Shown in pieces: positions 1 to 64,000 of a DNA stretch of 64,000 bases. The first letter of the stretch is position 1, and every line of letters starts with the position of its first letter. The notes below the pieces were generated by a model. The model did not search any database. It was not told where the DNA came from and saw only the letters and a list, made by a program, of their open reading frames with translations. Origin of the DNA: Saccharibacillus kuerlensis DSM 22868 (GTDB lineage: Bacteria > Bacillota > Bacilli > Paenibacillales > Paenibacillaceae); assembly GCF_000378145.1 (NCBI RefSeq), contig NZ_KB899295.1, positions 1-64,000 on the forward strand. The letters run 5' to 3'. The translations under genes and the position numbers were made by a program.

Positions 1-294
1 GGCGTTATTCGTGTACGTATTATTGAAATTTTGGTTCGAGCAAGGCAACCGAACTGTCCATCTTTCGGCTCGATTATCTTTGGCCGAATTCGATCGATTA
101 TTTAAGCTCAATTGTCTTCCTGTCGAATGGATTTTTTACTTCAGTAACCAGATTTCATTTCCAGAAAATAGCTAATCAACAGGCCTAGTATATCAGCACT
201 TATTTCAAAAAAATACGGAAGATCGAATGATTTAGTTGTATATACGCATTTATTTTCCGTATAGAAGAAGACGATCAGATTTCGCAATATGTTG
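1..294. other. Intergenic, no gene recognised
   Basis: AT-rich sequence without a convincing reading frame on either strand. The only sizeable open frame (minus strand, 141-416) has no ribosome binding site and no recognisable domain. It is probably the 3' flank of a gene lying before the window. Confidence 0.5.
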
Positions 295-327
295 GAGACG
301 CTGCTTGCGGCGTCTCTTCGCTTTTTT
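295..327 (+). terminator. Rho-independent terminator
   Basis: The inverted repeat GAGACGC (295-301) and GCGTCTC (310-316) forms a 7-bp stem and is followed by a T-rich run at 322-327. It probably ends a transcript entering from the left. A TATAAT at 345-350 just downstream could start the next transcript, but it has no good -35 at the right distance. Confidence 0.6.
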
Positions 328-414
328 GCATCCGGTGATTGGGGTATAATCAAGGCAGGTTGGTGCTCGTTAAGGAGTAATGAAGCGGCAAAGCATAGTA
401 AAGCTGCAGAAACC

Positions 415-594
415 ATGAAGCGACTGTATATGTAGTAGTACTACATGAAACGACAACAGGTGCAGTGAGAATGCATGAAGCAAATGTATATGCAGCAGCA
501 TTATACGAAACGACAGCAAGCGCAATGAAAATGCATGAAGCGACAGTATATGCAACAATAGAATGAGAAACGACAGTAAGTAAAGTCACAGCAT
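415..594. repeat. Three tandem 60-bp imperfect direct repeats
   Basis: Units at 415-474, 475-534 and 535-594 have an exact 60-base period. Each begins ATGAAGC, has TATATG 10-11 bases in, and carries GAAACGACA near the middle. A more decayed copy may precede them (about 375-414). The period is a multiple of three, so frames stay open on both strands, but no ribosome binding site fits a gene here. The array lies in the 5' flank of the PRPP synthetase gene. Confidence 0.75.
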
Positions 595-696
595 ATGAAG
601 CGATCAAACCCATCAACAAGGCGGGTTCGATTTGCCGCCCACGACGTCCGGCCAAGACCGGAAGGCTATTAAATAAGAGGAATGCGGGAGGGTGCC

Positions 697-1644
697 ATGC
701 AGCACAGGATGCGTGTATTTTCGGGATCGTCCAATCCGGGTCTGGTGGACCGAATCTGCGATAGTTTGGGTGTCACGCCTGGCAGGATCAAACGGACTAA
801 ATTCAAGAGCGGTGAAAGTTATGTGCATTATGAGGAGAGTATCCGCAATCAGGATGTTTTCCTGGTCCAGTCGCTGTCTCATCCGATCAATGAACATTTC
901 GTCGAACTGCTTGTTATGATCGATGCCGCCAAGAGGGCTTCTGCACGAACCGTGAACGTAGTGATTCCGTATTACGGCTATGCCCGGCAGGAACGCAAAG
1001 CGGCTCCGCGTGAACCGATTTCAGCGAAAATGGTGGCTGACGTGCTGACGACGGCCGGTGCAAGCCGTGTCGTAACGATCGAACTGCATGCGGCTGCCAT
1101 TCAAGGGTTTTTCAATATTCCGGTCGATCATCTGACGACGCTGGACTTGATTGCCGATTACCTGCGCAGCAAAAACATTACCGATCCGGTCGTTGTGTCG
1201 CCGGACGCGGGGCGTGCCAAGCTGGCAGAGAAATTGGCGAACCGGCTCGATGCTTCGGTAGCCATCATGCTGAAGAAACGCCCGGCCCATAACGAAGCGA
1301 TGATTACTCATGTGATTGGCGACGTGGAAGGGCGAACTCCGATCATTATGGAGGACCTCATCGATACAGGATCGACGATCCTCAAAGTCGTCGAAGGGTT
1401 GAAGGAGCGCAATGCGAAGGATCCAATTGTCTGCGCTACACACGCTGTATTTTCGGATGGAGCACTTCAGCGGTTGGATCATCCGGGCATTGCGGAAGTG
1501 GTCATTACCGATTCAATCGCATTGTCGGAAGCCCATTCGGAACGATTTACGGTGCTGCCCGTCGCACCGATGCTGGCCCGGGCAATCCGAATTATTTTGG
1601 AAGGCGGATCGCTCGCGACATTGTTCAGCGATTCGGGAATTTAA
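697..1644 (+). CDS. Ribose-phosphate pyrophosphokinase, divergent paralogue
   Basis: PRPP synthetase family: transfers pyrophosphate from ATP to ribose 5-phosphate, supplying PRPP for nucleotide, His and Trp synthesis. The 315-residue length is normal for the family. Family features seen: NEH and VIPYYGYARQ in the N half, ELHAAAIQGFF, a KKRP catalytic loop start, and the ribose-5-phosphate loop EDLIDTGST at about residues 219-227. Deviations from the classical bacterial enzyme: the ATP-contact motif usually written FSDGE reads FKSGE (36-40), and the usual SPDHGG reads SPDAGR. The ATG at 697 is chosen because GGAGG at 687-691 sits 5 bases upstream; an upstream ATG at 682 lacks spacing. It is followed by a separate promoter. 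The family is certain; whether this paralogue makes PRPP at the normal rate or has a specialised role cannot be read from sequence. Confidence 0.85.
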   Translation: MQHRMRVFSGSSNPGLVDRICDSLGVTPGRIKRTKFKSGESYVHYEESIRNQDVFLVQSLSHPINEHFVELLVMIDAAKRASARTVNVVIPYYGYARQERKAAPREPISAKMVADVLTTAGASRVVTIELHAAAIQGFFNIPVDHLTTLDLIADYLRSKNITDPVVVSPDAGRAKLAEKLANRLDASVAIMLKKRPAHNEAMITHVIGDVEGRTPIIMEDLIDTGSTILKVVEGLKERNAKDPIVCATHAVFSDGALQRLDHPGIAEVVITDSIALSEAHSERFTVLPVAPMLARAIRIILEGGSLATLFSDSGI

Positions 1645-1677
1645 GCATGCGGGCATAGGAAGTCTGTCCAACAATTG

Positions 1678-1686
1678 TGGTATACT
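1678..1686 (+). promoter_or_regulatory. Extended -10 promoter for the TPR gene
   Basis: TGG followed by TATACT (1681-1686) matches an extended -10 (TGnTATAAT-like) element. No strong -35 is visible. The same style recurs before the HPr gene (808-813 of the 9.8-kb line, TGT TATACT) and before ssrA. Confidence 0.45.
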
Positions 1687-1805
1687 AATACCTTGACCGG
1701 GGTACTGCAGTTTCCTGCCGAATAGCTCGCGGTCTGAATGTACATCATGAAAAATCACAGAGTCAAACATTCGATTTGGCAGTTGGCAAAGGGGGCCTTG
1801 CTCAG

Positions 1806-3539
1806 GTGAACGAGAATTATCGGCGTGAAGACAATCCGCGAAATAATGTGGTTTCTTTGTCGATGGACGAAAGCTTTTTCTTCGAAAGGGCCGTTCACGC
1901 GCTGGATCGCTACCAGTATGACAAGGCATTGAAATATTTTCGCAAAGCGGTGGAACTGAAACCGGACAATCCGGTGAATCATTGCAATATGGCGGGTATA
2001 TTATCAGAGATGGGCGACTACGAAGCTTCGAATGCAGTTCTCCTGCACGTACTCAGCGAAGTCGACCCTTCCATGACGGAATGCCGCTTCTATATGGCGA
2101 ACAATTTCGCCAACATGGAAAGTTTTGAAGAGGCGGAGGACGCGCTGCTGGCTTATCTTGAGGAAGATGCTTCAGGACAGTTCCTGGACGAAGCCGAAGA
2201 GATGATCGAACTGCTGCAGATTGAGCTGAAGCGCAAGATTCGCAGTCACAGCGTATTGGCTCGCCACGGATCTGACCGACACGAACGTGCCCGGACCATG
2301 CTGGAAGAAGGCATGTTTGCGGAAGCTGCCGGTCTGTTGGAAGAGCTGTTGGAAGAGTATCCGGAATTCGCCGCAGCGGCCAATAATCTGGCACTGGCTT
2401 ACTACTACATGAGTATGACTGATAAGGCGTTGGAGACGGTAGAAGACGTGCTGCGGCGCGAGCCGGGGAATCTGCACGGTCTATGCAATCTGGCAATCTT
2501 CCGTCGACACTCCGGTCCGGTCGGAGCCGAAGAGGCGGCGCGCTTGGCCCGGCGTCTGGCGGCAATCGTACCGTTTCATCGGGAGCATGCTTTCAAGCTG
2601 GCGACGACGCTTGGCATTTTGGGCGAACATGAAGCGGCATATCGGCATTTCCGGCGCCTGTTGGCCGGCGGCGAAGCATCGGGGGACGCTTCGATTCACC
2701 ATTACTGCGCCGTGGCTGCTCTGCTCAGCGGGAGACCGGATGCGGCGGAAAAGCTGTGGAAGCAGACATTGAAGCTGGATCCAGACGCCGAAGCGGCAGC
2801 TTATTATTTGGAATGTCTGCCGGAGTGGCGTCTGAGCGGCGTTACAGAGCCGGTCAATTATCATTACCGGCTTGAAGCGGTGCGCCGCTCCGAGCTCTGG
2901 CGGCGCTGGGAAGAGCGTCTGCCGGAAGACTCGCCGGCAATTCGCGCTGCTCTAATCCGTACGCTGCGCTCAGGCAGCGAAGAAGACAAGCGCCATGTTC
3001 TGCAGGCCTGCCGTCCACTGGCCGACGAGGAGATGAATGCAGCGCTTCGCGAGCTGGCCGACAATGAACGCGAAGCGGTCGGTCTGCGCGAATTAGCGCG
3101 TGCCGCATTGGGCGAAAGCCAGTTGGAGCCGGTTGATTCGACCGAAGAAGACGAGCTTCCGGCGCCAAAGTTCTCGCGGGAGCCAGCCGAGCTGCCGGTA
3201 TGGGAGAAGCGCTGGCAGGATGTACTGGATGCGGCGATTCGCGCTTCGTGTTCACCGGGAGATTTTGGACTCCGACGCGAGCTTGAGGCACTATGGACCG
3301 ACTTCCTCCGCCGGTTGTATCCCGATGTACCTGTGCTGTCTTACGTTGAAGGTTGGGCCGCTGCCTTGAATTATTTGACAGACAAGCTGCACGGCGGTCA
3401 TGCCACCTATGAGGAGATCGGCCAACGCTACGGCGTGTCCGCTTCGACCGTTGGACGCTATGTGAAGCGGATGGATCAAGTCTGCAGCGTCAAGGAACGT
3501 ATGTCCCTGCATCAAAGAGATCATAGTAAAGGACTGTAA
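1806..3539 (+). CDS. TPR-repeat protein with C-terminal helix-turn-helix
   Basis: A 577-residue soluble protein with tetratricopeptide repeats and no signal peptide or membrane segment. Repeats are visible near the N-terminus (YDKALKYFRKAVELKPDNP, then NCNMAG-type helices) and again at about 165-290 and 290-340. The C-terminus holds a segment reading TYEEIGQRYGVSASTVGRY (about 534-552), a clear helix-turn-helix of the sigma-region-4/WhiD-like type. A GTG at 1806 after GGGGG (1791-1795) is the preferred start; ATG 1864 lacks a ribosome binding site. The gene lies between the PRPP synthetase and trxB. TPR modules bind proteins, and the helix-turn-helix suggests DNA binding, so a regulatory adaptor is inferred; the target is unknown. 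Confidence 0.75.
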   Translation: MNENYRREDNPRNNVVSLSMDESFFFERAVHALDRYQYDKALKYFRKAVELKPDNPVNHCNMAGILSEMGDYEASNAVLLHVLSEVDPSMTECRFYMANNFANMESFEEAEDALLAYLEEDASGQFLDEAEEMIELLQIELKRKIRSHSVLARHGSDRHERARTMLEEGMFAEAAGLLEELLEEYPEFAAAANNLALAYYYMSMTDKALETVEDVLRREPGNLHGLCNLAIFRRHSGPVGAEEAARLARRLAAIVPFHREHAFKLATTLGILGEHEAAYRHFRRLLAGGEASGDASIHHYCAVAALLSGRPDAAEKLWKQTLKLDPDAEAAAYYLECLPEWRLSGVTEPVNYHYRLEAVRRSELWRRWEERLPEDSPAIRAALIRTLRSGSEEDKRHVLQACRPLADEEMNAALRELADNEREAVGLRELARAALGESQLEPVDSTEEDELPAPKFSREPAELPVWEKRWQDVLDAAIRASCSPGDFGLRRELEALWTDFLRRLYPDVPVLSYVEGWAAALNYLTDKLHGGHATYEEIGQRYGVSASTVGRYVKRMDQVCSVKERMSLHQRDHSKGL

Positions 3540-3608
3540 GCCCGGATATGCAGCTCAATAAGTAATTTATGCGTTTAATTATTTTCTAACCTTTAGGAGG
3601 ATTTCTGT

Positions 3609-4568
3609 ATGCAAAAACATAAAACAGTCGTAATCGGAACAGGGCCGTCGGGCCTGACAGCAGCCATCTATTTGGCTCGCGCCAACCTGAATCCAATCGT
3701 CATCGAGGGCATTCAGCCTGGCGGTCAGTTGACGACAACGACTGAAATCGAGAACTTCCCAGGTTTCCCCGAAGGTATCATGGGACCTGAGCTGATGGAC
3801 AATATGCGCAAGCAGGCAGAACGTTTCGGCGCCGAATTCATGAATGGTTGGGTTGATGCAGTCGACTTCTCGCAGCGCCCATTCAAAGTTACCGTTGAAG
3901 GTTCCGGCACGATCGAAGCGGATTCGGTAATCATTTCGACTGGCGCTTCGGCCCGCTACCTCGGCATTCCGGGCGAGCAGGACAACATCGGCCGCGGGGT
4001 CAGCACCTGCGCGACATGCGACGGATTCTTTTTCCGCGGCAAAAAGCTTATCGTGGTCGGCGGCGGCGATTCCGCTATGGAAGAAGCAAGCTTCCTGACG
4101 CGCTTCGCAACCGAAGTAACGGTCGTCAACCGCCGCGAAGAGCTGCGGGCTTCGAAGATCATGCAGGATCGCGCACGCGAGAACGAGAAAGTATCTTGGG
4201 CACTTAACCGCAAGCCGCTGGAAGTCGTGGCAGGCGATACGGGTCTCAAAGGATTGAAAGTGTTGAACAATGAAACCGGGCAGGAAGAGCTGCTTGAAGC
4301 GGACGGCGTATTCGTGGCAATCGGCCACACGCCGAATACGACGTTCCTGCAGGGCCATCTCGAACTGGACGGTCACGGCTACGTTATTGTAAAACCGGGT
4401 ACGACGGAAACGAATATTCCGGGCGTATTTGCCTGCGGCGACGTGCAGGACACGAAATACCGTCAGGCAATCACGGCTGCAGGCAGCGGCTGTATGGCGG
4501 CAATGGACTGCGAGAAATACCTTGAAGGCAGCATCGTGCACGATTGGAGCGAGTCGCTCGACCGCTAA
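3609..4568 (+). CDS. trxB: Thioredoxin reductase
   Basis: NADPH-dependent flavoenzyme that reduces thioredoxin in the cytoplasm. At 319 residues it has the usual bacterial low-Mr length. Visible features are the FAD-binding GTGPSGLTAAIYLARA at the N-terminus, the redox-active CATC at about 134-137, the NADPH-binding GGGDSAMEEA, and the second FAD motif GVFACGDVQD near the C-terminus. A strong AGGAGG (about 3595-3600) precedes the ATG. It is followed by a large terminator, so it ends its transcript. Confidence 0.96.
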   Translation: MQKHKTVVIGTGPSGLTAAIYLARANLNPIVIEGIQPGGQLTTTTEIENFPGFPEGIMGPELMDNMRKQAERFGAEFMNGWVDAVDFSQRPFKVTVEGSGTIEADSVIISTGASARYLGIPGEQDNIGRGVSTCATCDGFFFRGKKLIVVGGGDSAMEEASFLTRFATEVTVVNRREELRASKIMQDRARENEKVSWALNRKPLEVVAGDTGLKGLKVLNNETGQEELLEADGVFVAIGHTPNTTFLQGHLELDGHGYVIVKPGTTETNIPGVFACGDVQDTKYRQAITAAGSGCMAAMDCEKYLEGSIVHDWSESLDR

Positions 4569-4621
4569 GAGCGAACCGATTACAGCATACAACAATACAG
4601 AACGACAGATGAATGATAGAG

Positions 4622-4670
4622 CGCACAGACGAAAATCCGCAGCCGGATCCTTTCGTCTGTGCGTTCTTTT
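4622..4670 (+). terminator. Strong terminator after trxB
   Basis: Perfect 13-bp stem CGCACAGACGAAA (4622-4634) and TTTCGTCTGTGCG (4651-4663). A further ATCCG/CGGAT helix sits inside the loop, and TTCTTTT follows. Confidence 0.9.
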
Positions 4671-4725
4671 CGTATGAAGAAACAAGGAGCTGCCAAGAAA
4701 CAGGGCGTATGAAAGGAGAACGAGG

Positions 4726-5508
4726 ATGAGCCGCATAACTGAGGGAAGGCTCGATCGTCGCTATCTGCGAAAAGTGGAACTGCTGCATGAAAAGATCGAC
4801 GCGCCGGGCGTCTATCCGTTCAATCTGCCGGCGGTGCGGGAGCTTGAAAAAATCGAGTTCCATGAGCGGGTAACGTATATGGTTGGGGAGAACGGAGTCG
4901 GAAAATCAACGCTGCTTGAAGCGATTGCTGCGGCTTGGGGCTTCAATCCGGAGGGCGGTACGCTCAACTTCAATTTTGCAACGGCGGAGACGCATTCTTC
5001 GCTGCATCGCTATATCCGGCTGATTCGAGGAACAGCGCGGCCGAAGGACGGATTCTTTTTCCGGGCGGAAAGTTACTACAACGTGGCAACGACAATCGAC
5101 GAGCTCGACAAAGATCCGTGCGGAGGCAAAATTATCGACAGCTACGGAGGGCGATCGCTGCATGAGCAGTCGCATGGCGAAGCTTTCTTCGCGACATTTA
5201 TGCATCGGTTTGGAGCAGGCGGTCTGTATATTCTCGACGAGCCGGAAGCCGCATTGTCCCCGGTTCGTCAGTTGGCGATGCTGACCAGAATTCACGAGCT
5301 GGCGCGCAGCGGCGGGCAGTTTATCATCTCTACCCATTCTCCGCTGCTGATGGCCTATCCGCATTCCCGGTTGTACAGTCTCACAGCAAACGGAATTCGG
5401 GAGTGTCGGGTGGAGGAGACGGAGCATTATATCATAACGCGGGAGTTTCTGAACAACCGAGAGTCTATGCTGGAGGCGCTGCTTGAGGAAGATGAAGAAG
5501 AACAGTGA
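4726..5508 (+). CDS. Predicted ABC-type ATPase (AAA_21-like, COG3910 type)
   Basis: A 260-residue single-domain cytoplasmic ATPase. Walker A is GENGVGKST (about 54-62), a signature-like SHGEAFFATF follows, Walker B is LYILDEPEAALSP (about 167-179), and an H-loop reads FIISTHSPLL. There are no membrane segments and no long coiled coil, so it is neither a transporter ATPase nor a full SMC/RecF protein. The architecture matches the small predicted ATPases of unknown role. A ribosome binding site (AAAGGAGAACGAGG) precedes the ATG. It stands alone between trxB and glcK; its partner is not evident. The C-terminus is highly acidic (EEDEEEQ). Confidence 0.75.
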   Translation: MSRITEGRLDRRYLRKVELLHEKIDAPGVYPFNLPAVRELEKIEFHERVTYMVGENGVGKSTLLEAIAAAWGFNPEGGTLNFNFATAETHSSLHRYIRLIRGTARPKDGFFFRAESYYNVATTIDELDKDPCGGKIIDSYGGRSLHEQSHGEAFFATFMHRFGAGGLYILDEPEAALSPVRQLAMLTRIHELARSGGQFIISTHSPLLMAYPHSRLYSLTANGIRECRVEETEHYIITREFLNNRESMLEALLEEDEEEQ

Positions 5509-5846
5509 ATGCAGGCCAAACTGTATCACGGCAGCATAGTTTGAACTTCCAAACCTGAGAGAGACAAATCGCTGAGGGAACGTCAAACCCCGGTCCTATA
5601 AGGTTTTCAACGCTCCCGGGCGTGCCGCGAACAGAAGAAACAAAGGGCGAACAGGCAAGCGGATAGAAGCCAGAGTTCAGAAAGGGCTTTCGACCCTTAT
5701 GGGACAAGGCTTTGCGACTCGGGGCAGCTGCTTGACCGCAATCGGGTGTTCGCTTATAGTGAGATACGAAGGAAACGAATCTTATACTTATACCAATAAT
5801 TTTTTTTGTCTTTCTTATAATTAGAAGAAAAAAGGTGGCTTGTATC
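5509..5846. other. Intergenic 338 bp before glcK
   Basis: No supported gene. Short inverted segments are present (AGGGCTTTCGACCCT near 5686-5700) without a T run. A TATAAT at about 5815-5820 lies just before the glcK ribosome binding site and may be its -10. No known riboswitch was recognised. Confidence 0.4.
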
Positions 5847-6794
5847 ATGTCTGAAAATGTCTACGTCGGGATGGATCTGGGCGGCACCACGATCAAGGTC
5901 GGGCTGTGCAGCGAGAGCGGCATCCTGCTGCATACGTATGAAGGGCCCACAGGAGTAGCGGACGGCACGGAAGCGGTAATCTCCAACATGGCGGAGTACG
6001 TTCGTCGGGTCGTCGAAGAATCGCCTTATTCCTGGGAACAGCTGGCCGGGGTCGGCGCGGGGGTCGCCGGATTCACGAATGTCCGTGACGGAATCATCGT
6101 CATGGCGCCGAACATAGGCTTCAAGGACGTTCCGATTCGCGCCATTTTGGAAGAGCGGCTCGGCAAGCCCGTACAGATCGATAACGATGCCAACGTCGCA
6201 GCTCTCGGCGAAGCTTGGAGCGGTGCCGGAGCAGGCATTGAAAACTGCATTTGCTACACGTTGGGAACCGGTGTGGGCGGCGGCATCATTATTGGTGGCC
6301 GCATCTATCAAGGGTTTTCGGGTATGGCCGGAGAGATCGGTCATATCGATGTCGTACCGGACCTGGAAGCGATTCAGTGCGGCTGCGGTAAGACGGGCTG
6401 CCTGGAGACCGTGTCTTCGGCGACAGGCATTATTCGCATGGCAAAAGAAGCGGTGGAGCGCGGCGAGCGTACCTTCATCGCCGATGCAAGCGAAATTACG
6501 GCAAAGACCGTATTTGATGCGGCCAAAGCCGGCGACGAAGTGGCGCTGCGCATTGTGAAACGTGCCGCATTCTATATCGGCAAGTCGATGGCAGTTGTAG
6601 CGGCTGTGCTTAATCCGCAAAGCTTTATTGTCGGCGGCGGTGTATCGAAAGCCGGCGACATTCTGTTCAATCCAATCCGCGAAACGTTTGCGAATCTGGC
6701 GCCGGAACCACTGCAGCAGAGTGTTCAGATTGTACCGGCTATGCTCGGCAACAATGCCGGCATGATCGGAGCGGCAGGTCTGCTTATCCGTTAA
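5847..6794 (+). CDS. glcK: ROK-family glucokinase
   Basis: Phosphorylates glucose to glucose 6-phosphate with ATP, feeding glycolysis. The 315-residue protein starts with the nucleotide-binding [12 protein letters not shown], carries [13 protein letters not shown], the catalytic region GEIGHIDV, and the ROK zinc cluster [11 protein letters not shown] (from about residue 178). It has no N-terminal helix-turn-helix, so it is a kinase rather than a ROK repressor. ATG 5847 follows AGGTGG with about 9 bases spacing; the upstream TTG at 5835 lies inside that ribosome binding site. It precedes rapZ by 29 bases, so cotranscription is likely. Confidence 0.92.
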
Positions 6795-6823
6795 TTACCG
6801 CAAGTCAGGGAGGAGAGGTTCGC

Positions 6824-7729
6824 ATGACCGAGATATCCAGGGAGAAGGCGTCGACTTCGACCGCTATGCTGATGATTATTACGGGAATGTCCGGAGCCGG
6901 CAAGACGATCGCGGTGCAGAGCTTGGAAGATTTGGGCTTTTTCTGTGTCGATAACCTGCCGCCGGTCCTGATTCCGAAGTTTGCAGAGCTGATTGAACAG
7001 TCCAACGGCAAGATCGCCAAGGTTGCGTTGGTCATCGACCTGCGCGGCCGGGAGTTTTTCGCTGCACTGTCCGAATCGCTCGCCTATATGAAAGATCATT
7101 TTACCATTCATAGTGAGATTCTGTTCTTCGACGCCAGCGATGCCGTACTTGTGCAGCGTTATAAAGAAACGCGTCGACGTCATCCGCTGGCACCGGACGG
7201 TATGCCGCTGGACGGCATCCGATTGGAGCGCAAGATGCTTGATGAACTGAAAAATTCGGCGACACAGATCATCGATACGACCGGCATGAAGCCGGCAGTA
7301 CTCAAAGAAAAAATCATTTCCCAGTTTGCATATATAGAAAGCAACCAGCTGTCGGTCAATGTAACATCATTCGGCTTCAAGTATGGCGTGCCGATCGATG
7401 CCGACTTAATCTTCGATGTACGCTTCCTGCCCAATCCTCATTACATTGATAACCTGCGCCCACTGACCGGTCAGAACAGCGACGTCTACGATTATGTGAT
7501 GAAATGGCCGGAAACACAGACGTTTTTAACCAAGCTGCTGGACATGCTGCATTTTCTTATTCCGCAGTATCGAAAAGAAGGCAAGAGTCAGGTCATTATC
7601 GGCATCGGCTGCACCGGCGGCAAGCATCGTTCGGTGGCAATTTCCGAGTATTTGGGCCGTATGCTGGGAGCTAGCGAAACGGAAAACGTGCGTGTGAATC
7701 ACCGGGATTCCGATCGGGATCGCCACTGA
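6824..7729 (+). CDS. rapZ: RapZ/YvcJ nucleotide-binding protein
   Basis: P-loop protein of the RapZ (YvcJ) family, 301 residues. It has Walker A GMSGAGKT (about 21-28), the N-terminal kinase-like half, and the C-terminal [17 protein letters not shown] signature. In Escherichia coli RapZ directs RNase E to a small RNA; in Firmicutes YvcJ hydrolyses NTP and its role is less clear. The first of the conserved rapZ-yvcK-whiA block; GGAGAGG precedes the ATG. The spacing to yvcK is 78 bases. Confidence 0.93.
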
Positions 7730-7807
7730 GGACGTTGGCCGAATTCGGGAATTTGACAGAGGCAATGCAATATTCGAGGCGGTCAACGTACTGAGGAGTG
7801 AACATTC

Positions 7808-8803
7808 ATGAATAGTAAGCAACAAGCGCAGAGACCTGTTCGTCGTCCGCGTATCGTCGTGATGGGCGGAGGAACGGGTTTATCCGTGATGCTTCGGGGT
7901 CTTAAGGAACAGCCTCTTGATATTACGGCTATCGTAACGGTGGCTGATGATGGAGGCAGCTCCGGCATTCTGCGCAGTGAGCTGCAGATGCCTCCTCCAG
8001 GAGATATCCGCAACGTGCTCACGTCGCTGGCCGATGTGGAACCGCTGCTGTCGGAAATGCTGAGCTACCGCTTCAAGAGCGGCAACGGTCTGGCCGGGCA
8101 CAGTCTTGGCAATCTGATTCTGGCCGCGATGACAGATATTTCGGGCGACTTTGTTACCGCCGTGCGCGAGCTTGGGCGGGTTTTCGCCGTCCGCGGAAGA
8201 GTATATCCTGCCGCAAAAGAAGGAATCATCCTGCATGCAGAGATGGAGGACGGAACGATCGTAACGGGCGAATCGAATATTCCGGAATACGGAGGGAAAA
8301 TCAAGCGGATCTTCCTGGAGCCGGCCGAAGTCGAGGCGCTGCCGGAGGCGGTACTGGCGATTCAGCGAGCTGACGCTATTCTGCTTGGACCAGGCAGCCT
8401 TTATACCAGTCTGCTTCCAAATCTGCTCGTTCCTCAGTTGGCTGAAGCGGTAGTCGCTTCAAGCGCCGTCAAGATGTATATCTGCAATGTCATGACGCAG
8501 CCGGGAGAGACGGACGGCTTCAGTGTAGGTGATCACCTGCAGGCGGTATACGATCATGTAGGCAGCCATTTGTTTGACTACGTACTGGTTAACAGCGGGC
8601 ATATTCCCGAGACCGTACAGAAGCGTTATGCGGAAGAGGGGGCAGCGCCCGTCCGGCTTGATCTGGAAGAATTTGCCTGCCGACACTGTACAATCATTGC
8701 CGATACGTTCGTCAAATACGGGACTTATCTTCGTCATGATACAGAAAAATTAAGCGAACACATTAACCGGCTTGTGGGAGACTGGATGATGCGAAAGGGG
8801 TGA
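7808..8803 (+). CDS. yvcK: YvcK/GlmR gluconeogenesis factor
   Basis: CofD-like-fold protein (331 residues) that binds UDP-GlcNAc. In Bacillus it steers carbon toward amino-sugar and envelope synthesis and is needed on gluconeogenic carbon sources. Seen: MGGGTGLSVMLRGLK at the N-terminus, VTVADDGGSSGILR, the PPPGDIRNVL motif and LLGPGSLYTSLLPNLLV. The family fold is clear and the length is typical. A ribosome binding site GAGGAGTG precedes the ATG. whiA starts 7 bases after its stop, which indicates tight coupling. Confidence 0.94.
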   Translation: MNSKQQAQRPVRRPRIVVMGGGTGLSVMLRGLKEQPLDITAIVTVADDGGSSGILRSELQMPPPGDIRNVLTSLADVEPLLSEMLSYRFKSGNGLAGHSLGNLILAAMTDISGDFVTAVRELGRVFAVRGRVYPAAKEGIILHAEMEDGTIVTGESNIPEYGGKIKRIFLEPAEVEALPEAVLAIQRADAILLGPGSLYTSLLPNLLVPQLAEAVVASSAVKMYICNVMTQPGETDGFSVGDHLQAVYDHVGSHLFDYVLVNSGHIPETVQKRYAEEGAAPVRLDLEEFACRHCTIIADTFVKYGTYLRHDTEKLSEHINRLVGDWMMRKG

Positions 8804-8810
8804 ATAATCC

Positions 8811-9740
8811 ATGTCGTTCGCGGCTCAAACCAAAAAAGAATTGACGATGGTAGAGGCGGACGCCTGCTGCGAAAAAGCGGAATTGTCCGCACTGATCCGG
8901 ATGAACGGATCGGTTCAGCTCTCCAACAAAAAGGTCAATCTCGATATTTCTACCGAAAATGCGGCGATCGCCCGCCGTATTTATTCGCTGATCAAAAAAC
9001 ACTTTAACGTGCATACGGAACTTCTCGTGCGCAAAAAGATGCGGTTGAAAAAAAATAACGTGTATATGGTACGAATTCCTGCAGGCGTGCAGGAGCTTTT
9101 GGGTTCGCTCAAGATCACATCGGAAGGTTTTCAATTCCTGCCAGGGATCAGTCCGGAAATTGTAAAGAAAAACTGCTGTAAACGGGCTTATCTGCGCGGT
9201 GCTTTTATGGCTGGGGGCTCGGTCAACAATCCGGAAGGCTCTTCTTATCATTTGGAGATCGCATCCATGTACGAGGAACATTGTCAGTCGCTCGTTGACC
9301 TGGCAAACAAATTCGACTTAAATGCTCGCTGTATCGAACGGAAGAAAGGTTTCATTTTCTATCTTAAAGAGGGCGAGAAGATTATTGAACTGTTGAATAT
9401 TATCGGAGCCCACCAGGCTTTGTTTAAATTTGAGGACGTTCGCATTATGCGGGATATGCGCAACTCGGTCAACCGGATCGTCAACTGCGAGACGGCGAAT
9501 CTTAACAAGACGATCGGTGCTGCAGTGCGGCAGATCGACAATATCCGTTTTCTGCAAAGGGAAGTCGGGCTGGAGAACCTGCCGGAGAAGCTGCGGGAAG
9601 TGGCGGAAGTGCGGTTGGCTCATCCAGAAATCAATTTGAAAGAAGTTGGCGAGCTGCTCAAAGGGAGCGTCAGCAAATCCGGCGTCAACCACCGTCTGCG
9701 CAAGCTCGATATTATGGCGGAGAAGATCCGGGGCAGCTGA
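8811..9740 (+). CDS. whiA: WhiA-family DNA-binding protein
   Basis: A 309-residue protein with an N-terminal LAGLIDADG-like (homing-endonuclease-derived) region, visible as [15 protein letters not shown], and a C-terminal helix-turn-helix ending in [17 protein letters not shown]. WhiA regulates sporulation septation in actinomycetes; in Bacillus it binds DNA and influences division and chromosome segregation. It is the third gene of the conserved block, immediately behind yvcK. A compact hairpin terminator overlaps its stop codon. Confidence 0.93.
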
Positions 9741-9753
9741 AGCTGCCTCTTTT
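9732..9753 (+). terminator. Short terminator overlapping the whiA stop
   Basis: GGCAGCT (9732-9738) and AGCTGCC (9741-9747) are separated by two bases and followed by TCTTTT. The tight loop makes it a weaker candidate. Confidence 0.5.
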
Positions 9754-9870
9754 CCCGTTTGAATCTTGTTAGCGGGTTTAGACTAGTGTGAGCAACCGAA
9801 GTTATGTTATACTGGATGTAATAATGCGTTTCGACAGGAACTTCATTTTGTATAGGGGGTAAGATTGCTC

Positions 9871-10140
9871 ATGACCAAGCACCCGGTAGTCGTTCGACTG
9901 AAGACGGGGCTGCACGCCAGACCTGCAGCTTTGTTCGTTCAGGAAGCAAATAAATATTCTTCCGAGATCTTTGTAGAAAAGGAAGATAAAAAAGTAAATG
10001 CCAAAAGCATCATGGGAATCATGAGCCTGGCCATTAGTTCGGGTACAGAAATTCACATCAGCGCAGAAGGCGCGGACGCCGAGCAGGCTGTAAACGCTTT
10101 AATCAGTCTGGTCAGCAAAGAAGAATTGGAAAACCAGTAA
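9871..10140 (+). CDS. HPr phosphocarrier protein (at the crh locus)
   Basis: An 89-residue HPr-family protein. Counted from ATG 9871, the PTS phosphorylation site is His15 (TGLHARPAA) and the HPr-kinase site is Ser46 (NAKSIMGIMSL). Both numbers match canonical HPr, which supports this ATG over TTG 9865. In Bacillus subtilis the gene after whiA is crh, which has Gln at position 15 and acts only in catabolite control. Here His15 is retained, so the protein could serve both sugar transport and CcpA signalling. An extended -10 (TGT TATACT, 9808-9813) and GGGGG precede it, and a strong terminator follows. Confidence 0.93.
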   Translation: MTKHPVVVRLKTGLHARPAALFVQEANKYSSEIFVEKEDKKVNAKSIMGIMSLAISSGTEIHISAEGADAEQAVNALISLVSKEELENQ

Positions 10141-10182
10141 TTCCTGCTGCGGTTCCATTGCATAATCGACCATTATACGCGA

Positions 10183-10210
10183 GACCCCCTGAAACTTTCA
10201 GGGGGTCTTT
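10183..10210 (+). terminator. Terminator after the HPr gene
   Basis: GACCCCCTGA (10183-10192) pairs with TCAGGGGGTC (10198-10207), followed by TTTA. Confidence 0.85.
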
Positions 10211-10404
10211 ACGTATGCAGAGGAAGGTGTTTGCGATTCCGCTGCTTTGTGCTCCAATCTGTGTTTAGGAAGCGGGGAGCCAAGGTTAAAAAGGAGTACC
10301 GATACGCTCGCTATGTATGCCCGTCTGTCCGCCTATGGCGTCTGCGGGCTTTCCTCATGAAATCGGAGCAGCGCCATTTAACAGAGGGAAGGGAGCACAA
10401 CAGA

Positions 10405-12513
10405 TTGAGAAAAAATTATGTTTGGAGGGCGGCATCAGTCAAATTGACTAAAGCCGTCATGGCCGCATCGCTGGCACTCACCTTACTTCCACCTACATTG
10501 GCAGCGGAGGCGCCGGCGGTATCCGCATCTGCCGCCGCAAAGGATACTGCGCTGACGTCATCTTCGGTTACTGCATTTCTGAATGACTTTTTTGCCAAGG
10601 AAGGTATTCAAGAGATGGCGCCGGGAGCCGCAGTCGTTGTCGTTAAAGGCGGCAAGGTCTTGGCTGAAAAAGGTTACGGTTATGCCGATGTGGACAGCAA
10701 GCGCAAAGTCGATCCGAAAAACGATGTGTTCCGTATGGCATCTGTCTCCAAAACATTTACGGCAGCAGCTATTATGCAGCTCGTAGAGCAGGGTAAAGTC
10801 AGTCTGGACGATGACATTCGTACATATCTTGGTGGAATCACTTTCGATAACCCGTTTCCCAAGTCCGTCACTGTAGCCGATCTGTTGACCCACCGCAGCG
10901 GTTTCCGAATTCAAGATCCTCGTCCTGAAGACCTGAATCCGAATCTGGACGAGTATGTCAGCATGGAAGAGTATATTGCCAAGTATATGCCCGATGTTGT
11001 GCGCGAACCCGGGACCGCTTACATGTACGACAATTTTGCTTTCCTGCTGCTCGGTTATATTGTCCAGCAGGCAAGCGGAACGCCTTATGAAACGTACATG
11101 GAACAGAATGTATTTGCCCCGCTTGGCATGAAAAGTAGTGGATTCCTTATGACCGATGAGCTGATGAAACGCGCCGCAAGCGGATATGCCGTCGGCGAAA
11201 CGATCGAACCTTATACCGTGCGTCCGACTGTCATGCCGCATGGCGGTATGCTGTCCACGGCCGACGACATTTCCAAGTTCATGATTGCGTTTCTGAACGA
11301 TGGAAAGACGGATTCCGGCGCTCAACTGCTGACAGCGAATACCGTGGCCGCGATGACGGAATATCGTTCCGCGATTCATCCGCTGCTGCCCGATACGACC
11401 TATGGCTTTGAAGCGCCAACGCAGCTTCCGGGCGCAGGCAGCAGCAGCAAAGTCATCACGAAAGCAGGAGATGTACCGGGTGCCAGCTCATTAATGTTCC
11501 TTATTCCGGAACAGGATACCGGTGTCTTCGTCGTTTACAATCAGAACGGAGGACTGCGTGAGCAGCTGTATGCCGCATTTATCGCACAGTTCTTCCCGCA
11601 GTATGCAGCGGAAGCTTCCTTCCCGGCATTTACTGAGGAGTCGCCGGAGCAGCTCAACCGCTATGCGGGTCTGTACAAGGACCTTCGTGTAGAGAGTGTT
11701 GTCTCCAAAGTAGGAGCGGGTTCGCGCGGCCGAATGGTCATTTCCGATCCGTTAACTGGAGAGCGCGCGCTGCGCCAGGTTGCGCCAGGACTGTTTATGG
11801 ATGCAAACAAAATGCTGGTTGCTTTCAAGACAGAAAATGACGGCAGTGTTTCGTATCTCAAGGAACCTTACCTGAATCCAATGGGTTACGAGCAAAAAGG
11901 GATGGAGCCGGCCGGATTCAACGATATCCCTTCGACTCATCCATATTTGCAGCATATCCTGAACCTGCAGTCGCTTGGCTATTACCCGAACGATCCGAAT
12001 CAATCCTTCGGACCGGAGCAGGCTATTACCCGTGCAGAGTACGTCGAAATGCTGCTGCGCACCTCGGCCATTCCCCTGTCCGAGAAAGCTCCGAAGTTCG
12101 CCGATGTCAAAGGCCACCCTTATGCGGCGGCAATCCAAACCGCTTACGAGTATGGTCTTGTATCCGGCAGCACCAAAGGGGTTTTTGAACCGGATCGTCC
12201 GATTACCCGCCAGGAAGCTGCCGTTATCATCTACAATTCTGCCGGCGCTCTCTATCCCGACGAGCTGGTTGAATCGGTTAAGCTGAAGGGCAATACGGAT
12301 AAGTGGGCTGTTCCGGCCGTCAAACTGATGATCATGCTGGGTTACCACGGTCCGGAAGTGAAAATCGATAATTCCGGAGCGGATTTCCAGTCGAAAAAAG
12401 TACTGACGCGGGCTGAAAATGCGGCAATCAACGATATGCTGTTGACCAGTACGATAACCGGTGCGATGAGTTTGAATGACGCGCCTGTGGAGTCCGAAGA
12501 ACCAGCAGCTTAA
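10405..12513 (+). CDS. Secreted serine beta-lactamase-like protein with S-layer homology domains
   Basis: A 702-residue exported protein. TTG 10405 is preferred because GGGAG lies about 10 bases upstream and it gives a proper signal peptide (RKNYVWRAASVKLTKAV, then MAASLALTLLPPTLAAEA). The class C beta-lactamase/PBP4* domain shows SVSK (113-116), YDN (about 208-210) and HGG (about 279-281). From about residue 505 there are S-layer homology repeats: NDIPSTHPY with GFGPEQAITRAEY-like wording, ADVKGHPYAAAI with FEPDRPITRQEA, and a weaker third. These anchor proteins to cell-wall polymers. The pairing suggests a surface-tethered D-amino-acid peptidase or esterase acting on the wall; a resistance role is not implied. 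The substrate is unknown. Confidence 0.85.
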   Translation: MRKNYVWRAASVKLTKAVMAASLALTLLPPTLAAEAPAVSASAAAKDTALTSSSVTAFLNDFFAKEGIQEMAPGAAVVVVKGGKVLAEKGYGYADVDSKRKVDPKNDVFRMASVSKTFTAAAIMQLVEQGKVSLDDDIRTYLGGITFDNPFPKSVTVADLLTHRSGFRIQDPRPEDLNPNLDEYVSMEEYIAKYMPDVVREPGTAYMYDNFAFLLLGYIVQQASGTPYETYMEQNVFAPLGMKSSGFLMTDELMKRAASGYAVGETIEPYTVRPTVMPHGGMLSTADDISKFMIAFLNDGKTDSGAQLLTANTVAAMTEYRSAIHPLLPDTTYGFEAPTQLPGAGSSSKVITKAGDVPGASSLMFLIPEQDTGVFVVYNQNGGLREQLYAAFIAQFFPQYAAEASFPAFTEESPEQLNRYAGLYKDLRVESVVSKVGAGSRGRMVISDPLTGERALRQVAPGLFMDANKMLVAFKTENDGSVSYLKEPYLNPMGYEQKGMEPAGFNDIPSTHPYLQHILNLQSLGYYPNDPNQSFGPEQAITRAEYVEMLLRTSAIPLSEKAPKFADVKGHPYAAAIQTAYEYGLVSGSTKGVFEPDRPITRQEAAVIIYNSAGALYPDELVESVKLKGNTDKWAVPAVKLMIMLGYHGPEVKIDNSGADFQSKKVLTRAENAAINDMLLTSTITGAMSLNDAPVESEEPAA

Positions 12514-12573
12514 TTCGATTGTTATCTCACCTCTTTATACCGAACGGTTTTCTTCGGCGATTCTGACGTTGTC

Positions 12574-12644
12574 CCGTTCTACAGAAAGCTGTTTCCTTCC
12601 CACTGCGCCAATTGAATTTCGCAGCGGGTCAGGAACGGCTTTTT
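12574..12644 (+). terminator. Possible terminator
   Basis: Nested pairing CCGTTC (12574-12579) with GAACGG (12633-12638), and CTGCG (12603-12607) with CGCAG (12620-12624), then CTTTTTG. The helix is interrupted, so confidence is modest. Confidence 0.45.
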
Positions 12645-12772
12645 GAAGTTTTTCGGCTTAGACCGATACATTTTTGTCCCATTTCTGCGCTTCCAAGAGA
12701 AAGAGGTGCAACCTTTACCGTTCTAATCCCGTTTAGAGGATAATTACAAAAACGTATACAGGAGGGGGAATA

Positions 12773-13525
12773 ATGAAAATGTGGATGAAACCGTTGGGCA
12801 GCGTATTGATTGCCGGATCTTTGTTGGTAGGAGGAGCGGCGCTTCCCGCTTCGTTCGGAGTCGGTCAAGCCCATGCTGCGGAGGTAACTGCGATGAACGT
12901 TATTAACGTAGTTGGCAAAGGTGAAGTTAAAGTAACACCGGATGTAGCTTATCTGTATATCGGTGTAGAATCAAATGCAAATACGGCTGCTGCTGCGCAG
13001 AAGAAAACAGCTGCAATCATGAACAAGCTGAATGCGCAGTTGAAAAGTGATTGGAAGATTGCTGCCAAGGATATCGAAACGGATCAATTCTATGTTTCGC
13101 CGAATCACACGTACACTGAAAAAGATGGCCAAAAGATCAAAGACTACAGCGCGCTTCACTTGATCAAAGTTACGTATCGCGATCTCGACAAGATCGGTCA
13201 GCTGCTTGATGCCGCTGCCGACACGGGAGCGAACCGCATTCAGAACATTATGTTCGCTTCCGAGAATCCGGAGCAGTACGAAGAGCAAGCCATCGCCAAA
13301 GCAATGGCTAGCGCGAATGCCAAGGCATCTGCAATTGCCAAAGCCGCCAACCGTACGCTGGGCCCTATCCTGTCGATCAGTCTGAACGGAGCCGAAGCTC
13401 CAATCGTCTACGCGCAGTATGCTGGTGCAGAGACGGCCAGCAGTGCGACTAAAGATTCTACGGCGATTGAGCCAGGCCAAATTACAATGATGACCCAGCT
13501 TACCGTACAGTATGAAATGAAATAA
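12773..13525 (+). CDS. SIMPL-domain (DUF541) secreted protein
   Basis: A 250-residue exported protein. The N-terminal signal peptide ends near HAAEV. The mature part opens with NVINVVGKGEVKVTPDVAYLYIGVES and contains the alternating beta-strand/charged pattern of the SIMPL (DUF541) family. Members are periplasmic or cell-surface proteins linked to oxidative stress and envelope integrity, but no catalytic function is established. A strong AGGAGGGGG precedes the ATG and a terminator follows, so it is a single-gene unit. Confidence 0.82.
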   Translation: MKMWMKPLGSVLIAGSLLVGGAALPASFGVGQAHAAEVTAMNVINVVGKGEVKVTPDVAYLYIGVESNANTAAAAQKKTAAIMNKLNAQLKSDWKIAAKDIETDQFYVSPNHTYTEKDGQKIKDYSALHLIKVTYRDLDKIGQLLDAAADTGANRIQNIMFASENPEQYEEQAIAKAMASANAKASAIAKAANRTLGPILSISLNGAEAPIVYAQYAGAETASSATKDSTAIEPGQITMMTQLTVQYEMK

Positions 13526-13582
13526 GTGAACTCTCGTTCGCTGCACCGGTACGTTCGGCAGGCGAACGCTGAGGGAACAAAA

Positions 13583-13617
13583 GAAAGCCGTCTTCGCTCC
13601 TAGCGAAGGCGGCTTTC
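13583..13617 (+). terminator. Terminator after the SIMPL gene
   Basis: GAAAGCCGTCTTCGCT pairs with AGCGAAGGCGGCTTTC around a short loop, and TTGCTT follows. Confidence 0.85.
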
Positions 13618-13670
13618 TTGCTTAACTTCATGCTGCACGGGCTTTTTTTGAATAGGAATGAAATGAATAT

Positions 13671-13690
13671 TTTGTCCAAAACGGACATAA
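13671..13690. promoter_or_regulatory. Palindromic operator-like site
   Basis: TGTCC (13673-13677) and GGACA (13683-13687) form an inverted repeat around AAAAC, about 95 bases before the DUF4262 gene. It could overlap a promoter (TAGAAT near 13703-13708). The binding protein is unknown. Confidence 0.35.
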
Positions 13691-13780
13691 GGATGTTTGG
13701 AATAGAATGTAAGGTTTATAAAAGGAGTAAGAAACGAACGTGATTACAAATTCTCCGGAACCGAAAGCGAGGTGATTCCA

Positions 13781-14401
13781 TTGATCGAAACATTGGACAT
13801 TCCTGAAAACCGAAAACAATACTATCAAAGACTTCTGCATGAGAACCCCAGCCGTAATCTGATCGAGCGTTATTCGCTGTTCTGCCAAGAGTATACGGAT
13901 TTCGCCCGCAAAAGACTTTCTTACATTCCCGACCTTATGCATCGGGGATGGGTGCCAATTGTCTTATCGGATGAAGGGATGAATTATGCCTTCACGATCG
14001 GATTGGAATACAGCTTTGGGCATCCCGAGATTCTGATCGCTTCGCCGAGTCGGCCGGCGCGTACGCTGGCGCGTATGATCGAATGGTTCGCTGAACGGGT
14101 CGAAATGGGAGAGCGATTTGAGACCTCTGCCAATTATGCCGAAAAATTGAGACGGCAGCCGGACTTCAGCGATCTTGAAGGAGAAGCGGCGTTTCGTCCG
14201 TATGAAGAGTCGGATGCCGATAATTATCCGTGCGGATATCTCTATTCGTTTTATGGCTATTTTGCCGACCGTAAATTGGAGAACAATAAGCTCCCTATGA
14301 ACATTCTCGAATTGGATTTCCCTATTCGCCCCGCTCCGCCCGGCGGACGCTTGGCAAGTATTATGAGCACATCCAAATGGAATACAGGAGTCAATCTATA
14401 G
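13781..14401 (+). CDS. DUF4262-like protein
   Basis: A 206-residue cytoplasmic protein. The recognisable core reads MNYAFTIGLEYSFGHPEILIASP, typical of DUF4262, a family without an assigned biochemical function. No signal peptide or membrane helix is seen. TTG 13781 is preferred since GAGGTGA (13769-13775) sits 5 bases before it; the upstream GTG lies inside that ribosome binding site. It is flanked by two secreted-protein genes and has an inverted repeat in its promoter region, so it may be individually regulated. Confidence 0.65.
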   Translation: MIETLDIPENRKQYYQRLLHENPSRNLIERYSLFCQEYTDFARKRLSYIPDLMHRGWVPIVLSDEGMNYAFTIGLEYSFGHPEILIASPSRPARTLARMIEWFAERVEMGERFETSANYAEKLRRQPDFSDLEGEAAFRPYEESDADNYPCGYLYSFYGYFADRKLENNKLPMNILELDFPIRPAPPGGRLASIMSTSKWNTGVNL

Positions 14402-14562
14402 ATACCTTAGATTCGAAGTTCGACATTTCTAACAATTTTGTAAAAAACCCTGCAGGGGAATTGCAATGTTGTAATGCTTGCTGTTACCCCTTTCCGCCTC
14501 TGCTTCGGTATACTCACAAAGGGATAGAGGAGAGAACCCAGAGGCGAAGGAGCTGAACGGAT

Positions 14563-15675
14563 ATGAAATTCAAAACAAACAAATTGCATAAAACAACCCA
14601 AATGATGACGGCCGCTGTACTGACGGTGGGGCTGCTGCTGCCGACTGCGGCAGTGCTTGAGACAAATGGGGTTCAAGCTGCAGCCGCAGCGGCAACTACC
14701 CAATCGGCAAAGACCGTAAAAGTGACCTGGAACGGCAAAGTGCTTGGAGTGAATGCTTTTCAAGCCAAAGGAGATACTTATGTACCGGTAAAAGCGCTGG
14801 CGAAGGCTGCAGGTCTGCCTTTGACTTACGATAAAACGACGGGACGGTATACGCTCGGCACATCCCCGAACTCGCTGGTGATGTCGATTTATCGGGGCGG
14901 AGTCTGGATCGGTGCCAATAGCGTAGGACTTCAATCTGAAGGGAAAGTAAAAGGCGGAACGATGTATGTGCCGCTGTCCGTACTGCGCGATTACGCTAGC
15001 ATTGAAAGCAGCTGGAGCGCCAAAACAGGTACAGTTGCGCTGAAGCCGACTGCCGCTGCAGGAGTTACAGTCACTCAGAAATCAATCAAAAGCACGCAAA
15101 AAGATGCGGTCGTCAATATTCGTTATCCGCAGCTGTCCGGCAGCGAAGCCGGTATTGCGAAGATCAACGCGGCACTTAAGAAACATGCGGAAGCCTTTTC
15201 AGCCAATTTTGAAGCACTAATGAAAGAATTCGGTCCACTGCCTAGCGAGAACATGTATTATGAAGCCGATGCCAATTTCATGGTTTCTTATAACAAGGAC
15301 GGACTGTTCAGTGTAGTGATGCAGGATTATTCTTTCTACGGCGGCGCTCATGGCAGTACAATCCAGACCGGTTATACCTTCTCGCTCGACAGCGGCAAGC
15401 AGGTGACGCTCGATCAACTGCTGAAAGGAAATCCGAATTACCGCAGCGACATTGATAAAAAGATTGCCGCAGCGTTCAAAAAGACCGACCTGGCATTTGA
15501 TTCAAACAGCTTTAAGACAATCGGCAGTACTCCTAATTTCTATGTAAGAAACAGCGGCATTACGATCTTTTTCCAACAGTATGAATACACGGCGTATGCA
15601 GCAGGAATTCCATCTTTTGATTTCACATTCACTTCTCTGCTGCCGAAAGGAACCAACCCGTTCGCTGGACTCTAA
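14563..15675 (+). CDS. Secreted stalk-domain protein with DUF4163/DUF3298-like C-terminus
   Basis: A 370-residue exported protein. The signal peptide spans about residues 1-40 (TAAVLTVGLLLPTAAVLETN). The next part, VTWNGKVLGVNAFQAKGDTYVPVKALAKAAG and the following GGTMYVPLSVLRDYA, is a copper-amine-oxidase-N-type stalk domain common in Paenibacillus surface proteins. From about 170 the protein resembles DUF4163/DUF3298 (RsiV-like) with FYGGAHGSTIQTGYTFSLDSGK and the LLKGNPNYRSDIDKKI segment. RsiV-type domains bind lysozyme in Bacillus, but here there is no transmembrane anti-sigma part. The function is inferred only as an extracellular binding protein. Confidence 0.75.
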   Translation: MKFKTNKLHKTTQMMTAAVLTVGLLLPTAAVLETNGVQAAAAAATTQSAKTVKVTWNGKVLGVNAFQAKGDTYVPVKALAKAAGLPLTYDKTTGRYTLGTSPNSLVMSIYRGGVWIGANSVGLQSEGKVKGGTMYVPLSVLRDYASIESSWSAKTGTVALKPTAAAGVTVTQKSIKSTQKDAVVNIRYPQLSGSEAGIAKINAALKKHAEAFSANFEALMKEFGPLPSENMYYEADANFMVSYNKDGLFSVVMQDYSFYGGAHGSTIQTGYTFSLDSGKQVTLDQLLKGNPNYRSDIDKKIAAAFKKTDLAFDSNSFKTIGSTPNFYVRNSGITIFFQQYEYTAYAAGIPSFDFTFTSLLPKGTNPFAGL

Positions 15676-15768
15676 GTGAGATCGGGAAGGCAGTCGTCTA
15701 AAAGTGTACTGAAAGTTCGAGTGTATAGTTGAGAAAGAGTGATAATTGAAAAAGATTGATAATGAATA

Positions 15769-15824
15769 AAGCTCGGAGTTTGAACTCGTGTAGAACGATT
15801 ACGCAGTTTCAACCGAGCTTTTTT
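15769..15824 (+). terminator. Terminator after the stalk-domain gene
   Basis: AAGCTCGG (15769-15776) pairs with CCGAGCTT (15813-15820), followed by TTTT. Additional TTTGAA/TTTCAA pairing extends the helix. Confidence 0.75.
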
Positions 15825-15894
15825 GTATACCCTATTGCAGCCCTTTTCGAAAAAAAATTCAAAATGTAGGGAGAGTCTATTTCAAGTTTGCCAA

Positions 15895-15942
15895 AAGCGA
15901 AAAAGCCGCAGCGGGATAGGAAACTCCTTATCTCGCTGCGGC
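15895..15942 (-). terminator. Terminator of thiC
   Basis: GCCGCAGCGGGATA (15905-15918) pairs with TATCTCGCTGCGGC (15929-15942). On the minus strand the stem is followed by TTTTTCGCTTTT, the correct orientation for thiC. Confidence 0.85.
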
Positions 15943-16041
15943 TGTAATTGGTCTTACCGACTTTACGTAGTGGGTATGTTCAAACAGAGTAAATATTATT
16001 TTCTATTGGTCTTTTTAAGAACTAGTCTTTCTAAGAACCTT

Positions 16042-17902
<1,861 letters not shown>

Positions 17903-17919
17903 GTACACGCAAATAAGAC

Positions 17920-18012
17920 GTCAATCCCTCCGCTGGCATTACCCAGATCAGGTTAAACGGTCGATAGTTGATCACTATCCTCTCAGCCTGGCACACCAAG
18001 CTCCCGCATCTA
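17920..18012 (-). promoter_or_regulatory. TPP (thiamine pyrophosphate) riboswitch
   Basis: On the minus strand the conserved elements appear in order: GGGAGCTTGGTGTGCCAGG, CTGAGAGG, an additional P3a-like helix (GATAGTGATCAACTATC), then ACCTGATCTGGGTAATGCCA and GCGGAGGGA. These are the pyrimidine- and pyrophosphate-sensing cores of the THI element. Boundaries are approximate. Confidence 0.95.
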
Positions 18013-18239
18013 TGTAATTACTGTTTAGTATAACGTACAATATTAATAAATCAATCTCTATTTTTCCAAGCACTGGATTATTTAATCTCCTCAACAAAGG
18101 CGAAAAATCGATGCAGCTGCTGAAGATTTATCTTTTTTCTGTTCCTTTCTTACTTTTGGGGTATGCAGAATCGGTGAAAAGGCTATTATTAATATAGAGA
18201 AAGAATTATAGGATTTTATATAAAAGAGGAGCGTGCATT

Positions 18240-19331
18240 ATGCAGGGAGAACTGAAGATCGAAGAAACGACGCAGCGCAAATCGAAACCGGATACCGCCA
18301 ACTTATCGTTTGGCGTTTATATGACGGACCATATGTTTACGATGGATTACGAGAAAAACAAAGGCTGGCATGATGCCAAGATCGTGCCTTACGGTCCAAT
18401 TCCGATGGATCCTGCAGCCAAGGTATTTCATTACGGACAGACCATTTTTGAAGGCATGAAAGCCTACACCGGTCCCGATGGTTCGATCCGTCTGTTCCGC
18501 CCGGAGAAAAACTTCGAGCGCTTCAACCGCTCCTGCCGCAGAATGAGCATTCCGGAGATTGATGAAGCATTCGTATTGAACGCGCTCAAAGAGCTGATCA
18601 AACTTGATCGCAGCTGGGTGCCATCGGCGCCAGGCACGTCGCTGTATATTCGTCCATTTGCAATCGCAACGGAAAATCATCTCGGCGCGAATCCTTCGCT
18701 CCAGTACAAGATGATGATCATTTTGTCGCCTGTAGCAGCTTACTACGCCGAAGGACTGAATCCGGTTCGCATTCATGTGGAGACTCGCGACGTGCGTGCA
18801 ATTACCGGCGGTGTCGGCGAAGCGAAGACGGCCGGCAACTATGCTGCAAGCATGCAGGCGCAGGAGAATGCCTATGCGGCCGGATACTCGCAGGTGCTCT
18901 GGCTGGACGGCGTACACCGCAAATACATCGAAGAGGTCGGCAGCATGAACGTCTTCTTCCGTATCGGAGATCGAATTGTAACGCCTTCTCTCAGCGGCAG
19001 CATTTTGAACGGCATCACGCGCGATTCGGCCATTCATATGCTGCGTGATTTCGGAATCGAGGTCGAAGAACGCCCAATTACAATTGACGAGCTCTTCGAG
19101 TGTGCCGAAGAAGGTACGCTGCTTGAAGCTTTCGGCACAGGAACCGCTGCCGTTGTGTCACCGATCGGCGAGATCGGCTGGAACGGCAAAACAGTCCGGA
19201 TCGGCGGCGGAGAAACCGGCGAGTGGACACGTCGTCTGTATGACGAACTCACTGCCCTTCAGCGCGGCGATTCGGAAGATCGTTTCGGGTGGACGCAGAC
19301 GATCTGCAGCGCCGAAACGACACAGGGTTGA
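18240..19331 (+). CDS. ilvE: Branched-chain amino acid aminotransferase
   Basis: PLP enzyme of fold type IV that interconverts Leu, Ile and Val with their 2-oxo acids, 363 residues. Seen: FHYGQTIFEGMKAY near the N-terminus, the PLP-lysine segment GVGEAKTAGNYAASM, EEVGSMNVFF, LNGITRDS, and the phosphate-binding GTGTAAVVSPIG. This is the longer type II (eukaryote/Bacillus YbgE-like) branch. GAGGAG precedes the ATG. The leader (18030-18239) shows no T-box or other known element. It lies 94 bases before the Rrf2 gene. Confidence 0.93.
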   Translation: MQGELKIEETTQRKSKPDTANLSFGVYMTDHMFTMDYEKNKGWHDAKIVPYGPIPMDPAAKVFHYGQTIFEGMKAYTGPDGSIRLFRPEKNFERFNRSCRRMSIPEIDEAFVLNALKELIKLDRSWVPSAPGTSLYIRPFAIATENHLGANPSLQYKMMIILSPVAAYYAEGLNPVRIHVETRDVRAITGGVGEAKTAGNYAASMQAQENAYAAGYSQVLWLDGVHRKYIEEVGSMNVFFRIGDRIVTPSLSGSILNGITRDSAIHMLRDFGIEVEERPITIDELFECAEEGTLLEAFGTGTAAVVSPIGEIGWNGKTVRIGGGETGEWTRRLYDELTALQRGDSEDRFGWTQTICSAETTQG

Positions 19332-19425
19332 CATAACCGGACATTGTCACTAAAATGATTTCACAATAATGTGAGCGAGCGCTTATCAATCCGTGAAGAT
19401 ACTCGCCGGAAGGGAGGAATGTGAA

Positions 19426-19896
19426 GTGAATATCAGTACGAAATTTCCGGTAGCAGTGCATACGCTGATTTTGCTGAGCGTTTCGGCCCCCGGTACGGCG
19501 ACCTCGGAGATGATTGCGGGAAGCGTGAATACCAATCCGGTAGTCATTCGCAGAATTACGGGTATGCTCGGACGGGCAGGGCTTGTTGAAGCGAGAGCCG
19601 GCGTCGCCGGTTCCCGTCTCAAGAAATCTCTCGACGAGATTACACTGCTTGATGTATACAAGGCAGTAGGTGCGGTCGGCACAGGCGGATTATTCGCCGT
19701 ACACGAGAGTCCTAATCCCAACTGCGAAGTTGCGCGCAATATTCAAGGCGCGATGAACCCGATTTTTCTGTCGGCGCAGCGGGCGATGGAACAGGTGCTT
19801 GAGCAGACGACTGTAGCCGATGTTGTCGGTGACATGTCGCAGCTGGAGGGCTTATCGCTGGAAGAGTTTTCTCTGCTGTCGGGAGGATCGGCGTAG
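19426..19896 (+). CDS. Rrf2-family transcriptional regulator (YwnA-like)
   Basis: A 156-residue winged-helix regulator. The helix-turn-helix region reads TSEMIAGSVNTNPVVIRRITGML, followed by the wing ARAGVAGSRLKKSLDEITLLDVY. This is the arrangement seen in B. subtilis YwnA. It lacks the three-cysteine cluster of IscR/NsrR; a lone Cys occurs in NPNCEVARNIQ, so iron-sulfur sensing is unlikely. GTG 19426 is chosen because GGAGG (19413-19417) lies 8 bases upstream. The short gap behind ilvE may place both under one transcript. Confidence 0.85.
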   Translation: MNISTKFPVAVHTLILLSVSAPGTATSEMIAGSVNTNPVVIRRITGMLGRAGLVEARAGVAGSRLKKSLDEITLLDVYKAVGAVGTGGLFAVHESPNPNCEVARNIQGAMNPIFLSAQRAMEQVLEQTTVADVVGDMSQLEGLSLEEFSLLSGGSA

Positions 19897-19966
19897 AGAA
19901 GCATTGTGAAAGACTAGCAGCCGAGTGTACAGAAGAACCGCAGTCAAGTTTCATAAAAGAACAAAC

Positions 19967-20001
19967 AAAAAAGCCGCCTGGCATTTGCCGGGCGGCTTTT
20001 T
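19967..20001. terminator. Bidirectional terminator between the Rrf2 gene and clpP
   Basis: AAAAAAGCCGCCTGGC and GCCGGGCGGCTTTTTC form a stem with T runs on both strands, serving the two converging genes. Confidence 0.88.
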
Positions 20002-20017
20002 CTATTCCGTATTTCGC

Positions 20018-20620
20018 TTACTTCATACCGATTTCGGTGACCGGTTTCTCGATGACCTTGTCGATGATGCCGTATTCGGCTGCGGCTGCAGCTTCCATGA
20101 AGTAATCGCGATCCGTATCTTTCTCGATGCGTTCCAGCGGCTGGCCGGTACGCTCCGACAGAATGCGGTTCAGCTTGTCGCGCAGTGCGAGGATGCGACG
20201 GGCACGGATTTCGATATCCGAAGCCTGCCCCTGTGCACCGCCGAGCGGTTGGTGAATCATGATTTCGCTGTTTGGCAGAGCGAAACGCTTGCCTTTGGCG
20301 CCGGCGTTCAGCAGGAATGCGCCCATTGAAGCAGCCATACCGACACAGATTGTCGAAACGTCCGCTTTGATAAACTGCATCGTATCGAAAATCGCCATGC
20401 CGGCCGTAATCGAGCCGCCCGGGCTGTTGATGTAGAGGTAGATGTCCTTCTCCGGATCTTCCGCTTCGAGGAACAGCATTTGTGCGATGATCGCGTTGGC
20501 CACAACGTCGTTGACTTCGGTGCCAAGGAAAATGATGCGGTCCTTCAGCAGACGGGAGTAAATATCGTATGCTCTCTCACCGCGGTTGCTTTGTTCAACG
20601 ACCATAGGAATGTAACCCAA
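20018..20620 (-). CDS. clpP: ATP-dependent Clp protease proteolytic subunit
   Basis: Serine protease barrel that degrades substrates delivered by ClpX/ClpC ATPases. At 200 residues it closely follows Bacillus Clp[19 protein letters not shown], the oxyanion/nucleophile segment [11 protein letters not shown], catalytic His in [13 protein letters not shown], and DTDRDYFM. The start codon is TTG on the minus strand at 20620, with AGGAGG 9-10 bases upstream. No clear CtsR direct repeat was identified in the upstream 250 bases. Confidence 0.96.
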
Positions 20621-20885
20621 GTGAAAAACCTCCTTGTGAACGGATAATATCCGTCGTTAGAATTGGAATGGATGCCACGCTGGATGGCCTGCCGAACCTC
20701 AAGTAAGACAGGGGTCCGGTAAACTTCTAGCTGGTATTACCCATATGATAAACAATTCCAAACATAAAGTCAAAGAAAGTCAAACTTTATACAAAAAAAA
20801 TAGCCGTTATCGGCGTCAGTCTAGAAGAATGCAGTTAAATAATAAACGGGCTTCCTGTTCTGGAAAAGGGCTGGAATTCATAAAA

Positions 20886-20960
20886 TGGCGCGCCCGCCAA
20901 GAATCGAACTTGGATCTCAGGCTTCGGAGGCCTACGTCATATCCATTGGACCACGGGCGC
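20886..20960 (-). tRNA. tRNA-Arg (anticodon CCG)
   Basis: On the minus strand a 7-bp acceptor stem GCGCCCG/CGGGCGC, anticodon loop CTCCGAA (anticodon CCG, codon CGG), T-arm CCAAG-TTCGATT-CTTGG, discriminator G and an encoded CCA end form a complete cloverleaf. Confidence 0.95.
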
Positions 20961-21141
20961 ACATTAATAAACAGCAGCATATATCATTATATAAGGCTGC
21001 AGGTGAAATTGCAAGTCTTCTTTCAAGCTGTGAAATTCGGGACAAAACACCGCTAGATCATGAGCTTCCCGTTTCGATTTTCTCTATATATAGTAGCCGC
21101 GTAAAACAAGGACTCAAACCAAAATATCGTTTGGACAAAAC

Positions 21142-21170
21142 TTGCATCGCGGTGTCAAATTGAGTAGAAT
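21142..21170 (+). promoter_or_regulatory. Promoter of the cggR glycolytic operon
   Basis: -35 TTGCAT (21142-21147) and -10 TAGAAT (21165-21170) with 17-base spacing. The predicted start (about 21177) abuts the CggR operator, so bound repressor would block initiation or early elongation. Confidence 0.8.
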
Positions 21171-21178
21171 GAGGGTGT

Positions 21179-21214
21179 GGGACAGAAAAAGTGTTCCTGG
21201 GACAATAAGTGTCC
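21179..21214 (+). promoter_or_regulatory. CggR operator
   Basis: Two tandem elements: GGGAC (21179-21183) with TGTTCC (21192-21197), and GGGAC (21199-21203) six bases before TGTCC (21210-21214). The second matches the GGGAC-N6-TGTCC form known for B. subtilis CggR exactly; the first has 8-base spacing and one change. Confidence 0.82.
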
Positions 21215-21262
21215 ACTGATCTTAAATTATACGGGCAGACGAAGTTTGCAGAGGTGGAACGC

Positions 21263-22300
21263 ATGCAGAACATTCTCGAAATTCAGCAGCAGCTGCTTCC
21301 CGATCTCATGGAAACTCTCAAGAAAAGGTATACCATCCTTCATCAGATTATGCTGACGGGCACAACGGGACGCCGATCGCTGGCGAATTCCCTGCAGATG
21401 ACCGAACGCGTGCTGAGAGCCGAGACCGATCTGTTGAAAGCGCAAGGCTTGATTGAGACGGATACGGCAGGCATGCGGATCAGCGATGCCGGACAGATCC
21501 TTCTTGAGCGTCTGGAACCGGTATTGAAGGAATTAGTGGGATTGTCCAATTTGGAAGAGAGAATTCGTAAGTTCTACGGACTTCAGAAAGTTGTGATTGT
21601 CCCGGGGAACTGCGACGAGTCGCCGCTGTCCAAACGCGAGCTCGGCAAAGCCGGAGCCAAAGCGCTGCTCGGCGTCATGCGAGGCGGAGATGTCGTGGCT
21701 GTCACAGGCGGAACGACGCTGGCCGAGATGGCCGAACAGCTAACCCATCCTGTTAATGCGCCGCTCAAGGGAAGCTGGTTTGTACCAGCTCGGGGTGGTC
21801 TGGGCGAGAGCTTGGAGATTCAGGCCAATACGATCGCTTCCAATATGGCCAAGCGGGTAGGAGCCGATTATCGGCTGCTGCATGTACCGGATCTGCTCAG
21901 CCGTGAAGCGTACGACTCGCTTGTTCACGATCCCAACATTCAGGAAATCGTCCGCGAGATCCGAACCGCGCGCATCATCGTGCACGGGATCGGAAACGCG
22001 GTAGATATGGCGAGAAGGCGCAAGCTGGACGAAGGAACGACTCGCGGACTGGAAGAGAGAGGGGCGGTAGCCGAATCGTTCGGTTACTACTTCGATCAAA
22101 GCGGAAGCGTCGTACATAATATGCTGACGCTGGGACTCAAACTTGACGATATCAAGGCGGCGGACGTCGTACTTGGTATCGCGGGAGGCAAATCAAAAGC
22201 AAGGGCGATTCATGCGGTACTTCGGTTCGGCCAAGAAGACATTCTGGTGATCGACGAAGCGGCTGCTCTGGAAATCGTTCGGGAGCTGGAGAACGCCTAA
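21263..22300 (+). CDS. cggR: Central glycolytic genes regulator
   Basis: SorC/DeoR-type repressor of the lower-glycolysis operon, 345 residues. In Bacillus fructose 1,6-bisphosphate relieves its repression. Seen: N-terminal LPDLMETLKKRYTILHQIMLTGTTGRRSLANSLQM helix-turn-helix region (in pieces), the sugar-binding fold with VTGGTTLAEMAEQL, RGGLGESLEIQANTIAS, VHGIGNA and LGIAGGKSKARAI. ATG 21263 is used since AGAGGTGG lies 6 bases upstream and the N-terminus then matches Bacillus CggR; an upstream in-frame ATG lies inside the operator. It is the first gene of the operon. Confidence 0.95.
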   Translation: MQNILEIQQQLLPDLMETLKKRYTILHQIMLTGTTGRRSLANSLQMTERVLRAETDLLKAQGLIETDTAGMRISDAGQILLERLEPVLKELVGLSNLEERIRKFYGLQKVVIVPGNCDESPLSKRELGKAGAKALLGVMRGGDVVAVTGGTTLAEMAEQLTHPVNAPLKGSWFVPARGGLGESLEIQANTIASNMAKRVGADYRLLHVPDLLSREAYDSLVHDPNIQEIVREIRTARIIVHGIGNAVDMARRRKLDEGTTRGLEERGAVAESFGYYFDQSGSVVHNMLTLGLKLDDIKAADVVLGIAGGKSKARAIHAVLRFGQEDILVIDEAAALEIVRELENA

Positions 22301-22459
22301 CTGACAATTGTTACTCATGGCTAACCTTTTTCATCGGATATGGGAAAGGCGCCTTGAATAAATGTTTGTTCCGAAAAAGATATCCTTTGAAGAAGTTCGG
22401 AATGAACACTTAATCAAAACTTTTCTTCAAAAACCATCTATCTTAGGAGGAACTGTTCA

Positions 22460-23470
22460 ATGACTGTAAAAGTAGGCATTAACGGATTTGGTCGTATCGG
22501 ACGTTTGGCTTTCCGCCGTATTCAAGAAGTACAAGGTATCGAGGTAGTAGCGATCAATGACTTGACTGACGCTAAAATGCTCGCGCACCTGCTGAAATAT
22601 GATACAACGCAAGGCCGCTTTAACGGTGAAGTTGAAGTACACGACGGCTTCTTCAAAGTAAACGGCAAAGAAGTTAAAGTTCTGGCAAACCGCAACCCTG
22701 AAGAACTTCCTTGGGGAGAGCTCGGCGTTGATATCGTTCTGGAATGCACAGGCTTCTTCACAACTAAAGAAGGCGCTGAGAAGCACATCACAGCTGGCGC
22801 TAAAAAAGTTGTAATCTCTGCACCAGCAACAGGCGACATGAAGACAATCGTTTACAACGTTAACCACGAGATCCTCGACGGTTCGGAAACGGTTATCTCC
22901 GGCGCATCTTGCACAACAAACTGCCTGGCTCCTATGGCAAAAACGCTGCAAGACCAGTTCGGTATCGTTCAAGGTCTCATGACTACGATCCACGCTTACA
23001 CAGGCGACCAAAATACTCTTGACGCTCCGCACCCTAAAGGCGACTTCCGTCGTGCTCGTGCAGCAGCTGAGAACATCATTCCTAACACGACTGGCGCTGC
23101 TAAAGCAATCGGTCTGGTTATCCCTGAGCTGCAAGGCAAACTTGACGGCGCTGCACAACGCGTGCCGGTTGCTACAGGTTCCCTGACAGAGCTGGTAGTT
23201 GTTCTGGAAAAAACGGTAACAGTTGACGAAGTCAACGCTGCAATGAAAGCTGCGGCAGACCCAGAAACTTACGGTTACACAGAAGACGAGATCGTATCTT
23301 CGGACATCCAGGGTATGACTTTCGGTTCCCTGTTCGACGCTACGCAAACTCGCGTAATGACAGTTGGCGACAAGCAGCTCGTTAAAACAGTAGCTTGGTA
23401 CGACAACGAAATGTCCTACACAGCTCAGCTCATTCGTACGCTTGAATTCTTCGCGAAAAAAGCGCAATAA
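22460..23470 (+). CDS. gapA: Glyceraldehyde-3-phosphate dehydrogenase (glycolytic)
   Basis: NAD-dependent GAPDH, 336 residues. Seen: [16 protein letters not shown], the catalytic Cys motif [10 protein letters not shown], and [12 protein letters not shown] near the C-terminus. Codon use is strongly biased towards GCT/CTG/GTT-type codons, as expected for a very highly expressed gene. The cggR-gapA spacer (22301-22459) holds a palindrome AAGGCGCCTT and an inverted repeat GTTCCGAA (22368-22375) / TTCGGAATGAAC (22396-22407). In B. subtilis mRNA processing occurs in the same spacer, so these could protect the gapA 5' end. AGGAGG precedes the ATG. Confidence 0.97.
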
Positions 23471-23564
23471 TTCGGAGCATCTCGCATAAAGAGCAGCTAT
23501 CAATAGCATTTCCAGGTGTGTTGACGGGAGTAAGTGCAGCTCGTCCAACGCAGCACGGGCGGAT

Positions 23565-23599
23565 AAAGCGGAAACAGAGTTTCTTTGTTTCCGCTTTTT
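23565..23599 (+). terminator. Hairpin with T run between gapA and pgk
   Basis: AAAGCGGAAACA (23565-23576) pairs with TGTTTCCGCTTT (23586-23597) followed by T residues. As pgk continues in the same operon, partial termination would give gapA excess over pgk. Confidence 0.78.
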
Positions 23600-23674
23600 C
23601 TAAGTTGCCGCCGCGCGAGAGTCGCATTCCTTGGAATCCTGAATTCTAAATTTGAGGGCATGGGGGATTAATTT

Positions 23675-24859
23675 ATGAATAAGAAAAGTGTACGTGACGT
23701 AGAAGTAAGCGGCAAAGTCGTGTTTGTGCGCGTCGATTTTAACGTTCCGCTCGAAGACGGAAAGATTACGGACGATACTCGTATCCGTGCCACAATTCCG
23801 ACGATCGAATACCTGACCGAAAAAGGCGCGAAAGTGCTGCTGGCAAGCCACATGGGACGTCCAAAAGGCGAAGTGGTTGAGTCCATGCGTCTGACATCTG
23901 CGGCAGAGCGTCTGTCCGAACTGCTGGGCAAACCGGTTGCTAAAGCGGACGAGTCGATCGGAGAGACGGTCAAGGCTAAAATCGCCGAGCTCAAAGACGG
24001 AGACGTGTTGGTACTTGAAAACGTGCGTTTCCACCCAGGCGAAGAGAAGAACGATCCGGAACTCGCCAAAGAGTTCGCTTCGCTTGCTGATCTGTTCGTA
24101 AATGACGCATTCGGCGCCGCTCACCGCGCCCATGCTTCCACCGAAGGCATCGCCCACCATCTGCCAGCCGTATCCGGTCTGTTGATGGAAAGAGAACTCG
24201 AAGTTCTCGGCAAAGCCATCTTGAACCCAGAGCATCCGTTCACAGCTATCGTTGGCGGTTCGAAGGTTAAAGACAAGATCGACGTGATCGACAACCTGCT
24301 GAACATTGCAGACAACGTGCTGATCGGCGGCGGTCTGGCTTACACCTTCTTCAAAGCCCAAGGCTATGAAATCGGTAAGTCCCTGCTTGACGACAGCAAG
24401 TACGATGTAGCACTGGGCTTCATCGAAAAAGCGAAAAAGCTTGGCAAGAACTTCATGCTGCCAGTCGACATCGTGATTACTGACGACTTCAGCGCGGACG
24501 CCAACACAAAAATCATTAACGTCGAAGAAGGCATTCCTGCAGATTGGGAAGGCATCGACATCGGTCCGAAAACACGTGAACTGTACGCTGACGTTATCGC
24601 AAAATCCAAACTGGTTGTTTGGAACGGACCAATGGGCGTATTCGAAATCGAACCATTCTCGCACGGTACCCGTGCTGTAGGCGAAGCTTGCGCGAATACA
24701 GAAGGCTACACCGTAATCGGCGGTGGCGACTCTGCCGCAGCAACCGAGAAATTCGGTCTGGCTGAAAAAATGAACCATATCTCCACAGGCGGCGGCGCTT
24801 CCCTGGAGTTCATGGAAGGCAAAGCCCTGCCAGGCGTTGTAGCCCTGAACGATAAGTAA
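23675..24859 (+). CDS. pgk: Phosphoglycerate kinase
   Basis: Transfers phosphate from 1,3-bisphosphoglycerate to ADP, 394 residues. Seen: [16 protein letters not shown], the substrate-binding [12 protein letters not shown] and [34 protein letters not shown], the nucleotide site NGPMGVFE and the C-terminal [13 protein letters not shown]. Highly expressed codon pattern, like gapA. The 373-base gap to tpiA is unusual for this operon and carries a folded leader. Confidence 0.97.
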
Positions 24860-25053
24860 AATTTCCGATTCGGTTCTTGTCCTGCACGGCTGGGCAAACC
24901 GGTTCATGGAACGGATTTAATAGAAGCAAGAAACGTTCGAGGCGAGGAACAAGCGGGATCGCGTTAAACGATTCCGCCTCCTTTCCTGCGAGCGAGGTTT
25001 AAAACGATTTTGAAAATGGTTTGGGTTGGTTGTACGTGCTGACGCAGCGGAAG

Positions 25054-25164
25054 CTTGTAGAGATCCGGAGAAGCGAAGCGCTCGCATTTGAATCTCGATT
25101 TCGACCTCTGTTATGCTTCAATAAGAGAAATCGGGATTCGACGGCGATCGAAGGACTCTACAAG
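25054..25164 (+). ncRNA. Candidate structured leader RNA upstream of tpiA
   Basis: A long-range helix closes the element: CTTGTAGAGATCC (25054-25066) pairs with GGACTCTACAAG (25153-25164) with a single bulged A. Inside are a small hairpin GCGA/TCGC (25073-25085) and a long hairpin GAATCTCGATTTC (25090-25102) / GAAATCGGGATTC (25127-25139), which has one G-U pair and is extended by CTCT-TTAT / ATAA-GAG around GCTTCA. Together they form a three-way-junction-like fold. It matches no riboswitch class I recognise. The tpiA frame also happens to be open across it. It may be a regulatory leader, an mRNA stabiliser or a decayed palindromic element. Confidence 0.5.
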
Positions 25165-25233
25165 GTGGAGCGCCTCATCATGTACCTAACCTTCCCTTTT
25201 TCAAAGAAGTCACTAAAAGGAGTGGATCATTTC

Positions 25234-25986
25234 GTGAGAACGCCAATTATTGCCGGCAACTGGAAAATGTTCAAAACCGTATCCGAAACACTGGCTTTCG
25301 CTGAAGCGGTAAAAGGCAAAGCCGTCGTTGAAGGCGTAGAAACCGTCATCTGCGCACCGTTCACCAACCTTCCTGCCCTGACTGAAGCGGTTAAAGGCAC
25401 CGGAATCAAAGTGGGCGCACAAAACCTTCACTTCGAAGACAATGGCGCATTCACAGGCGAAATCAGCGGCGTTATGCTGAAAGAGCTTGGTGTGGACTAC
25501 GTCATCATCGGTCACTCGGAGCGCCGCCAGTACTTTGGCGAAACCGACGAAATCGTCAACAAAAAAGTCGCAGCGGCATTCCGCAACGACCTGACTCCAA
25601 TCGTATGTGTAGGCGAAAAGCTTGAAGAGCGCGAAGCCGACCAAACGAAGGACGTTTGCAAAGTGCAGACGGAAGGCGCGTTCAAAGGTCTGTCCAAAGA
25701 AGAAGCGGCGAAAGTCGTTGTCGCTTACGAGCCTATCTGGGCAATCGGAACAGGCAAATCTTCGACAGCTTCCGATGCTAACGAAGTGACTTCGTACATC
25801 CGCACCGTTCTTGCTGATCTCTACGATCAAGCAACGGCAGACGTAATCCGCATTCAATACGGCGGCAGCGTGAAGCCGGAGAACGTAACGGAATATATGG
25901 GCCAAAGCGATATCGACGGAGCACTCGTCGGCGGCGCAAGCCTGCAGCCTGACTCCTTCACGGCCCTGGTTGAGGGGGCGAAGTAA
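25234..25986 (+). CDS. tpiA: Triosephosphate isomerase
   Basis: Interconverts DHAP and glyceraldehyde 3-phosphate, 250 residues from GTG 25234. Seen: the N-terminal [12 protein letters not shown] with catalytic Lys, [13 protein letters not shown] with catalytic His, [13 protein letters not shown] with catalytic Glu, and [13 protein letters not shown] is preceded by AAAGGAG at about 11 bases and matches the usual N-terminus. An in-frame ATG at 25180 preceded by GGTGGAG could add 18 residues. Its stop overlaps the gpmI start by one base (TAATG). Confidence 0.96.
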
Positions 25987-27536
25987 TGACGGCTCCAAAA
26001 CCGGTAGTACTGATTATCATGGACGGATTCGGTCTGCGCGAAGGTTCTGAGGGCAACGCGGTTGCTCAAGCGAAGAAACCGAATTATGACCGTTTCATGA
26101 GCAAATATCCGCACACGACGCTGACGGCATGCGGCGAAGCCGTAGGTCTGCCGGAAGGTCAGATGGGCAACTCCGAAGTTGGCCACCTGAACATCGGCGC
26201 GGGACGTATCGTGTACCAGGATCTGACTCGCATTTCCAAGTCGATCCGCGAAGGAGACTTCTTCGAGAACGCGACGCTGGTCGGTGCCGTTCAATCGGCC
26301 AAAGACAGCGGCAAAGCGCTCCACGTCATGGGTCTGCTGTCCGATGGCGGCGTACACAGCCATATTGAGCATCTGTTCGCTACACTTGAACTGTGCAAAA
26401 AAATGGACTTCGATAACGTCTATATCCATGCATTTATGGACGGCCGCGACGTTTCTCCGGACAGCGGTAAGAAATACATGGGGCAGCTCGTCGACAAGAT
26501 CGCCGAAATCGGCGTAGGCCAAATTGCGACCGTACAGGGCCGCTACTACGCGATGGACCGCGACAAGAGATGGGAACGCGTCGAAAAGTCTTATCGTGCA
26601 ATGGTATACGGCGAAGGTGAATTCGCAGCCAGCGCGCTTGAAGCGGTAGAAGCTTCTTACGCGAAAGAAGTCATGGACGAATTCATTCTGCCGACGGTCA
26701 TTACGAAGGACGGCCAGCCGACTGCGAATCTTCAGTCGGGAGATTCCGTGATCTTCATTAACTTCCGTCCTGACCGCGCGATTCAGCTTTCCGAAGCGCT
26801 GACTGCTCCGGGCTTTGCAGGTTTCGACCGCGGAGACAAACAGCCGGAAACGTTGAGCTTCGTATCGTTCACGACATACAGCGTCAATGTACAGGGCAGC
26901 GTAGCGTACTCGCCGAAGAACCTGAACAACACGCTTGGCGAAGTGCTTGTGCAGAACGGCAAAACGCAGCTGCGTATCGCCGAAACTGAGAAGTACCCGC
27001 ACGTAACGTTCTTCTTCAGCGGCGGCCGCGATGTGGAGCTGGAAGGCGAAACTCGCATCCTGATCAACTCGCCGAAGGTCGCAACTTACGATCTTCAGCC
27101 TGAGATGAGCGCTTATGAAGTAGCCGACGCCTGCGTAGCCGAGATCGAAGCCGAAAGACAGGATTGCATTATCCTGAACTTCGCTAATCCGGATATGGTC
27201 GGACACTCCGGCATGATGGAGCCGACGATCAAAGCAGTCGAAACGACTGACGAGTGCGTAGGTCGCGTTGTTGACGCGGTTCTCGCCAAAGGCGGCGTTG
27301 CAATCATTACGGCGGACCACGGCAACGCGGAAACGGAAATCGACGAATTCGGACGCCCGCAAACGGCGCATACGACCAACCCGGTTCCGTTTATCGTGAC
27401 GAGCGAAGACGTCACCCTGCGCGAAGGCGGCATTCTGGCTGACATCGCGCCGACGATCCTCGATCTGATGCAGGTTACACAGCCGGCGGAAATGACCGGG
27501 AAATCAGTAATTTCCGCTCGTAAAACGTCCAACTAA
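25986..27536 (+). CDS. gpmI: 2,3-bisphosphoglycerate-independent phosphoglycerate mutase
   Basis: Mn-dependent mutase converting 3- to 2-phosphoglycerate, 516 residues, alkaline-phosphatase superfamily. Seen: [10 protein letters not shown] (metal ligand), the phosphoserine site [24 protein letters not shown], the [11 protein letters not shown] loop, and the metal-binding NPDMVGHSG and ITADHGNAE. Translationally coupled to tpiA by the TAATG overlap. Confidence 0.96.
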
Positions 27537-27638
27537 AAGACGAACCTCAAACTTCAAAGTAGTTTTGAATTGGGGATAGGATTGAGCCCTTAAATGTGGC
27601 ATAGTTAACGGTGGAGAGCGTATCAAAGTGTTGACATG

Positions 27639-29005
<1,367 letters not shown>

Positions 29006-29110
29006 GATCTTTAATGGAATTTCAATAAGATCAGACTTTCGCAAGAGAGCTTGATCATCGCTTCACGCTTTTGTCCGGGGACGCCTGGGTAATGGCGGGA
29101 AGCACGAAAA

Positions 29111-29140
29111 AGAGACGCCGGACGCGGCGTCTCTTTTTTT
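29111..29140 (+). terminator. Terminator of the glycolytic operon
   Basis: AGAGACGCCG (29111-29120) pairs with CGGCGTCTCT (29125-29134), followed by seven T residues. Confidence 0.92.
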
Positions 29141-29145
29141 GTGCG

Positions 29146-29503
29146 GAAAAGGTTGGATGTTGATTATATAAGGTAGGGCTTGGCTTGTTTATGAGCTGAA
29201 TCCTAACTTTGCGATGTGCGTGCTGTAGAAGTTTGATTGAATCTTTTACTCCAAATCAAGCAGCTCTTTGATTCTGTCGCTCGACGCTTTGTTGCTCAAG
29301 CGATACTCCCGATCATCAATTCTCGTCCGCTTTTGCCTCCGCATCCGGATATAGAGATGATCGATAAGAGGAGCACCAGAGAAACCAAAACTTTAAAAGG
29401 CATGGCAAATCATCTCCTAAGAATACGGTTATTCTTTATGAACGGTTTGAATACGGGGAACGTTTCTTGATGAATGATGTTTCTTGCAAGAAGTTAAATC
29501 TGC
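29146..29503. other. Intergenic, no gene recognised
   Basis: A 77-codon open frame (29237-29470) lacks a ribosome binding site and shows no domain, so it is not called as a gene. No repeats or known RNA elements were seen. Confidence 0.4.
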
Positions 29504-29545
29504 AAAAAAAGTCCAGCGGCAGTAAATAGCCGGCTGGACTTTTTT
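29504..29545. terminator. Bidirectional terminator (end of pbuE)
   Basis: AAAAAAAGTCCAGC (29504-29517) and GCTGGACTTTTTT (29533-29545) with A and T runs on both sides. It ends the minus-strand exporter gene. Confidence 0.85.
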
Positions 29546-29632
29546 GGTTGATCCCTTTAAAGCTTGCATAGGTGGATCACTTATCGTTTTAAATCGCTCT
29601 TCTATAAGCTATAACTGTTCAGCAGCGGCTGT

Positions 29633-30844
29633 TCAATCTCCGCCAAAGTTTGGCTCAAGCTTCGAACCGCTCTTCTGTCCATGACCGTCCGTACGACGTG
29701 ACGAAGACTTATGGAACAGCGTGTACAGGGCTACGACAAAGGCCAGTACGACAATTCCGCCGCCAATCCAAGCATTGAATGTAACGGACGGAGTATGGCT
29801 GATTACGACGCCGCCGATCGCCGAACCGGCTGCAATACCGATCTGCAGAGCAGAGAAGTTGAAGCTCTGCTGAATTTCCGACGTTTCCGGTGCAGCATCG
29901 ATCAGATAGCTCTGCTGTGCCGGGGACAATGCCCAGCTGAGTGCACCCCAGATGAAGACCAGCACCGCGAACAACGGGATCATCGAAGCTGTAAACGGCA
30001 GGATGAACAGGGAGAGAGCGAAGACGCCAACAACGAGCAGGATGCTTTTCTTGGCGCCCAGACTGTCGGACATCATACCACCGATCATACCGCCCGCTAC
30101 GGCCGACAGACCGAAGAAGAAGTAGACGATACTGATCCAGGAAGCACTCATGTTCATGACGTTCACGAGGAACGGCGTAAAGTAAGCATACAGCGTATAG
30201 TGGCCGGCCAGCATCAGCAGTGTAACCAGATGCGCGCCCGCAACGCGGGTGTTCTTAAGCGAAGCCAGCTGCTGACGAAGCGGCATAACCTGCTGCGGCT
30301 CGATCGGAGCCATCAGCTTGTAGACCACAAACATGGTCAGCATGGCGAAGATGGCGATAAACAGGAACAGAATACGCCAGCCGAGCTTGTCAGCCGCCAG
30401 AACGCCCAGCGGAACGCCGAGCACGATAGCCGAGCTGATACCCATGGAGACGATGCCGATCACGCGTGCGCGGTAGTTTTCCGGTACGACCTTAACCGCG
30501 ATCGTCAGGGACAGTGTCGTGATCAGCGAGCCGCTGGCTGCCGTAACGAAACGGGAGAGCAGCAGGACGCCGAAATTCGGACTCCAGAAGGCGAGCAGAC
30601 TGCCGAGGATAAAGACGACAAGAGACATCAAGTACAGCTTACGGCGCTCAATCTTGGCTGTAAATGCGAGCAGCGTAGGACCCGATACGGCATAAACGAG
30701 TGCATAAGCCGTAATAAGCTGGCCTGCGGCACTGACGGATACGCCAAGGTCTGCGGCGATTTGCGGCAGAACGCCGCCGATAATAAGTTCGACAAGGCCA
30801 ACGGTGAACGCAGCAATCGTCAGAACGAGAACTTTCAAATTCAT
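29633..30844 (-). CDS. pbuE: MFS purine efflux transporter, PbuE-like
   Basis: A 403-residue, 12-helix major facilitator of the DHA1 group. The sequence closely follows B. subtilis PbuE: GLVELIIGGVLPQIAADLGVS, LLAFTAKIERRKLYL, FTPFLVNVMNMS, and PAQQSYLIDAAPETSEIQQSFN with ALQIGIAAGSAIGGVV. PbuE exports hypoxanthine, adenine and analogues, lowering toxic free bases. The start is ATG 30844 on the minus strand with AAAGGAGA 10 bases upstream. A purine riboswitch and terminator precede it, which independently supports the assignment. The C-terminus carries a basic tail. Confidence 0.9.
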   Translation of the reverse strand: MNLKVLVLTIAAFTVGLVELIIGGVLPQIAADLGVSVSAAGQLITAYALVYAVSGPTLLAFTAKIERRKLYLMSLVVFILGSLLAFWSPNFGVLLLSRFVTAASGSLITTLSLTIAVKVVPENYRARVIGIVSMGISSAIVLGVPLGVLAADKLGWRILFLFIAIFAMLTMFVVYKLMAPIEPQQVMPLRQQLASLKNTRVAGAHLVTLLMLAGHYTLYAYFTPFLVNVMNMSASWISIVYFFFGLSAVAGGMIGGMMSDSLGAKKSILLVVGVFALSLFILPFTASMIPLFAVLVFIWGALSWALSPAQQSYLIDAAPETSEIQQSFNFSALQIGIAAGSAIGGVVISHTPSVTFNAWIGGGIVVLAFVVALYTLFHKSSSRRTDGHGQKSGSKLEPNFGGD

Positions 30845-30902
30845 TTTGATACAGTCTCCTTTGTAAAAAAGTACGGCACGGTGGAGGCGGGAAAGCGCGG
30901 AA

Positions 30903-30956
30903 AACGCAAAAACTCCCGACTACAAAGGCGCCTTGGGCGCGACTTGTAGTCGGGAG
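30903..30956 (-). terminator. Riboswitch-controlled terminator of pbuE
   Basis: On the minus strand CTCCCGACTACAA (30944-30956) pairs perfectly with TTGTAGTCGGGAG (30913-30925), followed by TTTTTGCGTTTT. The 5' arm lies inside the purine aptamer, including half of P1 and P3, so terminator and aptamer are mutually exclusive. Confidence 0.9.
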
Positions 30957-31007
30957 GTAGGTTCCCGGTAGATACCCTCAAACCGTCTTATTGAGGTATA
31001 CAATGTC
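30941..31007 (-). promoter_or_regulatory. Purine riboswitch, guanine-type, predicted ON switch
   Basis: On the minus strand: P1 GACATTGT/ACAAGTC (one bulged A), P2 CCTCAA/TTGAGG with loop TAAGACGGT, the conserved junction TATCTACC, P3 GGGA/TCCC with loop ACCTACC, and junction GACTAC. Paired GG and CC in the two loops fit the known kissing interaction. The specificity base (position 74 in the B. subtilis xpt numbering) is C, the guanine/hypoxanthine form, whereas B. subtilis pbuE has U (adenine). Ligand binding would hold the 3' arm in P1 and prevent the terminator, so transcription should turn on. Confidence 0.88.
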
Positions 31008-31282
31008 AACTCGTATTACTTTAAAGGATGATTGATGAAAGATCAAGGGGGAAAAATCGGGATTTTTAAAAAATTGGCATCTGCTGAGTCGGTGTTTAAA
31101 TGTAGAGGGGAAATAGGATCTTCTTATAAGGACAATACCCTGCTGCGCGAATTGCCCTTCCGTTTTCCGGTAATGTTCGGCTGCGAGATGGAGATTCCGA
31201 TGTGCGGCCTGTAGAGCGGAGTCGTGGGGGATTGTAGGGGAACTGTAGTGGGGATTTTGAGATGCTTATAGCGCTCGACCTT

Positions 31283-31470
31283 TTAACGAATCCTGATATC
31301 GCTATTTGTCGTCTTTGGCCCTTTTTTAAAATCTAACGAATCCTCATAACCTTATTCGCCGTAATTTTTATATTTTAGACCGATTTTGCTTCAATAGCGT
31401 GTTTACGATTCGTTAGAATTTATTTAGGCCGTCTGGAGAGGAAATAGCGTGATCAGGATTCGTTAGAATT
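31283..31470. repeat. Four copies of a short intergenic repeat, two in each orientation
   Basis: A unit of form CTAACGAATCCTGATA-CGCTATT occurs forward at about 31283 and 31333 and reverse-complemented ending at about 31416 and 31466 (GCGTG...GATTCGTTAG). The copies are imperfect and about 50 bases apart. The rest of 31008-31500 shows no gene. Confidence 0.65.
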
Positions 31471-31500
31471 TTACAAGTCGGCTAGAGAGGTGGCAGCAAA

Positions 31501-32328
31501 ATGGAAAGAGAGAAACAGTCCGAGAACGCGGAAATGTCTGAGACTTCTCAAAGCATCCAAGAAGCATTTGCAGCAGCCGAAGACATGACAAAGAGATGTG
31601 TACATGTGCTGGGCGATCATGTTGCTGGCGTTTACCTACATGGCTCGCTGGCAATGGGAGGCTTCAATCCGTCTGCGAGCGATATTGATCTGCTAATCGT
31701 ACTGAAGGGACGACCAGAGCGGGGAACGCTGCAGCAGTTAACAAGTGAGACGTTGGATCTGCATCGTCGTCTGCCTGCAGGGCGGGATATTGAGTTTACC
31801 GTAGTCGAGGAGTCGTCGCTGCTGCATTTTGTACATCCTGCGCCCTGCCTCTACCATTACTCGGCTGCGCACCGGGACCGGTACAAGTCTAATCCCGATT
31901 ACATTTGCGGAGACTATGAAGATGCTGATCTTGCGGCTCAAGTCGCAGTGGCTTATGAGCGCGGAATGGTGCTGTACGGTCTGCCGATGCCCGAACTGTA
32001 TCCGCCTATAGCTCGAGAGCATTATCTGCGTTCCATTCTGCACGATACAGCGAATGCAGAAGCGGAGATCGCGGACAGCCCGGTCTACACAGCGCTCAAT
32101 TTGTGCCGGGTGCTGATGTTCCTAACAGAAGGACATCTTGCATCGAAAAAGGAAGGCGGCGAATGGGGGCTGCTATCACTTCCGGATTGGCAGGATGTGA
32201 TTTGGCCATTGCTTGACGTGTACGAAGGAAGGGCGGCGGGGCAGGTGGAAGTTCCGAAGGACCGATTAAGAGCGTTTGCGCGCGATATGAAGGAACGGAT
32301 TCGAGAAGCAGGCGGGAGGGACGTCTGA
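31501..32328 (+). CDS. Nucleotidyltransferase, aminoglycoside adenylyltransferase-like (DUF4111 C-terminus)
   Basis: A 275-residue protein. Its N-terminal nucleotidyltransferase motif reads GVYLHGSLAMGGFNPSASDIDLLIV, giving the GS and DxD metal ligands. The C-terminal half matches the helical DUF4111 domain of ANT(3'')/ANT(9)-type enzymes (TALNLCRVLMFLTEG, EGGEWGLLSLP). Such enzymes adenylate streptomycin or spectinomycin, but many chromosomal relatives have unknown substrates. AGAGAGGTGG precedes the ATG. It is followed within 60 bases by a GNAT gene. Resistance is possible but not shown. Confidence 0.78.
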   Translation: MEREKQSENAEMSETSQSIQEAFAAAEDMTKRCVHVLGDHVAGVYLHGSLAMGGFNPSASDIDLLIVLKGRPERGTLQQLTSETLDLHRRLPAGRDIEFTVVEESSLLHFVHPAPCLYHYSAAHRDRYKSNPDYICGDYEDADLAAQVAVAYERGMVLYGLPMPELYPPIAREHYLRSILHDTANAEAEIADSPVYTALNLCRVLMFLTEGHLASKKEGGEWGLLSLPDWQDVIWPLLDVYEGRAAGQVEVPKDRLRAFARDMKERIREAGGRDV

Positions 32329-32384
32329 CTATGCACTGGAATGCAACTCACTAGTGCAGCAAACTCACGAAGGAGAGATAGACA

Positions 32385-32996
32385 TTGAGAACGAAAGAAA
32401 GTCCCGTGCTGGTCTGCCAACCGGCCGGTTACGAGCACAAAACGGCGCTTCGGCAGCTGCTTGAGCTGTATAAATACGATTTTACCGAATTTGATCCCGA
32501 GGATGTCAACGAGTCCGGCATGTACGAATCCCGCGATCTGGACGCCTATTGGAATGAACCGGGACGCTATCCTTTTCTGCTGCGGGCAGACGGAAAACTG
32601 GCAGGATTCGCACTGATTCGTTTGATTGAAAAGGGGGAAGGAAACAGCGAAAGTAGGCGGCGGGAAAAACACTGTCTTCAGGCTGAACAAGAATCGGCTT
32701 TTCAGACTGAACAGACACACAAATCCCTTCAGGAGACCGCAAGTCAATATGAGATGGTCGAGTTCTTTATCATGAAAAAGTATCGGGGCTGCGGTGTGGG
32801 TCGTCAGGCGGCTTGTGAATTGTTCCGGCAGTTTCCCGGGCGCTGGAAGCTGGGCGTGATGGAAGAGAATGCTCCGGCGCTTTCTTTCTGGCGCAGCGTG
32901 ATCGGTTCCTGTGAATCGGCAGTCGACTTGATTGAAACGAGGGAGACCGATTGGGACGGTCCTGTGTTGAGGTTCGAGAGCCAAGGTTCGGTTTGA
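32385..32996 (+). CDS. GNAT-family acetyltransferase with a charged insertion
   Basis: A 203-residue protein with the GNAT fold: FLLRADGKLAGFALIRLIEKG, then YEMVEFFIMKKYRGCGVGRQAACELF (acetyl-CoA loop GCGVGRQ), and ENAPALSFWRSVI. Residues about 84-118, rich in Glu, Gln, Arg and Ser, interrupt the domain between two strands and look like a disordered insertion. The start is TTG with AAGGAGA 8 bases upstream. The substrate is unknown. Confidence 0.78.
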   Translation: MRTKESPVLVCQPAGYEHKTALRQLLELYKYDFTEFDPEDVNESGMYESRDLDAYWNEPGRYPFLLRADGKLAGFALIRLIEKGEGNSESRRREKHCLQAEQESAFQTEQTHKSLQETASQYEMVEFFIMKKYRGCGVGRQAACELFRQFPGRWKLGVMEENAPALSFWRSVIGSCESAVDLIETRETDWDGPVLRFESQGSV

Positions 32997-32999
32997 TAA

Positions 33000-33355
33000 G
33001 GTTTATTGAGGTGTGAGTAAAAAGTGAAAAGTAAAAAGTCTCAATAAAAGGCTTAATGACGTAGAAAAAGGCGTAATGACATAGAACAGCAGCAATGAAT
33101 GGCGGCAGAAAGCAGGGAAAGATAAAGAAGCAGCACCGAACGGTATGAAGTGGTAGAGAAGATGCACAGCAGGAAGGAGGGAGGGAAGGAAGGAACAGCG
33201 CGAGAAACAAAAATCAACAGCCCGTAAGTAAAGGGAAAAAGGGAACGGCCGATTTTTCATCTGCCGCAGCTCGTTTCTTTGGCGTTTTGACTGTAGGCAG
33301 TCTATAATCATAGATGGAAATGGAGTCCAAAACAACGAAACGGCAGGGGAACAGC
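33000..33355. other. Purine-rich intergenic stretch before murI
   Basis: No gene supported. The plus strand is strongly purine-rich (for example GGAAGGAGGGAGGGAAGGAAGG near 33173-33196, in part), and a short direct repeat AAAAGGCTTAATGACGTAG / AAAAGGCGTAATGACATAG lies at 33046-33084. TTGACT (33287-33292) and TATAAT (33303-33308) are too close for a standard promoter. Confidence 0.45.
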
Positions 33356-34129
33356 ATGAGCATTGCTTTTTTCGACTCGGGAATCGGAGGACTGACCGTT
33401 CTGCGCGAAGCGGTTCGCCAGCTTCCGAACGAGGATTTTATTTTTTTCGCGGATACGCTGCACGTCCCTTACGGACCGAAGACCAAGCAGCAGGTGACAG
33501 ACTATGTGTGTGAAGCCGCGCAGCGCATTCTGGGCGAGAGCGTCGAGGCACTGGTGATCGCCTGCAATACGGCAACCAGCGTGGCGGCGGCCGAACTGCG
33601 CCAAACGTATGACGTTCCCGTGATCGGCATGGAACCTGCGGTGAAGCCGGCGGTCGAGATGAACGGGGCCAGCGGACGCCGTGTATTGGTGCTGGCGACG
33701 GAGCTGACGCTCAGTCAAGCCAAATATATGGAGCTGGTGTCGCGCGTCGACGATCACGGAATTGTAGATTCGCTGCCCATGCCGGAGCTGGTGGATCATT
33801 GCGAGCGGTTGAACTTCGATCCGGAGGAATTGAGCGCTTATTTTCGGGGGGAATTCGCGAAATTCGATCTAAATGAATATGGTACGGTCGTGCTTGGCTG
33901 TACGCATTATCCCTATTACACGCAGCTGCTGGAGCAAATTCTGCCTGCACATATCCGAGTTATCGACGGAAGTGTCGGTACGGTGCGCAGATTGGCAGGA
34001 ATTCTGAATGAACGCGGCCTTACGGGCGAGGGAAGCGGCAAAGTAAGGTTTATGAACTCTGCAGACGATCCGGCATATAACGAGAAGCTAAGAAGAGCAT
34101 GGGATATTCTGAATGGCCGCGGAACATAG
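33356..34129 (+). CDS. murI: Glutamate racemase
   Basis: Makes D-glutamate for peptidoglycan, 257 residues from ATG 33356, which follows GCAGGGGA at about 6 bases. Seen: FFDSGIGGLTVLREA, FFADTLHVPYG, the first catalytic Cys in VIACNTATS and the second in VLGCTHYPYY. The length is typical. It has its own terminator and appears monocistronic. Confidence 0.94.
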   Translation: MSIAFFDSGIGGLTVLREAVRQLPNEDFIFFADTLHVPYGPKTKQQVTDYVCEAAQRILGESVEALVIACNTATSVAAAELRQTYDVPVIGMEPAVKPAVEMNGASGRRVLVLATELTLSQAKYMELVSRVDDHGIVDSLPMPELVDHCERLNFDPEELSAYFRGEFAKFDLNEYGTVVLGCTHYPYYTQLLEQILPAHIRVIDGSVGTVRRLAGILNERGLTGEGSGKVRFMNSADDPAYNEKLRRAWDILNGRGT

Positions 34130-34188
34130 TCTAAACAACCACAAACAATAATCGAAACAACCGCGAATAATAAGCAAAAAGAAAGACA

Positions 34189-34220
34189 GGGAACCCGAGC
34201 AGAATGCGGGCTCCTTTTTT
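34189..34220 (+). terminator. Terminator after murI
   Basis: GGAACCCG (34190-34197) pairs with CGGGCTCC (34207-34214) with one mismatch, followed by TTTTTT. Confidence 0.75.
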
Positions 34221-34403
34221 GTTTGTCTGCCTTTTTGAACAGAGGAAATTCGATAAGTTTAAACCTTAAATTTTTTGCTGAAAAGTTCGAAAAAAAGTTA
34301 AGCAAAGGGGTGTTTTTTGCCGATAAAAAAGCTGTAGCTTAACGGAAGTTTTCGACGTCAATTATCCCCAAGAAAAAAACCTAAAATCAGGCAAAAATAA
34401 ATC

Positions 34404-34433
34404 TTTACACGGAGTGTCAGAAGGGGTTAATAT
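34404..34433 (+). promoter_or_regulatory. Candidate promoter of the small membrane protein gene
   Basis: -35 TTTACA (34404-34409) and -10 TAATAT (34428-34433), spacing 18. The resulting leader of about 190 bases contains a hairpin GAATTTCC/GGGAATTC near 34528-34547. The remainder of 34221-34403 is AT-rich with no gene. Confidence 0.5.
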
Positions 34434-34631
34434 ACGATTCATAAAGCAGTACGCGCACTCTTCAAAAAGGTCCGGCGCACCAGCTTATTGCGGGTTTTTT
34501 CCACTAGGGAATCCGTATTCCGGCACCGAATTTCCGAATGGGAATTCAAGGTTCCGACATGCCGCTTTACGTTTCAAAACAAGGCAAGTTTGCAAGTCAT
34601 CCAGATTCAATATCAGCGAGGAGGAAAGCGC

Positions 34632-34745
34632 ATGTCGGATGCCATGATCATCATGGCCATTCTGATCCTTACGACCGTATCTGCCGGATACATTCTGTGG
34701 ACCGATCGTACCGTTCAGGGCAAACAGCAGCAGCAGCGCCGCTAA
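34632..34745 (+). CDS. Small single-pass membrane protein (37 residues)
   Basis: Begins MSDAMIIMAILILTTVSAGYIL, one hydrophobic helix of about 20 residues, and ends with a short polar tail (TDRTVQGKQQQQRR). A strong GAGGAGG ribosome binding site lies 8-9 bases before the ATG, a promoter candidate lies upstream and a terminator follows within 55 bases. This is good evidence for a real gene despite its size. No family was recognised. It sits between murI and secG. Confidence 0.65.
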   Translation: MSDAMIIMAILILTTVSAGYILWTDRTVQGKQQQQRR

Positions 34746-34795
34746 ACGCACAACCGCCCAAGGTATATTCCCCTTATCGTCAGCGACCCGGTCGC

Positions 34796-34829
34796 GCCGC
34801 GGAAGATTCAGCCGCAGCGCGGCTTTTTT
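34796..34829 (+). terminator. Terminator after the small membrane protein gene
   Basis: GCCGCG (34796-34801) pairs with CGCGGC (34818-34823), followed by TTTTTT. Confidence 0.75.
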
Positions 34830-34993
34830 AATACTCTGCAGGAATAAGGCCCTGTTTTGCTCGATTGTCAAATACCTGGAGCTATGGTAGAATAAAAGTA
34901 CTGTTTTCTTGGAATGGTATTGACGATGTAGCAACTGGTGTTAACCCACTTATATACAGGATACGCTGCTTACGCTTAGGAGGTGGAACTAAA

Positions 34994-35230
34994 ATGGAAA
35001 TCTTTCTGAAAATACTGCTGGTGATTTTTGCTGTCGGTGTGATCACGGTCGTACTGCTTCAAAAAGGAAAAAGCGCAGGTCTTGCCGGCGCCATCTCCGG
35101 CGGCGCGGAGCATCTGTTCGGCAAAACCAAAGCTCGCGGTATGGACTTGGTTCTGGAGCGCATTACCGTTGTGTTGGGAACAGGATTTGTCGTTCTCGCG
35201 CTGATCACTACGGCTGTAACTAACAACTAA
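34994..35230 (+). CDS. secG: Preprotein translocase subunit SecG
   Basis: A 78-residue protein with two transmembrane segments flanking the conserved [24 protein letters not shown]. SecG supports protein export through SecYEG. AGGAGGTGG lies about 6 bases before ATG 34994. It directly precedes rnr-smpB-ssrA, the gene order common in Bacillus, although a terminator separates it from rnr. Confidence 0.95.
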
Positions 35231-35262
35231 CCCAGCGATCAGGGCGGCCTGTCCGCCTGGGG

Positions 35263-35309
35263 AAGCCTTCGTTGATCCTTGGATTCAAGGGATACGAAGG
35301 CTTTTTTGT
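35263..35309 (+). terminator. Terminator after secG
   Basis: AAGCCTTCGT (35263-35272) pairs with ACGAAGGCTT (35294-35303), followed by TTTT. Confidence 0.85.
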
Positions 35310-35553
35310 GTACCGCCGTGGAGCCAAACCCGATAGAGTACGGAGAGAGTTACGGAGCTAGTTGGGATTAAGCAGGCTCCACCACGGGTACTTTTAACGT
35401 ATAATGAATAGTAGAAGTAGAAATGGCGTTTACGCAAACTTGTTGGTGTGTTCGGACGCAGCGGAATTTCAAATATTGATCCCGACTTCCGCTTGTACGT
35501 CCCGCCTGCGGCCTCGTAAGAGATGCCGACTCATCGTTTGCGTATCTGCCAAT

Positions 35554-35613
35554 AGAAGCAAGAGTAGAAGCGAGAATAGAAGCAAAAAAAGAAGCGAAAG
35601 TAGAAGCAAAAAT
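35554..35613. repeat. Five 12-bp tandem repeats upstream of rnr
   Basis: Units AGAAGCAAGAGT, AGAAGCGAGAAT, AGAAGCAAAAAA, AGAAGCGAAAGT and AGAAGCAAAAAT follow each other without gaps. An open frame across it (35404-35673) would encode Ser/Arg/Lys repeats but has no ribosome binding site. The 35310-35684 spacer otherwise holds no gene. Confidence 0.75.
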
Positions 35614-35684
35614 TCGAGCATTCGCGACCTGCATGCCGGCCGGGCGGTCTGTGGGCAGCCGGAGCCATTTTAGAGGTGATTATG

Positions 35685-38600
35685 ATGATAACGGAAGATA
35701 TGCTGCTGGGCTTCATGCGCGAGAACGCGTACAAACCAATGACCTATCAAGAACTGGAACAGCACTTTGGCATTGAAGATGCGGAAGTGTTCCGGGAATT
35801 CATGAAGATGTTGAACGCACTGGAGGAATCGGGCCAGATCGTCCTGACGCGAACCCAACGTTACGGTGTTCCGGAGCGTATGGACCTGCTGCGCGGACGG
35901 CTGCAGACGCATGCCAAAGGCTTCGGCTTCCTCATTCCCGAAGACCGCGAGCATGCTGATGTGTACATCAACGCGAACGATATGCTGAGCGCGATGAACG
36001 GCGATACGGTGCTTGTACGCATCGCGTCGCGCCGTTCTTCGAACGGACGGATGGAAGGCGAAGTGGTACGGGTCGTCAAACGCGCCGTTACGCAGATTGT
36101 TGGCACGTATCAGGACGAGGAATCGTTTGGCTTTGTGCTGCCGGACGACAAGCGCATTACGCGCGACGTCTTCATTCCGGCGGGCCGCGCAGGCGGTGCG
36201 CTGAACGGACAGAAAGTCGTCGTCAGCATTATCGCCTATCCGGAAGGCCGCTCGGCGGCACAGGGCGAAGTGATCGAAGTGTTGGGATACAATACCGATC
36301 CGGGCGTCGACATTCTCTCGATCATCCGCAAGCATCAGCTGCCGGAATCGTTCCCTGAAGAAGTGCTGGCCGAAGCGGAAGCTGCGCCGGAAACGATTTC
36401 CGATGAGGAAATCAACAGTCAGGGACGCCGCGATCTGCGCCATAAGCAGATTGTGACCATTGACGGCGAAGACGCCAAGGATCTCGATGACGCGGTTAAC
36501 GTAGAGCGTTTGGAAAACGGCAACTATGTGCTGGGCGTGCATATCGCGGACGTCGGCTACTATGTTAAGGAAGGTTCCCAGCTCGATCAGGAAGCTTATA
36601 ACCGAGGCAGCAGCGTGTACTTGGTAGACCGGGTTATCCCGATGCTGCCGCCGCGCCTGTCCAACGGGATCTGCAGCTTGAATCCACGTGTGGACCGTCT
36701 GACCCTGTCATGCGAGATGGAATTCGACGCGTCGATGAAGGTCGTCCGCTATGAAATTTTCAAAAGCGTGATCAAGACCGTCGAGCGGATGACTTACAAA
36801 AACGTGCGCCGCATTCTGGAAGAAGAAGATCCGGAGCTGCTGGAGCGGTACGGTTATCTGGTGGATACGTTCCATACGATGCGCGATCTTGCGCTGAAGC
36901 TGAACGGACGCCGCATGAAGCGCGGCGCAGTAGACTTTGATTTCGACGAAGCAAAAGTGCTGCTCGATGATGAGGGCAAAGCGATCGACATCGTCAAACG
37001 CGAGCGTACCATTGCGGAACGGATCATCGAAGAGTTCATGCTGGCGGCGAACGAGACGGTAGCGGAACATTTCAGCAGAGCCAAAGTTCCGTTCCTGTAC
37101 CGGATTCACGAAGATCCTGCGCAGGAGAAGCTGGAAGCATTTGCGGCATTTGCGGCGAACCTGGGCTATCAGGTCAAAGGAACGCGCGGAGGCACCATCC
37201 AGCCGAGCGAACTGCAGGAGCTGCTGGAAGAAGTACAGGACACGCCGGAGCAGAAAGCGATCAGCACCCTGCTGCTGCGTTCGATGAAGCAGGCGAAGTA
37301 CGATTCGGCCAATCTGGGTCACTTTGGCCTGGCGGCGGAGTTCTATACGCACTTCACATCGCCGATTCGCCGTTATCCCGATCTGGCGATTCACCGCGTG
37401 ATCGGCGAATGGCTGGAGAACGGTGGTAAGCTGACTGCGCAGCGTGAAGAGAGTCTGTCGGCACGCATGCCGGATTATGCGCAGCAGTCGTCGATCCGCG
37501 AGCGCGTGGCGGTTGATGCCGAGCGCGATACGGATCAGCTGAAAAAAGCGGAGTACATGCTGGATAAGGTTGGCGAGACGTTTGAAGGCGTCATCGGCAG
37601 CGTAACGAGCTTCGGCTTGTTCGTCGAACTGGAAAACACGGTCGAAGGTCTGATCCATATCAGCAACCTGACCGATGATTACTACCACTTCGATGAAACC
37701 CGGATGACACTCGTCGGCGAACGGACGTCGCGTATTTTCCGTATCGGCGACATTGTCGAAATTCGCGTGTCGAAAGTTAGCATGGAAGAGCATACGATCG
37801 ACTTCGAACTGGTCGACATGAAGAAGAGCAGCTTCCGCGGAGGTCGCGGCGGCGGACGCCGGAACGAAGGATCATCGGGCGACTCGTTCAAGCGCGGCCA
37901 GGGCGGCCGAGGCGACAAGACCGGCAAAGAGAAGTTTGGTAAAGACAAAGGCAAGGGTAAAGGCAAGGGCAAGAAAAAGCCGGAAGTATTCCGTCCGGCC
38001 GAAGCGGCGGCCAGTACGCCTGCGCCTGCAGCCGGTGCAGCAGAAGCCGGTACTCGTACCGGCAGCCAAAGCGGCCGTTCGCGCAAGCGCAAAGGCAAAG
38101 GTAAGGGCGGAAACGCCGAAGGCAGCGGCACGGTGAATGCGGCTGTGCCGGCAGTATCAAGCGGCGGCGAAGCGCCGGCTCCTGCTTCCGGCAGAAACCG
38201 GAAGCGTAAAGGCAAAGGCGGCGGCCAGTCCACTGGCGCAGCCGGCGCTAAGGGCGGCATGGAGCCGCGTCAAGGCGGCGGAGACGGCGGCTGGGCATTC
38301 GACGGCGTTCCGACCGAAGGCGGCGGACAAGCCGGCAAAGAGCCGCGTCAAGGCAAGCGCAGCGGCGCTGGAGAAGGCGCGTCTCGCGGCGAAGCCGGTG
38401 CCGAGCCGCGCCAAGCACGCAAAGGCGGCATTCAGATCGAAGCCAGCCAGGGCGGCGGAGACGGCGTTCGTGAGCCGGGCAAAGGCAAGTTTGGCTTCGG
38501 TTCCGGTACGGGCGGTTATGGCGGCGAGACGGCAACGTTCTCGCGCAACGGCAACGAGCGTCCGAACGGCTCCAAAGGCGGACGTTCCGGCGGCGGTGGC

Positions 38601-38690
38601 CGTTCAGGTTCTGCCGGCGGCGGCAGACCGAAGAAAGACGGCGGCCCGAAGAATCCAGGCGGAGCTTCGGAACGGAACAATAAAGAATAA
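35685..38690 (+). CDS. rnr: Ribonuclease R with a very long Gly/Lys/Arg-rich tail
   Basis: 3'-5' exoribonuclease of the RNB family that degrades structured RNA and works with SmpB-tmRNA. Domain order: N-terminal helix-turn-helix/cold-shock region (GRLQTHAKGFGFLIPED), RNB catalytic domain with DGEDAKDLDDAVNVE, and S1 domain VIGSVTSFGLFVELENTVEGL. The S1 domain ends near residue 710. The remaining about 290 residues are low-complexity: RGGRGGGRR, GKDKGKGKGKGKKK, two KRKGKGK-type clusters, three EPRQ motifs and a final GGRSGGGGRSGSAGGGR. This makes 1001 residues where Bacillus RNase R has roughly 780. The frame is continuous. ATG 35685 has AGAGGTG 6 bases upstream. Confidence 0.93.
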   Translation: MITEDMLLGFMRENAYKPMTYQELEQHFGIEDAEVFREFMKMLNALEESGQIVLTRTQRYGVPERMDLLRGRLQTHAKGFGFLIPEDREHADVYINANDMLSAMNGDTVLVRIASRRSSNGRMEGEVVRVVKRAVTQIVGTYQDEESFGFVLPDDKRITRDVFIPAGRAGGALNGQKVVVSIIAYPEGRSAAQGEVIEVLGYNTDPGVDILSIIRKHQLPESFPEEVLAEAEAAPETISDEEINSQGRRDLRHKQIVTIDGEDAKDLDDAVNVERLENGNYVLGVHIADVGYYVKEGSQLDQEAYNRGSSVYLVDRVIPMLPPRLSNGICSLNPRVDRLTLSCEMEFDASMKVVRYEIFKSVIKTVERMTYKNVRRILEEEDPELLERYGYLVDTFHTMRDLALKLNGRRMKRGAVDFDFDEAKVLLDDEGKAIDIVKRERTIAERIIEEFMLAANETVAEHFSRAKVPFLYRIHEDPAQEKLEAFAAFAANLGYQVKGTRGGTIQPSELQELLEEVQDTPEQKAISTLLLRSMKQAKYDSANLGHFGLAAEFYTHFTSPIRRYPDLAIHRVIGEWLENGGKLTAQREESLSARMPDYAQQSSIRERVAVDAERDTDQLKKAEYMLDKVGETFEGVIGSVTSFGLFVELENTVEGLIHISNLTDDYYHFDETRMTLVGERTSRIFRIGDIVEIRVSKVSMEEHTIDFELVDMKKSSFRGGRGGGRRNEGSSGDSFKRGQGGRGDKTGKEKFGKDKGKGKGKGKKKPEVFRPAEAAASTPAPAAGAAEAGTRTGSQSGRSRKRKGKGKGGNAEGSGTVNAAVPAVSSGGEAPAPASGRNRKRKGKGGGQSTGAAGAKGGMEPRQGGGDGGWAFDGVPTEGGGQAGKEPRQGKRSGAGEGASRGEAGAEPRQARKGGIQIEASQGGGDGVREPGKGKFGFGSGTGGYGGETATFSRNGNERPNGSKGGRSGGGGRSGSAGGGRPKKDGGPKNPGGASERNNKE

Positions 38691-38843
38691 GTGCTGAGTA
38701 GAACGGCGAGCTGCGATCAGATTCTTACGGATCTTATATCCGTTGGAATCTGAAGAGCGTCTAGCGCCGTTCTCTTACCTTTTCAAATTGCTATTGTTGC
38801 AATCCATATAATACTTGGAAGCGAAATCAAGGGGGTGCAAGAC

Positions 38844-39317
38844 ATGCCTAAAAATACTGAGCAGGGCAAAGTGCTGGCTCAAAATAAAAAGGCGTCCCAC
38901 GACTATTTCATCGAAGATACGTATGAAGCGGGGCTCGTGCTGACGGGGACAGAGATCAAGTCACTGCGCAAAGCCAAAGCAAATATCGGCGACGCGTTCG
39001 CAACGATCCGGGGCGGCGAAGCCTTTGTTCATAATATGCATATCAGCCCGTTCGAGCAGGGTAACCGGAACAATCCGGAAGACCCGACGCGCACGCGCAA
39101 GCTGCTGCTGCACAAGCAGCAGATCCGCAAGCTGATCGGTCAGGCCAAGCAGGAAGGCTACACGATCGTCCCGCTCAAGGTCTATGTGCGCAACGGCTAT
39201 GCCAAGCTGCTGATCGGCCTCGGCCGCGGCAAGAAGCAGCACGACAAGCGCGATACACTCGCCAAGCGTGATGCTCAGCGCGATATCCAGCGCGCGCTGA
39301 AGTCACGTCAGCGGTAA
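38844..39317 (+). CDS. smpB: SsrA-binding protein
   Basis: Binds tmRNA and delivers it to stalled ribosomes, 157 residues. Seen: [24 protein letters not shown] (in part), [18 protein letters not shown], and the basic C-terminal tail [23 protein letters not shown], in part, which enters the ribosomal decoding path. ATG 38844 follows AAGGGGG at 8 bases; the GTG at 38835 lies inside the ribosome binding site. It lies between rnr and ssrA, its functional partners. Confidence 0.96.
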
Positions 39318-39513
39318 GGCAGCAGGGCGGAGACACAGCGGATTGAATCGGAGCGCGCCGTGGAGTAGAACAGCAAACGAGCAGGGTGAAAATAGCTGCG
39401 GCTGTTAACCCAAAGCTGCGTAAGCTGAAGTCGTATACGGTGCTCAATCTATGTAAGATCAATCTGCATATGATTGATCTGTTGGCCGTAAAACCAACCT
39501 ATGTAATCGAAAG

Positions 39514-39551
39514 AGAGAACGGCTGCGCGATGCGTCGGCCGTTCTCTTTTT
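39514..39551 (+). terminator. Terminator after smpB
   Basis: AGAGAACGGC (39514-39523) pairs with GCCGTTCTCT (39538-39547), followed by TTTTTATTTTT. It lies about 200 bases after the smpB stop; the stretch between shows nothing else. Confidence 0.85.
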
Positions 39552-39625
39552 ATTTTTCAGCCTATTCTCGCTGTCTTGTTTAACGGGTTTTTTCTACGGG
39601 TAATATACCGTTACATCGTCAGATG

Positions 39626-39634
39626 TGGTACAAT
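39626..39634 (+). promoter_or_regulatory. Extended -10 promoter before ssrA
   Basis: TGG precedes TACAAT (39629-39634), an extended -10 form, about 140 bases before the mature tmRNA end. The 39640-39773 stretch would then be a removed 5' leader. Confidence 0.5.
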
Positions 39635-39773
39635 ATAAGTCTGTGGGGAACATGTGACTCTTCCTGCAGCGATCTTCGTCTTTTATGGAGGGACGAATGA
39701 TCGGTACGAACTTTAGGATGACCAGACGTGACTCAACCCGAGTCTCATTGATCCGGAAGTTCCCTTTTAATAA

Positions 39774-40139
39774 GGGGGCGTTTATGGATTCGACGGGGGT
39801 AGTTCGGGCATGGGTAGCGGGTAGTGGGGACGCGGCCGCTTTATCAACGCTAAAGCCTATTAAATGGCAAACAACAAAACAACTACGCTTTCGCAGCCTA
39901 AGAAACTGTGATGCGTGCTCTCGCTCAGCATCGCCTATGTGCTGGGATGAGGGCCCAACCCAATTAGTAGGATACGCCGGCTAGTCTCCGCCTGGGGGTA
40001 GACGGAAGAAGAAAATCAGGCTGACCCGAAGGGAATCCGGTTACGGGGAGATCCTAGGGTGACATCAAAACTGTGACTACACCCGTAGAAGCCTATGCTG
40101 CGTTGCCTTCGGACAGGGGTTCGACTCCCCTCGCCTCCA
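39774..40139 (+). ncRNA. ssrA: tmRNA (SsrA)
   Basis: The 366-base RNA opens with GGGGGCGTTTATGGATTCGAC and closes with GGTTCGACTCCCCTCGCCTCC plus A. GGGGGCG pairs with CGCCTCC as the acceptor stem, and CCA is not encoded. The tag-coding frame starts at GGC 39866 and ends at TAA 39899, encoding GKQQNNYAFAA; with the charged Ala the tag is AGKQQNNYAFAA. The YAFAA end is a typical ClpXP degron. Confidence 0.96.
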
Positions 40140-40153
40140 TATGTAAGACCAGG

Positions 40154-40187
40154 AACCATCAACCGTTATTTGGTTGATGGTTTTTTT
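40154..40187 (+). terminator. Terminator of ssrA
   Basis: AACCATCAACC (40154-40164) pairs with GGTTGATGGTT (40172-40182), then TTTTT. The segments TTGATGGTTTTTTTAT and TTTAGTTTTTTAT are each duplicated just downstream. Confidence 0.9.
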
Positions 40188-40305
40188 ATGTTGATGGTTT
40201 TTTTATTTAGTTTTTTATTTAGTTTTTTATTTTGATTTTCTCGTTTTCACTTTCCCATGAACGGCGTAAAATCCTTATTGACGAGAGAATTTCATCGTGA
40301 TATTA

Positions 40306-40317
40306 TTAGCAAGCTAA
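40306..40317. promoter_or_regulatory. Operator-like palindrome before the MarR gene
   Basis: TTAGC-AA-GCTAA inverted repeat 30 bases before the MarR start. The same motif occurs before the adjacent exporter gene. Confidence 0.6.
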
Positions 40318-40346
40318 ATATAAGTCAAGCTGCCGAGGAGATAGAA

Positions 40347-40772
40347 ATGACAGATAAAGTGGATTGCGATATTCGTCAGTCAGTCGATCGGATTTCTTCC
40401 CAGATGCGCAGGGATTATGGGGAATCGCTTAGAGAACTTAACCTGTATGTGGGGCAGGACAATCTGCTTGCCCGCTTGTGGCAGGGAGACGGCATCATGC
40501 AGATGCAGCTGTGTGAGCATTTAAACTGCGAGCCGCCGACGATTACGAATATGGTCAAATCACTGGAGCAGAACGGATTTATAACCCGCAAGCGCGACGA
40601 GAGAGATGCAAGGGTCATGCGTATTTTCCTGACAGATACGGGTAAGGATCTGGAGAAGCCGGTCGAACTCAGATGGAAACGGCAGCAGGAGAAGCTGCTG
40701 CACTCGATTCTGCCTGAAGAACGTTTGTTGTTGAGACGGATTTTGAAGCAAATGGAAAGCAACTTGTTGTGA
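40347..40772 (+). CDS. MarR-family transcriptional regulator
   Basis: A 141-residue winged-helix regulator. Seen: LARLWQGDGIMQMQLCEHLNCEPPTITNMVKSLEQNGFITRKRDERDARVMRIFLT in overlapping parts, including the wing DERDARV. ATG 40347 follows GAGGAG at 6 bases; upstream in-frame codons lack a ribosome binding site. A TTAGC-N2-GCTAA palindrome lies just upstream of it and an ATTTAGC-N2-GCTAAAT one between it and the downstream exporter gene. This suggests autorepression and control of the transporter, released by a small ligand. The ligand is unknown. Confidence 0.9.
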   Translation: MTDKVDCDIRQSVDRISSQMRRDYGESLRELNLYVGQDNLLARLWQGDGIMQMQLCEHLNCEPPTITNMVKSLEQNGFITRKRDERDARVMRIFLTDTGKDLEKPVELRWKRQQEKLLHSILPEERLLLRRILKQMESNLL

Positions 40773-40790
40773 TTATAAGCTCGTTCACTT

Positions 40791-40806
40791 ATTTAGCAGG
40801 CTAAAT
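40791..40806. promoter_or_regulatory. Operator-like palindrome before the exporter gene
   Basis: ATTTAGC (40791-40797), AG, GCTAAAT (40800-40806) is a perfect 7+7 inverted repeat, containing the same TTAGC/GCTAA half-sites as the site before the MarR gene. Confidence 0.65.
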
Positions 40807-40965
40807 GAAGTTATTTAACTTGAATTAAAGCTTTCCTAAAAAGAAGGCCACTAGTGGATACATAGCACGGCTTCTCACCGACGAAGGGTATTGTGCCGAA
40901 GTTAACCCGCTATTCAAGCATCCTACCTAAGATTTACTTAAATCAATCGACGAGGAGTTACAAAA

Positions 40966-42402
40966 ATGAATAAGACATACAATACGGGCGCCATTTTAGC
41001 CTCGCTGCTGATTTGCGGTTTTGTCGGCATGTTCAGCGAGACCGCCTTGAACATAGCCATGACAAATCTGATGGAAGTGTTCCAGATTTCGGCTGCAACC
41101 GCGCAGTGGTTGACGACCGGATTCCTGCTCACTCTCGGCATCTTGATGCCAACAAGCGGACTGCTGCTGCAGATGTTTACAACCAGACAGCTGTTTACCG
41201 GTTCGCTGATCAGCATGATCGCGGGTACATTGGTGGCGGCGCTTGCGATTAATTTTGAAATGCTGATGTTTGCCCGAGTGCTGCAGGCGATTGGTATGGG
41301 ACTGCTGCTGCCGCTTATGTTCAATACCATTCTCGTCATCTATCCGCCGGAAAAACGCGGAGCCGCAATGGGATTTGTTGGACTTGTCATCATGTTTGCA
41401 CCAGCGACGGGCCCAACGGTAGGCGGATTATTGATTCAGTATTTGACCTGGCATTATATCTTCTGGCTCTCGCTGCCGTTTCTGATTATCGGATGGTTGG
41501 TAGGCATGAAGTATTTGGAGAATGTCACCGAAGTTACCAAGCCACGGGTCGACCTGTTGTCCATCGTATTATCGACGCTCGGCTTTGGAGGAATCGTCTT
41601 CGGTTTCAGTAAGGCGGGCGAAGGTTCCGAAGGCTGGGGCAGCACGGTAGTGGTTGCATCGATCATCGTGGGGCTAGTCGCCTTGGTGCTGTTTACGCTG
41701 CGTCAAATTTCTATGAGAGAACCTATGCTGAACCTGAAAGTATTCAAACATCCTATGTACGTTATCGGTCTGCTTCTGGTGCTGTCGTGCATGATGATCA
41801 TTATGTCGAGCATGATCATTCTGCCGATGTTTCTTCAGACAGGCGCAGGGTTGTCCGTATTTGCCACCGGTCTCATTCTTCTGCCGGGCAGTGCGCTGAA
41901 CGGTATTCTTTCGCCGCGAGTGGGACGTTTATTTGATCGATACGGACCAAAATGGTTGGTTGTTCCGGGTCTCGTGGTTGTTACGCTTATGCTGTGGTTC
42001 TTCAGCCACGTATCGCCGGCTTCTTCGGTTGCCTTGATTGTCGCTCTGCACATCGGGCTTATGGTAGGAATCGCCATGATCTGGATGCCTGCCCAAACGA
42101 ACGGGTTGAATCAGCTGCCGCCGGAACTGTATCCGCACGGTACGGCTGTCATGAATACCCTACAGCAGGTGATGGGAGCGATTGGAACGGCGGTCGCAAT
42201 CAGCATTCTGTCTGGCGGAATCGAAAAGTACCTGCACGGCTCCTCGGCGCCTTCCCAGCCGACCGAAATTGCCAATGCAATGACGTCGGGATCGCAGAGC
42301 GTATTCTTGTTCACAATGAGTATCGCACTGGTCGGCGTTGTTATGGCTTTATTCATCCGCCGCGTGCTGGTCAGCCGCGAGACGATGAAATCTATGCATT
42401 AA
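40966..42402 (+). CDS. MFS multidrug exporter, DHA2 (EmrB/QacA) type
   Basis: A 478-residue transporter with about 14 hydrophobic segments. Family features: NIAMTNLMEVFQISAATAQWLTTGFLL in pieces at helix 1-2, the antiporter motif C-like PATGPTVGGLLIQY, and QTNGLNQLPPELYPHGTAVMNTLQQVMGAIG near helix 11-12. Proton-driven export of cationic or lipophilic compounds is the family role. GAGGAG precedes the ATG, and the MarR gene and operator upstream indicate inducible expression. The substrate is unknown. Confidence 0.9.
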   Translation: MNKTYNTGAILASLLICGFVGMFSETALNIAMTNLMEVFQISAATAQWLTTGFLLTLGILMPTSGLLLQMFTTRQLFTGSLISMIAGTLVAALAINFEMLMFARVLQAIGMGLLLPLMFNTILVIYPPEKRGAAMGFVGLVIMFAPATGPTVGGLLIQYLTWHYIFWLSLPFLIIGWLVGMKYLENVTEVTKPRVDLLSIVLSTLGFGGIVFGFSKAGEGSEGWGSTVVVASIIVGLVALVLFTLRQISMREPMLNLKVFKHPMYVIGLLLVLSCMMIIMSSMIILPMFLQTGAGLSVFATGLILLPGSALNGILSPRVGRLFDRYGPKWLVVPGLVVVTLMLWFFSHVSPASSVALIVALHIGLMVGIAMIWMPAQTNGLNQLPPELYPHGTAVMNTLQQVMGAIGTAVAISILSGGIEKYLHGSSAPSQPTEIANAMTSGSQSVFLFTMSIALVGVVMALFIRRVLVSRETMKSMH

Positions 42403-42502
42403 TTTTTAGCAAAAGTTAACGTGATCGTTTGGCCGACCGAATCCTCTGCTTCGTCCAGCGCCGGATTGTCGAACTGCCAAGCGACCGCAAATCTTATTCT
42501 CA

Positions 42503-42532
42503 AACCCGCTCACCGAGCGGGTTTTTCTTTTT
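42503..42532 (+). terminator. Terminator after the exporter gene
   Basis: AACCCGCTC and CGAGCGGGTT form a stem with a short loop, followed by TTTCTTTTTT. Confidence 0.85.
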
Positions 42533-42737
42533 TCAATCCCTCTCACGTAATTTCCCTCATAATCTTACCTATCTCGTTATTCCTCTCGTAAAAGCTTCCT
42601 ATATCGATTCCCTATAACCAGTCATGCTTTTTAAGTTTACATAAGAAAAGCTGCTCCCATGCTACAATCAAATCATTCCAACCGGACGCGATCTACAAAT
42701 GATCAAATGTTAACCAACAACCAAGGGGGCCTTTACC

Positions 42738-43898
42738 ATGACTGATAAATTCCAACTCGTAGGCAGCTTGCTTCGTCCCGAAGACCTGCTGAAATATAAG
42801 ACGCAAATCGAGCACCGCGACGACATCCAGTATCCGTTCTATCAGGAGTTCGAAGGTTATCAGCAGTGTGAAGCAAAAGCGATCGAATCGGTCGTCCAAG
42901 ACCAAATCCAGCATGATCTCTCGGTCATCACAGACGGCGAGTATTCCAAGTCGATGTGGCATCTGGACTTTGTCTGGGGCTTCCAGGGGATCGAGCGCTA
43001 TATCGCAGATCACGGCTACTTCTTCCGCGATGTCGACGGCACGTCCAAATACGAGACGCGCAAAGACATTGGGCTGCGTATCACAGGCGAGCTGGGCGGC
43101 AAAAACCATCATTTCCTCGAGTCCTTCAAGCAGCTGAAAGATAGTGCCGGCGAACGCGAGACGAAGCTGTGCGTACCTTCTCCGTCGCATATTTTTGGAG
43201 AGCTGTCGTGGTCGGATAATATCGGTGGCAAAGACTCTGTCTATAAGGATGCAAAAGAACTCAAAGCCGGTCTCGTTAAAGCGTACAAAGAATTCGTTCA
43301 GGACTTCGCGGATGCCGGCGGGAAAATCCTTCAATTCGACGACTGCCTGTGGGAGCTGTTTGCGGACGACAATCCGAACTCTCCGTACACCGGCGAGAAC
43401 ATCGATCAGGAGCAGGTACAGGCACTGGCGGCCGAGTTTATCGACATCAACAACACGATCATTGACTTCGGTCACGAGCTGGGTCTGAAAATGTGGACAC
43501 ACAACTGCCGCGGCAACTACGATTCCCGGAACATGGGCGGCGGTTCGTATGCGAAGATCGCGAATCTGTTCCTGAAGCAGCTCAAATACGACCGCTTCTT
43601 CCTGGAGTGGGACGACGAGCGTGCCGGTTCGCTGGAAGCGCTGGAAGTGTTCAAAGACAAGCCGAACACGGAGATCGTCCTTGGTCTGCTGTCGTCGAAG
43701 ACGAATACGCTGGACGACGAAGAGCGTGTACTGCGTCTGCTGGACGAAGCGTCGAACATCATCGAAAAAGATCGTCTGCTGCTGTCCCACCAATGCGGCT
43801 TCGCTTCCTGCGACGGCGGGAATGAGCTGACTCAAGCGGAGCAATGGGCCAAGATCGAACAGGGTAAAAAAATCGCGCAGCAGTATTGGGCGAAATAA
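42738..43898 (+). CDS. Cobalamin-independent methionine synthase C-terminal-like protein (YxjG/YxjH type)
   Basis: A 386-residue single-module homologue of the MetE catalytic domain. Seen: FQLVGSLLRPEDLLKYK at the start, VITDGEYSKSMWHLDFVWG, QFDDCLWELF, and metal-site segments MWTHNCRGN and LSHQCGFASCDGGNELT. In Bacillus the YxjG/YxjH proteins are linked to methionine salvage and sit behind SAM riboswitches; no S-box was seen here. The methyl donor is not known. A possible extended -10 (TGC TACAAT, 42660-42668) lies upstream and AAGGGGG precedes the ATG. Confidence 0.85.
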   Translation: MTDKFQLVGSLLRPEDLLKYKTQIEHRDDIQYPFYQEFEGYQQCEAKAIESVVQDQIQHDLSVITDGEYSKSMWHLDFVWGFQGIERYIADHGYFFRDVDGTSKYETRKDIGLRITGELGGKNHHFLESFKQLKDSAGERETKLCVPSPSHIFGELSWSDNIGGKDSVYKDAKELKAGLVKAYKEFVQDFADAGGKILQFDDCLWELFADDNPNSPYTGENIDQEQVQALAAEFIDINNTIIDFGHELGLKMWTHNCRGNYDSRNMGGGSYAKIANLFLKQLKYDRFFLEWDDERAGSLEALEVFKDKPNTEIVLGLLSSKTNTLDDEERVLRLLDEASNIIEKDRLLLSHQCGFASCDGGNELTQAEQWAKIEQGKKIAQQYWAK

Positions 43899-43951
43899 GC
43901 CGGCAAACTAGACGCTTTCGATTGGGAAAAATTTAAAATTCATCTTCGTCT

Positions 43952-43978
43952 GACACCCTTTCTTCGGGTGTCTTTTTT
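43952..43978 (+). terminator. Terminator after the MetE-like gene
   Basis: GACACCC (43952-43958) pairs with GGGTGTC (43966-43972), followed by TTTTTT. Confidence 0.88.
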
Positions 43979-44289
43979 ATTCACAAGAAGTTGTTTTCCG
44001 AAAATTCCTGAATCCTATCAAAGGTAACTTTGTTAAGGACCTATTCAAGATAGACTTTAATTATAATACCCTTCCTCCAAATAAGGTAAAAAGACCTATT
44101 ATTGATAATCAGTTATAGTAAAAAGGTATAAAAAAACATTTAAAGGTTGAATTTGTAAGTTAAAGATGATAGAAATGACATATAAACAATATCCATAAAA
44201 TTCATTTGATCCATTAAAATTACAAAAATTCTTTTGATTCCAATCTTGAGAGTTTAGACTTCCTACATGCGTGAAAGGAGGTGAAAAAA
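43979..44289. other. AT-rich leader of the lanthipeptide locus
   Basis: The base composition drops sharply to AT-rich at about 43980, marking the left edge of the accessory locus. No second precursor gene or regulator was found here. The promoter of the precursor gene must lie in this stretch but no element is clear. Confidence 0.5.
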
Positions 44290-44475
44290 ATGGAAAAACA
44301 CAGTTTGGAAATGAGCAATCTGGAAATGAACAGTCCAGTAGGCGGTGTGTTGTCTGAATTGACAGACACTGAGATGGAAACTGTAGCCGGCGGAGCTACT
44401 GCGCAAGGTTTTACAGATGGAAACTGTTTGAAGAGTATCACAGCTGACTGCACTCCGTGGCTGGGACTCTGCTAA
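44290..44475 (+). CDS. Class II lanthipeptide precursor (LanA)
   Basis: A 61-residue peptide. The leader (about 35 residues) ends LTDTEMETVAGG, the double-glycine form cut by C39-peptidase transporters. The predicted 26-residue core starts ATAQGFTDGNC and ends ADCTPWLGLC, with Thr2, Thr7, Ser14, Thr16, Thr20 and Cys11, Cys19, Cys26. The segment SITADC resembles the lacticin-481/nukacin ring motif (T-x-S-x-E/D-C). Plausible rings are Thr7-Cys11, Ser14-Cys19 and Thr20-Cys26, leaving Thr2 and Thr16 as possible dehydrobutyrines. ATG 44290 has AAAGGAGG 8 bases upstream. A hairpin and then lanM follow. Confidence 0.9.
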   Translation: MEKHSLEMSNLEMNSPVGGVLSELTDTEMETVAGGATAQGFTDGNCLKSITADCTPWLGLC

Positions 44476-44552
44476 GAGTAAGTAAAGTAATGAACAAAGA
44501 TTTTGAATGCATACTTATCGTTATAAAAAGGTTATAAATTCAGTAATTCCCC

Positions 44553-44630
44553 AAAGGGCATATACGGATATTCGATCAGTCTAGTAAAGGCTGCCTTCAA
44601 ATATACCGCTTCATATGCCCTTTCTTCTTA
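44553..44630 (+). terminator. Attenuating terminator between the precursor gene and lanM
   Basis: AAAGGGCATAT (44553-44563) pairs perfectly with ATATGCCCTTT (44613-44623), followed by CTTCTT. The weak tail suits partial read-through, giving precursor excess over the synthetase. Confidence 0.7.
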
Positions 44631-44704
44631 ATTGGAAATGAATAGGGCTCGACGTATGCACATGTTGGAGAACCATTTATATAAATCGAGAGGTTGGGAC
44701 GACA

Positions 44705-47700
44705 GTGATCGATATATATGAAAAAACACACTACTGGAAGAAATTTTTTTATGATAAAGAAGAATATCTGCGAAGAAGCCTTGCCGAAGTTTCAGACATC
44801 AAAATTGATAACGTTTTGGAAGTCAAAGAAAAAGATATGAATTGGAAAGTGCAATGGGAAGAGCTGCTGAATCGAAATCCAGAAAATTCATTTTCCGCAA
44901 AAAAACCTTCATTTGTCGGATTTATTGAACGCTTTTTAATAATAGCTAAAGATTTACTGGGGAAAAAGGAGCTTATCCAGTCTACACATTTTAATTTGAA
45001 TGAAAATTTCTTCAACACCTTGTTTCTTTCCTTGAGCAACAAAATCATTGGAATGAGTTACAAGGTTCTTATTCAGGAAGTGAATATTTTGAGAGATCAA
45101 GGGCTGCTTCTTGGTGAAACTTCAGAAAAAAGATATGAATATTTTGAAAGCCTGCTTTATAGCAAAGAGTATTTAACCCAATTAACCGACAAGTATCCCG
45201 TATTGATTCGTTCGTTGATTCAAGTGACCCGGAAATGGACGATTCATGTTAGCGAAGTCTTAAACAGATTTGAAAACGATTATCCAAAAATTCTTTTACA
45301 TATGCCTGAAGTCCAACAGTTCGGTAAAGTTGTTCATATCCATATCGGTGCAGGAGATACGCATGATGGACGAAGCGTAACGATTTTGGAGTTTGCTGAT
45401 GGGGATCGATTGGTTTACAAACCCCGCTCGTTACAAGTCGATACAGGTTACTATCGAATGATGTCATGGATGTTTGAAAAAGGGATTCCCGTCATGAAAG
45501 TCGTAAAAAATATAGATTGTGGAGATTACGGCTGGACGGAATTCGTCAAGTTTGAAGAGTGTAAAAGTGAGCAGGAAGTGAAACTTTTTTATTACGGTAT
45601 GGGCGTACAGTTGGCCATGATGTACGTATTCAATGCTACTGACTTTCATTACGAAAATATTATTGCGCATGGCGGCAGTCCGGTTTTAATCGATCTGGAA
45701 TCTTTATTTCATTCTCCCATAAGCACAAAAACGTTTGAGAAAGACGCTAATGGCCATGCTTATGAAATTCTTTCAAACTCCGTAATGTCTTCCGGAATGC
45801 TGCCGCAGTACGCCTATAAAACCGAAACACATTCAGGATTGGACGTAAGCGGCATTTTTGGGCATGGAGGAAAAAAGGTTCCTAATGCAATAGGTGTTAT
45901 TAATAGGGGAACGGACTTAATGAGGTTGGAAAAAGGGAACGGAGAAACAGAAAAAACTCAAAATCTTCCGCACTATCAAGGAGAAGTAGTAGACAGCTAC
46001 AAACATATTGAAGAGATAGAAAAAGGCTTTGTTCAAGCATATAAAATTATTGCAGAAAATAAAGTAGAGGTAGAGAGCATGATTCGGCAATTTGCTTCTG
46101 TCAGAGTTCGAGTCATTGTAAGGGATACCCGAGCATATGGAGAATTAATGCGTACATTATGTCACCCGGATTTATTGCAAAATGAATTGGATCGAAAAAT
46201 TGTTTTACATAGACTATGGCTTCCTTGTCTGGCCAATTCTAAGTATCTAAGGCTGGTTTCTCACGAAATGCGGGATATCGAAGAAGGTGACATTCCGATT
46301 TTTTACACTTATCCGGCTGAAAAAGATATTTGGTCTTCCGATCATAAAAAAATTCCTTGTATGTTTGATGAATCGGGACTGAATGTTGCCATCAAAAAAA
46401 TCAGAAAGATGGACGATCGAGATTTAAAGGAACAGTTGCAAGTTCTGCATATGTCTATTTTGGCGTCTAACCCTCATCTTTATAAACCATTCATTGTGAA
46501 AGCGCGTCCGAAAGATTCTACCGACACTTTGCAGTTTGACTGGAGGAAAGAGTATGTTCGTTTAGCCGTTTCGATCGGAGAAAATATGCTTCAAACCGCT
46601 ATCACCTCTCGGAATTCCATAAACGACGATGCGACGTGGATCGGTTTGATAGGAGGACATAATGAAAGGCAGCTTAGGCTCGTTCCGGTAGGATACGATT
46701 TATATGACGGGAACAGCGGAATCGCGTTGTTTTTTGCCTATTTAGCCGAATTGACCGCAGAAGACAAGTATAAAGACATGGCTTTAAAAGTATTGAGACC
46801 GTTGATCGAGATCATGAAAGAGAAACAAAGCAAGGAAAAGGTTCGAAGCATCGGAGCTTTTGATACAGGCACAATTGGCGGAGGCGTATTTGCTGTATAC
46901 CATTTAGCTCGTCTATGGGGAGAAGAGTCACTGCTCCAAGTGGTCAAACAATATCTTCCGTATTATTGCGACCTTGTCGAGCAAGATACCGTTTTCGATT
47001 ACATAGGCGGTTCAGCTGGAGCGATTGATATCCTTCTGCATCTATATCGGGGCACGGGATGGATCGAGGCTTTAAAAGGAGCGGAGAAGTGCGCGGAGCA
47101 TTTGCTTGAAAACGTACGAATAATGTCAGACGGCAGCATGGCATGGTCGGCTCAACCTGATCAAATGCCTTATGTCGGGTATTCACATGGCGTTTCCGGA
47201 ATTATTGCCGCTTTGTCGTCGCTGTATCGTGAAACCCGAAATGAAAAGTACATCCCGTATATAGCAAAAGGACTTCAATATGAGCGGGCAAATTACGATG
47301 AAGAACTTAAAAACTGGATGACTCCCGGCGATACGGCCAGAGTGACCTGGTGTCACGGAGCTCCTGGAGTGCTATTAGCGCGTTTACGCTTGATAAAAAA
47401 CGGATATTGGGATTCGGAAATTGATAAAGAAATCGAGTGCGCTCTTGAAACTACGATTCGGTCGGGATTTAGTGGAGACCCCCTTTATTGTCATGGAGAT
47501 TTTGGGCAATTGGAAATCTTGCTTTTTGCGAATACCGTTCTTGAACGGGATGTTTTCTCTGATCGGATTGATGCTGTTAGAATGCGGCTGTTAGAACTGC
47601 TAAAAGATCAGCCGTGGACCGCAGTGGGCGCTCATCGCGCTTTCGATCGAAAAGGGTTGATGGCTGGGTTGGCAGGCGTAGGATTCGGCCTTTTAAAACA

Positions 47701-47773
47701 GGCTTTTCCGGATAAAGTTGCCAACATTTTAAGTTTGGATAACGACGATTTTCTCGCTGCAAATTCCGGATAA
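44705..47773 (+). CDS. lanM: Class II lanthipeptide synthetase LanM
   Basis: A 1022-residue bifunctional enzyme. It dehydrates Ser/Thr of the precursor and then forms (methyl)lanthionine rings with Cys. The dehydratase half (DUF4135) shows HIGAGDTHDGRSVTILEF, DRLVYKPRSLQVD, and the kinase-like NATDFHYENIIAHGG with PVLIDLESLFH. The C-terminal LanC-like cyclase has GYSHGVSGIIAAL, the zinc ligand Cys883 in TWCHGAPG, and Cys929-His930 in YCHGDFGQLE. All catalytic elements are present. The start is GTG 44705, with GAGGTT about 9 bases upstream. It is AT-rich relative to flanking genes. Confidence 0.93.
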   Translation: MIDIYEKTHYWKKFFYDKEEYLRRSLAEVSDIKIDNVLEVKEKDMNWKVQWEELLNRNPENSFSAKKPSFVGFIERFLIIAKDLLGKKELIQSTHFNLNENFFNTLFLSLSNKIIGMSYKVLIQEVNILRDQGLLLGETSEKRYEYFESLLYSKEYLTQLTDKYPVLIRSLIQVTRKWTIHVSEVLNRFENDYPKILLHMPEVQQFGKVVHIHIGAGDTHDGRSVTILEFADGDRLVYKPRSLQVDTGYYRMMSWMFEKGIPVMKVVKNIDCGDYGWTEFVKFEECKSEQEVKLFYYGMGVQLAMMYVFNATDFHYENIIAHGGSPVLIDLESLFHSPISTKTFEKDANGHAYEILSNSVMSSGMLPQYAYKTETHSGLDVSGIFGHGGKKVPNAIGVINRGTDLMRLEKGNGETEKTQNLPHYQGEVVDSYKHIEEIEKGFVQAYKIIAENKVEVESMIRQFASVRVRVIVRDTRAYGELMRTLCHPDLLQNELDRKIVLHRLWLPCLANSKYLRLVSHEMRDIEEGDIPIFYTYPAEKDIWSSDHKKIPCMFDESGLNVAIKKIRKMDDRDLKEQLQVLHMSILASNPHLYKPFIVKARPKDSTDTLQFDWRKEYVRLAVSIGENMLQTAITSRNSINDDATWIGLIGGHNERQLRLVPVGYDLYDGNSGIALFFAYLAELTAEDKYKDMALKVLRPLIEIMKEKQSKEKVRSIGAFDTGTIGGGVFAVYHLARLWGEESLLQVVKQYLPYYCDLVEQDTVFDYIGGSAGAIDILLHLYRGTGWIEALKGAEKCAEHLLENVRIMSDGSMAWSAQPDQMPYVGYSHGVSGIIAALSSLYRETRNEKYIPYIAKGLQYERANYDEELKNWMTPGDTARVTWCHGAPGVLLARLRLIKNGYWDSEIDKEIECALETTIRSGFSGDPLYCHGDFGQLEILLFANTVLERDVFSDRIDAVRMRLLELLKDQPWTAVGAHRAFDRKGLMAGLAGVGFGLLKQAFPDKVANILSLDNDDFLAANSG

Positions 47774-47804
47774 CCTGTGTGATCTGAGGAAGGGAGAGCA
47801 TGCA

Positions 47805-49937
47805 ATGGGAAGACGGGTACCTTATATTGAACAAATGCATCAATCAGAATGCGGAATTTGCTGCGTGGCCATGATATCGGCGTATTATCGAAAAGAAGTT
47901 TCTTTATACGATTTACGCGAACGATTGGATGTCGGAAGAGACGGAACAACGTTGTTGCAATTAAAAAAGGCATCAGAAACACTGGGATTTGAGGTTAAAG
48001 CTTATCGGATTGAGCATATGGACCAATTGAGAGAGCTTTCTTTGCCCGCAATTTTGCATTGGAACCATTCGCATTTTGTCGTTTTGGAAAAGGTGAAGAA
48101 AAATTCAGTTTGTATTGTCGATCCGCGATTCGGTCGAATCCAATTGTCATTGAAAAAATTTAGTGAAAATTTTAGCGGTACCACAATGACTATGTTTCCA
48201 ACGGAAAAAGTCATCCCTGAAAGAACAAGCAATGTTTGGTTGTTTTTTTTGAATTATATCAAGCCGCTCAAACGGATATTCTTTTATATTTTTTTGATTA
48301 CGATCATTTTGCAAATCCTAGTCGTAGCCATGCCTTTAATGATGCAGCAGATTATCGACCGTATTGTAACTCCGCAGCATGCAAATTTACCCGCGACAGT
48401 TTTAATATCAATCACCGGATTTTTAATGATATATATAACGGTCACTTTTATACGTAGTCGCGTTCTGGTGAAGTTGAATAATGCGCTGGATTACTCTATG
48501 CAAACTCACTTTTTCTCGCACCTATTGAAATTGCCTTTTTCGTTCTTTTTGTTGCGGTCGTACGGAGACCTAATTTTTCGAATGAACAGTTTGGTTACCG
48601 TTCGAAATCAGATTTCAGACGTATTAATTAGAGGTATATTAGACGGAATTATGCTGTTTGTATTGTCAGGTTATATGTTATTTGTATCTCCGACGCTCGC
48701 AACCATCGTATTATTGCTAGTTAGCTTAAATATTTTCCTTATTTTATTTACCAAAAGATTTATAGCGGAAATTAATCAGCAGCAGGTAGTGACTATGACG
48801 GAAGTACAATCTGCAAATACCGAGATGCTGTATGGGATGGTGGGCGTAAAAACAGCTGGCATAGAAACACAGGTCTACTTGCAATGGCGAGAGAAATTTA
48901 ACCGATTGCTTCAGATCTATCGGCGCAAAGAAAACTTGAACAGTTATATTACGTCAGTCGGCAGTGGCCTCCAATTTATGTCACCTCTTGTCGTCTTGAC
49001 TATCGGCATGTTGATGATGACAAATGGGTATGGGGCTATGACGCTTGGCACAGTGGTCTCGTTCCAAGCTATTGCAACGCTATTTTTCGTTACGTCGTCG
49101 AGCTGTGTGAACGGAATTAATTCATACATTCTTACAACTTCTGTATTAAAAAGGGTATACGATGTTTTAGAAGCGCCAACCGAGAAAAATAATGGAAGAT
49201 TGCAGGTGAAAATCCGCGGAGAAATTAATTTGTCGAATGTTAGCTTTTCTTATACACGGTTTAGCCCGAAAGTAATCGACGGCGTTTCACTGCATATTCG
49301 ACCCGGACAAAAAATTGCTGTTATCGGGCAGTCGGGTTCTGGTAAGACGACCTTGGCTCATTTGATCGTAGGTTTGTTTGAACCGACTTCAGGGGAAGTG
49401 CGATACGATGGTCATGAAGCTTCTGAGTTGGATATGCCATATATACGCAAACAGATGGGTATCGTACCGCAGGATATCACGTTGTTCAACCGCAGCATTT
49501 ACGATAATATTGTTCTTCATAAAGAAGACGTAACGGCGGAGCAAGTCGTGGAAGCTGCAAAAGCAGCAAATATCCATGAGGAAATTATGGCGATGCCTAT
49601 GCAATATCAAACGATGATCGCTGAAATGGGAAGAAACATTTCAGGCGGTCAAAGGCAGAGGATTGCACTGGCCAAGGCTTTGCTCAATCATCCTACCGTA
49701 CTTGTAATGGATGAAGCTACAAGCGCCTTGGATTATATAAGTGAAGAGAAGGTAGATACTTATTTGTCACGTATTAACTGTACACGAATTGTAATTGCCC
49801 ATCGCCTGACGACAGTGATGAACAGCGACAAGATTATTGTTTTGGAAAACGGGAAAATTCGTGATGTCGGAAGCCACCCTCAATTATTGCAAAGCTCCAG
49901 CTATTATCGGCATTACTATAAAGAACTGAGTTCATAA
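47805..49937 (+). CDS. lanT: Lanthipeptide ABC transporter with C39 leader peptidase (LanT)
   Basis: A 710-residue exporter that removes double-glycine leaders while translocating the peptide. The N-terminal C39 peptidase has Cys16 in MHQSECGICC, His in NHSHFVVL and Asp in IVDPRFG. A six-helix membrane domain spans about 150-440. The nucleotide-binding domain carries Walker A GQSGSGKTT, signature NISGGQRQRIALA, Walker B VLVMDEATSAL and the H-loop IVIAHRLTT. Its gene is 31 bases behind lanM with AAGGGAGAG as ribosome binding site. It matches the GG leader of the precursor. Confidence 0.93.
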   Translation: MGRRVPYIEQMHQSECGICCVAMISAYYRKEVSLYDLRERLDVGRDGTTLLQLKKASETLGFEVKAYRIEHMDQLRELSLPAILHWNHSHFVVLEKVKKNSVCIVDPRFGRIQLSLKKFSENFSGTTMTMFPTEKVIPERTSNVWLFFLNYIKPLKRIFFYIFLITIILQILVVAMPLMMQQIIDRIVTPQHANLPATVLISITGFLMIYITVTFIRSRVLVKLNNALDYSMQTHFFSHLLKLPFSFFLLRSYGDLIFRMNSLVTVRNQISDVLIRGILDGIMLFVLSGYMLFVSPTLATIVLLLVSLNIFLILFTKRFIAEINQQQVVTMTEVQSANTEMLYGMVGVKTAGIETQVYLQWREKFNRLLQIYRRKENLNSYITSVGSGLQFMSPLVVLTIGMLMMTNGYGAMTLGTVVSFQAIATLFFVTSSSCVNGINSYILTTSVLKRVYDVLEAPTEKNNGRLQVKIRGEINLSNVSFSYTRFSPKVIDGVSLHIRPGQKIAVIGQSGSGKTTLAHLIVGLFEPTSGEVRYDGHEASELDMPYIRKQMGIVPQDITLFNRSIYDNIVLHKEDVTAEQVVEAAKAANIHEEIMAMPMQYQTMIAEMGRNISGGQRQRIALAKALLNHPTVLVMDEATSALDYISEEKVDTYLSRINCTRIVIAHRLTTVMNSDKIIVLENGKIRDVGSHPQLLQSSSYYRHYYKELSS

Positions 49938-50000
49938 ATTCTATGGAGACCATACTTTATTGAGAAAGCCAATAAAAGTGGTTGTAGAGGAGGAAGCGAC

Positions 50001-50951
50001 TTGAACACGATATTGTCGGTGCAGCATTTGACCAAAAAAATCAAAGGCAAAACTATCGTAAACGATGTGTCTTTCGACGTTTTGGCTGGAGAGATCGTTG
50101 GACTGCTCGGCGCAAATGGCGCAGGTAAAACGACCACTATGAAGATGATTGTGGGATTGAGCAAAATCAGTTCCGGAGATGTCAAGATTGCTGGACGCAG
50201 TATGAAAACTGAGTTTTCCAAAGCTCTTGACGATCTTGGTGCAGTGATCGAAGCGCCTGCTTTTTACCCTTACCTGAGTGGGTATGAGAACTTGCGTCAA
50301 TATCAGCGTTTGCACAAAAAAGCATCTAAAGATTGGTTGTTGGAAGTCGCGAGTCTCGTCGGGATCGACCATGCATTGAAGCAGCGGGTAGGTACTTATT
50401 CGCTTGGGATGAAACAGCGTTTGGGAATTGCGCAGGCACTGCTCAAAAAGCCAAAGCTGCTTGTGCTGGATGAACCGATGAACGGCCTGGATCCTGCAGG
50501 CGTGCGAGAAACACGAACGTATCTGAACCAGATTGCGGACGAGCTAGGAGTATCGGTCGTAATCTCCAGTCATCAACTGGCTGAGATTGAGCAAATGGCC
50601 GGCCGTGTGATCGTGATCCAGCAGGGGTGTCTAATAGCCGAGCAGCAAATTGGAGACGAGGCAGGCAGCAGTGTTCTTCAGCTCACGCTTCATGTCAATG
50701 ACGCTGAACGAGCTGGAAAGGCCTTAACTGAATTTTCAGGAGGCATTCATCGTTCTTTGAAGAGCAAGCAGGCAGAACAACTGCCTGGCGGATTGTATGC
50801 AATTGCTATTACGCTTGAAGAAGAACAGGTTCCGAAGCTGATTCGATCTTTATGCGAAGCCGGAGTAGATATTCATCGAGTGCTTCCCGCCCATACGAGT
50901 CTGGAAGACAAATTTTTGGAATGGACAACTAAACGTGGTGAGGTGAGTTGA
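50001..50951 (+). CDS. ABC transporter ATP-binding protein (LanF/BcrA-like)
   Basis: A 316-residue ATPase with Walker A LLGANGAGKTTTMKM, signature YSLGMKQRLGIA and Walker B LLVLDEPMNGLDPAG. The C-terminal extension (about 225-316) is typical of the BcrA/LanF group that protects producers from peptide antibiotics. The start is TTG 50001 after GAGGAGG. It lies 63 bases after lanT and is coupled to the permease gene. Its base composition is closer to the chromosome than lanAMT, so it may be a resident gene next to the locus. An immunity role is inferred from position. Confidence 0.82.
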   Translation: MNTILSVQHLTKKIKGKTIVNDVSFDVLAGEIVGLLGANGAGKTTTMKMIVGLSKISSGDVKIAGRSMKTEFSKALDDLGAVIEAPAFYPYLSGYENLRQYQRLHKKASKDWLLEVASLVGIDHALKQRVGTYSLGMKQRLGIAQALLKKPKLLVLDEPMNGLDPAGVRETRTYLNQIADELGVSVVISSHQLAEIEQMAGRVIVIQQGCLIAEQQIGDEAGSSVLQLTLHVNDAERAGKALTEFSGGIHRSLKSKQAEQLPGGLYAIAITLEEEQVPKLIRSLCEAGVDIHRVLPAHTSLEDKFLEWTTKRGEVS

Positions 50952-50952
50952 A

Positions 50953-51690
50953 TTGATATGGAATGAATGGCTGAAGATTGTGAATAAAAAATTCTTTGTG
51001 TTATCGTTGATTGGTCTTACAGGCGCAGCACTTGTGTTGTCAGGGTCATATTCTCAGGGGGCTGCGATCGACATCACCAGATTTCAAATGATGGATGGAA
51101 TGATTGGAGCCCTGGGCATGCTGGTTGTCGTCCCTTGGGCGATTGTCGTTTCCCCATCCATTTGGACGGATGAGTATCAATATGGAACCTTAAAACAGCT
51201 GTTTTTACATAGTTCCTCACGTTCAAAACTGTATGCCGGCAAAGCGGCTGCGATGGTGCTGCTTATTATCACTGGTGTTTGCTGCGTAGCTTTTGCCGCC
51301 CTGCTTTCGTTTTTAGTGATGGGGGGCCCTGACATGTCGTGGGGAAAACCGTCGGTGGCTGTATATTCGTCAGCGGCGCTTATGTGGCAGTGTTTTCTTT
51401 ATGCAGGTCTTGCCTCTTTGATCGGCGTTTGGACGAGATCGGCAGCAATTGGAGTCGGAGGCGGTCTCGTGCTCTATTTTATGCAGTTGATCTTTGGCGG
51501 CAGTCTCGTTTCGGTCTCTTGGACTCACCTTTTATTCATTCATCACGATGATTTAAGTCTGTATTGGCGTGACCCGCAATACGCAGTGCAAATGCCCGGC
51601 GTGACCGGGTCCCTGGTCGTGGATGCCGTTTATATGCTGCTGTTCTTCGCGATCGGGCTGTGGTTATTCGCCAAAGAAAGGTCGGATTAG
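50953..51690 (+). CDS. ABC-2 type permease (LanE-like)
   Basis: A 245-residue membrane protein with six hydrophobic segments. Features include NEWLKIVNKKFFVLSLIG at the N-terminus, WTDEYQYGTLKQLFLHSSSRSKLYAGK (the conserved ABC-2 cytoplasmic loop, quoted in part by family) and a final LLFFAIGLWLFAKER. It begins one base after the ATPase stop, with its ribosome binding site AGGTGAG inside the ATPase gene, so the two are translated together. Only one permease is present, where LanFEG systems have two; it may act as a homodimer. Confidence 0.8.
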   Translation: MIWNEWLKIVNKKFFVLSLIGLTGAALVLSGSYSQGAAIDITRFQMMDGMIGALGMLVVVPWAIVVSPSIWTDEYQYGTLKQLFLHSSSRSKLYAGKAAAMVLLIITGVCCVAFAALLSFLVMGGPDMSWGKPSVAVYSSAALMWQCFLYAGLASLIGVWTRSAAIGVGGGLVLYFMQLIFGGSLVSVSWTHLLFIHHDDLSLYWRDPQYAVQMPGVTGSLVVDAVYMLLFFAIGLWLFAKERSD

Positions 51691-51788
51691 GGGCTAGATG
51701 CGAAAAGAGCCGGACGCAAGAGAGGAAGGCGGCTGCAGATAAAATTCAGTGCGTTTGCGTACAGACAAGCTCTAAACAAAGGTTAACG

Positions 51789-51818
51789 AAAAAACATCCG
51801 GAAGGATGTTTTTTTTAT
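51789..51818 (+). terminator. Terminator ending the lanthipeptide locus
   Basis: AAAAAACATCC (51789-51799) pairs with GGATGTTTTTT (51804-51814) around a GGAA loop, with further T residues. Confidence 0.9.
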
Positions 51819-51958
51819 TTTCATAGAATTGTCCTTTATGGCATCAACTTTGCCTACGTTCCCCGTATCCCCTATAATAAAAACTTGTCCTGCACAGCTT
51901 CATATCCAACTTGTCGTATTCATTTATGCTACATGGATTTAATTGCAAGGAGGAACTC

Positions 51959-53224
51959 ATGAACTTTATCCGTAATCAACTCGAAAATGCAGGCATGACT
52001 GATCCGATGACCTTCTACATCTCGAACGTCATTATGATCCTGTTTATCGCGCTGCTCTGTATTCTCGCCAATTTGATCACCAAAAAAGTTGTGCTCAACG
52101 CTGTCATTCGGATTGTCAAAAGCAACCGCTACCACTGGGACGATATCATCGTGGAGAAAAGGGTATTCCACAAGCTGTCGCATCTCGTTCCGGCAATCAT
52201 CATTTATTTATTCGCGCCCGTATTTCCGGTCTATCAGTCGCTAATCGAGAAGCTGTCCGCCGCCTATATGATTTTGGCCACGATTGTAGTGCTGAACGCG
52301 TTGATGGATGCTTTCGAAGCCATTTACCGTTCGTTTGAGATCTCCAAGATTCGCCCGATCAAGGGATACATTCAGGTCATGAAGATCGTGCTGTTCATCA
52401 TCGGCGGCATCGTCTTAATCTCTAGTCTGATCGGCCAAAATCCTCTGATCATTCTCAGCGGTCTCGGCGCCCTGTCGGCGGTACTTATGCTCATTTTCAA
52501 AGATTCCATCCTCGGCCTGGTAGCAGGCATACAGCTCTCTTCCAACGATATGGTGCGCGTGGGCGACTGGATTGAAATGCCGAATTACAATGCGGACGGC
52601 GACGTCATCGACATCACGCTCAATACGGTCAAAGTCATGAACTTCGACAAAACAATCACGATGATCCCAAGTTACGCGCTCATTTCGGATTCGTTCCGTA
52701 ATTGGAGAAGCATGCAGCTGTCCGGCGGCAGACGGATCAAACGGAGTATCCGGATCGATACGAGCAGCATTGGTTTTTGTACAGATGAGATGATTGAAGA
52801 GTTCAAGAAAATACATTATCTGTCCGACTACCTCACCAACCGGTTGACCGAGATCGAAGAATATAATTTGAAGCACAATATCAACCGGGAGAGCAGAGTC
52901 AACGGTCGTCAGCTGACGAACGTTGGCGTATTCCGGGAATATATTCGCCAGTATTTGACCCATCATCCCGGCATTCACCAGGACATGACGCTGATCGTGA
53001 GACAGCTGGCGCCGGAAGAAACCGGTCTGCCGCTGGAAATCTATGCGTTCAGCAGCGACACGTCTTGGGTGGCGTACGAATCGCTGCAGGCAGATATTTT
53101 CGACCATATCTTCGCTGTGGCTCCGACGTTCGGACTGCGTATTTTCCAGAATCCGACGGGATATGACATTGCTCGGCTAAAAGAAAGCGCGGCAGCTGCA
53201 GGTGTCGAGGCGGAGAACGTTTGA
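51959..53224 (+). CDS. MscS-family mechanosensitive channel, YbdG-like
   Basis: A 421-residue membrane protein. It has five hydrophobic segments in the first about 190 residues, then the MscS pore/beta domain: NPLIILSGLGALSAVLMLIFKDSILGLVAGIQL (described in overlapping parts), SNDMVRVGDWIEMP and VKVMNFDKTITMIPSYALI. The long C-terminal domain with QLSGGRRIKRSIRID and TGLPLEIYAFS matches the YbdG branch, involved in mild hypo-osmotic response. ATG 51959 follows AAGGAGGA at 6 bases. Confidence 0.88.
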   Translation: MNFIRNQLENAGMTDPMTFYISNVIMILFIALLCILANLITKKVVLNAVIRIVKSNRYHWDDIIVEKRVFHKLSHLVPAIIIYLFAPVFPVYQSLIEKLSAAYMILATIVVLNALMDAFEAIYRSFEISKIRPIKGYIQVMKIVLFIIGGIVLISSLIGQNPLIILSGLGALSAVLMLIFKDSILGLVAGIQLSSNDMVRVGDWIEMPNYNADGDVIDITLNTVKVMNFDKTITMIPSYALISDSFRNWRSMQLSGGRRIKRSIRIDTSSIGFCTDEMIEEFKKIHYLSDYLTNRLTEIEEYNLKHNINRESRVNGRQLTNVGVFREYIRQYLTHHPGIHQDMTLIVRQLAPEETGLPLEIYAFSSDTSWVAYESLQADIFDHIFAVAPTFGLRIFQNPTGYDIARLKESAAAAGVEAENV

Positions 53225-53244
53225 AAGTTTTGGATTGATGAAAA

Positions 53245-53285
53245 GCGGTATCCTGGTCTGTTGACTGCGGATGCCGTTTTTTTTT
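53245..53285 (+). terminator. Terminator after the MscS gene
   Basis: GCGGTATCC (53245-53253) pairs with GGATGCCGT (53269-53277) including G-U pairs, followed by nine T residues. Confidence 0.8.
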
Positions 53286-53344
53286 GCGAATTTTTCAATA
53301 ATCAACCATAATGAATAAAACGGATCGAAGGAGTTTTGCCAATC

Positions 53345-53806
53345 ATGAGTGAGTATTATTCGAACGCCGACGAGGTCAAGATTCAAAAAGCATCTTCAGA
53401 ACAATTCCCAAGGCTGTCACAGCTCTGGCTCGATACGTCGCTCTCCGCACATTCTTTTATCGATTCCGACTACTGGGAAGCGAATCAGCAGGCGATGGAG
53501 ACTCGGCATCTGCCCGGTTCCGAAGTCTATGTCTGTACGGAAAATGGTGAGATCGTCGGGTTTGCCGCGATGAGCGAAAATCATCTGGCCGCACTGTTTG
53601 TCGACGAATTTTGTCAGGGTAGAGGTTACGGTCGTCTGATGCTGGATTACGTGAAAAGGGATCGGGACACCGTCACGCTGAACGTATTTGTGCAAAATGC
53701 GAAGGCCGCCGAGTTTTATCGAAAAAACGGCTTCCAGATCGAACGGGAGCAAACCGACGAAGCGACGAGCGAACGGGAGTATGTGATGGTGTGGAAGCAG
53801 ACGTAA
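53345..53806 (+). CDS. GNAT-family N-acetyltransferase (YjaB-like)
   Basis: A 153-residue acetyltransferase. Seen: IVGFAAMSENHLAALFVDEFCQGRGYGRLMLDYV in pieces, with the acetyl-CoA loop QGRGYGR, and the C-terminal NVFVQNAKAAEFYRKNGFQ. The layout resembles E. coli YjaB. ATG 53345 is preferred, since AAGGAG lies 11 bases upstream and the in-frame TTG at 53336 is too close to it. The substrate is unknown. Confidence 0.85.
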   Translation: MSEYYSNADEVKIQKASSEQFPRLSQLWLDTSLSAHSFIDSDYWEANQQAMETRHLPGSEVYVCTENGEIVGFAAMSENHLAALFVDEFCQGRGYGRLMLDYVKRDRDTVTLNVFVQNAKAAEFYRKNGFQIEREQTDEATSEREYVMVWKQT

Positions 53807-53849
53807 GCCAAAACGAATAAGCATTAAAAGAAGCACGTTGACGCATATA

Positions 53850-54183
53850 GGGCGCTCCTTCGGAACGTCCAACGAGTCGAAAAAGTCTTTTTTGTGAGAA
53901 TCCAATGAGCGGAAGAGGAAATTCAGTGAAGTGCAGGCTTTCGCAGAAAGCCACTTCGGAAGCATATGCTGATCGCGTTCGCCTTTGTGGTGCGAGTTCA
54001 CCCAGAATCAGGATGTGAACTTGCACCGCTAATCGAGAAAATTCCGCTTAAATTTAATTCCTTTTCTCGATTTCAACACGCGACCTAAAGCCTTTCGAAG
54101 AAAGGTACATCGTAAGCATCAGCTAAAGAATTTCTTTCGGAGTTTTCTCGCTTCTCGCGCATATTGGACTTTCTCGACAATCT
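53850..54183. other. Hairpin-dense intergenic block
   Basis: No gene, but at least four perfect or near-perfect hairpins in series: GGCTTTC/GAAAGCC (53936-53952, extended by GAAGT/ACTTC), GGTGCGAGTTCAC/GTGAACTTGCACC (53989-54027, one G-U), ATCGAGAAAA/TTTTCTCGAT (54032-54071) and CCTTTC/GAAAGG (54091-54105). The left edge (GGCGCTCCTTCGGAACGTCC, 53850-53869) is a degraded form of the terminator at the right edge, and GTCGAAAAAGTC near it resembles the inverted GACTTTCTCGAC on the right. A mobile palindromic element or structured RNA is possible. Confidence 0.55.
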
Positions 54184-54207
54184 GACGCTCCTTCGGAGCG
54201 TCTTTTT
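54184..54207 (+). terminator. Terminator at the end of the hairpin block
   Basis: GACGCTCC (54184-54191) pairs perfectly with GGAGCGTC (54195-54202), then TTTTT. Confidence 0.85.
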
Positions 54208-54314
54208 GCTATATATGCAACAAACTTTCTAATCCCTGCAACAAACTGCTCAAAATATAGCCTCTTTGCGATTTTCGCTATACGATAAACTCAAGTTAAA
54301 GAAAGGAGGCCATC

Positions 54315-54758
54315 ATGAAAATCACGTTCGAAGCCGATGCCGTGCTCGACCGCCGAACAGCGAAAGTGCTGACGCATCCCGAGGAACAGGGGCGCTGGCC
54401 GCAAATTCGGGAAGCGATCGAACAGGCGGATGAGAAGATCGGATTGATCAACGCCGCCAACGATCGGGTCGTTCAGGTTCCGCTGGGACAGATCGCCGTG
54501 ATCGAGTCGGAAGACCGCATGTGCGGCGTCACCCTGATCACCGGCGAGCGGTATCTGCTGAACAAGAGGCTCAAAGCCGCCGAAGAAGACTTCCAAGCGC
54601 CTCGTTTTCTCCGGATCAACAACCGCACGATCATCGGCACGGATCATATCCGGGAATTTTCGTCCGCCGCTCATGCCCGTATCGAAGTCATGCTGAATGA
54701 TGGTTCGCAGCATGTGGTCAGCCGCTTTTACATCCAACAATTCAGGAGGGGTTTATGA
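54315..54758 (+). CDS. LytTR-type DNA-binding regulator
   Basis: A 147-residue protein. The C-terminal half has the LytTR layout: IAVIESEDRMCGVTLITGERYLLNKRLKAAEEDF, then RFLRINNRTIIGTDHIREF (in part) and MLNDGSQHVVSRFYIQQFRRGL. There is no receiver domain; the N-terminal 45 residues form a small conserved extension. AAAGGAGG precedes the ATG. The gene overlaps the DUF3021 gene by 4 bases (ATGA), a pairing common in Firmicutes in which the membrane protein is thought to restrain the regulator. Target genes are unknown. Confidence 0.88.
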   Translation: MKITFEADAVLDRRTAKVLTHPEEQGRWPQIREAIEQADEKIGLINAANDRVVQVPLGQIAVIESEDRMCGVTLITGERYLLNKRLKAAEEDFQAPRFLRINNRTIIGTDHIREFSSAAHARIEVMLNDGSQHVVSRFYIQQFRRGL

Positions 54759-55168
54759 TGATCATTCAACTTCGCAATTCGTTTTTCCAGGTGTTCACGA
54801 TGTCGCTGCTGTGGGTCGTTCTGCTGCTTACGCTATTTTTCGGAGATCAGAACATTAATATGGGGTACCTATGGAACGTTGCCGGAATCGCCGTAATCTT
54901 CGCCGCCGTGTTTGGAGTCATGTACAATGCGCTGTGGAATCATTTCACGATGAAGCCGATCTGGAATATCGCGATCTCGTCGGTACTGTCGCTCGCAGGC
55001 ACCATGCTGGCGGTATGGCTGTTTTCGAGAGAGATGTACGATATGATCTTCCCTTATCTGCCGGGCATGATCGTGCTGTCGCTGGTGCTGCACACACTCG
55101 GATTCTATGTCTATGCGAAAATGGACAGCAAAAAGCGGGCAGACGAATTGAATCGAAAAATGCGTTAA
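54755..55168 (+). CDS. DUF3021 membrane protein
   Basis: A 137-residue protein with four hydrophobic segments and a basic C-terminus (KMDSKKRADELNRKMR). Topology and coupling to a LytTR gene fit DUF3021, inferred to act as a membrane partner of the regulator. Start codons are ATG 54755 or 54758; AGGAGG in the end of the LytTR gene serves as ribosome binding site. Confidence 0.85.
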   Translation: MMIIQLRNSFFQVFTMSLLWVVLLLTLFFGDQNINMGYLWNVAGIAVIFAAVFGVMYNALWNHFTMKPIWNIAISSVLSLAGTMLAVWLFSREMYDMIFPYLPGMIVLSLVLHTLGFYVYAKMDSKKRADELNRKMR

Positions 55169-55184
55169 ACTCACCAAACAAAAC

Positions 55185-55230
55185 CGAAAAATCCGCCAAG
55201 CCGACCGACCTCGGCAGGAGCGGTTTTTCG
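55185..55230 (+). terminator. Terminator after the LytTR/DUF3021 pair
   Basis: CGAAAAATCCGC (55185-55196) pairs with GCGGTTTTTCG (55220-55230) with one bulge. Confidence 0.75.
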
Positions 55231-55301
55231 CATTCCTATCTGTTTTTTTATAAAATAAATACATATATCGTCCCATTGTCGGGTTAAAAGGAGGGGTAGC
55301 G

Positions 55302-55520
55302 ATGAGAAGCATCCGGGAGCATATTCCGCAGGATGAAGTGATCGAGCGGGTGACGAAGCAGTTTGCCTGCCGCGTTCTCTGGAGCGAAGGGCGGCCGTGT
55401 CTGGAGTACACCGGAGAAGCGCAGCTGCAGGAAATCGAAGCGTACGTGCGCGGCGAATTGCATTGGGATCTGTACGATGTGTTCTTTACGGCGGTGGAGA
55501 GTCTTCCTGCGGAAGCGTAA
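55302..55520 (+). CDS. Hypothetical protein (72 residues)
   Basis: An acidic soluble protein, beginning MRSIREHIPQDEVIERV, without signal peptide or membrane helix. A strong AGGAGGGG lies 7 bases before the ATG, which makes it a credible gene. No family was recognised. It stands alone between the DUF3021 gene and an aldo-keto reductase gene. Confidence 0.65.
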   Translation: MRSIREHIPQDEVIERVTKQFACRVLWSEGRPCLEYTGEAQLQEIEAYVRGELHWDLYDVFFTAVESLPAEA

Positions 55521-55585
55521 AGGAGCCGGATTTTCGAATGATATTACGGGTAATATAGACGTATAACGAAGGAGGGCTTTTTACT

Positions 55586-56434
55586 ATGCAAACCAATATC
55601 CCAACGATTACACTGAACGACGGACTCGATATTCCCGCTATTGGCCTGGGTACGTATTCGCTGAACGGTTATTCCGGTGCGGAGTCGATCAAGAGCGGCA
55701 TCGAAGTCGGCTATCGCCTGATCGACTCGGCTTTCAACTATGAGAACGAGGGTGCAGTCGGCAGAGCGGTGCGCGAAGCGTCCGTTCCCCGCGAACAGCT
55801 GCGGATCTGCTCCAAGCTGCCGGGCCGCCACCATGCCTACGACAAAGCGCTGCTGACGATCGAAGAGTCGCTGCTGCGCACCGGTCTCGACTATTTTGAT
55901 CTGTACATTATCCACTGGCCGAATCCGAAGCAGGACAAGTATGTAGAAGCGTGGCAGGCGATGATTGAAGCGAAAAAGCGCGGTTATGTGCGTTCCATCG
56001 GCGTCAGCAACTTCCTGCCGGAGCATCTGGACCGCATCGTTAAGGAGACGGGCGCTGCGCCGAGCCTCAACCAGGTGGAGCTGCATCCGTACTTCGAGCA
56101 GACGGTTCAGCGTGAGGCGAACGCCAAGCATGGCACAATCACCGAATCGTGGAGCCCGCTCGGCCGCGGCAAAGGCGACGGCGTACTGGAAGACGAGTCG
56201 GTCAAAGCTATTGCGGCAGAGTACGGCAAAACGCCGACTCAAGTTATTCTGCGCTGGCATACGCAGCTCGGCGCCGTTCCGATTCCGAAAGCCGGTTCGC
56301 GGGAGCACCAGCAGGAGAACCTGAACATCTTCGACTTTGAACTGACTGCCGAGCAGATGCAGACGATCTCGGCATTCAGCAAGGATAACAAGAGATTGTG
56401 GGATCAGGACCCGGCGGAGTACGAAGAGTTCTGA
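55586..56434 (+). CDS. Aldo/keto reductase (AKR5-like)
   Basis: An NADPH-dependent oxidoreductase of 282 residues with a TIM barrel. Seen: IPAIGLGTYSLNG, catalytic Asp/Tyr in RLIDSAFNYENE, catalytic Lys in ICSKLPGRHH, substrate-side His in IIHWPNP, SIGVSNFLPEHLD and NQVELHPYF, and the cofactor segment PIPKAGSREHQQEN. Related to 2,5-diketo-D-gluconate reductases and B. subtilis YtbE-type enzymes; the natural carbonyl substrate cannot be named. GAAGGAGG precedes the ATG. Confidence 0.9.
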   Translation: MQTNIPTITLNDGLDIPAIGLGTYSLNGYSGAESIKSGIEVGYRLIDSAFNYENEGAVGRAVREASVPREQLRICSKLPGRHHAYDKALLTIEESLLRTGLDYFDLYIIHWPNPKQDKYVEAWQAMIEAKKRGYVRSIGVSNFLPEHLDRIVKETGAAPSLNQVELHPYFEQTVQREANAKHGTITESWSPLGRGKGDGVLEDESVKAIAAEYGKTPTQVILRWHTQLGAVPIPKAGSREHQQENLNIFDFELTAEQMQTISAFSKDNKRLWDQDPAEYEEF

Positions 56435-56470
56435 TCAGACCGTTCGTTAAAATCCAAAGTACGGCTCCAG

Positions 56471-56515
56471 ACCGCCCGCTTGAAACCTTTTAAGGCTTCT
56501 GCGGGCGGTTTTTTG
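56471..56515 (+). terminator. Terminator after the aldo-keto reductase gene
   Basis: ACCGCCCGC (56471-56479) pairs with GCGGGCGGT (56501-56509), followed by TTTTT. Confidence 0.85.
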
Positions 56516-56650
56516 TGCAGGGTTTTCCGTCTCTTCATCGTCTATTTAATAACAATTGGGAAGATCGATCGGCTTTTTCGTAACCCTTCTCCATCTGCTC
56601 CGTATAACCGCTTAACGATCTCAACATGACAAAATCCAAGGGGAATGACT

Positions 56651-59098
56651 ATGCGTCTAATATCGACACGGACGGCTTCATCGGCCGAAACGGATCCGAC
56701 AAACGAATATCGCGGGCGGGCGGCTTATCGGCAGGCAGAAATTCGTGCAGAAAAGTATTTGGAGGAGCTGACGGAGCGGGTACAAAGCGGACAGTACGCG
56801 GCTGAACTGACGGAAGACTTTTATGTATGGAAAAAGGGGCATGTCTCGCCGTGGCCGGCGCGCCTCTTCCGCAGCTACCGGACGCCGGACAGGCAGGATT
56901 ACGAGCGCTATATCCAATGGATGAACGCGGTGGGCAAGCTGGACGATTATTTGGAGCGCAGCGTGTCGTATTTGTATATGCGCGATCTCGGTCAGGCGCT
57001 GGACAATCCAACTACGCAGAGCCGGGTACGCCGCACCGCTTCCGGATTGAAGCGCTCGCTGCTAAGCGGAGAAGGCATGCAGGAAGGCATGCCGGTAGAC
57101 GGTTTCGACACGGCGGTGCTGTACCGCTGGGGCCGTCAGGAAGGAATTGAAGATACGGTCATCTGGATGATTGCCAAGCTGAAGAGAGTCTCGGAAAATA
57201 TCCCGGAAGGCTTGAGCGCGGAGCAGGCCCAGCGCAAGCTGATGAAGATTATCGCAGGCGTTGTGCTGCATGCGCGGGAAGATATGGACGAGCATACGCC
57301 GAAGGAAGAGCGCTCCCGCAGAATGGATGAAGCGGTCCGGCTCGGTTACTGCTACGGGCTGACTTATCCGTTTGTCGACGATCTGCTGGATTCCGCGCTG
57401 CTGAGCGAAAACGAAAAAGCGCGGTATTCCGAGCTGATCCGTCGTGCGCTTCTGAGCGGAACGGTGCCAAAATGGGACGAGTGGAACCAGGCATTCGGCA
57501 GTGAGAGCGGACACAACCTTGCGCTGATCCGCTACATTCACAGCGAGCTTGGCGAAGCGTTCGAGTACATCAAGAGCCGGCAGGGCGGAGTTGGCGGCAG
57601 CATCTTTTTCGAGCAGGCTTATGTCTTCTTCGAAGCGCAGGATGTAGACCGGAACAAGCAGCTGGAGGAGAAAGGTTATACCGCCAAGCAGCTCTATGTT
57701 CCGGTCATTCTTAAGTCTTCCGGTTCCCGCTTGATTGCCCGGTCGGTGAGCCAGATGGACGAAGAATCCGGAGATCAAGGCTTTGAACAGCGGACCTTCT
57801 ACTATGGGATCTATAATCAGCTTGCCGACGACTTTGCAGACTTGTTCGATGATCTGGAAGCCGAAGCGGTCACGCCGTATACGTATTACTGGAAGCATCG
57901 GCTGGAGCGTCCTGATCTGCGGAGCCCGTTTGAGATGTACTGGAGTGTTATCACCTATCTCATTCGGGACGTATACGGCAGCGACCCCAACACGCGGGAA
58001 GTCATCTTGGACCGGGCGATCAATGGGTTGAAGCGGGCGCGTCAGCGTCTGGGTATTCCCCGCTACGAGGAACTGATGGATCTGCTGACTTCCGATATGC
58101 CGCAGCTGAACAAGGTCATTCAGCAGATGGTGAAAAAGGCGGAAGACGTGGAGTTCTTCGACAAGCTTCTGCGCGATCAGATGCTGATTGAGATGAAAAA
58201 GGACCGGGAAGACCGAGAGAGGTTCCGGGAGCAGTTGGACGAGATCCGGGCGGAGATTGACGCTGCGCTGCCCATCTCTTCGGAATCGCCGGTGCCGTTT
58301 GTCGGCGACTCGCTGATTGGCGCAGCCAACTACAGCTTGGCAGGCGATGGCAAGCGGCTTAGGCCGATTCTGGCGCGGCTTACGGCAGAGGAAGGCTACG
58401 GCCTGGACCGTGAAGCGATCATGCCGATGCTGAAATCGCTGGAGTATCTGCATACCGCTTCCCTGATCTTCGACGATCTACCGTCGCAGGACAACGCAGA
58501 TACCCGGCGCGGCCGGCAGACGCTGCATACCCGCTACGACGGCGCGACTGCCGAGCTGTCGGGGCTGCTGCTGATCCAGCAGGGCGTGAAAGAGCAGGCT
58601 TCGCTCAAAGGCTTCAAGCCGGAGAGAGTGCTGGAGCTGATCCATTACTCGGCGCGCAAAGCGGAAGAATTATGCATGGGACAGGCGCTGGATCTGAAGT
58701 CGCGGGGAATGCAGCTGGATGTGGAGCGGTTGAACGAGATTTGCTTCTACAAAACGGGCGTCGCGTTCGAAGCTTGTCTCGTCATGCCGGCGATGCTGGC
58801 AGGTGCGCCGGAAAGTGAGATCAGACTGCTGGAGAAGTTCGCGTACCACGCGGGTATTGCGTTCCAGATCCGCGACGATCTGCTGGACGCGGAAGGCGAA
58901 GCGCTGCTGATCGGCAAGCCGTCAGGGAAAGATGCAGCCAACGGCAGCTCCACATTCGTCAGCGTACTGGGAATCGGTGGGGCGAAAAGGGCGATGTGGG
59001 ATCACTACTGCGAGGCATCCGATGCGGTTAAGGCACTGCCGGAAGGACTGCGGTTCCTGAAGCATCTGCTGGATGTTTTGGTGCATCGGGAGCGGTAG
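56651..59098 (+). CDS. Two-module isoprenyl synthase-like protein
   Basis: An 815-residue protein. The C-terminal about 290 residues form a complete trans-prenyl diphosphate synthase: GDGKRLRP, first Asp-rich motif FDDLPSQDNADTRRG (about 608-622, the DDx4D form of FPP/GGPP synthases) and second FQIRDDLLDAEGE (about 738). The N-terminal about 500 residues are helical and carry two further Asp-rich segments about 148 residues apart, YPFVDDLLDS (about 242) and LADDFADLFDDLE (about 392). This is reminiscent of a second class I terpenoid fold. The fused enzyme may make a prenyl chain and use it itself. ATG 56651 has AAGGGG at 7 bases. No terpene gene neighbours are present. Confidence 0.8.
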   Translation: MRLISTRTASSAETDPTNEYRGRAAYRQAEIRAEKYLEELTERVQSGQYAAELTEDFYVWKKGHVSPWPARLFRSYRTPDRQDYERYIQWMNAVGKLDDYLERSVSYLYMRDLGQALDNPTTQSRVRRTASGLKRSLLSGEGMQEGMPVDGFDTAVLYRWGRQEGIEDTVIWMIAKLKRVSENIPEGLSAEQAQRKLMKIIAGVVLHAREDMDEHTPKEERSRRMDEAVRLGYCYGLTYPFVDDLLDSALLSENEKARYSELIRRALLSGTVPKWDEWNQAFGSESGHNLALIRYIHSELGEAFEYIKSRQGGVGGSIFFEQAYVFFEAQDVDRNKQLEEKGYTAKQLYVPVILKSSGSRLIARSVSQMDEESGDQGFEQRTFYYGIYNQLADDFADLFDDLEAEAVTPYTYYWKHRLERPDLRSPFEMYWSVITYLIRDVYGSDPNTREVILDRAINGLKRARQRLGIPRYEELMDLLTSDMPQLNKVIQQMVKKAEDVEFFDKLLRDQMLIEMKKDREDRERFREQLDEIRAEIDAALPISSESPVPFVGDSLIGAANYSLAGDGKRLRPILARLTAEEGYGLDREAIMPMLKSLEYLHTASLIFDDLPSQDNADTRRGRQTLHTRYDGATAELSGLLLIQQGVKEQASLKGFKPERVLELIHYSARKAEELCMGQALDLKSRGMQLDVERLNEICFYKTGVAFEACLVMPAMLAGAPESEIRLLEKFAYHAGIAFQIRDDLLDAEGEALLIGKPSGKDAANGSSTFVSVLGIGGAKRAMWDHYCEASDAVKALPEGLRFLKHLLDVLVHRER

Positions 59099-59127
59099 GA
59101 TTCATTTTACAGAGAAAAGATTGTACA

Positions 59128-59174
59128 GCAAAAGCCTTATCCGATATATTCCCGGATAAGGCTTTTGCATTTTT
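59128..59174. terminator. Terminator between the prenyl synthase gene and the convergent lipoprotein gene
   Basis: GCAAAAGCCTTATCCG (59128-59143) pairs perfectly with CGGATAAGGCTTTTGC (59153-59168), then ATTTTTGC. Confidence 0.85.
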
Positions 59175-59185
59175 GCATAAAGAAA

Positions 59186-59683
59186 TTACTTGTTTTCCAG
59201 GGAATAAGGTTCGCCCAACTCACCCGGCACATCTCCGCCTTTGGAGTAATACCACTGGGTGTATACTTCGTCCGCGTCTTCGGAATCATTGGCTTGAATG
59301 CTGAACGAACTCATGACTTTTTGTGTACCATCGTCGAAAAGAATTTCGAAATTAGGATGCCCGCTGCTGGAATATTTTTTATGGAATTTCGCTTGAATGA
59401 CTTCTTGGTCGAAAGTATCGCTCATTAACAATTCACGGCTTTGTTCGAAAATTTCTTTTTTTTCTTCTTCGGTTACTGGATCCTTCATTTCATAATACAT
59501 ATAAATCGTAGTCGGCATAAATTCGAGTCTTATCTCTTTAATGGAAGCATAATCTTCTTGAATTTGCTCACGAAACTCTTTGATTTGATCCGAAGAGATC
59601 CTAACGGGATTTGTACAGCCGGTAAGGAGAATCATCAGCATAGAAAGTAAAGTGATGATGTTTTTATTTTTGAGTTTTTTCAA
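59186..59683 (-). CDS. Putative lipoprotein
   Basis: A 165-residue exported protein with lipobox LLTGC at about residues 18-22, after a basic N-terminus (KKLKNKN) and hydrophobic helix. The mature part is acidic and lacks a recognisable domain. TTG 59683 on the minus strand is preferred: AGAGGG lies upstream and the resulting signal peptide is normal; the upstream in-frame ATG would start inside the preceding gene. It lies 13 bases after the cysteine-peptidase-like gene, so the two form an operon. It could be a membrane-anchored partner or inhibitor of that protein. Confidence 0.75.
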   Translation of the reverse strand: MKKLKNKNIITLLSMLMILLTGCTNPVRISSDQIKEFREQIQEDYASIKEIRLEFMPTTIYMYYEMKDPVTEEEKKEIFEQSRELLMSDTFDQEVIQAKFHKKYSSSGHPNFEILFDDGTQKVMSSFSIQANDSEDADEVYTQWYYSKGGDVPGELGEPYSLENK

Positions 59684-59696
59684 GTCTGCACCCTCT

Positions 59697-61049
59697 TTAT
59701 TTGAAATACATGAAGCCGCCTCCAAGAGACTTAAATCTCGTAATTTCATTGAAGTGAGTTCGATAATTGATACTTCTTCTTTCCCCCCATGTAGAAACAG
59801 CGATCCATCGATTGTCGTTTACATCTCTATAGTATTTGGTGATCGTCATCCAATGCCATTCATACTCGTAATCATTGAATTTCGATAAATTAAGGGTGGC
59901 TACCGGAGAATTCAAACCAAGCCCTTTTTTGATATAAGCTGCTGTATTGTCCAGAGTGAATGTCGAGTTATCGGTCACACCAGTAAGTATCACATTTTTA
60001 TCTTTAGCATATTTTTCAACCATGGAAGTGAAATGCTGCACAGAAGTTTCTCCGAAAGGACCCGGACTAATGTAGTTATACATCAAATTCATATGAGCAA
60101 GAAAATCAGTCTTTGAAGTTGTAGTGCCGCTGTACAAATTACGATAAGCGGACGGATTTGTTATTTTAGCTAGATAATTCGTGATATTGGCTGCCGCTAC
60201 AGGTGCGCATCCTCTTGTGTTTTTGGTAGGTGCGGTAGCGCTCCACCATCCCTGATTACCTCCATAACTGTAAATCCCCGCACTTGTCTCTACAGGAACA
60301 AATCGCCCCTGACTGGCTTCCACTGTAAGCGCATAGTCTTCTTTGGTGACAGCGGCAACCATAAAGGATTTTTCAGCTGTAGTTTCGTTTAAAATTCGCT
60401 GCATTCGCTGTTTATTTTGCTCCGTTTGAAGCTCCTGATACTGTTGTTCAAGCTGTTCCTTTTGTTCCATGACCGCTTCGGTTACGTCTTTAACAGATTC
60501 AAAGTCATCTTCCAACTGAAGATATTGTTCTTCTTGATGCTGGCCAGTCTGAATCATATAGGTCATCGGAGGGACAAACACGAGCTTGGACGAAGAATCT
60601 TTATCAAAAGAAGCAATAGAGAGCGATGGCGACAGCTGATTTCGAATCGACTGAACTACAGAATCGTCTATGAAAATATCATAAGCGTCGTAACTGTCGC
60701 GCAGTGCCCCTATCGATATATAGCCAATTTCCTGCTTGTTCGAAAGTAGAGGAACCATGTATGCAATGATGTTTTGTTCCAGATCGTACAATGGGATTTG
60801 ATTTGTGGAAGGTGTAATGGACAGTCCTTTGGTTTGCCAGTCGTCTTGAAGGTATCCGTTTATATGCATGTCGGCAATTTGAATAATTTCTTCGGTACTC
60901 AAAACAGAGGTCAAAGGATCAACAAATCCTTCTTCATTTGTTTGCAGAGAAATGTTATCCATTGATTCAGCATGGATAACGCTTACATTTGGAGACAAGA
61001 TGAGTAAGGATAAAGCTAATCCTGCAGTCGCTTTTTTAAAAAAATACAT
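59697..61049 (-). CDS. Secreted papain-like cysteine peptidase-like protein
   Basis: A 450-residue exported protein. The signal peptide is about residues 1-27 (ATAGLALSLLILSPNVSVIHAES). The next about 240 residues look like a pro-region, including a Glu/Gln-rich coiled-coil stretch (MEQKEQLEQQYQELQTEQNKQ, in part). The C-terminal catalytic-like domain has Cys in TKNTRGCAPVAAANI, His in YEYEWHWMTI and the follow-on AVSTWGERRS, the order seen in C39/C10/C47-type peptidases. AAGGAAG precedes the ATG. A lipoprotein gene follows, and the ECF sigma gene is divergent. Activity and target are not proven. Confidence 0.7.
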   Translation of the reverse strand: MYFFKKATAGLALSLLILSPNVSVIHAESMDNISLQTNEEGFVDPLTSVLSTEEIIQIADMHINGYLQDDWQTKGLSITPSTNQIPLYDLEQNIIAYMVPLLSNKQEIGYISIGALRDSYDAYDIFIDDSVVQSIRNQLSPSLSIASFDKDSSSKLVFVPPMTYMIQTGQHQEEQYLQLEDDFESVKDVTEAVMEQKEQLEQQYQELQTEQNKQRMQRILNETTAEKSFMVAAVTKEDYALTVEASQGRFVPVETSAGIYSYGGNQGWWSATAPTKNTRGCAPVAAANITNYLAKITNPSAYRNLYSGTTTSKTDFLAHMNLMYNYISPGPFGETSVQHFTSMVEKYAKDKNVILTGVTDNSTFTLDNTAAYIKKGLGLNSPVATLNLSKFNDYEYEWHWMTITKYYRDVNDNRWIAVSTWGERRSINYRTHFNEITRFKSLGGGFMYFK

Positions 61050-61241
61050 GTAATCACTTCCTTTTCATTGTTTTATTGCTTCTCATATGTAATAGACGTT
61101 TCATATAATGGTTAGTTTTGAAAAATTTTCTTTTTCTTTTTTTCTAAACGAGATAGAATTTTTTCCTCTACTTCGTAATATACAATGTCGATACAGATTG
61201 GAAAGCAATCGGTATTTACAGAAGAAAGGAGGGATACTCGG

Positions 61242-61817
61242 ATGGAGCAGGAGTTAGAAGACAGGCATAGACGAGAAAAAGACATCGTCAGGCGCATTCG
61301 CCAGCGGGAGGAACGCGCGCTTCGTGATCTAATCGATCTGCACGGCGGACTGCTGACAGCGATCGTAAACCGCCATTTGTCCGGCAGCCGGCAGGATCGC
61401 GAAGAATGTCTCGACGATGTGCTGCTGGCCATATGGAACCATATCGAATCGTTCGACGGCGAACGGAATTCGTTCAAGCAGTGGGCCGCCGCTGTAGCGA
61501 AGTACAGGGCGATTGATTATCAGCGCCGCTGGATAAAGGAACAAGAGCGCCGCACAAGCGAAGAACTTGATCCAGATCGGCTGCGGAATATGGACGAAGG
61601 AAATACGGCTGCGAGAACGAGTGCAGAAGACGTATTGGCGCAGCTGCCGGAGGACGAGCGGAGGCTGTTTGAACGCTACTACATCGAAGGCGTTCCGACG
61701 AAAGAGATCGCGAAAGCACTGGATGTACGGGAATCATGGATACACAACAAACTATCGCGCGGACGCAAAAAATTGAAGCGTCTGTGGACTGCGGGAGGAG
61801 AGGTGCAAGGAAAATGA
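61242..61817 (+). CDS. ECF-type RNA polymerase sigma factor
   Basis: A 191-residue sigma-70 family protein. Region 2 reads LRDLIDLHGGLLTAIVNRHL and SRQDREECLDDVLLAIWNHI, with FKQWAAAVAKYRAIDYQRRW. Region 4 is LAQLPEDERRLFERYYIEGVPTKEIAKALDVRESWIHNKLSRGRKKL in overlapping parts. ATG 61242 follows AAGGAGG at 9 bases. Its stop overlaps the start of the membrane partner (ATGA), the usual sigma/anti-sigma coupling. The signal is unknown; the divergent peptidase gene is a possible target. Confidence 0.92.
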   Translation: MEQELEDRHRREKDIVRRIRQREERALRDLIDLHGGLLTAIVNRHLSGSRQDREECLDDVLLAIWNHIESFDGERNSFKQWAAAVAKYRAIDYQRRWIKEQERRTSEELDPDRLRNMDEGNTAARTSAEDVLAQLPEDERRLFERYYIEGVPTKEIAKALDVRESWIHNKLSRGRKKLKRLWTAGGEVQGK

Positions 61818-62854
61818 GCGTTTACGATGAATTGAACGACTTAAAGTTAGATCTAACGGAGTACGAGGAGCAGCCGCTGAGCGATATCGAACGAAAAAAA
61901 TGGAAACGGCGCTTACAAAAAAAATTAAGAGCTTTGGAAAAAAATAAGAAACCGCACGGCAAACGCTGGCAAAAGAGAGTCCTCGTCACAGTCGCTGCGG
62001 CTGGGATTTTGCTTGCGGGAGCGACGCTTCCTGCTGGCAAGGAGGCGCTGGCAAGACTCCCGTTCGTATCCGGTCTGCTGGAGAATTTCACCGGTTACGG
62101 CGAGCATGTTGATTACTCCGCATATAAGACGCAGATCGGCGAAACGGCCGAGAACGGATTTGGCAGGCTGACGCTTAACGAAGTACTGGTCGATTCGGAT
62201 CGGCTGCTCATCACGTCGACGCTGGAGCCTACCGAGGCCATGAATGTCGAAGAAAGTGACGTGATCTATTTGGATGCGAAGGTAACTATAAACGGACGGA
62301 GTGACCAGCAATGGGCGGAAAGAGGCGGAGCAGGATCGAGCGGCGAAAACGGAAGGTATACGACTTACCAAAGTATCCCGTTCGAAAAGATTCCCGGCGG
62401 AGACAAGCTGGATATTACGATTGAATACGACCATATCTCATGGTGGCAGCAGAAAGGCAAACCGACCCAACCGCCCGAACCGTGGACATTCCATATTCAG
62501 ACTTCGAGATCCGCGCTTCTGGCGAAAACGAGCACAGTCGAGATCAATCGCACGATAGAACTGACCAATGGCGATGAAGTCTTTATCGGCAAAATCGTTT
62601 CGAGTCCGGTATCCACGACCGTATACTATGACATCACCAAGCAGGCGGAAAACGAGTCAGGGTTATTCCTGAGCACGTTCAAACTCGTTACGACGAACGG
62701 AGAGGAGGTTCCTGGAGAAGGGGCGAGCTGGAGTATCGATGACGGTGGTCAAGCCCGGTATGCGCCAATTAATCTGAAGCAGGGTGAATATTCGCTGATC
62801 CCGATCGACGGTGAGAAAGAAAAAGAGATGGGCGAAGCTATCCCGATCCGGTGA
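61814..62854 (+). CDS. DUF4179-like membrane protein, probable anti-sigma factor
   Basis: A 346-residue protein: a cytoplasmic N-terminus of about 55 residues rich in charges, one membrane helix (VLVTVAAAGILLAGATLPAG, about 57-76), and a long extracellular part with FTGYGEHVDYSAYKTQIG and beta-rich sequence. The layout matches DUF4179 proteins that accompany ECF sigma factors. The 4-base overlap with the sigma gene supports an anti-sigma role. ATG 61814 fits the overlap and follows AGGTGCAAGGAAA; the longer open frame upstream lies inside the sigma gene. Confidence 0.85.
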   Translation: MSVYDELNDLKLDLTEYEEQPLSDIERKKWKRRLQKKLRALEKNKKPHGKRWQKRVLVTVAAAGILLAGATLPAGKEALARLPFVSGLLENFTGYGEHVDYSAYKTQIGETAENGFGRLTLNEVLVDSDRLLITSTLEPTEAMNVEESDVIYLDAKVTINGRSDQQWAERGGAGSSGENGRYTTYQSIPFEKIPGGDKLDITIEYDHISWWQQKGKPTQPPEPWTFHIQTSRSALLAKTSTVEINRTIELTNGDEVFIGKIVSSPVSTTVYYDITKQAENESGLFLSTFKLVTTNGEEVPGEGASWSIDDGGQARYAPINLKQGEYSLIPIDGEKEKEMGEAIPIR

Positions 62855-62930
62855 CAAACTCTTTTTAGATAAACATTGATCATCATCGATAGCAAGGAGG
62901 CAAGGCGTACCGATAGCTTTGTTTGAATGA

Positions 62931-62961
62931 GATCGGCAGCCTATGGGCTGTCGATTTTTTG
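62931..62961 (+). terminator. Terminator after the sigma/anti-sigma pair
   Basis: GATCGGCAGCC (62931-62941) pairs with GGGCTGTCGATT (62945-62956, with a G-U pair), and T residues follow. The remaining 62962-63172 shows no gene. Confidence 0.75.
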
Positions 62962-63172
62962 TTTCTTCGGCCATGTCTCCCATATAGAAAACTTTGCTTC
63001 TTTCCCCGAAATTCTTTATAGTGAAGACAGATGCGCAGCTTTTTTTCGACTTTTACGAAAATGTTTTCGGAAAGCGCAAACAAAAGAGCAAAAGCTAAAC
63101 GAAAAAGGTTTTGTGATAACGGAAAAATATAAGCGCATGGGGAAGACCCACACAGAATCGGGAGGGAATATT

Positions 63173-64000
63173 TTGAGCCAAACCAATGTTGGAGGACCTC
63201 TGAAAGGCTTTGATGAATTCAGCAGAAAGGTTGCCGCACAGGGCGCCGTATTGCTTCAGAACGACAATCAGGCACTGCCGATCCGCGAAAGCGAAAACGT
63301 TGCAATCTTCGGACGCGTGCAGCTGAACTATTACCGCAGCGGCACAGGATCGGGCGGCAGTGTGCATGTCTCGCATACGACGAACCTATTGGACGGAATG
63401 CGGAGTAAGCCTTCGGTTCAAGTGAACGAAGAACTGGCATCCGTATACGAAAAATGGATCGAAGAGAATCCGTTCGACAACGGCGGAGGCGGCTGGGCGG
63501 CGGAACCGTGGCACCAGAAAGAAATGCCTTTGAATGACGAGTTGGTCGCGGGAGCGCGTGCCCAGTCGGACAAAGCGATTGTCGTCATTGGTCGTACGGC
63601 CGGCGAGGATCAGGATAACGCCGATGCACCGGGCAGCTACCGTCTGACGCCGGAAGAGCTGGATATGCTGACGCAGGTGACCAATCATTTTGACAAGACA
63701 ATTGTTGTCCTGAACGTTTCGAACATTGTTGATATGAGCTGGGTGAAGGAAGCCTCGCACAAGCATCCGATTGCGGCCGTCATCTACGCATGGCACGGCG
63801 GCATGGAAGGCGGCAATGCGATCGCGGACGTGCTGTCCGGCGACGTCACCCCAAGCGGCAAGCTGACCGATACCATCGCTTACTCGATTGAAGACTACCC
63901 GTCTACCCGCAACTACGGCAGCGAGATCAAGAGTGTCTATGAAGAAGACGTATACGTCGGCTATCGCTATTTCGAGACGTTCTGCCCGGAAAAGGTCCAG
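63173..64000 (+). CDS. GH3 family beta-glucosidase-like protein, 5' part
   Basis: The frame is open from TTG 63173 (GGGAGGG 6 bases upstream) to the window end, 276 codons. The visible part corresponds to the C-terminal sandwich domain of family 3 glycosidases placed first: QGAVLLQNDNQALPI, VAIFGRVQLNYYRSGTGSGG, IGRTAGEDQDNAD, LDMLTQVTNHFDKTIVVLN, AWHGGMEGGNAIADVLSGDVTPSGKL in pieces. So this belongs to the inverted-order GH3 group; the catalytic barrel with the nucleophile lies beyond the window. No signal peptide is seen, so it is probably cytoplasmic. Confidence 0.85.
   Translation, partial: MSQTNVGGPLKGFDEFSRKVAAQGAVLLQNDNQALPIRESENVAIFGRVQLNYYRSGTGSGGSVHVSHTTNLLDGMRSKPSVQVNEELASVYEKWIEENPFDNGGGGWAAEPWHQKEMPLNDELVAGARAQSDKAIVVIGRTAGEDQDNADAPGSYRLTPEELDMLTQVTNHFDKTIVVLNVSNIVDMSWVKEASHKHPIAAVIYAWHGGMEGGNAIADVLSGDVTPSGKLTDTIAYSIEDYPSTRNYGSEIKSVYEEDVYVGYRYFETFCPEKVQ

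Follow-up and report, generated by a model that had tools for sequence, protein, structure and literature searches.

Five genes lie in a row on the forward strand at positions 44290-51690 of the window, the 64,000-nucleotide stretch of Saccharibacillus kuerlensis DSM 22868 DNA analyzed here. Their order is lanA-lanM-lanT-lanF-lanE, and the products are 61, 1022, 710, 316, and 245 aa in length (Table 1). All five frames are open, and LanM, LanT, LanF, and LanE each have a family match. A sequence-only reading had named a GG-leader precursor, a LanM, a C39-LanT, and an ABC pair at this locus; the ORFs and family matches place all of them where it had put them, and its assignment to the class II lanthipeptides is backed by the enzymes, the motif discussed below, and the gene order. 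The locus is a complete class II lanthipeptide cassette with one ABC ATPase/permease pair. Only one permease gene is present, no regulator was seen within the cassette, and a search of the cassette against Rfam at gathering score returned nothing.

Table 1. Features of the lanthipeptide cassette, in window positions.
Feature	Position	Strand	Basis
lanA, 61-aa precursor	44290..44475	+	ORF and sequence; homologous precursor in six relatives
lanA leader	44290-44394	+	35 aa, ends AGG
lanA core	44395-44472	+	26 aa
lanA stop codon	44473-44475	+	
lanA-lanM intergenic RNA hairpin	44553..44623	+	MFE -27.1 kcal/mol; z -5.6 for an 81-nt piece chosen for holding the hairpin
lanM, class II lanthipeptide synthetase, 1022 aa, GTG start	44705..47773	+	TIGR03897; DUF4135 and LANC_like
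lanT, C39 peptidase and ABC exporter, 710 aa	47805..49937	+	Pfam C39, ABC_membrane, ABC_tran
lanF, ABC ATPase, TTG start as listed	50001..50951	+	ABC_tran; TIGR03740
lanE, ABC-2 permease	50953..51690	+	PF12730 (ABC2_membrane_4)
Terminator-like stem-loop behind the cassette	51788..51815	.	Consensus scan only

The lanA product consists of the leader MEKHSLEMSNLEMNSPVGGVLSELTDTEMETVAGG and the 26-residue core ATAQGFTDGNCLKSITADCTPWLGLC, with Cys at core positions 11, 19, and 26, and its gene is preceded by a good ribosome-binding site, gaaaggaggtgaaaaaaATG. The window contains 421 small ORFs of 35-110 aa, of which lanA alone passed a simple filter for a GG-leader and a Cys-containing core. A precursor gene is also found upstream of lanM in all six close relatives, and the PVG..GG segment of the leader is identical at 18-20 of 20 positions in all pairs of eight precursors. 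No Pfam model matched the precursor at E 0.01. Seven NCBIfam models matched at E 0.1, none above its cut-off; the best was that of the plantaricin C family (NF000539; 24.5 bits, below the cut-off of 29), which covers precursor residues 9-41, mostly leader. The mersacidin/lichenicidin family (TIGR03898) scored 13.8 bits, under its cut-off of 23.5. Membership in the lacticin 481 family was rejected, as NF040664 gave 13.2 bits, under its cut-off of 46; the HEC-x9-TCC pattern of lacticin 481 does not occur in the window core, which ends GLC.

LanM scored 937 bits against TIGR03897, which has a cut-off of 304, and comprises the Pfam domains DUF4135 and LANC_like. A profile of six LanM sequences, from the window and five relatives with that of Bacillus mojavensis left out, was aligned to the structures of LicM2 (6st5) and CylM (5dzt). 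Residues of CylM discussed in passages of PMC4550811 include Asp347, His349, Asn352, Asp364, and Lys274 for phosphorylation, Asp252 and His254 together with Arg506 and Thr512 for elimination, and Cys875, Cys911, and His912 as zinc ligands. Read off the alignments, the five phosphorylation residues correspond in that order to Asp313, His315, Asn318, Asp330, and Lys239 of the window LanM, and Asp252 and His254 correspond to Asp218 and His220; all seven are invariant in the six sequences. Cys883, Cys929, and His930, which the earlier reading had rightly proposed as zinc ligands, correspond to those of CylM and are invariant as well. The mapping covers these seven dehydratase residues and three zinc ligands. 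Judged from the alignments, LanM is a dehydratase joined to a LanC-like cyclase, with its catalytic and zinc-binding residues kept.

LanT was matched over residues 8-707 by the bacteriocin transporter 4ry2 and, by its domains, is a bifunctional C39 exporter; from the C39 motif, we take Cys16, His90, and Asp106 to be its candidate catalytic residues. The best NCBIfam model for LanF was the lantibiotic protection ATPase TIGR03740 (E 4.7e-62), at 209.6 bits and thus under the cut-off of 309.75. A LanE homologue is encoded behind lanF in two relatives, Paenibacillus sp. DMB20 and the genome designated G149, and, by position and according to passages of PMC3951391, in B. mojavensis RO-H-1. LanF and LanE probably serve in self-protection. 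By homology, LanM would phosphorylate core Ser and Thr residues, carry out elimination, and then close thioether rings; LanT would cleave the peptide after GG and export it, and LanFE would protect the producer.

The cassette lies between genes that are conserved in the genus. All 16 genomes examined from the genus have the methionine-synthase-like gene before it (42738-43898), and 14 of them, own included, have the MscS-type channel gene behind it (51911-53224), with no match to the latter in G008 and G009; lanA was found in one of the 16. Junctions were fetched from nine of the 15 other genomes, those with the flanking genes closest together; each of the nine aligns on both sides and lacks cassette DNA. 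The aligned flank ends lie 147-551 bases apart in seven of these junctions and 951 and 1615 in two, and about 8.05 kb apart in the window. By their coordinates, the flanking genes of G002, G004, G007, and G015, which lie outside this comparison, are separated by about 3.9 to 4.6 kb. GC content in 1-kb windows is 34.5-48.7% inside the cassette, 49-53% just before it, and 46-52% just after it, a contrast that is clear upstream and weak downstream. The cassette was apparently gained by horizontal transfer and inserted between conserved genes.

Relatives of the cassette and two core types

LanM matches at E 1e-30 were found in 54 of 394 genomes of the family, own included. Five relatives besides the window are 61-65% identical in LanM, namely Paenibacillus sp. 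DMB20, Paenibacillus sp. JJ-100, P. daejeonensis, P. albidus, and G149, and the next LanM in the family is only 34-35% identical. Scanning genome contigs with the six-LanM alignment returned 54 loci and added the LanM of B. mojavensis RO-H-1 (64%); the contig scan with the single LanM sequence gave 19 pattern matches, none of them a relative. The next LanM outward is that of Ureibacillus aquaedulcis, at 39%. Searching 392 genomes of the order with the single precursor sequence gave matches in four, our own among them, with DMB20 and P. daejeonensis missing from the four; this count is a lower bound, or else the sample lacked those two. The precursor profile matched all six genomes that were queried directly, DMB20 and P. 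daejeonensis included. In a class-level sample of 398 it matched six genomes, of which the five besides our own did so weakly (E 5.6e-6 to 9.8e-4). Searching plasmids with the precursor gave one match, at E 0.1 and at an unrelated gene.

The leaders of these precursors are nearly alike, and the cores are of two types that differ from each other. Type A comprises the window core given above, AQALGFTDGNCLTTITADCTPWLWGC of B. mojavensis RO-H-1 (two identical copies), AQAQGFTDGNCVSTITADCTPGWTWVC of G149, and VQAQGFTDGNCLKTVTSDCWWICGA of DMB20. Type B comprises DYPHLPSLTKNCSIWTIISGCSW of P. albidus, DYPHLPSLTKNCSIFTILSGCSW of JJ-100, and NFPHRPSLTKNCTIWTLLSGCSW of P. daejeonensis. Full-length LanT, LanF, and LanE accompany type A: in the window, in DMB20 and G149 as found by tblastn, and in B. 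mojavensis as seen from its ORFs and from passages of PMC3951391. At the three type B loci, what tblastn recovered of LanT was limited to its first 144-150 residues, encoded by a gene of their own (listed at 135, 158, and 169 aa). Within 15-16 kb stretches at these loci, tblastn found no LanE and only distant ABC similarity (24-32%) to LanF; two of the three have an ABC/FtsX pair nearby.

The lone C39 genes of type B do not look like debris. Their dN/dS values among the three are 0.18, 0.20, and 0.25 (130 codons; a simple NG86 estimate), and that of P. albidus scored 138.8 bits against Pfam C39. Since the Ureibacillus LanT is full-length (715 aa), the short C39-only form is probably derived. 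The type B sequences group together both among the LanMs (94/100) and in the C39 tree (95/94); the trees do not show type A as a clade and do not fix the place of the window. No stand-alone C39 peptidase paired with a lanthipeptide was found in the literature searched, and neither "C39" nor "standalone" occurs in the main text of PMC8960859, which does not prove absence.

Between lanA and lanM, one long hairpin can be folded at all seven loci, with MFE values of -27.1 to -40.7 kcal/mol. The z-scores of the four pieces tested, -5.3 to -7.4, are inflated, since the pieces were picked for holding the hairpin; the whole 175-nt gap has a z-score of -1.17, and 24 of 200 shuffles fold as well. Compared by eye on single-sequence MFE structures, the arms show some compensating differences between loci: one position pairs C-G in type A and U-A in type B, and at places where most other loci pair G-C, the window pairs A-U. 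Automatic consensus folding put the arms out of register and yielded a covariation term that was weak and slightly unfavourable; the hairpin claim is based on the single-sequence folds. Within the pieces compared, a T-rich stretch follows the stem in the window only, which makes a plain terminator unlikely at the other loci. The hairpin may stabilize the lanA mRNA or limit read-through into lanM, favouring expression of lanA over that of lanM.

Predicted ring pattern and likely target of the product

Thr7, Cys11, Ser/Thr14, Thr16, Asp18, and Cys19 are kept in all four type A cores, and the third Cys lies at position 23 to 27. The sequence-only reading had drawn rings Thr7-Cys11, Ser14-Cys19, and Thr20-Cys26. 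The first two agree with the conserved residues, and the third does not. The DMB20 core, which ends KTVTSDCWWICGA, contains neither Ser nor Thr beyond Cys19, and hence none between its second and third Cys, so its last Cys can meet only Thr7, Thr14, Thr16, or Ser17. The other three type A cores have Ala at position 17. Once rings 7-11 and 14-19 are made, Thr16 is the sole invariant donor left, which leads us to prefer Thr16-Cys26 to Thr20-Cys26 as the probable third ring. The predicted peptide would then carry rings Thr7-Cys11, Ser14-Cys19, and Thr16-Cys26, with the second and third of these interlocked, and Thr20 would be Dhb or unmodified. This ring crossing is shared with mersacidin, actagardine, and lacticin 481. 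In bovicin-type peptides, two dehydratable Thr supply the near Cys13 and the C-terminal Cys (passages of PMC4018250); by our reading, these would be the Thr residues of TLTKDC, the second serving the C-terminal Cys.

The same cassette could instead make a peptide with non-interlocked rings, Thr7-Cys11, Ser14-Cys19, and Thr20-Cys26. Thr20 is present in three of the four type A cores (window, B. mojavensis, and G149), and forming a short ring at the C terminus poses little steric difficulty. DMB20, however, keeps its third Cys with Trp at position 20, Thr16 is invariant in all four cores, and the second motif Thr of the bovicin type, as read above, serves the C-terminal Cys. We consider the non-interlocked arrangement rather unlikely.

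The window core contains the segment SITADC. The lipid II motif of class II peptides is given as (C)TXS/TXD/EC or TxTxEC in parts of PMC3918158 and PMC7268733, of which [ST]x[ST]x[DE]C, as we compare the sequences, is a relaxed form; this form arose in 1351 of 200000 shuffles of the window core. B. mojavensis and G149 (TITADC) and DMB20 (TVTSDC) carry TX[S/T]X[D/E]C, from which the window deviates by Ser for the first Thr, with Asp as its acidic residue. The segment had earlier been called lacticin-481-like; it is indeed present, but the motif is common to the mersacidin and lacticin 481 subgroups (PMC3918158, in part) and so is not specific to lacticin 481. According to passages of PMC2706954 and PMC3918158, replacing the motif Glu with Ala abolished activity in mersacidin, actagardine, lacticin 3147 alpha, and haloduracin alpha, as did replacement with Gln in haloduracin alpha. 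An Asp in its place left low activity in lacticin 3147 alpha (PMC3918158, in part), and bovicin-type peptides naturally have Asp (PMC4018250, in part). The role of the Glu in binding is called unclear in a passage of PMC9863751, with no contact to lipid II in simulations of lichenicidin alpha. Asp instead of Glu, and Ser where the other type A loci have Thr as the first motif residue, speak against a lipid II target for the window peptide.

Based on the enzymes, the motif, and the gene order, the product is probably antibacterial and directed at lipid II. It would be a globular lipid II binder of the mersacidin/lacticin 481/bovicin motif group and would inhibit cell wall synthesis of Gram-positive competitors. 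That the locus is a complete, apparently acquired class II cassette, and that it most likely encodes a globular lipid II binder with rings 7-11, 14-19, and 16-26, is a prediction from sequence that we hold with considerable confidence. Besides the motif residues, the points against it are the subthreshold plantaricin C, mersacidin, and lacticin 481 models for the precursor, the lack of a visible regulator, the single permease, and the weak GC contrast downstream.

A signal or other non-antibacterial role for the peptide would accord with the failure to find an activity report for any family member in the literature searched, and with the Asn that type B relatives carry where lipid II binders have Glu or Asp. 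We nonetheless judge this role improbable, in that the acidic residue is kept in all four type A cores and the LanF/LanE pair follows lanT in type A. The peptide might also be the alpha-like half of a two-peptide lantibiotic with its partner elsewhere or lost. The Ureibacillus aquaedulcis LanM adjoins a precursor of alpha-like type that ends GYFCTFTAECQRSCN; another ORF there, of 1017 aa, is by appearance a putative further LanM, and the lineage may therefore derive from two-peptide systems. Yet the genome studied here has one LANC_like match, and lanA is its only match to the precursor profile at E<=0.01, on which grounds a two-peptide system in this genome was rejected; no second kind of precursor was seen among the filtered small ORFs of the other type A loci, where only the identical B. 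mojavensis duplicate occurs. The two-peptide reading as a whole is very improbable. Equally improbable is a silent or decaying acquired cluster, as could be argued from the lack of a visible regulator and from a promoter scan of the region (10 sites versus 17.7 in shuffles), given the open frames, the retained LanM catalytic residues, and the constraint on the leader segment (20 codons; window pairs with dN 0.02-0.05 and dS 1.1-1.4 where computable). Terminator-like sites in the region numbered six, with 6.7 expected from shuffles.

Known systems and the possible meaning of the two types

The core had been called possibly new. Its exact sequence was not found in the database and literature searches, and the core and leader strings GFTDGNC, QGFTDGN, KSITADC, and NPVGSVLSELTD were found in none of the papers searched. 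The family itself is not new, the B. mojavensis core being identical at 20 of 26 positions. Within the searches made, the core is thus new in its exact sequence and belongs to a family already known from genomes. Some of the loci compared here may already appear in a reported survey of Paenibacillus lanthipeptides, that of Baindara et al. 2020 (J Appl Microbiol).

Singh and Sareen (2014, parts of PMC3951391) reported the B. mojavensis RO-H-1 cluster from in silico work; it comprises two precursors of identical sequence together with LanM, LanT, LanF, and LanE. It shares the lanA-lanM-lanT-lanF-lanE order with the window, along with the LanM and core identities given above, and differs in that its lanA copies stand in tandem and a transposase-like ORF (Pfam DDE_Tnp_IS240) lies upstream. 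No report of its product was found in the literature searched, which subscription journals mostly lay outside.

Plantaricin C, whose family gave the best NCBIfam model for the precursor, likewise has a Cys a short way ahead of its central T/S-x-T-x-E/D-C motif (core from a passage of PMC6107846), and relative G149 shares with it the letters TWVC near the end. It has four core Cys, whereas the window has three, and the window lacks its Lys-rich N terminus. Pediococcus claussenii ATCC BAA-344 is said in the same passages to carry a plantaricin C-equivalent peptide (PMC6107846), but its plasmid LanM is only 26% identical to that of the window. On plasmid pPmC-142-5 of Priestia megaterium, a precursor annotated as "plantaricin C family lantibiotic" is followed by a LanM (36.7%) and a peptidase-domain ABC transporter, a likeness at the level of annotation; unlike the window, it has regulatory genes alongside (accessory gene regulator B and LytTR). 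With the mersacidin and lacticin 481 subgroups, the window shares the lipid II motif (C)TXS/TXD/EC in its relaxed form, but it lacks a Cys directly before the motif and a C-terminal Cys-Cys, in addition to the substituted first Thr and the subthreshold TIGR03898 and NF040664 scores. TLTKDC of the bovicin HJ50 group resembles both SLTKNC of type B and TITADC of type A, and in that group two dehydratable Thr feed both thioether rings; bovicin HJ50-type peptides differ in having a disulfide and four Cys (PMC4018250, in part), compared to three Cys in type A and two in type B.

In the type B motif SLTKNC, Asn stands in place of the Asp or Glu of the lipid II motif. If the motif is rightly read, the type B peptides should be poor lipid II binders, which would fit the absence of LanFE. 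We entertain as a tentative possibility, based on the three type B loci, that the family has split into two chemotypes with coupled changes, type A retaining the acidic motif, the exporter, and LanFE, and type B combining the SLTKNC core and intracellular maturation by a free C39 protease and being retargeted away from lipid II. The role of the Glu in binding, called unclear as noted above, counts against retargeting, as does the ABC/FtsX pair near two of these loci, which could protect the producer.

The replacements of the acidic residue by Ala or Gln described above abolished activity, whereas Asn is the natural residue there in three type B peptides. The paired types are thus a natural test of the mutual dependence of the acidic motif residue, the exporter, and the immunity genes. 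A characterized member would settle the ring map of a family found here from genomes only, and it would bring a compact scaffold of three rings to the lantibiotics of the lipid II type.

Lone proteases and genomic setting of the type B loci

In the three Paenibacillus type B loci (P. sp. JJ-100, P. daejeonensis, and P. albidus), a lone C39 protease gene is located 3' of lanM, and the window-type exporter and the window-type LanFE pair, a probable self-protection system, are absent from the stretches read. The dN/dS among the three protease genes was 0.18-0.25. Large FtsX-type permease genes, identified with Pfam, and ABC ATPase genes, identified by eye, are found near the lan genes of P. daejeonensis and P. 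albidus and possibly serve as stand-in self-protection; no such pair was seen in the JJ-100 stretch.

The type B genes of JJ-100 are preceded (L044, 1092-5291) by a DNA methylase gene, identified with Pfam, and small genes of phage-like appearance, and because of these the locus perhaps sits at a prophage edge. One of the small genes was checked against Pfam and had no match. Close to the lan genes are also genes for an acyltransferase, a thioesterase, and a class III aminotransferase in P. daejeonensis (L045, 13212-16158) and for an acyltransferase in P. albidus (L046, 4752-5924), neighbors suggestive of polyketide or peptide synthesis.

Coordinates of features in the window and related loci
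Feature	Sequence	Position	Strand	Remark
Lone C39 protease gene	JJ-100 (L044)	10095-10532		3' of lanM
Lone C39 protease gene	P. daejeonensis (L045)	10103-10540		3' of lanM
Lone C39 protease gene	P. albidus (L046)	10104-10511		3' of lanM
FtsX-type permease + ABC ATPase	P. daejeonensis (L045)	609-3792		
FtsX-type permease + ABC ATPase	P. albidus (L046)	10831-14029	-	
Transposase-like ORF	B. mojavensis (L042)	5141-5575		Pfam DDE_Tnp_IS240
Transposase-like ORF	B. mojavensis (L042)	14638-15434		By eye
tmRNA	Window	39774-40142	+	Ordinary
TPP riboswitch	Window	17908-18017	-	Ordinary
Purine riboswitch	Window	30927-31024	-	Ordinary

Other genes of the window

An MFS efflux gene lies at 40966-42402 of the window; its top NCBIfam model was Lmr(B), at 656.7 bits, below the cut-off of 800.

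The Ureibacillus and Bacillus loci

The Ureibacillus aquaedulcis locus (L074, 5986-12703) encodes a LanM 39% identical to that of the window, an alpha-like precursor with the C-terminal end CTFTAECQRSCN, and an additional 1017-aa ORF that by its look is a putative second LanM. The type A cluster of Bacillus mojavensis RO-H-1 is flanked on each side by one transposase-like ORF, an arrangement consistent with mobility of the cluster.
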